Below are positions 1-32,587 of a DNA stretch of 32,587 bases, one piece after another. The translations under genes were made by a program, and so were the position numbers. The stretch is from positions 1 through 32,587 of the IMG/VR virus record IMGVR_UViG_3300046462_000544; one strand, given 5' to 3'. Below the pieces are notes generated by a model, which did not search any database, had not been told where the DNA came from, and worked only from the letters and a program-made list of their open reading frames with translations. The number at the start of each line of letters is the position of its first letter. Position 1 is the first letter of the stretch. This DNA is from a virus.

Positions 1-2175
1 CGTCTGCGATTCCAGATGGCGCATTACATCCTCGTTCGTCAGACGGCCGCCCGAGGGTGACTGCAGAGGCTGGATGTCATCCAGCTTCATGCCTGGTTTC
101 CACGAGCGGCCGCGCATGGGAATGCTGCCCCTCTCGTCGCCCAGGAAGGTCTTTAACCGGTCCATCAGGGAAGTGCCCGCCGCGCAAGGCGGGACCGCTG
201 TAGCGTTCGCAGGGCCTGCAGCACGCAGGATCTGAGAGGCCTGCAGCGCCGCCGCGCCCGGGTTGCTCGAGTTCAGCCCCTCGGTGAGCATTCGCACGCC
301 GGCGGGACTGAACAATAGCTTCGATGCGCCGAGGCCTCCGAGCAGCCAGGCGCCGCCGGTGATCGGGTTATGCACCAGCAGCAGGCCGCCCGGGATCAGG
401 GAGCCCACAACGGCCGTACCGCTCGGGTTCGGGTTTTCCGCCACCAGGGCCGCGCCGTTAAAGAACTTGTCGAGGTTCGCGCGCAGCTGCGGGTTCGGAT
501 AGAGCAGCTTCTTTGTCTCGGGCCCGAGGTCTTGCCACTTATTCAGCAGCGTGCGCGCTTTGCCGAATCCCCCCTCGGCCGTCGCCTGGCTGAAGAGTTT
601 CTCGATCAGGGCTCGCCCGATCTGCGGCGTTACCTCTGGGGCCTGGTCGTGGATCCGGCGCAGGAAGTCGATGCCGGTGTCGTTCTTCCAGGTCATCTGC
701 TGGAAGGCCTGCACGGGCTCCGATCGCAGCTCCTCGGCCAGGCCGGCGATCTCCATCTTGCTCGCATGGGTCGCGCGGCCCTCCTGCAGGCCGCGGATCG
801 CCGCCTCGCCCGTGCTGGCCACCGAGGCGTTGATATTCGCTTGCAGATCCGGTATCAGGCTCGCGCCGATACCCTGGCTCGCATTGCGCACGCCGGATTT
901 GTTGTCGACGCGCGCCATCGTCTTGAGCCCTGATAGCCCACGCTCTGCCTGCCAGGCCGGGATGAAGTCGTCGCCCTCAAGTATGTTCTTCAGCGCCGTG
1001 TAGCCCGCGGAGCTCGCGCGATCGCTCGCCGGCATCCACTGCATCTCATCGAAAATTGGCTGCGCCAGGTACTTGATGTCTCTCACGTCGACGGGCATAT
1101 TTACCGTTCCAGTGATCTGGCCGCCATCCTTGTCGAGACGCAGCGGCAGCTCGTAGCTATGCGCTGGATCGTTGCGCCCCGCGAATGCTTTCCCGTATGC
1201 CGCATCCTCGACGGCGCTCAGCTGCTCGATCTTTTTGCCAAGCGCGCGGGGCGCGGCCGCGCCGGCAGACTCCGGGGTCACGGGGTAGGGATGCGCCTGG
1301 TCTGCGAGGTTGCCGGCTACTCGCGTAAGGCCCTGCTCTGTCGCCTGGCCGGCGCGCATTGCCGTGGTGGCTCCGAGGGGCTGGTTCTGCACCAGCGCCT
1401 GCGCCGCCTTGACGAACTTGTTGCCGGTGATTGTGCCCACGTTGAGCGGCACATCGTTCTGGCGCAGGAAGTCGACGGCGCCCTGCTGCACCGGATTCAG
1501 CGTGCTGGGAATTTTGGGGACATTCGGCAGTGGGATCTTGCCGGCAAGCTCAGCCGCGGGACCGGCGAACATGGGCGCCAGCACCGAGATCCCTGCTCCT
1601 GTGCCGCCGGCGACGTCGGGCGCCATCCCCGGCTGCACCAGGTTGCCGTACTTATCGTAGGTAGGAGGCGTGCCGCCGATCCGCTCGCCAGCCTGCGCCG
1701 CTGCGGGCCCCACGAGGGGCGTGGCAGCAGCCAGGCCATGGCCAAAGGCCTCAATGTAGGAGTTGCGCTTCACCGCGCCTGCGGCCTCCTGCGCCTCATT
1801 GACGTGACCCTTGAGCATATCCAGCATGGTGTGGATCGCCGGCACGTCGTTCGCCCCGAGCTGCTCGCCGCGCAGCAGCTTGGCGAAGGACTGCGCAACA
1901 ACCTGAGGGTCAGGCAGCGGCGATGCGCCCTGCGCCACTCCCAGCAAGCCCTGACCGAGCGCGCCGGCGAAGCGGCCGATCGCCGAGCCCTCGGGCTGCT
2001 TCATATCGTCGCCGGCGGCCGCGTAGACCTTGGTGCCCTCCGGTGTCGTGTAGAGGTACTTATTCGCCGGGTTGTTCAGATCGGCAGCGTGGTCCGCGGT
2101 GCTCTGCCACACGTCGCCTGGCGCGGCCGCGGCCGGCGCGGCGTGATCAGCCGTGCTCTGCCATTGATCAGCCAC
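1..2175 (-). CDS. Large ejection (internal virion) protein, P22 gp16-like, 3' end outside window
   Basis: An uninterrupted reading frame of 725 codons runs off the left edge, so the C-terminus is missing. The start is a GTG at 2175 that shares its G with the TAG stop of the upstream gene, indicating translational coupling. The N-terminus has two copies of a WQSTADHA motif. The protein is rich in Ala, Gly and Gln, with a hydrophobic Gly/Leu-rich stretch at about residues 590-635 that could insert in a membrane. It is the third and largest of three consecutive genes after the tail genes. That is where P22-type phages keep proteins ejected with the DNA to form a conduit through the envelope (gp7, gp20, gp16). 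No lysozyme or protease motif is visible in this part. The assignment rests on position, size and composition rather than a recognised motif. Confidence 0.6.
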   Translation of the reverse strand, partial: MADQWQSTADHAAPAAAAPGDVWQSTADHAADLNNPANKYLYTTPEGTKVYAAAGDDMKQPEGSAIGRFAGALGQGLLGVAQGASPLPDPQVVAQSFAKLLRGEQLGANDVPAIHTMLDMLKGHVNEAQEAAGAVKRNSYIEAFGHGLAAATPLVGPAAAQAGERIGGTPPTYDKYGNLVQPGMAPDVAGGTGAGISVLAPMFAGPAAELAGKIPLPNVPKIPSTLNPVQQGAVDFLRQNDVPLNVGTITGNKFVKAAQALVQNQPLGATTAMRAGQATEQGLTRVAGNLADQAHPYPVTPESAGAAAPRALGKKIEQLSAVEDAAYGKAFAGRNDPAHSYELPLRLDKDGGQITGTVNMPVDVRDIKYLAQPIFDEMQWMPASDRASSAGYTALKNILEGDDFIPAWQAERGLSGLKTMARVDNKSGVRNASQGIGASLIPDLQANINASVASTGEAAIRGLQEGRATHASKMEIAGLAEELRSEPVQAFQQMTWKNDTGIDFLRRIHDQAPEVTPQIGRALIEKLFSQATAEGGFGKARTLLNKWQDLGPETKKLLYPNPQLRANLDKFFNGAALVAENPNPSGTAVVGSLIPGGLLLVHNPITGGAWLLGGLGASKLLFSPAGVRMLTEGLNSSNPGAAALQASQILRAAGPANATAVPPCAAGTSLMDRLKTFLGDERGSIPMRGRSWKPGMKLDDIQPLQSPSGGRLTNEDVMRHLESQT

Positions 2176-4028
2176 TATTTCACCTCGACCGACTTAAACT
2201 GCGAGCCGTCCTGCGGGTTCACCGCGGTGATCTTCAACTTCTTCCCAGTCTTCGGACTCAGGAACACCTTGCCCTCGTCGGCTTTGCTTAACTTCGCCGG
2301 CAGCGTCGGGATCCCGGCCGCGCCGGTCGCTGCTCCCGGGGCTGCGGGTTTCATGGTTTCCGGATCGAAACCGCGCCGCCTCAGTATGGCCTCTGCGTCC
2401 GGTCCCAGCACCTGCACGATGCCGTCGACGTGCATGGCCTTCGCTCGTTCCTTGAGAGGCACCATGCGGCCGCCAGCCACCTGCAGCAGCGACTTGCCGG
2501 CGGCTGCGATCTGATCGGGGCCGGCATCGTTGCCCAGGTTTTTCAAAATGCCGTTGATCTCACCTTCCGCCGGCACGCCACCGCTGGCTACCTTGCCAGT
2601 CTCGCCAGCTAAGAACCTAGCCACCAGGTTCGCCTCCGTCGGAGGCGCGGATCCGAATGTCGACGCCACTGCGTTGTAAGCTGCGTTACCCGGCCTGAAG
2701 TTCCCGTTTTTCAGGGCCTCGGCCGCCTGCAGCCATAGGTCCGCGTGATGCACCAACGTATTCAAGGCCAGCGCCTGGCCGCCGGCTTTACCCACACTCG
2801 TGTTGCTGAACTCGTTCACGGTGTCGCGCTGCGCCTGCCACATATTCGCGTTGTAGTCAGGATTGATTAACAGCACCTTGCGCATGATCGCCGAGCCCGG
2901 GCCACCGCGCGTGAACGAGGGCGGTGGGGTGCGGTAGCCGGCGACCGCCACCGCGAGCGGATCCTGCAGGGCCACTGCTTTCGCGGCCTCCGGATCCATC
3001 GGCTTACCGTCTGGACCCACCATCGCGCCGTACGTGACATCAAACTGCTTCTGCGCCCGGGCTGCGTTCTCGCGCTCCACCGCCAGGCGGCCGCGCCCTA
3101 GTTCGTTCTCCTTGCCGTGTTGCGTGGCCGTCTCGGTCCTCGTGGCGGCCTGGCCCTGCTCTTCCACCAGGTTGTGCCGACTCGTCTCTGTGCGCGCCGC
3201 GGCCGCGCCGGCGAGGGTCTGCTGCTCAGCCGGCTTGATGCCCATGTTCTGCACGCGCTGCGCCTCGCTTGGCGAGTACATCGGAGACACGCGCGCCTGC
3301 ACGTCTGCCGGCAACGTTTGCCGCCAGGTGTCCCAGTCTCCCTGGTTGTTGGGCACGGTCTGCCCTGCCAAGTTAAAGCCGGCCAGCAGGCTGGTCGCGG
3401 CCGCGGCGGGCTTCTCGACGTTCCACTTCTCCTGCGAGATGCCGGCCTGCTGCAGGGCGGCTTTGGCGCGGTCTGCCGAGGCGTTGGCGGTGATCTCCTC
3501 CCGCAGCTGGTCAAGAGTCTTCAGGCCCGCCGCGGTGCGTCTCACGCCCTCGGCGCCAGGGTAGGGAGTGATCTCGCCTGGCTTGATTACCCCGCGCGCC
3601 ACCGCGGTCTTCTCGGCCTCATCCCAGAGAGCCTGCTGCTTCACCGGGTCGTTCTCGGCCATCACCGGCGCCAGCAGGCCGCCGTAGATATTGCTTTTCG
3701 TTCCGCGGTTTTTCAGCTCCGTTTCGTCGAGCTTTGCCAATGACTCCCGCAATGCAGTGAGGTGCTGCCCGAACGCCATCATTTCCGGGGCTCTGACGCC
3801 ATACTTGAGGGCGAGAGCCTGGGTCTGGTTCAGGTCGCCGCCCGCCTCCACGTAGGCCTTCTGCAGCCCCTCCTGGCTGCGCATGGTGAGCTCGCGTTGC
3901 TGGTTCTCGAGCTGCAGACCGTGCAGCTGCTGGCCCTGTATCTGCAGCTGCTGGGCCTGCGCAAACGGCTTCAGCAGGTCGACCTGCGGAGGCTGGACCT
4001 GCAGGGGAATAGTCGCGTCGATCGGCAT
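2175..4028 (-). CDS. Putative ejection (internal virion) protein, P22 gp20-like
   Basis: This is a 617-residue protein in the second position of the presumed ejection-protein cluster. The first 60 residues are very Gln-rich (for example QAQQLQIQGQQLHGLQLENQ) and should form a helix. Long Ala/Gln/Glu-rich segments follow at about 190-330, then a more globular C-terminal half. There is no signal peptide or enzyme motif. Such helical, low-complexity proteins are typical of podovirus internal virion proteins carried in the capsid and ejected with DNA. The ATG at 4028 follows the TAA of the upstream gene by one base, and the stop overlaps the GTG of the next gene. The role is inferred from order and composition; another internal virion role is possible. 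Confidence 0.6.
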   Translation of the reverse strand: MPIDATIPLQVQPPQVDLLKPFAQAQQLQIQGQQLHGLQLENQQRELTMRSQEGLQKAYVEAGGDLNQTQALALKYGVRAPEMMAFGQHLTALRESLAKLDETELKNRGTKSNIYGGLLAPVMAENDPVKQQALWDEAEKTAVARGVIKPGEITPYPGAEGVRRTAAGLKTLDQLREEITANASADRAKAALQQAGISQEKWNVEKPAAAATSLLAGFNLAGQTVPNNQGDWDTWRQTLPADVQARVSPMYSPSEAQRVQNMGIKPAEQQTLAGAAAARTETSRHNLVEEQGQAATRTETATQHGKENELGRGRLAVERENAARAQKQFDVTYGAMVGPDGKPMDPEAAKAVALQDPLAVAVAGYRTPPPSFTRGGPGSAIMRKVLLINPDYNANMWQAQRDTVNEFSNTSVGKAGGQALALNTLVHHADLWLQAAEALKNGNFRPGNAAYNAVASTFGSAPPTEANLVARFLAGETGKVASGGVPAEGEINGILKNLGNDAGPDQIAAAGKSLLQVAGGRMVPLKERAKAMHVDGIVQVLGPDAEAILRRRGFDPETMKPAAPGAATGAAGIPTLPAKLSKADEGKVFLSPKTGKKLKITAVNPQDGSQFKSVEVK

Positions 4029-4029
4029 A

Positions 4030-4908
4030 TTATTTGCGCCCCATTTTGTAGAGTGCGTAGGCGCTCAGGCCTGCGTTGGTCGCGCCGGTGACGCCCGCCG
4101 ATAACGCATTCGCGGACGCAACCTGGCCGGCCGCCTGCGCGTTCGCGCCGCCCATCACCGCATTGCCGGCGATCTGCGAGCCGGTCATCAGAGCGTTGCC
4201 CGCATATTGCGCGGCGTTGGTTCCGACGTTTCCCTGGTACACGCCCGCGTTGATCGTGTTATTGGCGATCGGGACCGCCAGCGAGTTGGTGGTCGCCAGC
4301 GCCTGGTCGTTGGCTCGCTCTCCAATCTGAGCGGTGCCACTTAAGACGTTGAACTTTTGCTGCTGCTGCTGCTGGAAGCGTTGGAAGGCGTTCTGATACT
4401 CGCTCGATGCGTAGTCCTGGTTGTAGCGCAGTGCCTGTTTCAACGCGCCGCCGCCAAGAGCTGCTCCCGTGGCCGCCTGGCCGCCCTGCAGCGCCAGGTC
4501 GCCCTGCTGCTGGCGAAAAGCGTAGCCGGGATCGTAGGCCGCCATATCGGCCGCGGTGAAGTTCTTGGTGAGATCGCCACCTGGTGCGATCGCAGTCTGC
4601 AGTGCGTTCGCCGCGGTGGATCCGGCCGCCTGGTAGGGCTGGGAGTCGCCGATCCTGCTGTTGTAGAGGGTGCTGAGCAGATCGTTCGCATTGCCGGTGG
4701 CCGTGTTGACGGTATTCGCTGCGTCACCGGCGGCCGTCGTCGCCCCCTGGCCGGCGAGCATTGCGTTCTTGCTGGCGTCGGTCGCTACCCGGTTGGCCGC
4801 GTCGGCCTGAATTTGCGCCGCCTTTTTCGCTGCGTTGCCGGCGAATATTCCGCCGATCACCGAGCCGATTGCGCCGAGCCCGCCGAGTCCTGCCGCTAAT
4901 GCCGCCAT
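4030..4908 (-). CDS. Putative DNA ejection/transfer protein, P22 gp7-like
   Basis: A 292-residue protein, almost entirely Ala, Gly, Gln and Asn. It begins with a Gly/Ala-rich hydrophobic segment (residues 1-30) resembling a membrane-inserting helix. The centre has the pattern DPGYAFRQQQGDLALQ, then a GGGALKQALRYNQDYASSEY segment and a Gln run. This pattern recurs in many podovirus proteins annotated as DNA ejection or internal virion proteins. The start is supported by an AGGAGA Shine-Dalgarno sequence 7 bases upstream of the ATG. It is the first of three consecutive genes matching the gp7-gp20-gp16 ejection block of P22, just after the collar gene. The family is recognised from wording and context. 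Confidence 0.7.
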   Translation of the reverse strand: MAALAAGLGGLGAIGSVIGGIFAGNAAKKAAQIQADAANRVATDASKNAMLAGQGATTAAGDAANTVNTATGNANDLLSTLYNSRIGDSQPYQAAGSTAANALQTAIAPGGDLTKNFTAADMAAYDPGYAFRQQQGDLALQGGQAATGAALGGGALKQALRYNQDYASSEYQNAFQRFQQQQQQKFNVLSGTAQIGERANDQALATTNSLAVPIANNTINAGVYQGNVGTNAAQYAGNALMTGSQIAGNAVMGGANAQAAGQVASANALSAGVTGATNAGLSAYALYKMGRK

Positions 4909-4911
4909 GTT

Positions 4912-5799
4912 TTATCTCCTGAAATAGACCAGTACTGCAATGTTCGCGATCACGTCGCCCGAGAGTGCCGCCGTCACCGCGGAGAGCCCGTGATGATGAG
5001 CTGCGCCCGGTCCCGAGTCCGCTACGAGGTCTGGGATGTCGACGCTATGTGAGTGCCCGTTGCCGGCCGCAATCCCGGCGCCTGTATTCGGCGTGAGCAG
5101 ATTCTGCCCTGTGCTGTTCACGCCGCTGGTGGCCGCCGGGTGGTCATGCTCGATCGAGTGAACGTGTGTATCTTCGTCGTCGGTGTCGCCCGTCAGTGTG
5201 ACCGTGGCGGCCGCCGGATTCACCGTGCCCGTATACGCGCCGCCGATCCGCACCGCGCCGGCCGTCAGATCCGGCGTGGTGAATGCGGCCGTTTTCCCGT
5301 TGCCCTTGAGATAGCTGGTTACAGTGCCGTCGCAGAGCTGCCACCCCGTGAGATCATCCGGAGCGATCGGCATGTCCACAAACTCGTGGCGGCCGTCCTC
5401 GCCAGGCCCCCAGCCCCATGCGCTGCCACTCCAGCGCAGTATGTGCCGGAAGTCGGTGACCTCCACCAGCAGGCCGGCGTCGACGTCGCGCAGGGCCAGC
5501 GAGAGGGCCGCCAGCTGGCCCTGCTCGCGTTCCCAGGTGCCCGCGAAATACTGCCACTCTGCATCCGCCACCGCGCCCGGGATGTACTGCACCCGGTACA
5601 CCAGGCCGGTGTCGCTTTCGAGCCAGAGCGAGCCGTCGGCGCTCGCCCCGGGATCCTGCGCCAGGCGCTGGGCCCGCGAACCATAGGCGAGCACCGCGGC
5701 CGCGGCCCCCACCTGGTTAAAGAACTTGATCCAGGGATAGCTCAGGTGGCCGGCGCCGTCGTACATCGGCGTCTGCGAGAGAGAGGCGCTCAGGCTCAT
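4912..5799 (-). CDS. Tail collar/short fibre protein with His-rich receptor-tip-like domain
   Basis: A 295-residue protein. The N-terminus has a YPWIKFFNQV segment typical of phage proteins that anchor fibres to the tail. Residues 40-135 look like a small beta domain with repeated Trp. From about residue 143 it resembles phage tail-collar domains: a GWQLCDGT motif (152-159), then TTPDLTAGAVRIGG (174-187). After that come clusters of HxH pairs at 212-220, 249-251 and 268-270, which in related fibre tips bind metal ions. It overlaps the stop of its neighbour by the four bases ATGA. In P22 the tail needle gp26 lies at this point of the order, but this protein does not resemble gp26. It may act in host recognition or close the tail. 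Confidence 0.7.
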   Translation of the reverse strand: MSLSASLSQTPMYDGAGHLSYPWIKFFNQVGAAAAVLAYGSRAQRLAQDPGASADGSLWLESDTGLVYRVQYIPGAVADAEWQYFAGTWEREQGQLAALSLALRDVDAGLLVEVTDFRHILRWSGSAWGWGPGEDGRHEFVDMPIAPDDLTGWQLCDGTVTSYLKGNGKTAAFTTPDLTAGAVRIGGAYTGTVNPAAATVTLTGDTDDEDTHVHSIEHDHPAATSGVNSTGQNLLTPNTGAGIAAGNGHSHSVDIPDLVADSGPGAAHHHGLSAVTAALSGDVIANIAVLVYFRR

Positions 5800-7691
5800 G
5801 CATTGCCCTGCGTGATCTCGCCGTAGGCGTCCAGCACCACCATCTTGCTTTTGCTGGTGCAGGCGATCTCGGGCACCAGGTCGCGGCCGCTGCCGAGCTG
5901 CCGGTACACCAAACGCTTCAGGGTGTCACCGTGCACGCCCAGCCCCTGCGTCACCACCAAATCGCCGCCGGCGGCCGCCTGGCGCCAGGTCTTGCCGCCA
6001 TCCTCGCTGATGCGCAACTCCATGAGCGGCTCCGGATCCGCGACGGCCACCTGGCCAGTCTCGACCTCCAGCACCAGCCGATGCCAGAAGAGCTTCAGCT
6101 TCTCGATGCAAATATGCGCCCACCTGCGCACGTATCTGATCGCGGTTCCATCGTCGTCGTGAAAGTCAGTCGACATCTCATAGAGCTTCGCGTCGTTATT
6201 GCCAGATACGACGTGCATGCCGACCGTGGGGCCTTCGTCGGCTCCCGGCGTCCGCGCTCCCGAGAACTCCTGCACGTATGCGTGAAATCCAGGGATGGCG
6301 CTGAAGAACGTGTTCCCGCTGATCACGTTCAACAAGGCCCACTCCACCCAGACGTTCTCGCCCACATCGTATACCCAGCTCGTAGAACTGCCGTTAATTT
6401 GCCAGAAATAGTGGCCCAGCATCTCAAATGCGATCGCCCTCACCGTTGAGAACTCGCCCTTCCAGGCCTGCTCGATTGCGTGCGTCGATACTCGCTCCAT
6501 CGCGAAGCCGCGGGTGCGGTACGCCACACCGTCATTGCCGATCAGGTAGAGGCTTTCGGCCAATTCAACCAGTGACTCCATCGCGCCGAGGCCTCGCTTG
6601 ATAGCGCCCGAGGGATTCCGCTGGAACGGAAAGTCCGGATTACCGGTCTGGTCCCACACCTCGGTTGTTTCGTTGCCGAATAGCCAGAGCTCCAAACTGT
6701 GGGCGAACGCGCGCACCAGGTTGTCTGAGTAGCCCTCTTTCAGTTCGTAGTCGAGTGGGCGCCAGGTCGAGAAATCATTGAGGGCCGAGATATTGAACTG
6801 GCGCGTGCCAGGCCTGGTGATGATGCCATAGCCGCCGAGGAAAGTTGCGCTGCTCGCCGCCAGCAGCACGTTGGAGATCCGCCAGTCCACCTGCGTCTGC
6901 ACACCGGCGCTCGAGGTCAGCTGCAGCGTGAAAGCATTCTGCGCGTACGCCACCGTGTACGGCGTGCCGCCAATTATGATCGTTGCGCCTGGCGCGCCCG
7001 CCACGTCGAACTGATCGCCGGCCTGCACCAGGAAGCCGTCTGCGTGATCATTGAGGAACGTAGCAGTGAAGGTGGTGCCCGTGTTCCCTGTGACGATGAC
7101 GAGCTCCGCGTTGTCGGCCCCTTCGTCGATCCAGAGCGCCATGCCATTGCGCGTGATCAGATCCATCGAATCCGGCGTTACGGTGCGGGAACCGGCGGCG
7201 ATGCCCACTGCCACCACCGTGTCGACGCCGGGGGCCAGGTTGACTTCCTTGCCGTCGGTCGAGGCGAAGCCGGCGAGCTCGTCCAGGTAGATCGCAGTGG
7301 CCACCGTGCCGGATCCGTCCTGCCAGTGGTAGCAGCCGCCGTTCGCGCCCACTACGAACACCTGCAGGAAATTCGGCGTCAGGCCGTTCAACAGAATCCA
7401 GTCCTTGAGGCCTGGGCTGCTCGTCACAACGCCGGTCGTGGTCTGGGCCACAGTAAAGCCCGAGGTCAGCTCCTTGAGCGTGTTCGCCGACAGTACGAAC
7501 AGGCGGCCGTTAATCGCGGCGAGGGCAGTGGCCTGCGAGCCCAGCGTGATGAGAGACTTCACGCCAGGCCTGCCGTAAAAGCCCGCCGGCGACTTCGACC
7601 CTCCGCTCTCGATGTAGAGGTTGATTGTGCGCTGCGCGTCCGCGGTCAGCGAGCGCCCCTCTGAGGAGGGACCGATCAGGGGAATTTTCAT
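5796..7691 (-). CDS. Tail hub / packaged-DNA stabilisation protein, P22 gp10-like
   Basis: A 631-residue protein. The opening segment, with GRSLTADAQRTINLYIE (12-28) and a GRPGV motif, is the signature of the P22 gp10 family, which forms the distal tail hub and keeps packaged DNA from leaking. The second half has many Trp/Phe-rich strands (for example LELWLFGNETTEVWDQ) expected of a beta-propeller hub. P22 gp10 is 472 residues long. The excess here is partly a Gly/Thr-rich insertion at about residues 153-224, which resembles the N-terminal module of three exported proteins in this window. The start overlaps the stop of the adaptor gene by ATGA. It would sit in the virion tail, between adaptors and needle or fibres. 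Confidence 0.8.
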   Translation of the reverse strand: MKIPLIGPSSEGRSLTADAQRTINLYIESGGSKSPAGFYGRPGVKSLITLGSQATALAAINGRLFVLSANTLKELTSGFTVAQTTTGVVTSSPGLKDWILLNGLTPNFLQVFVVGANGGCYHWQDGSGTVATAIYLDELAGFASTDGKEVNLAPGVDTVVAVGIAAGSRTVTPDSMDLITRNGMALWIDEGADNAELVIVTGNTGTTFTATFLNDHADGFLVQAGDQFDVAGAPGATIIIGGTPYTVAYAQNAFTLQLTSSAGVQTQVDWRISNVLLAASSATFLGGYGIITRPGTRQFNISALNDFSTWRPLDYELKEGYSDNLVRAFAHSLELWLFGNETTEVWDQTGNPDFPFQRNPSGAIKRGLGAMESLVELAESLYLIGNDGVAYRTRGFAMERVSTHAIEQAWKGEFSTVRAIAFEMLGHYFWQINGSSTSWVYDVGENVWVEWALLNVISGNTFFSAIPGFHAYVQEFSGARTPGADEGPTVGMHVVSGNNDAKLYEMSTDFHDDDGTAIRYVRRWAHICIEKLKLFWHRLVLEVETGQVAVADPEPLMELRISEDGGKTWRQAAAGGDLVVTQGLGVHGDTLKRLVYRQLGSGRDLVPEIACTSKSKMVVLDAYGEITQGNA

Positions 7692-8461
7692 GGCTCCATC
7701 AGCCCAGAGAACCAGTTGTAAAGGCCGCCGCCGCCGCCCCTGGTGAGGTCGCTCGCTGCGTTCAGCTTCGGCGACGTCGCGGCCACTCTGTTAATTGCGT
7801 TCATCGAATTGGTGGCCAATATTCGCACGTCGGGCGAAACCGGGATCCCAAACATGGGGCCGATGCGCAGCGCCAGGTTCGACACGATTCCCTCTTCCCA
7901 GCCGTCCGGATACGCGAGCACGGTGTCGAGGTCGACCGGCTTTTGCAGGCCCAGCCAGGTGAACAGCTCGATCTGATAGACCGCATCAGGGATCGGCCTG
8001 AGGTAGATGTTCGAGAGGGGGGCTGCAGCGTCGTTATACAGCCCGCTCGGGAAGGTGTAAATCTGCTGCAGCGCGATAGAGGCCCAGTCGGCGTCATCCC
8101 AGATACGCAGCTTGCGGCGGATTGGCGGGTCCGTGTTGAAGAGCAGATTCGCGCGCGCGATGCGCTGCGGCCGCGGCCCGTCCCAGTCGCCGCCTGGGCC
8201 CAGCTGGTAGATCTGCTGCTGCGCCGTCGTGGGCCACTGGTGGATGTCGAGAGCATAGAGTGCGCCGCGCAGCGCGTTCCAGTTCCCCAGCATGCGCGTG
8301 AAGCACTTCATCGCATCGTTGTATTGCTGCGAGGCCGGCACGCGATCGGCCCCGAGAGTCACCCGCGCCAGGCGCAGCGCGTGATACAGGAGCTCCGAGG
8401 TTGGCGTGCCGCCGAGCTGCTCAATCGATTGATCGGCGTTCCAGGTATTGTTCGGTGTCAT
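7688..8461 (-). CDS. Head-tail adaptor / tail accessory protein, gp4-like (copy 2)
   Basis: A 257-residue protein with an N-terminal helical part. In it, ELLYHALRLARV and QQYNDAMKCFTRMLGNWNAL match the pattern of P22 gp4-like adaptors, where a helical bundle is followed by a short beta region (IYLRPIPDAVYQIELFTWL) and a C-terminal tail. A Gly run close to the end (GGGGG) precedes LYNWFSGLMEP. In the family the protein forms a ring under the portal and starts the tail. A second protein of the same plan lies upstream (10548-11288), with the exported beta-helix gene between them. One could be the portal adaptor and the other a further ring. It overlaps the hub gene by ATGA. The family call comes from pattern and position. 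Confidence 0.65.
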   Translation of the reverse strand: MTPNNTWNADQSIEQLGGTPTSELLYHALRLARVTLGADRVPASQQYNDAMKCFTRMLGNWNALRGALYALDIHQWPTTAQQQIYQLGPGGDWDGPRPQRIARANLLFNTDPPIRRKLRIWDDADWASIALQQIYTFPSGLYNDAAAPLSNIYLRPIPDAVYQIELFTWLGLQKPVDLDTVLAYPDGWEEGIVSNLALRIGPMFGIPVSPDVRILATNSMNAINRVAATSPKLNAASDLTRGGGGGLYNWFSGLMEP

Positions 8462-8466
8462 GGGAG

Positions 8467-10539
8467 TTAGTAAGCGTGCCAGGCGCCGCGGTTATAAATG
8501 CAAGTCGCGCCGGCCTTGTCCCCCGCGGATGTGGGTGCCGCGCCCTGCGTGAGTGGCGTGTCGCAGTCGTCGCAACCCATGCGCGATCCAGCTACCGGCG
8601 TGAGGGTAACCAGCTTCGCGTAATGCACCGACGCGATCGTGTCGATCGACAGGCCCGTGCTGTTGGCGATATCAAGCGCCGTCGTGGTCAGCGGGTAGCT
8701 GTTGTCCCTGATTTCCAGATTCGTTTCGCTCCCGAATGTGTGGATTCCGCTGCCAAATTGGTAGCAGAGGTTGCCGGCCACCCGCAGGCGATCGCCAAAT
8801 GCGACCTCGATGCACTTTGTGTTCGTCGTGGTGCCCGAGTACAAATAGTTGTCCGCGATCAGCGCGCCGCTCAGTCCGGAGGCGTTGATCGTAAGTCCGT
8901 TGAACGTAGTAAGCGGATCCACAAAGTGGTCGATTCTGTTGCCGACCACAGTTACGACTCCAAAGCGCGCCTGGCTTTCGAAGTCCACGCCCGAGGTCCC
9001 GATGGACCCCATGTCCACCGTGTTGTTCTCAATCGCGATCTCCGACGTCCCGCCAGGCACGTAAAACCAGGGCGTTGACTGAGTGCCCGCACTCCCGGTG
9101 AGGGTCATGTGGTTGCCGTCGGTCACCGAGGCAATGGTGTAAAGGCCGGGGCCGATCGCGGTTGCCTTGCCAGCCCATGCGGTTTGGAAGACCGCCCCGG
9201 AATTGCGCGTGACCGCAGTGCCCGAGGTCGACACGTTGCCCATCGTGAGCTGCACGAGCACGCCTTTAACGCCACCCAGAATATTGTTGTGGTACACCTG
9301 GAGGCCGCCGGGGCTGTCGATCTCGATATTGTTGGTGCAATTCTGCGGGCCAAACCCGTCGAAGCAGTTCAGAATGTTGTCGCGCACCACACCGAATCCG
9401 CCGTCACCGTCGGTCGCGATCGAGCCGAAAACAAACTTGCCGTTTTGCACGCTGGTCATGCCGTAGATCTGAATGTTGCTCACGTTGATCGCGTTGATTC
9501 CCACCTGGAAATTCTGCAGGACCGAGTCTCGAATGATCGAGCCGTTGTTGCTGGCCGCAGAGGTGGTGCCCAGGCCGCTGCCGCTGATCTGGATCCCAAT
9601 GTTGGTGGACATATTCGCGAAGCCCGCTGCGCCCAGGAAACTCACGCCCTCGATCAGCACCGTTCCGGCCCCGACGTCGATCATCGGGATGGCCATCGAA
9701 GACGCCATCGTGTAGGACATATTGCCGGCGCCCGGGCCCACAATATGGGTCGCCGCCGACGTGCGAGCCGTGCCGTGAAATATGCAATTCGTTCCCGGCG
9801 GGATGCTGACCGTCCCGCCATTGGCGGCCGTGACTGCCTGCCCGAGGCCGCAGGTGGCGCTCGAGATCGAGTAGCCGCCGCCCGTGTGATTGTTGTTCGG
9901 GGTAACCGTGATAGTTCCGGATCCGCCGGCGCCGCTGCAGGTGCTCGAGGTGACGGTGACCGTCTCCGCGGATCCGTCCTGAATGTAGATATCCTGGCCG
10001 GCCGCCATCCAAGCGCAGGGGGACACCGGTATCGTCTGGTTGACGCCGTGCGCCACCAGGCTCGCTCCCGGGGTCTGGGTGAACATGAAGCTCGGCACAT
10101 TCAGCGAGCCCACATTTACATTCGCCTCGATGGCCTCGACTTCTTTTGCGATCGCGTTATGGTCCCAGGCCACCGGCTGATTGACCACCGGCTCATTGTT
10201 GGTGTGAGCCACCGCGATCGTGCCATCGAAGCCGCGGCCGTCGACGTTCGGGCAGCTGGCGCGGCCGACGTTGACAACGTTGCCGGCGATCGAGCACACC
10301 CACACGATCTCGGGCTTCGTAGAACCGATCGAGAGCATCATGTTCGCCACCATGCCGGCGGTGCTCTTCAGAGTGATCGCGGTGGAGCTCGACGTGATGC
10401 TCCCTACGAGGGCCGTCTTGACGTTGTTTCGCGCTATGCCGAGCTGCGCATCGGTCACCGCGCTGCCCGGGTAGACCGCGGTCTGGGCAGATATCCGCGG
10501 AACGCTGGCGAGCGCCAGCAGCAGAAGTAAGGTTTTCAT
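8467..10539 (-). CDS. Exported parallel beta-helix protein (pectate-lyase-like fold), possible tailspike
   Basis: A 690-residue protein that starts with a strong Sec signal peptide: MKTLLLLLALASVPRISA followed by Q, a signal peptidase I site. Residues 40-117 hold a module also found in the 428- and 284-residue exported proteins and in the tail hub. From about 250 to 640 the chain shows short repeating turns rich in Asn, Gly, Ile and Val (for example IIRDSVLQNF, NNIEIDSPGG, IAIENNTVDM). These are typical of right-handed parallel beta-helices such as tailspikes and polysaccharide lyases. The C-terminus has GCDDC and ends in GAWHAY. Its site between two tail-adaptor genes fits a receptor-binding tailspike, but tailspikes normally lack signal peptides. 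No catalytic residues could be assigned. It may be a secreted polysaccharide-binding or degrading protein. Confidence 0.75.
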   Translation of the reverse strand: MKTLLLLLALASVPRISAQTAVYPGSAVTDAQLGIARNNVKTALVGSITSSSTAITLKSTAGMVANMMLSIGSTKPEIVWVCSIAGNVVNVGRASCPNVDGRGFDGTIAVAHTNNEPVVNQPVAWDHNAIAKEVEAIEANVNVGSLNVPSFMFTQTPGASLVAHGVNQTIPVSPCAWMAAGQDIYIQDGSAETVTVTSSTCSGAGGSGTITVTPNNNHTGGGYSISSATCGLGQAVTAANGGTVSIPPGTNCIFHGTARTSAATHIVGPGAGNMSYTMASSMAIPMIDVGAGTVLIEGVSFLGAAGFANMSTNIGIQISGSGLGTTSAASNNGSIIRDSVLQNFQVGINAINVSNIQIYGMTSVQNGKFVFGSIATDGDGGFGVVRDNILNCFDGFGPQNCTNNIEIDSPGGLQVYHNNILGGVKGVLVQLTMGNVSTSGTAVTRNSGAVFQTAWAGKATAIGPGLYTIASVTDGNHMTLTGSAGTQSTPWFYVPGGTSEIAIENNTVDMGSIGTSGVDFESQARFGVVTVVGNRIDHFVDPLTTFNGLTINASGLSGALIADNYLYSGTTTNTKCIEVAFGDRLRVAGNLCYQFGSGIHTFGSETNLEIRDNSYPLTTTALDIANSTGLSIDTIASVHYAKLVTLTPVAGSRMGCDDCDTPLTQGAAPTSAGDKAGATCIYNRGAWHAY

Positions 10540-10547
10540 TGGGGGTT

Positions 10548-11288
10548 CTACTGGTTGGGCGCCGCCGGCGGCGGGCCCAGCTCGATCTGGCCGTTGATCT
10601 CGACGATTCGGCCCTTTGACCTGGCTGCGTTGTCGCGCAGCTCCTGCGACACCGGCCGGCCGTAGCTTGGGGCCAGCACGATCGCCAGCTCCTCGACCAG
10701 GGCGAGCTCGTAGCCCGGGACCGGGAAGGTGATAGCGGTGCTCAGGGTGGCAAACGTGGTCAGGGCCAGCCAGTACGAGAGCTCGATCGCGGCCGCGGCC
10801 TGCGGGATCGGATGCACTCTGAGGTTCTTCAAGGGAGCCGCGCTATCCTCGCCCAGCTTGGTGGGCATCGAGCCAGTCGCCCATAGGGCAAGCACCGCAC
10901 TCGCCGGCATGCCGTTCGCCAGGTACTCGACCACCGCGGGCCTGGCGTTGTGGTCGAGGCTCTGCTCGAATACGCCCATCGGCATCACCGCGCAGCCCTG
11001 CTGCAGGCCCTGGTAGGTAACGGTGGCGCCTTTGATCTTGATCGGCCGCGAGGCGATCGAGAAGTTGCCGCCAGAGCCCATCGTGTAGCTACCCACGCCT
11101 TGGGCGAGGGCAAACGAACTGACCGCATGGTTGAAGCAGACGATGCCCTCGAGCGACCAGCTGTCATAGATCCGGTTCAGCTGGATGAGTGCGTTGTTGC
11201 TCTCGGGCGTGGATGCGCCTTCGCCTGGCTGCGTCTCGCCGAGCTCCAGCAGCGCGGAGTCGATAATGTTTTGCGGGGTTAGCGACAT
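10548..11288 (-). CDS. Head-tail adaptor / tail accessory protein, gp4-like (copy 1)
   Basis: A 246-residue protein. The start TPQNIIDSALLELGETQPGE (residues 4-23), then ALIQLNRIYDSWSLEG, is a classic opening for P22 gp4-type head-completion proteins. After that comes a beta-rich middle and a helical end (YELALVEELAIVLAPSYG, then a helix to ING). It should bind under the portal ring and form the first tail ring. The ATG at 11288 directly follows the stop codon of the 83-residue gene. It is longer than P22 gp4 (166 residues) and similar in size to the second copy at 7688-8461. Confidence 0.7.
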   Translation of the reverse strand: MSLTPQNIIDSALLELGETQPGEGASTPESNNALIQLNRIYDSWSLEGIVCFNHAVSSFALAQGVGSYTMGSGGNFSIASRPIKIKGATVTYQGLQQGCAVMPMGVFEQSLDHNARPAVVEYLANGMPASAVLALWATGSMPTKLGEDSAAPLKNLRVHPIPQAAAAIELSYWLALTTFATLSTAITFPVPGYELALVEELAIVLAPSYGRPVSQELRDNAARSKGRIVEINGQIELGPPPAAPNQ

Positions 11289-11540
11289 CTACTTCCCGGC
11301 TTTCAGGGCCTTCGCGGCCGCCTTTGCCTGGGCCTTGGTGAGCTGCTTCGCCGGCTCTTCAGCTGCCGGATCCGCGACGGCATTGCCGCGCGCGGCGACT
11401 TCCGGATCCAGCTCGACGCCAGGCGCAGTCTCGATCCCGTGCGCCAGCGGCGACGTTTCCCAGCCCGCCTCCTCGGCTTCGGCCGATTCGATTCTGCGAG
11501 CAGGTTCGGTGCGGTGGAACCGCATGCTTGGGTATTCCAT
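11289..11540 (-). CDS. Small acidic head-region protein, unknown
   Basis: An 83-residue protein. The start MEYPSMRFHRTEPARRIESA, followed by an acidic stretch and GWETSPLAHG, matches a small protein often found between coat and adaptor genes in podovirus-like phages. Its function is not established. The C-terminus is Ala/Lys-rich (TKAQAKAAAKALKAGK) and should be helical. It could be a head-completion or minor capsid protein. It lies just after a hairpin that may terminate part of the transcript from the coat region, and its stop codon directly abuts the ATG of the adaptor gene. Confidence 0.65.
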   Translation of the reverse strand: MEYPSMRFHRTEPARRIESAEAEEAGWETSPLAHGIETAPGVELDPEVAARGNAVADPAAEEPAKQLTKAQAKAAAKALKAGK

Positions 11541-11557
11541 TGATGTTCTCTTTCGGG

Positions 11558-11587
11558 TTAAAACGGGGGCCAGAGGAGCCAGCCCCC
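11558..11587 (-). terminator. Candidate intrinsic terminator after the coat/exported-protein pair
   Basis: Read on the minus strand, GGGGGCTGG and CTGGCCCCC (11579-11587 and 11565-11573) form a 9-bp stem around a 5-base loop, followed by GTTTTAA. Two of the pairs are G-U wobbles in minus-strand RNA but C/A mismatches in plus-strand RNA, so the hairpin favours minus-strand transcripts. The U-run is short (4), so termination may be partial, which would lower expression of the genes downstream. Confidence 0.45.
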
Positions 11588-11609
11588 AGGGGGAAGAAAC
11601 GACAGGCCT

Positions 11610-12464
11610 TTAGAACTTCTCTACGGACGCCGAAACATTGGCCGCCGTATCGGAAGTGGCCGAAACAAACTGGAACTGCAGGACGTCGCCGGCGGCCACC
11701 GCCACCGAGTGAGCAACGTCGATGCAGGCGGCCGCCGCGGCCGTCGCACAGGCAGTAGTCCCCGTCGTGACGGTCAGGGCTGTCGCCGAGCCGTTCTTCG
11801 TAACGGTGATCACGTCCTTGTTAGAGCCGCCGGCGCCCGCTGCGGACAAAGTGACGCGCAGGTTAGCGATCGTGCCAGGAGCCGCAACAACGTACCTTGC
11901 GGTGGCGGTGGTTGCGCCGCTGCAGGCCGCGCCGTTCAGGTACTCGGTTTCGGCCGAGCCTGCGGTCCCGGTGCAGAACGCGCGCACAGTCTCATCCGAG
12001 CCGGCAGACATGGTGCCCTTGCCGATCTGAATGATCTGACCCGATGAGCGGCAATCGAAAATCTTGCCGTTTGTCGTGTTGATGATCGGCAGCACCAGTT
12101 CAGTGGCTGCAGTGCAGGCGCTGCCGATGGCCCGATCCGCCGCGGAGAACAACTGCGGCGCGCCCGGGTATACGATGGCGCCCGACACATGCGCCGAGGG
12201 GGCGAACCGACGGTCGACCACATAGCACGAGCTGCTCGTGCCCTGCGCGACCACCGCCATGGGCTCATAGTCAGCGAACAGAATGGTGCCCGGGGCGACG
12301 ATGGAAGGCAGCACGATACCGGTGGTGGAGGCCACGCAGACTTGCCCGTCGGTCTTCGCGACCGCAGCGGACAGTGTGGTGGGAGTGAGCGTGAACGTCT
12401 GGGCGAAGGCCGCCGGGACGGACACCAGGGCGAGAATCAGTGAGATGTTTCGGAAGGTTTTCAT
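11610..12464 (-). CDS. Exported protein following the coat gene, possible decoration/adhesion protein
   Basis: A 284-residue protein. The ATG at 12464 was chosen because it gives a textbook signal peptide ending VPAAFA before Q, with AAGGAA upstream. Residues 26-106 are the shared module (LTPTTLSAAVAKTD ... DYEPMAVVAQ ... APSAHVSGAIVYPGAPQLF). A second segment, LPIINTTNGKIFDC, also matches the 428-residue exported protein. The C-terminal half (about 150-284) is Ala/Thr/Gly-rich with ITVTKNGSATALTVT and paired Cys, a wording common in surface and collagen-like spore-coat proteins. A gene right after the major coat gene often encodes a capsid decoration protein, but a signal peptide would send this protein out of the cytoplasm. 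The role is unproven. Confidence 0.75.
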   Translation of the reverse strand: MKTFRNISLILALVSVPAAFAQTFTLTPTTLSAAVAKTDGQVCVASTTGIVLPSIVAPGTILFADYEPMAVVAQGTSSSCYVVDRRFAPSAHVSGAIVYPGAPQLFSAADRAIGSACTAATELVLPIINTTNGKIFDCRSSGQIIQIGKGTMSAGSDETVRAFCTGTAGSAETEYLNGAACSGATTATARYVVAAPGTIANLRVTLSAAGAGGSNKDVITVTKNGSATALTVTTGTTACATAAAAACIDVAHSVAVAAGDVLQFQFVSATSDTAANVSASVEKF

Positions 12465-12504
12465 GGTGTGATTTCCTTTGTGTGTTGCGTGTCGGATTAG
12501 CTGG

Positions 12505-13752
12505 TTAGCCCTCGATCGCGCAGGCCATCTCGCCGTACAATTTCGCGAAATCGTACAACACGTCGAAGCGGTTGATCTCCTTGCGGTACACGCCATCGAA
12601 CGCGCGCACCATCGAGATCGAGATCTTCGTCTCGGGGTCAGTCACTTCGGTTACCAGAGCGCCCATCCCGGGCTCGGGATTGTTCAGGGGCACGCTGACG
12701 AACGCGAAAGCGTTTTTATGCATGAGCAGAGCCTGCGGCGTCACCGTGCCGGCGCCTGCGCCCGAGTCAACGGTGAGCAGCGCGCCATCGACTGCTGCCG
12801 ACGTGAAGAACACGTTCTGATACTGACCGCTCGGCGTGATCGCAGGCGCGATCAGCGTGGCGGAAGTGCCATCCGACAAGCTGGAGGAATCAGCCAGTAC
12901 AACGAAGGACAACAACCGGCCGGTCGATTGGTGAGTCTGCGGGTGGCTGGCGTAGTGGCCCGCGATCGTGAAGCGATCGCCGGCATTCAGCCGCGGCGCT
13001 GCAGCGTTGTTCCATGACTTTATGTTCAAGGTCATGGTCCCGTTGTTGCCGCCGTCGGCAGTCTGCAGCAGGTTGATCGCCGGCGCGCCACCGAGGGCTC
13101 CGACAGTGCGCGAATAGATCGTCTGATCCCGGTACACGTTGTAACCGAGTGAGTCGACCATTCGGCCTTGTTTCCACTGCTGCGTGATCGAGCCAGTCGG
13201 GTTATACAGAGACTTCACGCCCGAGACGAATTTGCTTGAGAACTTGCGGTTGATGATGAGCGCCAGCTCTTCGCCCTCGGGCAGTCCCTGCTCGATGAGG
13301 ATGTCGCCAGCCGTCAGATACGGCACCTCGTCTGCGGGAGTTGTGCCAGGCGCGCCGGCCTGGTTCCACGTATTCAACGCGACGAACTTTGCCGCCTCCG
13401 CGTTGATCGTGCTGGCCAGCGCCATAGCCGCCGGCTTGCTGTACAGCTCGCGCACTTCGCGAATGGACAAGGTCTTTTCCACCGAGTCCCACTCGAAACC
13501 AACCTGCGCGACCTGGCTCACTTTGATCGGCGTCACCTGGTCGACCAGGGGCTGCGGATCGTACTTGAGGCCCTTGCTTACGGTGAAGCGGTAGGGCTTT
13601 CTCGCTTCCACCGTGGAGCCGACCTTGAATTTCTTGTTGGCGTACTCGGGGCTGATCGCGTGCGACATATTGGCGCACACGTTCAGCGAAGACCCGAGAT
13701 CCATCAAGACGAGCTTCGCGAAAACGTTCGGAGTTACTACTGCGTTCGCCAT
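12505..13752 (-). CDS. Major capsid (coat) protein, P22 coat-like
   Basis: A 415-residue protein, close to the 430 residues of P22 gp5. It begins MANAVVTPNVFAKLVLMDL and has the basic N-arm with ARKPYRFTVSKG. The segment VSQVAQVGFEWDSVEKTLSI and a long helix with ASTINAEAAKF are typical of the P22 coat family (HK97 fold with an inserted domain). The middle part holds INRKFSSKFVSGVKSLYNP and a Gly/Asn-rich beta region. The C-terminus (EVTDPETKISISMVRAFDG, then RFDVLYDFAKLYGEMAC) is characteristic. It builds the icosahedral head with the scaffold encoded just upstream. An AAGGTAG ribosome site precedes the ATG. Confidence 0.85.
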   Translation of the reverse strand: MANAVVTPNVFAKLVLMDLGSSLNVCANMSHAISPEYANKKFKVGSTVEARKPYRFTVSKGLKYDPQPLVDQVTPIKVSQVAQVGFEWDSVEKTLSIREVRELYSKPAAMALASTINAEAAKFVALNTWNQAGAPGTTPADEVPYLTAGDILIEQGLPEGEELALIINRKFSSKFVSGVKSLYNPTGSITQQWKQGRMVDSLGYNVYRDQTIYSRTVGALGGAPAINLLQTADGGNNGTMTLNIKSWNNAAAPRLNAGDRFTIAGHYASHPQTHQSTGRLLSFVVLADSSSLSDGTSATLIAPAITPSGQYQNVFFTSAAVDGALLTVDSGAGAGTVTPQALLMHKNAFAFVSVPLNNPEPGMGALVTEVTDPETKISISMVRAFDGVYRKEINRFDVLYDFAKLYGEMACAIEG

Positions 13753-13789
13753 TTTCTACCTTGTGAAGCGCCCACAGAGGAGCGCGGTT

Positions 13790-14749
13790 TCAGCCGGCCA
13801 GAATCTTGCCCATGGCCCGTTTAAACGTCGTCATGTCGGCTTTGTCGAGATCCACCGTTACCGGGGCTGTCGCCGAATCGATCGCTGCGGGGGGCTTGGG
13901 CAGAGGCTGTGCTGCTGCTGCTGGTTTCGTTTTAGGAGGTGTAAGCCGTGCTTCGAGCTTTCCGATCTCGCGCGCGATCGCCACCGGATTGCCGAGCCTG
14001 GCCATTGCCAGAGTCTCATCCTGGTGCTCGTGCATGTACATGAGAATTTCGCCGCCAACGTCGGAGCCTTTGATCAGGTCCGCTACGCCGGCCTCGGTGA
14101 TGAACGGTCCCACGCTCGCGATCGCATCCTGAAAATCCGGATGTGTCGACGCCGCGGCCGTCGCTTCCCACTTGGCGTTGATCGCTTTCTGCGATTCGAG
14201 CTGCTGGCTGCGCTTGGCTTCTGTTGCGCCGGCCTGGTGGGCCTGCTCAAGCTTCCAGTCAGTCAACCGCTCGGAGTACTCGAGCTTTGCCTGCTCGAGC
14301 TCTTCCCACGTGCCTGTCCAATTCGCGATATCGGGCGGCGCGGGCCTTCCCGCGGGTTTCGCGGCGGGCTCCGCAGCTGCAGCTGCAGCCTCCACCGGGC
14401 CAGGTGGCGTGCTTTTCGCCTCCAGCTCCCTGCGTAGACGTGCAAGTTCGGCCTGTGCTTCGATATCGCGCTGGCGGGCTTCGTCGCGCTGCCGCGTGAG
14501 TTTCGAAAATCGCTTGTCGAGTGCGCTCTCTTCTTTCGGCTTGTCCGTTTCCTGGGGCTTGGCGGTTTCTGATTCCGCCGGCGTTTGTTCCGACGCCTCG
14601 GCCGTCTTTTCAGCCGGGGGCGTCACAGGGGTTTCGGGGGTGGCTTCGGCTTGCGCCGCTGCCGGTGCCTCGCTCAGTAAAGCGCGGAGCTCCGAGATGC
14701 TGGGCTCCGGACTGGGCGTGGGCGGTACTATCGTGTTCGTTGTTTCCAT
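13790..14749 (-). CDS. Capsid scaffolding protein
   Basis: A 319-residue protein, similar in length to the P22 scaffold (303). It is highly charged and helical. A disordered N-terminus rich in Pro, Glu, Thr and Ala (1-75) leads into a predicted coiled coil (KRFSKLTRQRDEARQRDIEA and following). The C-terminus ends in a short basic-acidic helix (LDKADMTTFKRAMGKILAG). In P22-type scaffolds the last residues form the coat-binding hairpin. It lies directly upstream of the coat gene, the usual order. It should direct procapsid assembly in the cytoplasm and then leave. There is no sign of an internal protease. Confidence 0.8.
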   Translation of the reverse strand: METTNTIVPPTPSPEPSISELRALLSEAPAAAQAEATPETPVTPPAEKTAEASEQTPAESETAKPQETDKPKEESALDKRFSKLTRQRDEARQRDIEAQAELARLRRELEAKSTPPGPVEAAAAAAEPAAKPAGRPAPPDIANWTGTWEELEQAKLEYSERLTDWKLEQAHQAGATEAKRSQQLESQKAINAKWEATAAASTHPDFQDAIASVGPFITEAGVADLIKGSDVGGEILMYMHEHQDETLAMARLGNPVAIAREIGKLEARLTPPKTKPAAAAQPLPKPPAAIDSATAPVTVDLDKADMTTFKRAMGKILAG

Positions 14750-14806
14750 GAGTTTGTTCTCAAGTCTCTTTTCGGTGGTGAGGCCCCGCGGCCGTGAAGC
14801 AGAAAT

Positions 14807-17800
14807 CTAGTGGACGAAGGCGCCCTTAATGCCGGCGCCGCTGGTCCCGCCCGTTGTGACTGGGTGGGCATCCTGCGTGAACGTGAGCACCTGGCCGCCG
14901 ATCGTGACGGTGGCCACGCGCTGCCCGCCGCTGTTCGCCGCGACAGTGCAGTTCGCGGTGCCGTTGCCTGTGCCCGTTGAGCTCGTGGTGATCCAGGTAT
15001 CCGAACTGACCGCCGACCAGGCGCAGCCCGCGCCGGCCGTAACCGCGATCGAGAACGAGCCGCTCGCCGAGCTGCCGCCGGCACTCATAGGCGCGATCGA
15101 ATAGGTGCAGACGGGCGCGTCAGGGGCCGCCTGGGTCACTGTGTAGGTCTTGCCGGCTATCGTCGCCGTACCTGTTCGCAGCGCCCCAGTGTTGGCCGCG
15201 ACGGTCAACGTCGCCGTACCATTGCCGGTGCCTGTCGAGCTCGTGGTGATCCAGGAGACGTTGCCCGCGGCCGTCCACGCGCACCCGCCGCCGGCCGTCA
15301 CTGTCACGCTCAGCGATGCCCCTGCCGAGGTGAGGCTGGCCGATGTGGGGCTGATCGAATACGTGCAGCCCGCGCCGGCGCTCTGCGTCACCGTGTAGAT
15401 CTGGCCCGCGATCGTGATTGTTCCCACCCGCAGCACACCAGTGTTCGCCGCGATTGTGTAGGCCGCTGTGCCATTGCCCGATCCGGTCGAGCTGGTGCCG
15501 AGCCATGACACGTTGCTTGTCGCAGTCCAGGCGCACCCATCGTCTGCGGTCACCGCCACCGAGCCGCTGCCGCTGCTTGAGGCAACGGAGTCGCTGGTGG
15601 GATCGATCGAGTAAGAGCATGACGGGGGCGCCGGCGCGTCTCCCTCGCCGATCAGCCGCAGCGAGGAGGAGGTTATCGTGGATCCGTTCTTTTTGTCTTC
15701 GAGGATCCATACCGCCGTCGATGGCGGTATCGGTACGTTGATCGTGCAGCCGCTGGCGCAGGCCTTCCACTGCTGCGTCTCGGATGCAAACAGGAAGGGC
15801 GTGGAGCCGGTGGCGTCGGTCGCGCAGGATTCCTGGCGAGGGGTGCAGAAGAGCTGATCCGGCCGGCCGTATTCCGCCAGGCCGAACCGAACCCGGCGAG
15901 TGTCACCCGAAACGCCGGCGCCATAGACGATCGGCACATTTACAAAGTTGGTTCGGTCAATGCCGTCGGCCGTCGTGTCTGCCGGCAGCTGCGCGGCGAA
16001 CAGGTCATCTCGCAGCCCGTCGGCGTGATTGATTTCGGCGATGCCCCATTGCCCCGTGGGGTCCGGAATAATGTTGCTGAACTGGTATTGCCGTGAGGGC
16101 CCAGTCAACCCAAAGCCCAGGTTCCGCTGCTTGGTGCCGCCGGCGTCGTCGGTGTCGATCCCCTGCTGCACCATGTGCGCCCCGGATCCGGTGTAGGCCG
16201 CCACGCACGGGTAATTCGTCGCGTAGCTCCCGACGTGGCATGCCGTGTCTGTGCTCGCGCCAGGCACAACGATGAAGTAATCGCCCGCTGAAGATCCGCC
16301 GCGGCATTCTCCCGCGTGCAGAGCCCAGCAGGACTGCCAGGGTGTCGCGTCCGATACGGCCGATGTCGGCGAACTCACGTCTTGCAGGAGGGTATAACCG
16401 GACCAGGCGATCGGCGGCGAGTACTTGTAATTCAGCCCGCCGTTCAGAGTGGTGACTTTGTAGACGCTGCTCGTGCCGACCACCAGGGCATACGCCATCA
16501 CCCCGCTGCGGGAGTCGGTTTCAGCGGGGGCTCCTCCGCTCGGGTTGTAATGGAAAAAGTTAGTGAGCCACTTTTTGCGGCCGGCCGTCGCCGCCAGCTG
16601 GTGGAGCGACGGGTAAGACTGCGGCTGCAGGCCGCCAGCCCCGACGCCGGTAAACGACGGGTTGCCAAAATGCGTGTTGTAATCGGTCCCGATCTGCGTT
16701 GCGAACGGGATGTTATATCGGCATTTTCCGCCCTGGCAAAATGTACTGCTGCCTGGAGTGGGGCTCTGAGTGGGGCCGTCCGAGTGGCCAGAGAAGATGC
16801 CAGGATCCCCGAGCCAGTTTGTCGCCTTCGTTACATCGTCCCAGGAGCCGGCGCCCGGCGAGCATCCAACGTCGGGCGAGTGGTCGCAGCCAGCGCCCGT
16901 CGGCATCGCATAACCCTTCCAGCCGCTTTCGGTGGTCTGCGCGCCGCCAATATTCGTCGTCACGCCGCGAATCCAGGTGATCTGCCGCAGGTGCTTAGGG
17001 GCTCCCTGGTCCGCGCCCACCGTCAGCGCGACCATCATCTCCCCACTCGTTTTGAGCGGATTGATGACCATGATCTGGTCATTGACCGCCCAGTCTTGCA
17101 GGCAGGCGTCATTCGGAAAAAACGGCGAATCGCTGGGGCAGGGCCACTTCTCGTTCTCGTACGGATGCCCGCTGCTCTGGTAGGGCGCCACGCTGTGCGG
17201 GGGCTCCATGTTCACCGTCACGCAGACCGGAGTTGCAGCGTGAAATATCCCCGCTGGAATTGTGCCGCAGTCGTCGGCCGGCGCTGAAGGGCTCATGGAG
17301 GTGTCGCTGGTGAAGCTGGAGCTCTTAAGCATCGTGGCCACACCGGCCTCCCAAGGCCCCGCGCCCATCTTGGTGGGCGATGAAGAGAAGTTGCCCACGC
17401 CACCGATCGGGTTGCCCACCAGGCCGAACCACACATCGTTTGCCGTGGTCGTGTGCTTGGCCGTCCAACGCAACCCCGGGGAGCTCCAGGTATCCCAGGA
17501 CTTGTCCACTGCGCCGGTCCCAAGGTCGAAGCTGTGAATGAGGGCGATCGATTCGGAGTTACCGCCAGCGCCCACCTGGTTGCTCATCACGAGGCCTTTG
17601 CCGGCCACGATCCGCTCCAGGATCGCTCCGTGGAACAGCGAGGGGCTGAACTTCGAATCAGCCGCAGTGATCGCCGCATCCATGTCGACGAGGGATGACC
17701 AGGTCAGGCCGGTATCACTCCAGGGCGGCCCTCCAAACCAGTAAGCGGTCGTGTCCTGCCCGGGCAAATAGCCCGCGGAGACATTCGGATAAAAAGAGTG

Positions 17801-19177
17801 CTGGTAGGACCGATACCGATACGTGCCGGCGTCGTACGTGCCGACCATGATGTTACTGCCCTGCTGCAGGTAGATTTTGTTCCCATTCGTGCCGTCGAAC
17901 GGTCCCTCGACCGCACTGTACCCGCCGCCCGTCAAAAACACCGGCGCGATCAGCCGGCTCTCAGCCGTGGCGGGAATCCACAGGTACAACGCCTCCGCGT
18001 CTCCCTCGTGGCTGATGCCCACGCAAAGATTCCCGGCAAGATCGGAGCCAAGCACCGTCGTGCCATCCGCCGCGTAATGGACGGTCACCGGCACCTCGTT
18101 ACAGTGCCCTGGAAAGCCCTCTGCTGGCTCGCCGAAATTATCCGAGATCTTGTAGTCGAAGCTCGCGCTGAACTGCACCGTGCCGCCCGGGCTGCTCGCA
18201 TCAATCCACATAAGCAAGCCCGCGCCGACGCCTACGATCTGCGTGTTGCCCAACGCAGCGCCCCATCCATTCCAGTAGGAGGCCGCCGTCGGGTGCGCGT
18301 TGTCGGCCGCGTCGGGCCAGTTGGCCGCGGGGTATTGATTGCCAGAGCCCGCCCCGGGCGCCCCAAGGGTCTGGGCCGGCGTGAGGCAGGTAGCCGTGGA
18401 TGTTCCCGCGGCGCTCGCGATGCAACCCTTCAGGACCGTGCCGGCGGCCGCCGCCCCGAACATGGTGACGCGGATGCCGTCCACGCTTTTCTTCGGTTGC
18501 CAGCCCTGCTGGACTACTGGATCGTTTGGGAAATTGCCGAGGTCCAGGAATAGCCAGCCATCGTCGCCGCCGCCGGTGTGCGCAAACGACGCCACCGTGC
18601 CGGCGTTGCCGCTGATCGCGTTACTCGGGCTCGACCATCCGGATCCGACGGCCGACGCGAACGTCTGCCCCGTCCTGTAGTAGCCGATCCACCCCGGGGC
18701 CGTTACCCGGATCCAGAGCGTGCCAGTCATGCGATCGATATACTTTTTGAACTGGTCGACCCAGTCGATCCTGGGCCACGGGTAATTGCCAAACCGGGTG
18801 GCGTCGAACGGGATCGGATGACTGTAGCCGTCGCCGATCGGCTGCGGTTTGGTGGTGAAGGTGATTGTGCCGGTATCCAGGCCCGACCTACACGTCACCG
18901 TGAAGACGATCAGGGAATTCGACGGCAGCGGCGCCAGGTCGCCTGGTCCGGTCCCGAGCTGAACGGTTACACTCAGGTCCGGATTGCTGACCGCATACAC
19001 CCCGGAGACATCCACCGCATACGGCGTGCCCGTGGGCGCAGCCGTTGCGCTGTAGACCGGCGACGTGCAGACCGCATGGGTGACCGCGCCCTGCGAGGCC
19101 GTGATCGGTCCCTGAGTTACTGCGATCGTGGCGGCCGACGCGATGCCCGACGCCAGAAGCAGAGCAAGGATTTTCAT
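14807..19177 (-). CDS. Giant exported protein with three C-terminal BACON domains
   Basis: A 1456-residue protein with a Sec signal peptide (MKILALLLASGIASA, then A). Residues 20-1180 are a large beta-rich, Trp/Gly-rich region that I cannot assign to a family. It includes a YPWPRIDWVDQFKKYI segment near 140 and several Cys pairs. Three BACON domains follow at about 1186-1270, 1271-1354 and 1356-1440. Each opens with C-x-YSI-x-P and contains GCAW, a W(L/I)TTSSTG-type turn, GNGTA and (V/I)AAN(T/S)G, and ends in a VTQ or FTQ strand. BACON domains occur in extracellular Bacteroidota and Acidobacteriota proteins and in crAss-like phages, and are thought to bind glycans or mucin. The gene sits between the portal-linked exported gene and the scaffold, overlapping the former by ATGA. 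This placement within a head module is unusual. Confidence 0.85.
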   Translation of the reverse strand: MKILALLLASGIASAATIAVTQGPITASQGAVTHAVCTSPVYSATAAPTGTPYAVDVSGVYAVSNPDLSVTVQLGTGPGDLAPLPSNSLIVFTVTCRSGLDTGTITFTTKPQPIGDGYSHPIPFDATRFGNYPWPRIDWVDQFKKYIDRMTGTLWIRVTAPGWIGYYRTGQTFASAVGSGWSSPSNAISGNAGTVASFAHTGGGDDGWLFLDLGNFPNDPVVQQGWQPKKSVDGIRVTMFGAAAAGTVLKGCIASAAGTSTATCLTPAQTLGAPGAGSGNQYPAANWPDAADNAHPTAASYWNGWGAALGNTQIVGVGAGLLMWIDASSPGGTVQFSASFDYKISDNFGEPAEGFPGHCNEVPVTVHYAADGTTVLGSDLAGNLCVGISHEGDAEALYLWIPATAESRLIAPVFLTGGGYSAVEGPFDGTNGNKIYLQQGSNIMVGTYDAGTYRYRSYQHSFYPNVSAGYLPGQDTTAYWFGGPPWSDTGLTWSSLVDMDAAITAADSKFSPSLFHGAILERIVAGKGLVMSNQVGAGGNSESIALIHSFDLGTGAVDKSWDTWSSPGLRWTAKHTTTANDVWFGLVGNPIGGVGNFSSSPTKMGAGPWEAGVATMLKSSSFTSDTSMSPSAPADDCGTIPAGIFHAATPVCVTVNMEPPHSVAPYQSSGHPYENEKWPCPSDSPFFPNDACLQDWAVNDQIMVINPLKTSGEMMVALTVGADQGAPKHLRQITWIRGVTTNIGGAQTTESGWKGYAMPTGAGCDHSPDVGCSPGAGSWDDVTKATNWLGDPGIFSGHSDGPTQSPTPGSSTFCQGGKCRYNIPFATQIGTDYNTHFGNPSFTGVGAGGLQPQSYPSLHQLAATAGRKKWLTNFFHYNPSGGAPAETDSRSGVMAYALVVGTSSVYKVTTLNGGLNYKYSPPIAWSGYTLLQDVSSPTSAVSDATPWQSCWALHAGECRGGSSAGDYFIVVPGASTDTACHVGSYATNYPCVAAYTGSGAHMVQQGIDTDDAGGTKQRNLGFGLTGPSRQYQFSNIIPDPTGQWGIAEINHADGLRDDLFAAQLPADTTADGIDRTNFVNVPIVYGAGVSGDTRRVRFGLAEYGRPDQLFCTPRQESCATDATGSTPFLFASETQQWKACASGCTINVPIPPSTAVWILEDKKNGSTITSSSLRLIGEGDAPAPPSCSYSIDPTSDSVASSSGSGSVAVTADDGCAWTATSNVSWLGTSSTGSGNGTAAYTIAANTGVLRVGTITIAGQIYTVTQSAGAGCTYSISPTSASLTSAGASLSVTVTAGGGCAWTAAGNVSWITTSSTGTGNGTATLTVAANTGALRTGTATIAGKTYTVTQAAPDAPVCTYSIAPMSAGGSSASGSFSIAVTAGAGCAWSAVSSDTWITTSSTGTGNGTANCTVAANSGGQRVATVTIGGQVLTFTQDAHPVTTGGTSGAGIKGAFVH
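14870..15625 (-). repeat. Tandem BACON-coding repeats, three units of about 252-258 bp
   Basis: The three BACON domains are also visible as DNA repeats. For example, GAGCTCGTGGTGATCCAG (plus-strand reading) occurs exactly at 14979-14996 and 15237-15254, 258 bases apart. The matching but diverged point of the third unit is at about 15489, 252 bases further. The unit lengths are multiples of three, so recombination between units would keep the frame. Confidence 0.75.
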
Positions 19178-20460
19178 TTATAGCTGACCACCTGGAGCCG
19201 CTGCACAGTGCCCGAGCTTGAGGGATTCGTCGCCACGTACAACTTTGTCGGCGTCATTGCCGAGCCCGAGACGGTGGTGCCCACCACATCGTTCCAGAGC
19301 TCGATCCAGCTGCCATCGGTCCCTGACACCGACCAGCCGCAGTGCATTTTGCCGGCATCCGTTCCGCCATCCAGGTTCTGGCCCACGGTCAACCTGAAAG
19401 CCATCAGCGTGCCGTTGGCCGGGATGATCGTGGGCGGCGTATAGCTGGCTCCGCTGTAGGTGTGGTCGTTAGTCCAGCGGGCGGCGCCCAGACCCAGCGC
19501 CAGGGATACCGCGCCAACGCCGCAATCGAAATACTGAGTTCCATCGGAAAACCCAACACTGGCGCCGGGATAGTTGCCGCCATTCAACAGCGGAACAACC
19601 CAGAACGTCCGCGCGAATGGAGCCGTGGGAATGGCGATGCTCTTGCCGCAGATCTCATCTCCCGAGCCGACCTCACTGACGATCGTCAGCGCGCCAGTGT
19701 CGAACGTTGGCGTGCAGTGCGAGCCGTTAACCGTCGTCCAGTCTCCCGACACCAGCGGAGTGTAGGGCGATCCGCCGCCGCCGCTCATTGAGGTTTTCAC
19801 GCCCAGCGAGCTGACCGTGTAGAGCGTGGTGCCCTCCACGCATAAAGTGAAATCGTATTGCAGCATCGTGACTGGGTCAGTCTCCGCGGTTGTCGGGCAG
19901 GTGCCAGTGTGCGAGGAGATCCGCAGCGGCCCGCTGCCGGTCGAGATCGAGGAGGCGCGTATCGGATACGCCCCCACATCGAGCCCGCGGCCGACTACTG
20001 TCAGGGTCGAACCGTCGTCAGTGATCGGCAGGCCCGAGGGCGTACGCGCCACCCAGAGCCCCGCAGTGCAGTCCCAGACTTTGCCGGTGCTCAAGACCAC
20101 CCGCGGCAGCACGCGCTCGCTGGTGGACACGCAGGCCCCTTCCGGATCAGTTGCAGCGTAGTCCTCAGGGGCGCCCACCCACACGGTAGCGCCCGAAAGG
20201 TGCGCCGACTGCCGCTGGCCCGTTGCGCCGCGAGAGACGCCTGCCGCGAGGCTTCTCACCCCGGTTACGGTCATCGCCTCTGAATCAATCACCAGCTGGG
20301 TGGCGCTCTGGTTGGGGGACGCCGGCGACATCCTGGCCGTCGACGCGACATAAAGGATTGAGTCATTCACCGCCACCGCTTTAGTGAGGGTGGTCGAGGT
20401 CATGGTCCGCTGGCCGTAAAGGCCGGCCGACAGTGATGCAATCAGTAAAAGAGTTTTCAT
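19174..20460 (-). CDS. Exported protein coupled to portal, shared-module family
   Basis: A 428-residue protein with a signal peptide (MKTLLLIASLSAGLYG, then Q). Residues 20-99 form the shared module: TSTTLTKAVAVNDSILYVAS, a DSEAMTVTGV core, then SRGATGQRQSAHLSGATVWV. A second segment, VLPRVVLSTGKVWDC, matches LPIINTTNGKIFDC in the 284-residue exported protein. From about 245 to the end it is a Gly/Thr/Trp-rich beta region that could be a lectin-like jelly roll; I could not name a family. Its ATG overlaps the portal stop by ATGA, and its own stop overlaps the BACON gene start the same way. The three are therefore probably one transcript. An extracellular binding role is inferred. Confidence 0.75.
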   Translation of the reverse strand: MKTLLLIASLSAGLYGQRTMTSTTLTKAVAVNDSILYVASTARMSPASPNQSATQLVIDSEAMTVTGVRSLAAGVSRGATGQRQSAHLSGATVWVGAPEDYAATDPEGACVSTSERVLPRVVLSTGKVWDCTAGLWVARTPSGLPITDDGSTLTVVGRGLDVGAYPIRASSISTGSGPLRISSHTGTCPTTAETDPVTMLQYDFTLCVEGTTLYTVSSLGVKTSMSGGGGSPYTPLVSGDWTTVNGSHCTPTFDTGALTIVSEVGSGDEICGKSIAIPTAPFARTFWVVPLLNGGNYPGASVGFSDGTQYFDCGVGAVSLALGLGAARWTNDHTYSGASYTPPTIIPANGTLMAFRLTVGQNLDGGTDAGKMHCGWSVSGTDGSWIELWNDVVGTTVSGSAMTPTKLYVATNPSSSGTVQRLQVVSYK

Positions 20461-22613
20461 TGTGCTGCTTCCGGTTGCTGCTGCTGCTGCTGTGCTTGCT
20501 GCGCCTGCGTGGCTTGATCGGCCTGGTGCTGCCGGTCCTGGGTGGCCTGGTCTGCCTGGTGCTGCTGGTCAGAGGCCTGGGCCTGCTTCTGGTGCTGGCG
20601 ATCGAGGGCGGCCTCGATCCGCGCGATATCGGCGCGCAGCATCGTCACGCCGTCGGTCTGGCTGAGCTGAGCGAACGCGATCGTGCGCTTCGTCTCCTCC
20701 TGCATCTCCACGATTTCCCGCTTGGTATCGAGCTCGGCCTGCTTGGTGACCAGCTGCGCGTGCAGGGACTGCGCGAACGATTCGGTCTGCTGGAGCTGCT
20801 GCTGCAGCTGCGTCATTGCCTGCTGGACCTCGGGCGGTATAGGCTGCTGGCCCTTCTGCGGCCGCAGCTCCGGGGGCAGCGTCTTCTCGTAGCGATCGGC
20901 GATTTCCTCGTTCCCGGGTGCGTCGAGGTTGCGGAACAGAATGTCCCCGGCCAACTGCATGAACCGCGGATCCGCCTGCGCAATTTGGCTGTAGGTGTCG
21001 AACGCTTCCTTCCTGGCAGAGGCGTAGCTGCGTCCCGTCGACACCGCATACTCGCCAAGCTCGATCTGGTGGTGCACCATCTGGCCGGTCACATCGTCGT
21101 GGTAGGGCTGCGGCGTGTTGACCTTTACCATGCGCGTCTTGCCGTCCTCGCTGCGCACTGCGACTTCCTTCTCGCCGCGGTCCAGAACTTTGATCAGCGC
21201 GAGCAGGATGCGCCCGATCGCGCGCCGGGTCCGCGCCTCGTTATCCATGAAGTGGAAGTTCGCGTTGTCGGATTCCTTTTGCCGGCGCTCGATCGCAATG
21301 CCCGCCGTCTCGTTGCTCTTGGCTCCCAGGCTGGCGTCGAACATGCCCATCGAGGCCTTCAGCGCGTCCACGGCCTGGTTGTAACCCAGCACGAGGGCCT
21401 GGATCGGCGGCTCTGATGTCTCCCGCTCTGGCGCGCTGATGTGCCGACCTTGTTCGTCCCACTCGTTATAGGGGGCCACCGCGCGAGCCTGCGTGTTGAT
21501 CTCTTCCCAGATCTGCTCGAAGCCCGCGATCGCGCCCACCGGCGCCTTGTACGGTGTTTTCGGGGCCAAGGCGATCATCTCTGCGATGTTCGACACGTAC
21601 AGATTGATCAGCCGCTGCGGATCCTTCGCCTGCCGGATCAGTGAGTAGGTGCGCCTGGCGCCGTCGACCACCTGCTCGTCGCCCCACTCCGGAACGATGC
21701 CGATGTGCGGCACCGGAAAGGTCGTTTCGTCCAGGATTTCCGCGCCATTGATGATGTACTGACAGACCGTGACGTCGTCGCACTCCCACGGCTCGATCGC
21801 CTGGTCGACCAGCTCTGGCGCGCCCTCATCCTGGTAGCGGGTCTGACCGTCCTGCATTTGCACCCGCTTCCGCTTCGTATGCTTTTTTAGCCAATATTCG
21901 GCGATCTGGACGTCCGCGCCCTCGCCCGCCCCAAACCACTCCGGCGCCGGGCACTCCTGGCTCGATGCCCAAAAATTGTTCTGGTTTGCGAGTGTGTTCG
22001 CGCCGTATTTTCGGTTGTGCTCCGCGCGCGAAATGTTGGTGACGACGAAGCAGTACTCGGCATCCGAGGCGTCGTATTCTCGGTGCGGGCCCCACACAAC
22101 AGAGAACTGGTTGGCGATGCGCTCCAGCCGCGGCTCCTGCTCCCGGCTCTCCTGGTTTTTGTACCTGGTCGTGACCCTGATGGCGGCGCGGCCACAGGTG
22201 ATCTGCTGCTTGCGCGCGGTGTCGTACACGGTGTCCGCATCGCTCTCGTATTCGACGTGCCTGATGCGGTCCTGCAGCATCTCGCCCGTCTCTTTTGTGC
22301 CGCCGCCCATCGGCGTGATTTTGATCGCCGGCTTGTTCTGTCTCCCGTCGTTCACCACCTGCGCGATGAACGTCGGCAACCTGTTCTCAGTCAGGATCGG
22401 CCGCTTCGCCGCCACGCGCTGCGCGATCGCCGTTAAGGCCCACTGGGAGCTGCCGCCGAGCACGTTCGGAGTGGCGGCCGCGAATTGCACATCGTCCACC
22501 GCTTCGTCACGGTCCAGCTTGTCGACCGCCAGGGCGTGGTCGTAGCGCGTGCGCGCATCATGCAGGAACTCCTCAACGTCCAGAGGCGAGACGGTCTTCG
22601 ATTCGTAGGGCAA
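20457..22613 (-). CDS. Portal protein, P22 portal-like
   Basis: A 718-residue protein, against 725 for P22 gp1. The helical N-terminus, AKRPILTENRLPTFIAQVVND, a PAIKITPMG strand and the FSVVWGPHREYDASDAEYCF segment match the P22-type portal family. In this family a ring of twelve occupies one capsid vertex and passes DNA. The C-terminal 130 residues are predicted coiled coil, extremely Gln-rich, with a DQQHQADQATQ unit repeated as DRQHQADQATQ and then a run of Gln. The C-terminal part forms the barrel in P22. It follows the 88-residue gene closely and overlaps the next exported gene by ATGA. Confidence 0.85.
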   Translation of the reverse strand: MPYESKTVSPLDVEEFLHDARTRYDHALAVDKLDRDEAVDDVQFAAATPNVLGGSSQWALTAIAQRVAAKRPILTENRLPTFIAQVVNDGRQNKPAIKITPMGGGTKETGEMLQDRIRHVEYESDADTVYDTARKQQITCGRAAIRVTTRYKNQESREQEPRLERIANQFSVVWGPHREYDASDAEYCFVVTNISRAEHNRKYGANTLANQNNFWASSQECPAPEWFGAGEGADVQIAEYWLKKHTKRKRVQMQDGQTRYQDEGAPELVDQAIEPWECDDVTVCQYIINGAEILDETTFPVPHIGIVPEWGDEQVVDGARRTYSLIRQAKDPQRLINLYVSNIAEMIALAPKTPYKAPVGAIAGFEQIWEEINTQARAVAPYNEWDEQGRHISAPERETSEPPIQALVLGYNQAVDALKASMGMFDASLGAKSNETAGIAIERRQKESDNANFHFMDNEARTRRAIGRILLALIKVLDRGEKEVAVRSEDGKTRMVKVNTPQPYHDDVTGQMVHHQIELGEYAVSTGRSYASARKEAFDTYSQIAQADPRFMQLAGDILFRNLDAPGNEEIADRYEKTLPPELRPQKGQQPIPPEVQQAMTQLQQQLQQTESFAQSLHAQLVTKQAELDTKREIVEMQEETKRTIAFAQLSQTDGVTMLRADIARIEAALDRQHQKQAQASDQQHQADQATQDRQHQADQATQAQQAQQQQQQPEAAQ

Positions 22614-22614
22614 G

Positions 22615-22881
22615 CTAGTCTTTCACTTCAGTGCTGGCATGGTCCGAGAGCAGCTTCGCGATATGCGCGGAGGCCGCCGCGTGCTCGCCGAAAACGTTCT
22701 TCTCCGGATCCGGATAGATGGTGTTGTTTTTGCTCGACTTCGGCTCGAAATGGCTGGTCACCATGTAGCCGTTCTCCGCGGGGTCGATCTGGATGTGGCT
22801 CAGCTCGCCGCGGTTGCGCTTGTCGGCGCGTGCTCGTTTTTCGGCCACCGGCGAGGCCAGCGAATTTCTGTGTGCGCTCAT
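22615..22881 (-). CDS. Small hypothetical protein between terminase and portal
   Basis: An 88-residue protein of unknown function. It starts [20 protein letters not shown] and holds a basic first third, then a segment with [19 protein letters not shown] (28-46) and a His/Ser-containing helical end. Its start overlaps the stop of the 43-residue gene upstream by ATGA, and it ends one base before the portal start. Coupling on both sides argues that it is translated. Proteins of this type with an IxxxxNGYxVxxHFE wording occur next to portals in other podoviruses; the role is unknown. Confidence 0.65.
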
Positions 22882-23009
22882 TTTTTCTTGCTCTTTCCCG
22901 CCTTGTTGAGGGCGATCGCGACGGCCTGCTTCTGTGGCCGGCCGACGGCCAGCTCGTTACGAATGTTTGTGCTGATCACCTTGCGCGATGACCCCGGCTT
23001 TAATGGCAT
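22878..23009 (-). CDS. Very small basic protein (43 aa), conserved phage type
   Basis: A 43-residue protein beginning [20 protein letters not shown] and containing [16 protein letters not shown] before a Lys-rich end. The pattern (xLKPGxSxxVIxxNIxxEL, then [16 protein letters not shown]) is a widespread small phage protein often encoded next to terminase or portal genes. Its function is not known. It lies between the terminase stop (gap of 6 bases) and the 88-residue gene, which it overlaps by ATGA. The recognisable pattern and the tight fit support it despite its size. Confidence 0.7.
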
Positions 23010-23015
23010 TTGTCT

Positions 23016-24311
23016 TTACCCCATCCACGAGTACTTGCCTGCCGGCGGCCGCGGCCGGCCGGCTTCCTGCTGCTGCGGCTTCGGCGGCTGGATCCCGACG
23101 GCAAACATGCGCCAGGCATCCGCCGCGTGGCTGTTCTCGTCGTGCTTGGGCAACCTGGTGGCGCCGCCGGTGGCGAGCTCGCCCCAGACGTACCTGCGCA
23201 GCGCCTGGATGCCGTCCGCGCAGCGATCGCCGTCGAACCAGCACTGCGGAAAGATGGTCCGCGCCATGTTGATGCCGCTCTCGATCGTCAGCATCGGCAC
23301 GATCTGCACGCGCCGGCCGGCGGCCCGCATCAAATCCTCGATCGACTTGCCCGTGCCCAGCGTGTGCGCGCGGGCGTCATGGGGCAGGTAGTCGGTTCCG
23401 TACAGATACGGCCTGTCCTGCAGCTGCTTCAGATACCAGCTCAATGGCTCCCGGCTGTTCTGCAGAAAGTCGATGATCCGGTATTCGAATGGGAACGCCT
23501 GCACCATCCAGATCGAGCAGTTATCCCCCCACCCGAGATCCCAAAACGTTTGCACCGGCCGCGTGGCGTCGTAGGGCACGCGCGTGATGCGCTTCTCGGC
23601 GTCAACGCGGCGCATCTCCTTGGCATAGACCGCGCCGGCGAGCGTGTTTTTGGTCGATCCCTCGTAGATCTGCGCGTACGTATCCGGATCGTTTTCCTGC
23701 AAGAGTTTTATCTTTTTCAGCGACGTCTGGCTGAGCCAGTTGTTGTCGCGATAAGAGGTCATCAGCACCTTCGCGTCGGGCGGCGGGTGCAAAACCCATC
23801 GCTGGTGCGTGTCGTCGGACTCGAGCTCTGGGTTGTAGGTCACCCAGATTTCGGAGCCTTCCTTGCGAATCGTGGGAATGACCACTTCCCAGCTGTTTTT
23901 GGAGACGTTCACGGCCTCCTCGATCCAGACCCCGTCGAGCTCTTCGAAGGATTTGATCTGGTTGACGTTGTGCCGCAGGCCTGCAAAAACAAACTCACTG
24001 ATGCCTGGCCGCTCGGCCGGCCGGCCGTACATCCCCGCGGGATGCGCCACCGTGCCGACGATCCGCGCCTTCTCGACGCGATAGTAGCCGCCCAGGCCCA
24101 ACCTGGCGATCTGCGCTGCGAGCAGGTGGTGCACCGACTCGGCGATCGACTGCTGCGTCTCGCGGGCGCATAGCCAGCGCAGCCTGTTCTGCGCGCCCAG
24201 GATGAGCAGCGCCTGCGCCACGCTCCAGCTCTTGATGCCGTCGCGGCCGCCGTACAAAATCTTGTAGGGGGCGGGCTCGAATAAGAACTGCAGCTTACGT
24301 GGGAACTGCAT
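23016..24311 (-). CDS. terL: Terminase large subunit (ATPase/nuclease)
   Basis: 431 residues from the ATG at 24311; a TTG at 24341 would add ten. Walker A is GGRDGIKS (21-28), where most relatives have GGRGSGKS. Walker B with the catalytic Glu is LDGVWIEEA (125-133). The coupling motif is TYNP (158-161). The nuclease half shows a WDLG Asp (258), a second acidic site near GTDYLPHD (306-312) and the final SHAADAWR motif (395-401). It drives ATP-powered DNA packaging through the portal and cuts genome ends. The start overlaps the small-subunit gene by 17 bases. The ATP-binding loop variant is odd, but the lysine and serine are kept. Confidence 0.9.
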   Translation of the reverse strand: MQFPRKLQFLFEPAPYKILYGGRDGIKSWSVAQALLILGAQNRLRWLCARETQQSIAESVHHLLAAQIARLGLGGYYRVEKARIVGTVAHPAGMYGRPAERPGISEFVFAGLRHNVNQIKSFEELDGVWIEEAVNVSKNSWEVVIPTIRKEGSEIWVTYNPELESDDTHQRWVLHPPPDAKVLMTSYRDNNWLSQTSLKKIKLLQENDPDTYAQIYEGSTKNTLAGAVYAKEMRRVDAEKRITRVPYDATRPVQTFWDLGWGDNCSIWMVQAFPFEYRIIDFLQNSREPLSWYLKQLQDRPYLYGTDYLPHDARAHTLGTGKSIEDLMRAAGRRVQIVPMLTIESGINMARTIFPQCWFDGDRCADGIQALRRYVWGELATGGATRLPKHDENSHAADAWRMFAVGIQPPKPQQQEAGRPRPPAGKYSWMG

Positions 24312-24714
24312 CTGGCGCCGGTTGCGCCGGCGGATCCACAAACTCGACCTTCAACTGCGCGATGATCGCGCCGCCGCCTGGTCCGGTCACCACCTGGCTC
24401 TTGCGCCACTTCTCGGGCGCGTTCGCCTCGAGGAGGGCCAGCAGGAGAGTATCGGAGTAGCGCAGCTTATGCCCGCGCACCTCGCCCTGCCAGAAGACCG
24501 GCTCCATAACGCCCTCGGTCGCCCTGCGCACCGCTTCCGATTCGAGAAAGCCCACGGCGATCGCATGCGCCTCGGCAAATGCGATCGCATATTCCGGATC
24601 CACTTTCATTCGCCGGTAATGCGCCTGGGGCCTGACGCCGGCGAGCTCCGCGGCTCTTTTGATCGATGCCGTGAGGGCGTAAGCGCCGAGGAAGGCGAGG
24701 GCTCTGTTCTTCAT
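24295..24714 (-). CDS. terS: Terminase small subunit
   Basis: A 139-residue protein. An N-terminal helix-turn-helix (about 12-45) contains SIKRAAELAGVRPQAHYRRM. After it come FAEAHAIAVGFLESEAVRRA, EPVFWQGEVRGHKLRYSDTL, LLALLEANAPEKWR and a short disordered tail. This order (HTH, a PVFxxGEVxGxxxRYSDTLL stretch, then an APEKWR motif) is characteristic of a common small-terminase family. It should recognise the packaging site and load the large subunit, whose gene follows with overlap. Its own ATG overlaps the upstream gene stop by ATGA. Confidence 0.85.
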   Translation of the reverse strand: MKNRALAFLGAYALTASIKRAAELAGVRPQAHYRRMKVDPEYAIAFAEAHAIAVGFLESEAVRRATEGVMEPVFWQGEVRGHKLRYSDTLLLALLEANAPEKWRKSQVVTGPGGGAIIAQLKVEFVDPPAQPAPDAVPT

Positions 24715-24908
24715 ACGAAGGGCGATTGATAATTGCCTGTCTGCCGCGGCGGGTACAACTTTGCAATCACAACGTCGATCTGATGACAGGAGATATCGAG
24801 CTGCTGCTTGGTCAGTTCCGGCCGCTGCAGGTTCTCGCGTATCTGGGCCAGCAGCGCGCAGCAGTCGATCGCGCGCCGATCAGAGGGGCTGAGCTCCTCC
24901 CGTTCCAT
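24711..24908 (-). CDS. Small hypothetical protein upstream of terminase
   Basis: A 65-residue protein of unknown function, starting MEREELSPSDRRAIDCCALL. It looks all-helical and has two adjacent Cys plus one more (positions 17, 18 and about 42). The ATG at 24908 shares one base with the upstream stop (TGATG), and the end overlaps the terminase small subunit start by ATGA. A longer upstream extension is possible but would run through the preceding gene. It may be a regulatory or packaging accessory protein; nothing in the sequence decides. Confidence 0.55.
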   Translation of the reverse strand: MEREELSPSDRRAIDCCALLAQIRENLQRPELTKQQLDISCHQIDVVIAKLYPPRQTGNYQSPFV

Positions 24909-25174
24909 CAGTCCGCACCGTTCGCGCCTGGCTCCTCCTCGCGCGCCAGCGGCCGCCACAGTCCGGTTCTCTGCTCGAGCTGCAGCAGCCGTCGATCGAT
25001 CTCGGAGTGCCGCTGGGCGTCGAGCGATTTGCTCGCGTAGCGTTCGTCGAGATCCTTCAACAGCTCCTTCTGAAAGTGGCCCAGCATCAGCTGCACGCAA
25101 CCCGAGAACACGCCGGCGGCCACCATCAGCGTGGCGCAGATGGCGCTCAGCATTTGCCAGTTGAATTGGCTCAT
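24908..25174 (-). CDS. Small membrane-anchored coiled-coil protein, possible spanin- or XhlA-like lysis factor
   Basis: An 88-residue protein. A single hydrophobic helix near the N-terminus (AICATLMVAAGVFSGCVQLM, residues 11-30) is followed by a charged, helical segment with LLKDLDERYASKSL and EIDRRLLQLEQRT. This N-in membrane anchor with a coiled-coil domain is the plan of inner-membrane spanins and of XhlA-like lysis accessory proteins. The start overlaps the stop of a tiny membrane protein gene by ATGA. The two together could be a holin/spanin-type pair, but no outer-membrane lipoprotein spanin is visible, so the lysis role is only a hypothesis. Confidence 0.6.
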   Translation of the reverse strand: MSQFNWQMLSAICATLMVAAGVFSGCVQLMLGHFQKELLKDLDERYASKSLDAQRHSEIDRRLLQLEQRTGLWRPLAREEEPGANGAD

Positions 25175-25314
25175 CGCTTCACATCCTCGGCCCGCCAGAG
25201 GCCCACACCGACCGCTATCAGGCCCACGCCTTCGGTTGTGTGACCCTTGCAGAGCAGGACGACGGCCGCGGCGATCGCGCCGAGGCCTGCGATGGTGGTT
25301 TGCCAGTTTTTCAT
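25171..25314 (-). CDS. Tiny two-helix membrane protein, holin-like (47 aa)
   Basis: A 47-residue protein, MKNWQTTIAGLGAIAAAVVL and onward. It has a first hydrophobic segment at 7-22, a short polar turn (KGHTTE) and a second at 28-40, ending in RAEDVKR. A start MKNWxTTxxGLGAI with two Gly/Ala-rich helices is a frequent phage small membrane protein, often annotated as a putative holin. It overlaps the next gene by ATGA. No endolysin gene is adjacent; the only hydrolase-like gene in the window is on the plus strand at 27708-28322. Confidence 0.6.
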   Translation of the reverse strand: MKNWQTTIAGLGAIAAAVVLLCKGHTTEGVGLIAVGVGLWRAEDVKR

Positions 25315-25385
25315 GGTGTTTTAAACGCGAAGCCAGGCGCCCCGATGCGCTCGAGACGCCCGCCAAAGGAGGTATGCTCCGCGCC

Positions 25386-25685
25386 CTACGTAGAGATCAT
25401 GTCCAAGAGTTTAAGTGATGGATTAGCTTCTGCCGGCAGGTGGCGCAGCGTCCAGCAGCGCGCCGGGTTCTGTTCCGTCTCGTGATCGTGCGAATACCTG
25501 CGCGGGTTGCCGCGGTGCTCCACCAGGCTGCTGTCGTCCCCGTGGTTCTTGAGAATGATTCGCGCGATCGCGCCCGTCTTTCGGGCCCGCACGGCTTTTG
25601 CGTTCGGCGCTTTTGCCATCCGTTCCGCCATTGCCGAGTCGACCAGGTCGACCACTCGATCACCCACGCACACAAGGATTCTCAT
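25386..25685 (-). CDS. Hypothetical protein, unknown
   Basis: A 99-residue protein from the ATG at 25685; a GTG nine codons upstream is an alternative. The start MRILVCVGDRVVDLVDSAMA is followed by basic, Arg/Ala-rich sequence and a segment with IARIILKNHGDDSSLVEHRG. No family is recognised. It is separated from neighbours by 54 bases upstream and 71 bases downstream, in contrast to the tight packing elsewhere. Several opposite-strand frames are open here because of base composition. Strand continuity with its neighbours favours this reading. Confidence 0.5.
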   Translation of the reverse strand: MRILVCVGDRVVDLVDSAMAERMAKAPNAKAVRARKTGAIARIILKNHGDDSSLVEHRGNPRRYSHDHETEQNPARCWTLRHLPAEANPSLKLLDMIST

Positions 25686-25739
25686 ATTGGGAGAGCGGGA
25701 AAGTTTAGCCACCGGCCCGACAGTGGATACAGCGACCTC

Positions 25740-25955
25740 TCAGTACTGCTCGTACTGATGGGAGTGGCGGATGTGCTGCATGAAGTGCTTGCCCTTCGAC
25801 TCCGCGGCCATCAGTGCCGCGTGCTTCTGCGGAGATACATCCGAATACCGGTACTTCCGGCCGTTCCCAAACTCCACATGCAGCGTGCGATCCGCGGCGT
25901 TGTAGCCGACCGCCTTGATGGCCTCGGATTCAACCGGCTTCATCGTTACGTTCAC
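25740..25955 (-). CDS. KTSC-domain protein
   Basis: A 71-residue protein consisting of one KTSC domain. ESEAIKAVGYNAADRTLHVE (9-28) is followed by FGNGRKYRYSDVSPQKHAAL and ESKGKHFMQHIR, matching the family pattern of a Ser, a VGYD-type strand, a short hairpin and a final GxxFxxxI helix. The domain occurs alone or fused to lysyl-tRNA synthetases and in phages; its biochemical role is unsettled. The GTG start overlaps the stop of the Gam-like gene (GTGA), so the two are translated together. Confidence 0.75.
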   Translation of the reverse strand: MNVTMKPVESEAIKAVGYNAADRTLHVEFGNGRKYRYSDVSPQKHAALMAAESKGKHFMQHIRHSHQYEQY

Positions 25956-26509
25956 GCTGCGTTCTCCCGCTGCGGTTCAGCCAGGCGGTTGAGCTCAACG
26001 AAAAACGTCTCGCTATTGTCGAGCCGCATCCCGCACCGGGCGAGTTCCTCGGCCGACAATTCCCGCTTGATCTTCACCAGGTCAGGCTTCGGCGGCTTCG
26101 GCTTGTGGAAGTACCGCAGCTTCCACGTCGACTTCAACTTTTTGCAGATCTTCTCCCAGTTCCATTTGGCGTCGAGTGGGATCAATGCTGGGTTGCTCGG
26201 GCTTCGCATCCCCAGGATGCCGTTCGTCAGGCAGGCGCTCTTCTGGCCGTCCACCTCGAGCTTCTGCCGGTTCGCGCGGTAGTAGACCGCGAGCTGCTCC
26301 TCAATCGAGTTGCAAAGCAGCATTGATCGATCAATTTTCGGGGAGTACTGCTTCTGAACCTTGGCCACCTCGGAGTCACGCTCCGCAATTTCCTGCTCGC
26401 AGCCGATCGTCGCGACCAGCAGCGCGTGCATGGCAGACTCACACTGCGCGCGGCTCCAGGCCTCCGGCTTCGTCAGGAAAGGTCCGCGCTCCGGACCAGG
26501 TTTGTTCAC
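25952..26509 (-). CDS. gam: Mu Gam-like dsDNA-end-binding (host-nuclease inhibitor) protein
   Basis: A 185-residue protein. After an N-terminal helix it shows EIAERDSEVAKVQKQYSPKI, a second helix with EEQLAVYYRANRQKLEVDG, and a hairpin with CLTNGILGMRSPSNP. Toward the end come KLRYFHKP, a VKIKRELSAEEL helix and a final GMRLDNSETFFVEL strand. This order is that of phage Mu Gam, a Ku-like protein that coats DNA ends and shields them from exonucleases such as RecBCD. Gam here would protect linear phage DNA on entry or during replication. It starts with GTG, lies after the XRE regulator with a 65-base gap and is coupled to the KTSC gene. Confidence 0.8.
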   Translation of the reverse strand: MNKPGPERGPFLTKPEAWSRAQCESAMHALLVATIGCEQEIAERDSEVAKVQKQYSPKIDRSMLLCNSIEEQLAVYYRANRQKLEVDGQKSACLTNGILGMRSPSNPALIPLDAKWNWEKICKKLKSTWKLRYFHKPKPPKPDLVKIKRELSAEELARCGMRLDNSETFFVELNRLAEPQRENAA

Positions 26510-26574
26510 GATTTAATTGTGGGCCTCGAGGTCTTGAATTGACTAGATAGCCAAGTGGCCCACGGCCAGGTGGC

Positions 26575-26970
26575 CTACGCCTCGGCCAGGGCGTCCAGGA
26601 TCGCCATCAGCGCGACGATGTCGAGGTCGTAATATCTCTCCATCAACAGGTCGATCGAGCCTCCAGCGGCCCTGCTGGCGCGTACACAAGTGGCAAGCCC
26701 GTGGCGCTGGCCCAGCTTCACACGCACTTTGCACAAGGAACATACGTATCCGCAGCTGACCTCATCGTGCCCTGTGAGGTGATTCGGGGTGCAGCTGAGA
26801 GCCAGGCACAGCTTCAGGATCGTGCTCAGGTGTATGTCGCGCCCCTGGCCGCCCTCGAGCGCAATTATGGTCGACAACCCGAGGCCTGCCCTTTTCGCCA
26901 GCTGCCGCTGCGATAGGGCGCACCTGGTGCGCGCGGCCTTCATTCTCGCCGGGATGACCCGTTTGAACAC
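26575..26970 (-). CDS. XRE-family regulator with C-terminal Cys cluster
   Basis: 131 residues from a GTG at 26970; an ATG at 26943 would give 122. The helix-turn-helix covers about 10-65: MKAARTRCALSQRQLAKRAG, then LSTIIALEGG and IHLSTILKLCLALSC. Residues 73-95 hold C73, C77, C80, H90 and C95, a possible zinc site unlike ordinary cI/Cro repressors. The end, YYDLDIVALMAILDALAEA, is helical and may dimerise. It is divergent from the plus-strand LuxR-type gene, with a small inverted repeat (26976-26987) immediately upstream. That is the arrangement expected of an autoregulated genetic switch. It probably controls the plus-strand cassette and/or its own operon. Confidence 0.75.
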   Translation of the reverse strand: MFKRVIPARMKAARTRCALSQRQLAKRAGLGLSTIIALEGGQGRDIHLSTILKLCLALSCTPNHLTGHDEVSCGYVCSLCKVRVKLGQRHGLATCVRASRAAGGSIDLLMERYYDLDIVALMAILDALAEA

Positions 26971-26975
26971 TCTTA

Positions 26976-27071
26976 TGCACCCGTGCAACACACTGCGCGT
27001 TTTTTGGCCCCTAACCCTTGATACCTATAGTAGACAAGCGCGTACTTTTTCCCGGGGCCTTCGCTCCCCGG
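26976..27071. promoter_or_regulatory. Divergent control region with candidate operator and promoter
   Basis: Between the divergent XRE and LuxR-type genes lies an inverted repeat with arms TGCAC and GTGCA separated by CC (26976-26987). There is also a plus-strand promoter-like pair, TTGGCC at 27004 and TATAGT at 27026, spaced by 16 bases. Further downstream CCGGGG and CCCCGG (27052-27071) can pair across an 8-base loop just before the GTG at 27080, forming a leader hairpin. On the minus strand TTGTCT is the best -35-like hexamer, without a convincing partner. These are visual matches only. Confidence 0.35.
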
Positions 27072-27079
27072 ATGATCCA

Positions 27080-27283
27080 GTGCTCAGCCCTCGACAAAAA
27101 CAGGTGGCCGCGCTGATAACCGCGGGACACTCAAACAAAGAGATAGCAGCTCAACTAGGCATTTCGCCTGGCACGGTCAAATCTCACATTGCCCGGGTCT
27201 TTTTCAAGCTCGCAGTTCCCAACCGCACCAGTCTCGCAGTTCTTCTGACAACCCAACAAGGAGACTTATGCAACAAATCGTAG
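27080..27283 (+). CDS. Solo LuxR-type (GerE) DNA-binding protein
   Basis: 67 residues from GTG 27080; an ATG at 26975 in the same frame would add 35 residues but would cross the control region. The protein is essentially one LuxR-type helix-turn-helix: LSPRQKQVAALITAGHSNKE, then IAAQLGISPGTVKSHIARVF and a last helix. The key residues are present: Glu in NKEIA, the GTVKSHI recognition helix and Val/Leu core. No sensor or receiver domain is present. It starts a four-gene plus-strand block and overlaps the next gene. It likely activates or represses that block or phage late genes, opposite the XRE regulator. Confidence 0.7.
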   Translation: MLSPRQKQVAALITAGHSNKEIAAQLGISPGTVKSHIARVFFKLAVPNRTSLAVLLTTQQGDLCNKS

Positions 27284-27498
27284 CCGATCCGACCAAAACA
27301 GCCGTAATCACCGCAGTCGCCGCGGGAATGGCCGGGGATGGCCTGCTGGCCGCCCAGGCCGTTGCCCGCCTCGAGACAGTGCTTCCTGTCTACCTCGCGA
27401 ACCAGCCCAGCGTCGAGCAGTGCGCCATCGACTTTATCAATTACATGCATGGCGCGGGCTCAATGCCCGACTGGTACAAGCACGCCCAGGGGCTCTGA
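27268..27498 (+). CDS. Small hypothetical protein in plus-strand cassette
   Basis: A 76-residue helical protein, MQQIVADPTKTAVITAVAAG and onward, ending GAGSMPDWYKHAQGL. The start is supported by AAGGAGA 6 bases before the ATG. It overlaps the LuxR-type gene in another frame. The first third is Ala/Val-rich but too polar to be a clear membrane segment. No family is recognised. Its conserved-looking layout with the next two genes suggests a common function. Confidence 0.65.
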   Translation: MQQIVADPTKTAVITAVAAGMAGDGLLAAQAVARLETVLPVYLANQPSVEQCAIDFINYMHGAGSMPDWYKHAQGL

Positions 27499-27501
27499 AA
27501 T

Positions 27502-27711
27502 ATGGGAGCCGCCATACTGTTCGCCTTCATCACCGAGGCCTTGAAGGCCTTCAACGCCATCTACCAGGACCAGCCCGTTGCCGAGCGCAGGGCCGCGGCA
27601 TTTATCTGGTGGAATTGTTCGAAGTGGATGGTGTATCCGCTGCTCAGTGCCGACCAGCGTAAACAAATTGACGACGCCGCGGCCGCCGCGCCGCAGGTGG
27701 TGTCCGCATGA
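27502..27711 (+). CDS. Small hypothetical protein, one possible membrane helix
   Basis: A 69-residue protein starting MGAAILFAFITEALKAFNAI. The first 20 residues are hydrophobic with one Glu and one Lys, so membrane association is possible. A Trp-rich patch (FIWWNCSKWMVYPL) sits mid-protein, followed by an acidic, Ala-rich end. It follows the 76-residue gene by three bases and overlaps the hydrolase gene by ATGA. With a downstream hydrolase, a holin or partner role can be imagined, but the sequence does not show it. Confidence 0.6.
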   Translation: MGAAILFAFITEALKAFNAIYQDQPVAERRAAAFIWWNCSKWMVYPLLSADQRKQIDDAAAAAPQVVSA

Positions 27712-28322
27712 GGCCACTGCTTCCCGGCGACATCATTGTCTACGATGGGGGCGACACCAGCGACCTGGTCGAGGTCGTCACACACTTCCTGTCGAACGGC
27801 ATCAAATTCGTCACGCGATCGAAACTGAGCCACGCCTCGATGATTTGGCCGTTCAGCGTTCCCATCAATGGGGCCCCCCAGACCGAGCTCCATGTCATCC
27901 AGTCCACGATCAACGGCCGAGTGAACGGCGTGCAGCTCACGCCCCTGGCAGACACTGTGGCATCCCACGCCCGCAGCTGGGCTCTCTGCCTAAACGCCGT
28001 CTGGCGCCGCAACCTGGATTTCGGCGCAATGTGGAAGCTAGGCGCCGGCATGCTCGATCACGATAAATACAACGTGATCGAGATCGGCGAATATCTGGCG
28101 AGGCACATCCCGCTCATTCAGGAGCTGCCAGTGCTCTCGCAGTCGATTCCGGGGATGGAGGTCTGCAGCGAGCTCGACGCGATCCTGCTGCGCGCGGGAG
28201 GCCTGCCAGGCCTGCATCCTGCGCTGACCAGTCCGCAGGTGCTCGCGGAGTTGCGCATTTATGATGAGTGCGTACAGCTCGCCGGCCCTCCGGAGGCGAT
28301 CCCCGGCTTCAACACGGTGTGA
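27708..28322 (+). CDS. YiiX/NlpC-P60-like cysteine hydrolase
   Basis: A 204-residue protein. PGDIIVYDG (6-14) is the opening beta strand of NlpC/P60 enzymes. SKLSHASMI (38-46) carries the catalytic-type His42, and EVCSELDAIL (151-160) the catalytic-type Cys153. The His precedes the Cys, which is the circularly permuted order of the YiiX/YaeF branch rather than canonical NlpC/P60. Members are thiol hydrolases, some cutting peptidoglycan peptides or lipids. It has no signal peptide. As the only cell-wall-hydrolase-like gene here it could be the endolysin, or an accessory enzyme of the LuxR-led cassette. The gene ends one base before a palindrome. Confidence 0.7.
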   Translation: MRPLLPGDIIVYDGGDTSDLVEVVTHFLSNGIKFVTRSKLSHASMIWPFSVPINGAPQTELHVIQSTINGRVNGVQLTPLADTVASHARSWALCLNAVWRRNLDFGAMWKLGAGMLDHDKYNVIEIGEYLARHIPLIQELPVLSQSIPGMEVCSELDAILLRAGGLPGLHPALTSPQVLAELRIYDECVQLAGPPEAIPGFNTV

Positions 28323-28356
28323 GTTTCTATTTAAATAGAAACGCCCCGGGCCCGGG
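28323..28356. repeat. Two adjacent perfect palindromes between convergent genes
   Basis: A perfect 20-bp AT-rich palindrome (arm GTTTCTATTT, 28323-28342) is followed after two bases by a perfect 12-bp GC-only palindrome (CCCGGGCCCGGG, 28345-28356). They lie directly after the hydrolase stop and before the convergent zinc-ribbon gene. Symmetry would work in both directions, so a bidirectional terminator is possible, although there is no U-run after the GC stem. A protein-binding or recombination site is the alternative. Confidence 0.6.
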
Positions 28357-28377
28357 ATAATTGACCCAGCCCGCTGT

Positions 28378-28578
28378 TTATGAGGGTTCCGCGCGTCTGA
28401 TCGCGACCACCTTCGCCCTGCAGGCTGGGCACCAGTTTCCTGGGACCGGGTAGAGACGAGCTCCGCACACACACTTCACCAGCAGGTTGCCGGCCGCGAC
28501 CGGTTCGGTCGATCGACGTTCACCTGTGGTCGTCTCCAGGTCGACAACGAGCTGCAGGGGCTTCCATTCAGGGGCCAT
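28378..28578 (-). CDS. Small zinc-ribbon protein
   Basis: A 66-residue protein. The second half holds CVCGARLYPVPGNWCPACRA, i.e. two CxxC-type knuckles (CVC and CPAC) separated by 12 residues, a compact zinc ribbon. The N-terminal part (MAPEWKPLQLVVDLETTTGE) is unremarkable. It is the last gene of the minus-strand early region but is separated from it by about 190 bases. It may bind nucleic acid or a host protein. The convergent hydrolase gene ends 56 bases away. Confidence 0.65.
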   Translation of the reverse strand: MAPEWKPLQLVVDLETTTGERRSTEPVAAGNLLVKCVCGARLYPVPGNWCPACRAKVVAIRRAEPS

Positions 28579-28591
28579 GCTGCCAGATTAT

Positions 28592-28691
28592 CAAGCGCGG
28601 GGGAGCTGTATGTTCGATGGTTTCGGGAGAGAAACGCGGGAGTTTGAGGCCTTCACATCATCCCCTACAAACCCCCAGCCCCCCGCGCTTG
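28592..28691. repeat. 11-bp inverted repeat in the intergenic stretch
   Basis: CAAGCGCGGGG at 28592-28602 is matched by its exact reverse complement, CCCCGCGCTTG, at 28681-28691, with 78 bases between. The 189-base stretch 28579-28767 has no convincing gene. A folded RNA with a long loop or a paired protein-binding site would explain it. Confidence 0.45.
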
Positions 28692-28767
28692 TTCCGCCGT
28701 CGACGGCCGGCGTAGCCGTTGCCCGATTTGGCTCGGAGCCGGCCTCTTCAGTTTACGTCAGCAGAGG

Positions 28768-28935
28768 TCATCCCTCGACATAGCCGACGTTCACAACTTC
28801 CACCTTGACCAGCGCCCCATCCTCCAAGGTCAAGCGCAGAGCGCATGACCTGGTGCCGTTAGGGTCAACCTCTTCCAGGGGAGCCTGTTCCCCTGACATC
28901 AACTCTGTTGCCTCAACCGTAATCACTCTTCTCAT
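28768..28935 (-). CDS. Small hypothetical beta-rich protein
   Basis: A 55-residue protein, MRRVITVEATELMSGEQAPL and onward, with CALRLTLEDGALVKVEVVN at the end, probably a small beta sheet. The start is chosen because the ATG overlaps the upstream stop (ATGA). No family is recognised. It is the last member of the chain of overlapping early genes. Confidence 0.55.
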   Translation of the reverse strand: MRRVITVEATELMSGEQAPLEEVDPNGTRSCALRLTLEDGALVKVEVVNVGYVEG

Positions 28936-29174
28936 TTTTTCCCTTTGCCTGACGTCTGCGCCGGTCGCAGCATCTGCGCCGGTCGCAGCTCGCGAAATAA
29001 TGCAGCCCAATTCGCCCGGTGAGCTCCCTCGCGCCATTCGAGGATGGCTTCGACGGCGGCGAGACACCTCGAACACAAATCCCCGTCAACCCATGAGCAC
29101 GGCGGCACGCACGGCTCACGATCTGTACAGCCACACACCCGGCAGCGTAACCAGCCGTCGCGATCAAATGTCAT
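28932..29174 (-). CDS. Small Cys-rich (zinc-binding-type) protein
   Basis: An 80-residue protein. The N-terminal half is Cys-rich: CRVCGCTDREPC (11-22), then PPCSWVDGDLCSRC (24-37). The order CxxCGCTDxxPC, CxWV, DLCSxC is a recurring small phage and bacterial metal-binding motif. The C-terminal half is basic and helical (AAVEAILEWREGAHRANWAA) with a repeat LRPAQMLRPAQ. The start overlaps the upstream stop by ATGA, and the stop overlaps the next start. The function is unknown; a DNA-binding or host-modulating role is possible. Confidence 0.7.
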   Translation of the reverse strand: MTFDRDGWLRCRVCGCTDREPCVPPCSWVDGDLCSRCLAAVEAILEWREGAHRANWAALFRELRPAQMLRPAQTSGKGKK

Positions 29175-29353
29175 TTACACACCTCACTAAGCCGCTCGAT
29201 ATAGGCCTGCATCTGCTCGACGTCGGCAAGCTTGGCGCGCACACCGTCCAACTGCTGCTCGATTTCTGTGTGTTGGACTCTCGCCTGCCAGGCCGCGCCC
29301 GCCAGGAAGGAGACGGCGATCGAGAGCAGGTACATGATCACCCGGTGAATCAT
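29171..29353 (-). CDS. Small single-pass membrane protein with coiled coil
   Basis: A 60-residue protein. Residues 4-22 are hydrophobic (RVIMYLLSIAVSFLAGAAW), followed by a coiled coil (EIEQQLDGVRAKLADVEQMQ) ending in a Cys. This is the layout of small inner-membrane spanin-like or superinfection-type proteins. ATG and stop overlap both neighbours by ATGA. Its function cannot be decided from sequence. Confidence 0.6.
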   Translation of the reverse strand: MIHRVIMYLLSIAVSFLAGAAWQARVQHTEIEQQLDGVRAKLADVEQMQAYIERLSEVCK

Positions 29354-29535
29354 GGCTTCGCTTCCTCCTGGATGGCCGCGCGTTCCTGCCCGTCGTAGCC
29401 GTGTACAGGGCAGTGGAGGCCACAGAAGTACTCGCCGCGAACGATATGCAGCTTCTGTTCGCCTTCCGGCCGCCGGCCGCACATTATGCAGGGTGCAGTG
29501 ATCGCGCGGCCGCGGATCGCACTGCAGGGGGTCAC
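29350..29535 (-). CDS. Small Cys/His-rich protein
   Basis: A 61-residue protein beginning with a GTG that overlaps the stop of the cohesin-dockerin gene (GTGA). It contains CIMCGRR (16-22) and, after a short spacer, YFCGLHCPVHGYDG (36-49). Two CxxC-like pairs and a His suggest a zinc knuckle. No family is recognised. It is one of four Cys-rich mini-proteins within 1.2 kb. Confidence 0.6.
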   Translation of the reverse strand: MTPCSAIRGRAITAPCIMCGRRPEGEQKLHIVRGEYFCGLHCPVHGYDGQERAAIQEEAKP

Positions 29536-30149
29536 GGGAGCGCACCCCTCACCAGCAGCTGCACGTCGAGGATATTGCTCGCGCCATCCGCGTTGAAGTC
29601 GCTCGCCGCCGTGCTGCCACTGAGAATCTGCTGGATCAGCAGCTGCAAGTCCAGCAGGTCGACCTTCCCGTCGTGATTCAAATCGAAGCGGGAGAAGACG
29701 GCAATATTGCCACCACTGCCGATGGTCGCGATCGCATCGGCGGCCAGTGAAGCCGAGAGCAGGACCGCCAGCCCAACCGGAACCTGGCCCGTGGCCGCCG
29801 GCGCCAGGGTCAGCGATACATTCGCCAGCACACCGTCGCCGATCAGGTTGGTGTTTATGCCGGTGCACAGGCAGACAAACGCGCCGTTTGAACCAGCGCA
29901 GCTGATGGTCTTAGCCGCCGCCACCGCGGCGGGCCCAGGAGTGACTGAGATTGCCGTGATGGCGGCCGCCGGATATGTAACCGTCCATTGAACGCCGGCC
30001 GGCTGGCTACCGCCCGAGGCGATCGTCAGAGCCAGCACCGCGGTGCTGCCAGGCTCGGCAGTGATATTGCCTAAGGTCAGGGACACCGGCGCCTGCGCCA
30101 GCGCGCCTGCGCCAAGATTTGCAAACAGCAGCAGGATTAACGTCTTCAT
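29532..30149 (-). CDS. Exported cohesin-dockerin protein
   Basis: A 205-residue protein. The ATG at 30149 is chosen because it gives a signal peptide ending GAGALA before Q and overlaps the upstream stop. Residues 22-148 resemble a cohesin: VSLTLGNITAEPGSTAVLAL, a VQWTVTYPAAAITAISV core, then GDGVLANVSLTLAP. Residues 155-202 are a type I dockerin with two calcium-loop repeats: FDLNHDGKVDLLDLQLLIQ (155-173) and DFNADGASNILDVQLLVR (184-201). The Asp/Asn positions of the first loop are complete; the second (DFNADGASNILD) is slightly degenerate. Cohesins and dockerins bind each other in cellulosomes and other surface assemblies. Having both in one chain could allow polymer formation. It is very unusual in a phage early operon. 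Confidence 0.8.
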   Translation of the reverse strand: MKTLILLLFANLGAGALAQAPVSLTLGNITAEPGSTAVLALTIASGGSQPAGVQWTVTYPAAAITAISVTPGPAAVAAAKTISCAGSNGAFVCLCTGINTNLIGDGVLANVSLTLAPAATGQVPVGLAVLLSASLAADAIATIGSGGNIAVFSRFDLNHDGKVDLLDLQLLIQQILSGSTAASDFNADGASNILDVQLLVRGALP

Positions 30150-30421
30150 TGGGTGCCTTTCTCGCACAGTTCGGCCTTCTCGATCAGAACTTTCGCCAGC
30201 TCGCGCGCCATCTCGGGCGGTAGAGCCAGCCAACGTACTGGCCCGCCAAAATCCACCCGCACAAGCCTGTTCGGTACGTCCGCAGCGAGTCCAAATATGA
30301 GTTCTCCCTCGTCGTCAGTGGTGAGTTTGCCGCCGGGGAAGGTGTGGGTAGGTCCAAGACCGGGTACTTGGCCTGGCTTGGCTTTGATTTTCTTATGGAT
30401 CACGATTTTCTTATGGCTCAT
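30146..30421 (-). CDS. Hypothetical protein, 91 aa
   Basis: A 91-residue protein, starting MSHKKIVIHKKIKAKPGQVP (a basic N-terminus), then a beta-rich middle (NRLVRVDFGGPVRWLALPPE) and a helix with ARELAKVLIEKAEL. The VRxDFGxPVxWLxLPPExARxLAxxL wording resembles small phage proteins of unknown function. It overlaps the cohesin-dockerin start by ATGA and follows the 31-residue gene by 13 bases. Confidence 0.65.
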   Translation of the reverse strand: MSHKKIVIHKKIKAKPGQVPGLGPTHTFPGGKLTTDDEGELIFGLAADVPNRLVRVDFGGPVRWLALPPEMARELAKVLIEKAELCEKGTQ

Positions 30422-30434
30422 TTGGTTGCCTATT

Positions 30435-30530
30435 TCAGAATGGCGGCGCGTTCGCAATCACCCACAAATAGGCGATTGCATAGCCGACCACAAAGCCGAC
30501 GATCACCACTATTTGCGCTTTATCCTTCAT
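30435..30530 (-). CDS. Tiny single-pass membrane protein (31 aa)
   Basis: A 31-residue peptide, MKDKAQIVVIVGFVVGYAIA and onward. It is one membrane helix (about 7-26) flanked by Lys at the start and NAPPF at the end. It overlaps the preceding gene by 11 bases in another frame. The size makes it uncertain, but the hydrophobic pattern and the tight fit between two genes favour translation. Confidence 0.5.
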   Translation of the reverse strand: MKDKAQIVVIVGFVVGYAIAYLWVIANAPPF

Positions 30531-30813
30531 GCACGTCCTCCCCCGGATCGTCGCCCAGTCGCATCACGTCTGCGCAGGCCTCAAATCCCTCCTCTGCCGT
30601 GCGCGCAATGAGTAAGTCGACCACCCCGCGCACTGTTCTTGCCGTGGGCCGGTCCTTGAACCCCGGATGGCGTAACGCGAGCTGCAGAGCTCCAACTACG
30701 GACATCAGCGCGGCCAGATCCCAGTGGACGGGCAGAACGAAGCCGGCGGCGGCCGCCTGCTCCATCTCTTCGAAGCTCCCCCGCATCAGCCGCTCTTTTC
30801 CCTTCGAAGTCAT
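30520..30813 (-). CDS. Hypothetical protein, about 97 aa
   Basis: A helical protein from the ATG at 30813; a GTG one codon upstream is an equal option. It contains FEEMEQAAAAGFVLPVHWDL and LALRHPGFKDRPTARTVRGV, then an acidic end. Phrases like LALRHPxxxGxxxxxxxxV are seen in small phage proteins of unknown role. Its start shares a base with the upstream stop. Confidence 0.6.
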   Translation of the reverse strand: MTSKGKERLMRGSFEEMEQAAAAGFVLPVHWDLAALMSVVGALQLALRHPGFKDRPTARTVRGVVDLLIARTAEEGFEACADVMRLGDDPGEDVHEG

Positions 30814-31133
30814 CACCTCGGCACCACCTCGACGGCCGCGATCGCGCGCTGCACCACCGCCGCCTGCTCATGGTGCCCTCGTTCAGTTAGCTGGGTTGCC
30901 AGCGATCGCAGGCCGCGGCGTTTCAGTTTCGCCTCCGCCATCAGCCGGCGCCTATTCTCGAGCCGGCGATCGCGCGCGGCACGTTCCAAGTCGGATTCTG
31001 GGGGCACTGTCGTCTCCTTTGTCGGGTTTCTGTCGGGTTGCTGGCGGGTTAGTGGCGTGCCGGTCCAGCGTGCGCCGGTGAGGCCTCTGCGCGCGAGCAT
31101 CATGCGCTGCCATTCCAGCCACCGTGGGCTCAC
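30813..31133 (-). CDS. Hypothetical basic protein, 106 aa
   Basis: Starts with a GTG at 31133 that overlaps the stop of the large upstream gene (GTGA). It opens MSPRWLEWQRMMLARRGLTG and continues through a Pro/Thr-rich linker to an Arg-rich helix (DLERAARDRRLENRRRLMAE) and KLKRRGLRSLATQL. It is strongly basic, so nucleic-acid binding is possible. No family is recognised. Its pairing with the putative replication gene suggests a helper role, for example helicase loading, but nothing proves it. Confidence 0.6.
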   Translation of the reverse strand: MSPRWLEWQRMMLARRGLTGARWTGTPLTRQQPDRNPTKETTVPPESDLERAARDRRLENRRRLMAEAKLKRRGLRSLATQLTERGHHEQAAVVQRAIAAVEVVPR

Positions 31134-32587
31134 CGCTTGACCTCCTGCTCCCACTCTTCCCTTGTGGGGCGCTGCTGGCCGAGGATGACCCGGCGGGCCA
31201 TCTCGAGTTGTTGGTCCTTCGACATTTGCGGCCACTGCTTCCTGACGCCAGGAAGGTGCGCTTTGATCAGCTTTGCGTACACCTCGGCGTCCATCGACTC
31301 CAGCCGGCGGGCGCTCTCCGCGGCCGCGTACTCTTCATAGGCCTGATCGGCGGCTCTGACCTTCTGGCGCGCCTCCAGCTCGACCTGGTTGGCAGCACGC
31401 CGTATCTTCTCCTGCTCGCGTGCTGGCGCAGCGTTCCTGTAATCCTCGGCCCACTCAACAAACAGGCCAAGGAAACGATCGCGAGGATTCTTTGCAGGGC
31501 TGGGGGTCTTCGTCCGCGGCAGCATGCCGAGCGACCGGGGCTGCGTCTCCAGGTCGATCGCGCACTGGTACATGAAGCCGGCCATGTCGGCCGGGTCGCC
31601 CAGCGCCGCGAGAACCTTGCGCGCGAGGGCCATGTCTCCCTTGTTCTCCTCCCGCACCAGAACAGACCCGAAACGAGTCTCCGGGTAGCAGTCCTGCATC
31701 TCGCGGGTTTTGAGAAAGAACAGATCCAGTGCTTTTCGCTCTTCCTCGCTGGGTTCCGGCTCTTTGTCCTCGGGCAGCAGTATGGGCGGACTCTCTCGCT
31801 CAACAGGAGGGGTTTTAACGGGGCCGGAGTGGGCATCAGATCCGCCCGCACGCACAAGACTTCTATGCTCTTCTAAGCTCCTCTGCGGGAATAAGGATGC
31901 GCCGGCTGTACTCGCTTTTTGAGTGAGTGTGTCCAGACTGTTTTCCGCAGTTTGTACGGACTCTTGAGAGGTTTGTACATACCTTTTCTCGGCGGCCTCG
32001 GTGAGCAGCGGGAGTAGCTTCGGAGCGTAGAGCTCCTTTACTAGGCCCTGGCGAGCTGTGTGGGCGGCCGCGTGACCATTCTTGAACTCATGCTCCTGAC
32101 GAATTATCTTGACGCCCCTGGAGGTCCATCTGGTATCCTCTCTCTGAGCGATGAACAGTCGGAAGCCAGCCATCAGATCAGCGTGCAGGGCCGCGGCGAG
32201 CTCGTTTTCTCGGGCCTGTTCGGTTTTCCACGTTTCGATGACTTCTTTTGGCCGATCCTTTATTTGCTTCCAGATACAGGCACCGAAAAGGTATGTACAT
32301 ACCTTTTCGTAGCTTTCCGGGGTAGCCTCATCGGGCTCTGGATTGCCAGCCTCCTGCTCCGCTCGCGCGAGATCGATGGCGCCGTAGCGATACAGGCGGC
32401 GTCTCCCCTGATAGTTGTCTTTGGGCTTCGCCTTTGGGTGTGGCTTGTTGCCCCAGACGCCCATCCTGACCCCGAGCCGCCACGCCTTCCGCATATTCGC
32501 TTCATCGATCCCGAGATCGGCCGCCGCGTTTTCAAGGTGTAGCTCATTGCCCTCTTTGTCGACGGCCCAGGCTGAGAGTGTAGGCCA
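31130..32587 (-). CDS. Putative phage replication initiator, 5' end outside window
   Basis: The frame is open from the right edge, so the true start lies outside; 485 residues are visible. Near the visible N-terminus LENAAADLGIDEANMRKAWR forms a helix-turn-helix of winged-helix type, followed by basic sequence. A Ser/Thr/Gln-rich linker (about 190-250 of the visible part) separates it from a helical C-terminal part. That part has LFFLKTREMQDCY and, near the end, VYAKLIKAHLPGVRKQWPQM. HTH, low-complexity linker and helical C-terminus is the plan of lambda O-like and DnaD-like initiators. Inside the gene lie a perfect 26-bp palindrome and matching repeats, as lambda O contains its own origin. 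It is upstream of a long coupled operon. The initiator role is inference. Confidence 0.55.
   Translation of the reverse strand, partial: WPTLSAWAVDKEGNELHLENAAADLGIDEANMRKAWRLGVRMGVWGNKPHPKAKPKDNYQGRRRLYRYGAIDLARAEQEAGNPEPDEATPESYEKVCTYLFGACIWKQIKDRPKEVIETWKTEQARENELAAALHADLMAGFRLFIAQREDTRWTSRGVKIIRQEHEFKNGHAAAHTARQGLVKELYAPKLLPLLTEAAEKRYVQTSQESVQTAENSLDTLTQKASTAGASLFPQRSLEEHRSLVRAGGSDAHSGPVKTPPVERESPPILLPEDKEPEPSEEERKALDLFFLKTREMQDCYPETRFGSVLVREENKGDMALARKVLAALGDPADMAGFMYQCAIDLETQPRSLGMLPRTKTPSPAKNPRDRFLGLFVEWAEDYRNAAPAREQEKIRRAANQVELEARQKVRAADQAYEEYAAAESARRLESMDAEVYAKLIKAHLPGVRKQWPQMSKDQQLEMARRVILGQQRPTREEWEQEVKR
31950..31988. repeat. Iteron-like direct repeats (GTTTGTAC) matching the palindrome
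   Basis: GTTTGTAC occurs at 31950-31957 and 31971-31978, exactly 21 bases apart (two helical turns). The second copy continues as TGTACATACCTTTTC (31974-31988), identical to one half of the palindrome at 32294-32308. The surroundings are less GC-rich than the rest of the gene. Confidence 0.6.
32284..32309. repeat. Perfect 26-bp palindrome inside the putative initiator gene
   Basis: CGAAAAGGTATGT (32284-32296) is followed without a spacer by its exact reverse complement (32297-32309). The right half recurs at 31974-31988, where it is read in a different codon frame. A perfect inverted repeat of this length within coding DNA is strongly non-random and suggests binding by a dimeric protein, as at an origin or operator. 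Confidence 0.7.

Follow-up and report, generated by a model that had tools for sequence, protein, structure and literature searches.

Predicted Sec signal peptides on fibre- and spike-type proteins encoded among the head and tail genes of a P22-like podovirus and of other tailed phages

The assembly of tailed phages is taught as a cytoplasmic process, and the tailspikes and tail fibres of P22-like podoviruses and of phages such as AP22, LKA1 and phi297 are, to our knowledge, made in the cytoplasm without signal peptides. Tailspikes of P22 are known to attach to heads in lysates. Signal peptides that direct virion proteins to Sec or into the membrane are familiar from the filamentous phages, for example on the coat proteins pIII and pVIII of M13. 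Exported proteins are also encoded near the tail genes in the late region of lambda (Lom) and lambdoid phages (Cor), where they act in lysogenic conversion or exclusion. A further system for comparison is RcGTA, the gene transfer agent of Rhodobacter capsulatus, whose head spikes (base Rcc01079, fibre Rcc01080) are head-surface fibres that bind capsule polysaccharide; the N-terminus of the fibre is described as a leucine-repeat anchor to the base pentamer, and no export signal is mentioned in the parts of that paper considered here (PMC7296036).

The window, by which we mean the whole stretch of DNA analyzed, corresponds to a linear virus record with a length of 32,587 bases. Its late module lies on the minus strand and comprises the small and large terminase, portal, scaffold, coat, two gp4-like adaptors, a gp10-like closure protein and further tail and ejection-type genes (Table 1). 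With a P22-type portal and coat, and with scaffold, gp4-like and gp10-like genes (assigned by PHROGs) in order, it contains the head module of a P22-like podovirus, in agreement with an earlier note on this DNA. That note had also placed signal peptides on four genes amid the module, and their coordinates, lengths and order all hold: SP428 and SP1456 are located between portal and scaffold, SP284 directly after the coat gene and SP690 between the two gp4-like genes. Both ATGA overlaps said to tie portal, SP428 and SP1456 together were found, at 20457-20460 and 19174-19177. A 328-aa ORF call for the SP284 gene was rejected because it overlaps the coat gene, and the 284-aa gene is used instead. 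The spike slot is flanked by the two gp4-like adaptor genes; in L007/L008 there are four such genes.

Table 1. Positions of the window features and of signal-bearing spike-like genes in phages that are not P22-like. A slash marks the predicted cleavage site.
Feature	Position	Strand	Remarks
SP428, 428 aa	19174..20460	-	signal peptide ~20413-20460; mature part with N-domain and Cys pair as in SP284 family
SP1456, 1456 aa	14807..19177	-	signal peptide ~19133-19177; three C-terminal BACON domains; 29 Cys in mature part
SP284, 284 aa, coat-adjacent	11610..12464	-	signal peptide ~12402-12464; belongs to conserved signal-bearing family
SP690, 690 aa, spike-like	8467..10539	-	signal peptide ~10486-10539; Cys pair in N-domain
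Fifth predicted exported protein, 205 aa	29532..30149	-	signal peptide ALA/QA; cohesin-like and type I dockerin
Large terminase	23016..24314	-	PF04466, E 3.9e-33
P22-like portal	20457..22613	-	PF16510, E 1.7e-130
Scaffold protein	13790..14749	-	phrog_8865, phrog_648
P22-like coat protein	12505..13752	-	PF11651, E 2.8e-22; phrog_283
83-aa protein	11289..11540	-	between SP284 and first gp4-like gene; conserved in many relatives
gp4-like adaptor, first copy	10548..11288	-	Pfam/PHROG matches
gp4-like adaptor, second copy	7688..8461	-	phrog_12985, phrog_637
gp10-like head closure	5796..7691	-	phrog_578
Signal-bearing spike-like protein, L102	5683-9168		
Signal-bearing spike-like protein, L126	5866-8451		
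Signal-bearing spike-like protein, L128	5734-7917		
Signal-bearing spike-like protein, L134	1427-5623		
Signal-bearing spike-like protein, L137	5926-8256		

Signal peptides were called with our own rule-based scorer, not with SignalP. The predicted N-termini, with a slash at the cleavage site, are MKTLLLIASLSAGLYG/QR for SP428, MKILALLLASGIASA/AT for SP1456, MKTFRNISLILALVSVPAAFA/QT for SP284 and MKTLLLLLALASVPRISA/QT for SP690. The scorer was positive for 36 of 40 coat-adjacent homologues. In the controls it called no signal among 231 homologues of cytoplasmic virion proteins and 10 among 1061 shadow ORFs. SP428, with an unusual LYG/Q site, had the lowest signal score and taken alone falls below the usual threshold. 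Among the 35 distinct N-termini of the coat-adjacent family, a lysine or arginine stands close to the start in 34 and a small-x-small/Q cleavage site is present in 33; the two exceptions trace to a wrong start choice, as the alignment has signal-like N-termini there. The same two cysteines are present in the mature part of all 35. Positive n-region, hydrophobic core, small-x-small motif and conservation in homologues, the features of Sec signal peptidase I substrates, were all found, weakly so in SP428. Failure of most signal predictions, named beforehand as an outcome that would count against the proposal, did not occur. The pN/pS ratio is 0.61 in the signal region and 0.42 in the mature part, and purifying selection on the signal therefore does not serve as proof here.

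As stable disulfides are normally formed outside the cytoplasm, cysteine content provides an independent test of export. In the window, the four predicted exported proteins contain 2.08 cysteines per 100 aa, while the cytoplasmic virion proteins contain 0.38 (p 2.9e-12). The cysteine count is even in 97% of the members of the coat-adjacent family and none is cysteine-free; scaffold homologues are almost cysteine-free.

The observation extends well beyond the window, to other phages from soil and water. Scanning public viral contigs with the coat alignment yielded 49 coat relatives, and in most of them the gene right after the coat is a signal-bearing relative of SP284 or SP428. It is kept across phages with a coat identity of 31-74% (about 31-41% at the divergent end). 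L010-L012, nested within the clade, lack the coat-adjacent gene, which is therefore dispensable. In contrast to the window, the coat-slot proteins of six outgroup P22-like phages (proteobacterial isolates and spring-water assemblies) have no signals and almost no cysteines (zero to two), and in one outgroup phage the portal and scaffold genes flank a gene for an 844-aa fibre-like protein that has no signal. Isolate phages searched directly with the four window proteins gave no match, and viral contigs searched with SP428 or SP1456 alone returned only copies of the same phage.

A profile search revealed relatives of SP690 in two forms, which are either signal-bearing (window, L021, L100, L101, L109, and L123; for example AQTAKFPTSVAADADL) or start exactly at the mature N-terminus (for example MSTPTAVFPSAVATDAQL). 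The N-domain cysteine pair is present in all six signal-bearing forms and in none of the 12 signal-free ones (Fisher 5.4e-5), an association that is not significant after phylogenetic correction because there are only one to three independent comparisons. The pair of the six signal-bearing spikes lies in loop insertions, at either of two places, and the family tree implies a minimum of two to three switches in signal state. L011, the coat of which is 64% identical to that of the window, has no coat-adjacent gene and carries a signal-free spike in the same slot. Among scorable contigs the spike signal tracks the presence of the coat-adjacent gene (3 of 4 versus 0 of 9, p 0.014, uncorrected for relatedness and with counts entered by hand).

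Homology of the mature parts to fibre and spike proteins was detected in part, mostly through relatives. Pfam and NCBIfam searches with SP428, SP284, and SP690 gave nothing above cut-off, and PDB sequence searches nothing significant. The families matched by the N-domain of several SP284 relatives, phrog_38058 (1.3e-6) and phrog_1101, are of tail-fibre and virion-structural type; phrog_1101 is also matched by the L011 spike (4e-7), a relative of SP690 without signal. The AlphaFold model of the L019 family member has a pLDDT of 79, and its N-domain aligns with a chain of the GP4 portal-tail complex, a VP1 capsid chain and the Mystique tail tube (Z 10.6-11.2); F1-ATPase-like barrels score about 8, so that only the top matches are meaningful. 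Foldseek against the PDB gave modest E-values (best 1.1e-3), with the AP22 and phi297 tailspikes listed weakly, and predicted structures of viral proteins gave matches with E-values as low as 1e-13. In N-domain fold, PHROG matches and place in the virion gene block, the signal-bearing proteins thus resemble the tailspikes and tail fibres of tailed phages (P22-like podoviruses; AP22, LKA1, and phi297). Tail-fibre repeats such as GDLSGTYPNP, with cysteine variants, occur in further signal-bearing genes of relatives. A beta-helix had been suggested for SP690; this was not confirmed, as the AlphaFold model is poor (pLDDT 36) and no Pfam repeat was matched. Proteins of the SP284, SP428, and SP690 types look like fibre, spike or head-decoration proteins; position is the sole basis for SP1456, for which no virion homologue was found.

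In the portal-scaffold slot, L021 encodes a signal-bearing 500-aa protein (2456-3958) that is a GTA-type head-spike fibre, sharing with RcGTA the fibre domain NF048003 (5.2e-15). None of the window proteins matched this domain above cut-off. The hydrophobic N-termini could be anchors that fix head fibres to the capsid instead of secretion signals, for which the leucine-repeat N-terminus of the RcGTA fibre offers a precedent (PMC7296036). We consider this highly improbable. The N-termini combine a positive n-region and a hydrophobic core with the cleavage site found in 33 of 35 and show no repeated leucine motif, the cysteine pairs track the peptide, and spikes without the peptide are still encoded in the same slot. 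In L021, two signal-bearing genes (1188-3958) lie between portal and scaffold, the slot of SP428 and SP1456.

The BACON domains announced in the earlier note were recovered, as three stretches of SP1456 (PF13004 above gathering score, E 2e-6). BACON and dockerin domains are found in bacteria too, and the genes might be host-derived secreted cargo (morons) in the late operon that has no role in the virion. The related phage contigs L053 and L054 were binned in a MAG named Nevskia soli that has seven BACON matches, and the only viral relatives of SP1456 are copies of the same phage, both of which would agree with a host origin. The coat-adjacent family, however, keeps its slot, its signal and its cysteine pair over deep divergence, and among 396 genomes of the MAG's phylum a full match was found only in the MAG itself, with weak partial matches in four others; we therefore regard host cargo as unlikely. 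The BACON matches and the 16S 5' ends from its GTDB phylum suggest that the MAG named Nevskia soli belongs to another phylum, probably Acidobacteriota, and the host of the window phage is probably a member of the Acidobacteriota. In both L053 and L054, repetitive ORFs of intron-endonuclease-like type are found between virion genes.

Signal-bearing spikes are not confined to P22-like phages. They adjoin the tape measure gene in L102, the portal and major head genes of another phage type in L128 and the central tail fibre J in L126, and one lies near an internal virion protein in L101. A cultivated example is Tunturi_2, a podovirus isolated on Tunturiibacter psychrotolerans, Acidobacteriota (PMC11924767). 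Its tail block (L145, 9802-22744) contains five signal-bearing genes, gp12, gp13, gp14, gp16, and gp17, of which gp13 is annotated as tail fibre, gp14 as pectin lyase and gp17 as virion structural protein; gp14 has a pectate-lyase-like domain just below the curated cut-off, and the predicted mature ends are QTTGAP in gp13 and QTCTQ in gp17. The signal-bearing proteins contain 2.07 cysteines per 100 aa and the other virion-block proteins 0.51 (p 2e-13). While Tunturi_2 resembles the window in these five signal-bearing, cysteine-rich genes, its head genes differ and the exported proteins of the two phages share no significant similarity. The main text describing the Tunturi phages makes no mention of signal peptides, and the five genes were apparently not remarked on in the description of Tunturi_2 (PMC11924767). 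The fibres of Tunturi_3, a phage recorded on the same host strain, carry no signals; export therefore appears to be a property of the phage, and host necessity was dropped as its cause. Judged from sequence, it is a well supported prediction that tailed phages export proteins of fibre and spike type.

We consider it moderately probable that fibre, spike and capsid-decoration proteins of the virion are routed via the host Sec system and dock on virions at lysis. The signal peptides would direct fibres and spikes to Sec and would be cleaved off by signal peptidase. The exported proteins would fold in the periplasm with disulfides and stay there during the cytoplasmic assembly of heads and tails. 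Holin and endolysin would then mix the two compartments, and the periplasmic fibres and spikes would dock onto the finished virions, resulting in a receptor-binding coat that is stapled and weather-resistant. Occupation of receptors before lysis could be an added benefit. The behaviour of P22 tailspikes in lysates makes docking after lysis plausible for a phage of this type. Filamentous phages differ in that they assemble at the membrane without lysis, while the heads and tails of the window are of the tailed type.

The earlier note had offered several interpretations. Conservation, controls and cysteine pairing support its view that genes for exported proteins are interspersed with virion genes. 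Of its suggestions, joining virions after lysis is favoured, since the mature parts consist of fibre, spike and head-spike domains and sister phages have the same spike, without a signal peptide, at the same slot. The proteins might instead be exported and never become part of virions, acting at the cell surface or in the periplasm (receptor masking against superinfection, a glycan layer) or on extracellular polymers. Signal peptides and cysteine pairs would fit such a role, as would the BACON and cohesin-dockerin domains and the pectate-lyase-like domain of Tunturi_2 gp14, and Lom and Cor show that exported proteins can be encoded near structural genes. We hold this to be conceivable but rather doubtful, as the mature domains are of virion fibre or spike type with an N-domain shared with signal-free homologues, the slots are those that hold fibre or decoration-like genes in outgroups, and the trait is common to several different fibre types. 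Lom and Cor, moreover, are not fibre-like and have no fixed conserved slot beside the coat. Superinfection block by the exported proteins is possible. Positive evidence for an attachment matrix or biofilm adhesion is limited to the BACON and cohesin-dockerin domains, and an extracellular matrix, though conceivable, is not needed to explain the data.

Beyond docking at lysis in the window phage, some tailed phages of several unrelated types may build their virions in two compartments, with heads and tails in the cytoplasm and disulfide-stapled spikes and fibres reaching the periplasm via Sec, to be joined only at lysis; the signal peptide would be a switchable module, gained or lost on homologous spikes. 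On this broader proposal our judgement is evenly balanced. No report of signal peptides on tailed-phage fibres was found in the open-licence literature searched, where absence is not proof, and export of fibre- and spike-type proteins by tailed phages seems unreported. A phage that makes its surface parts beyond the inner membrane would have access to disulfide chemistry, could choose its surface at a late stage and might block receptors before lysis. Annotation may also mistake signal-bearing virion proteins for host cargo. As the trait is present in an isolate with a laboratory host, Tunturi_2, it is testable now.

Further signal-bearing genes occur outside the late module in relatives (L013 927-2508 and L043 814-1731). 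No viral relative of the 205-aa protein of the window was found in our search. It combines a cohesin-like domain and a type I dockerin on one chain, and self-association outside the cell could be conceivable.
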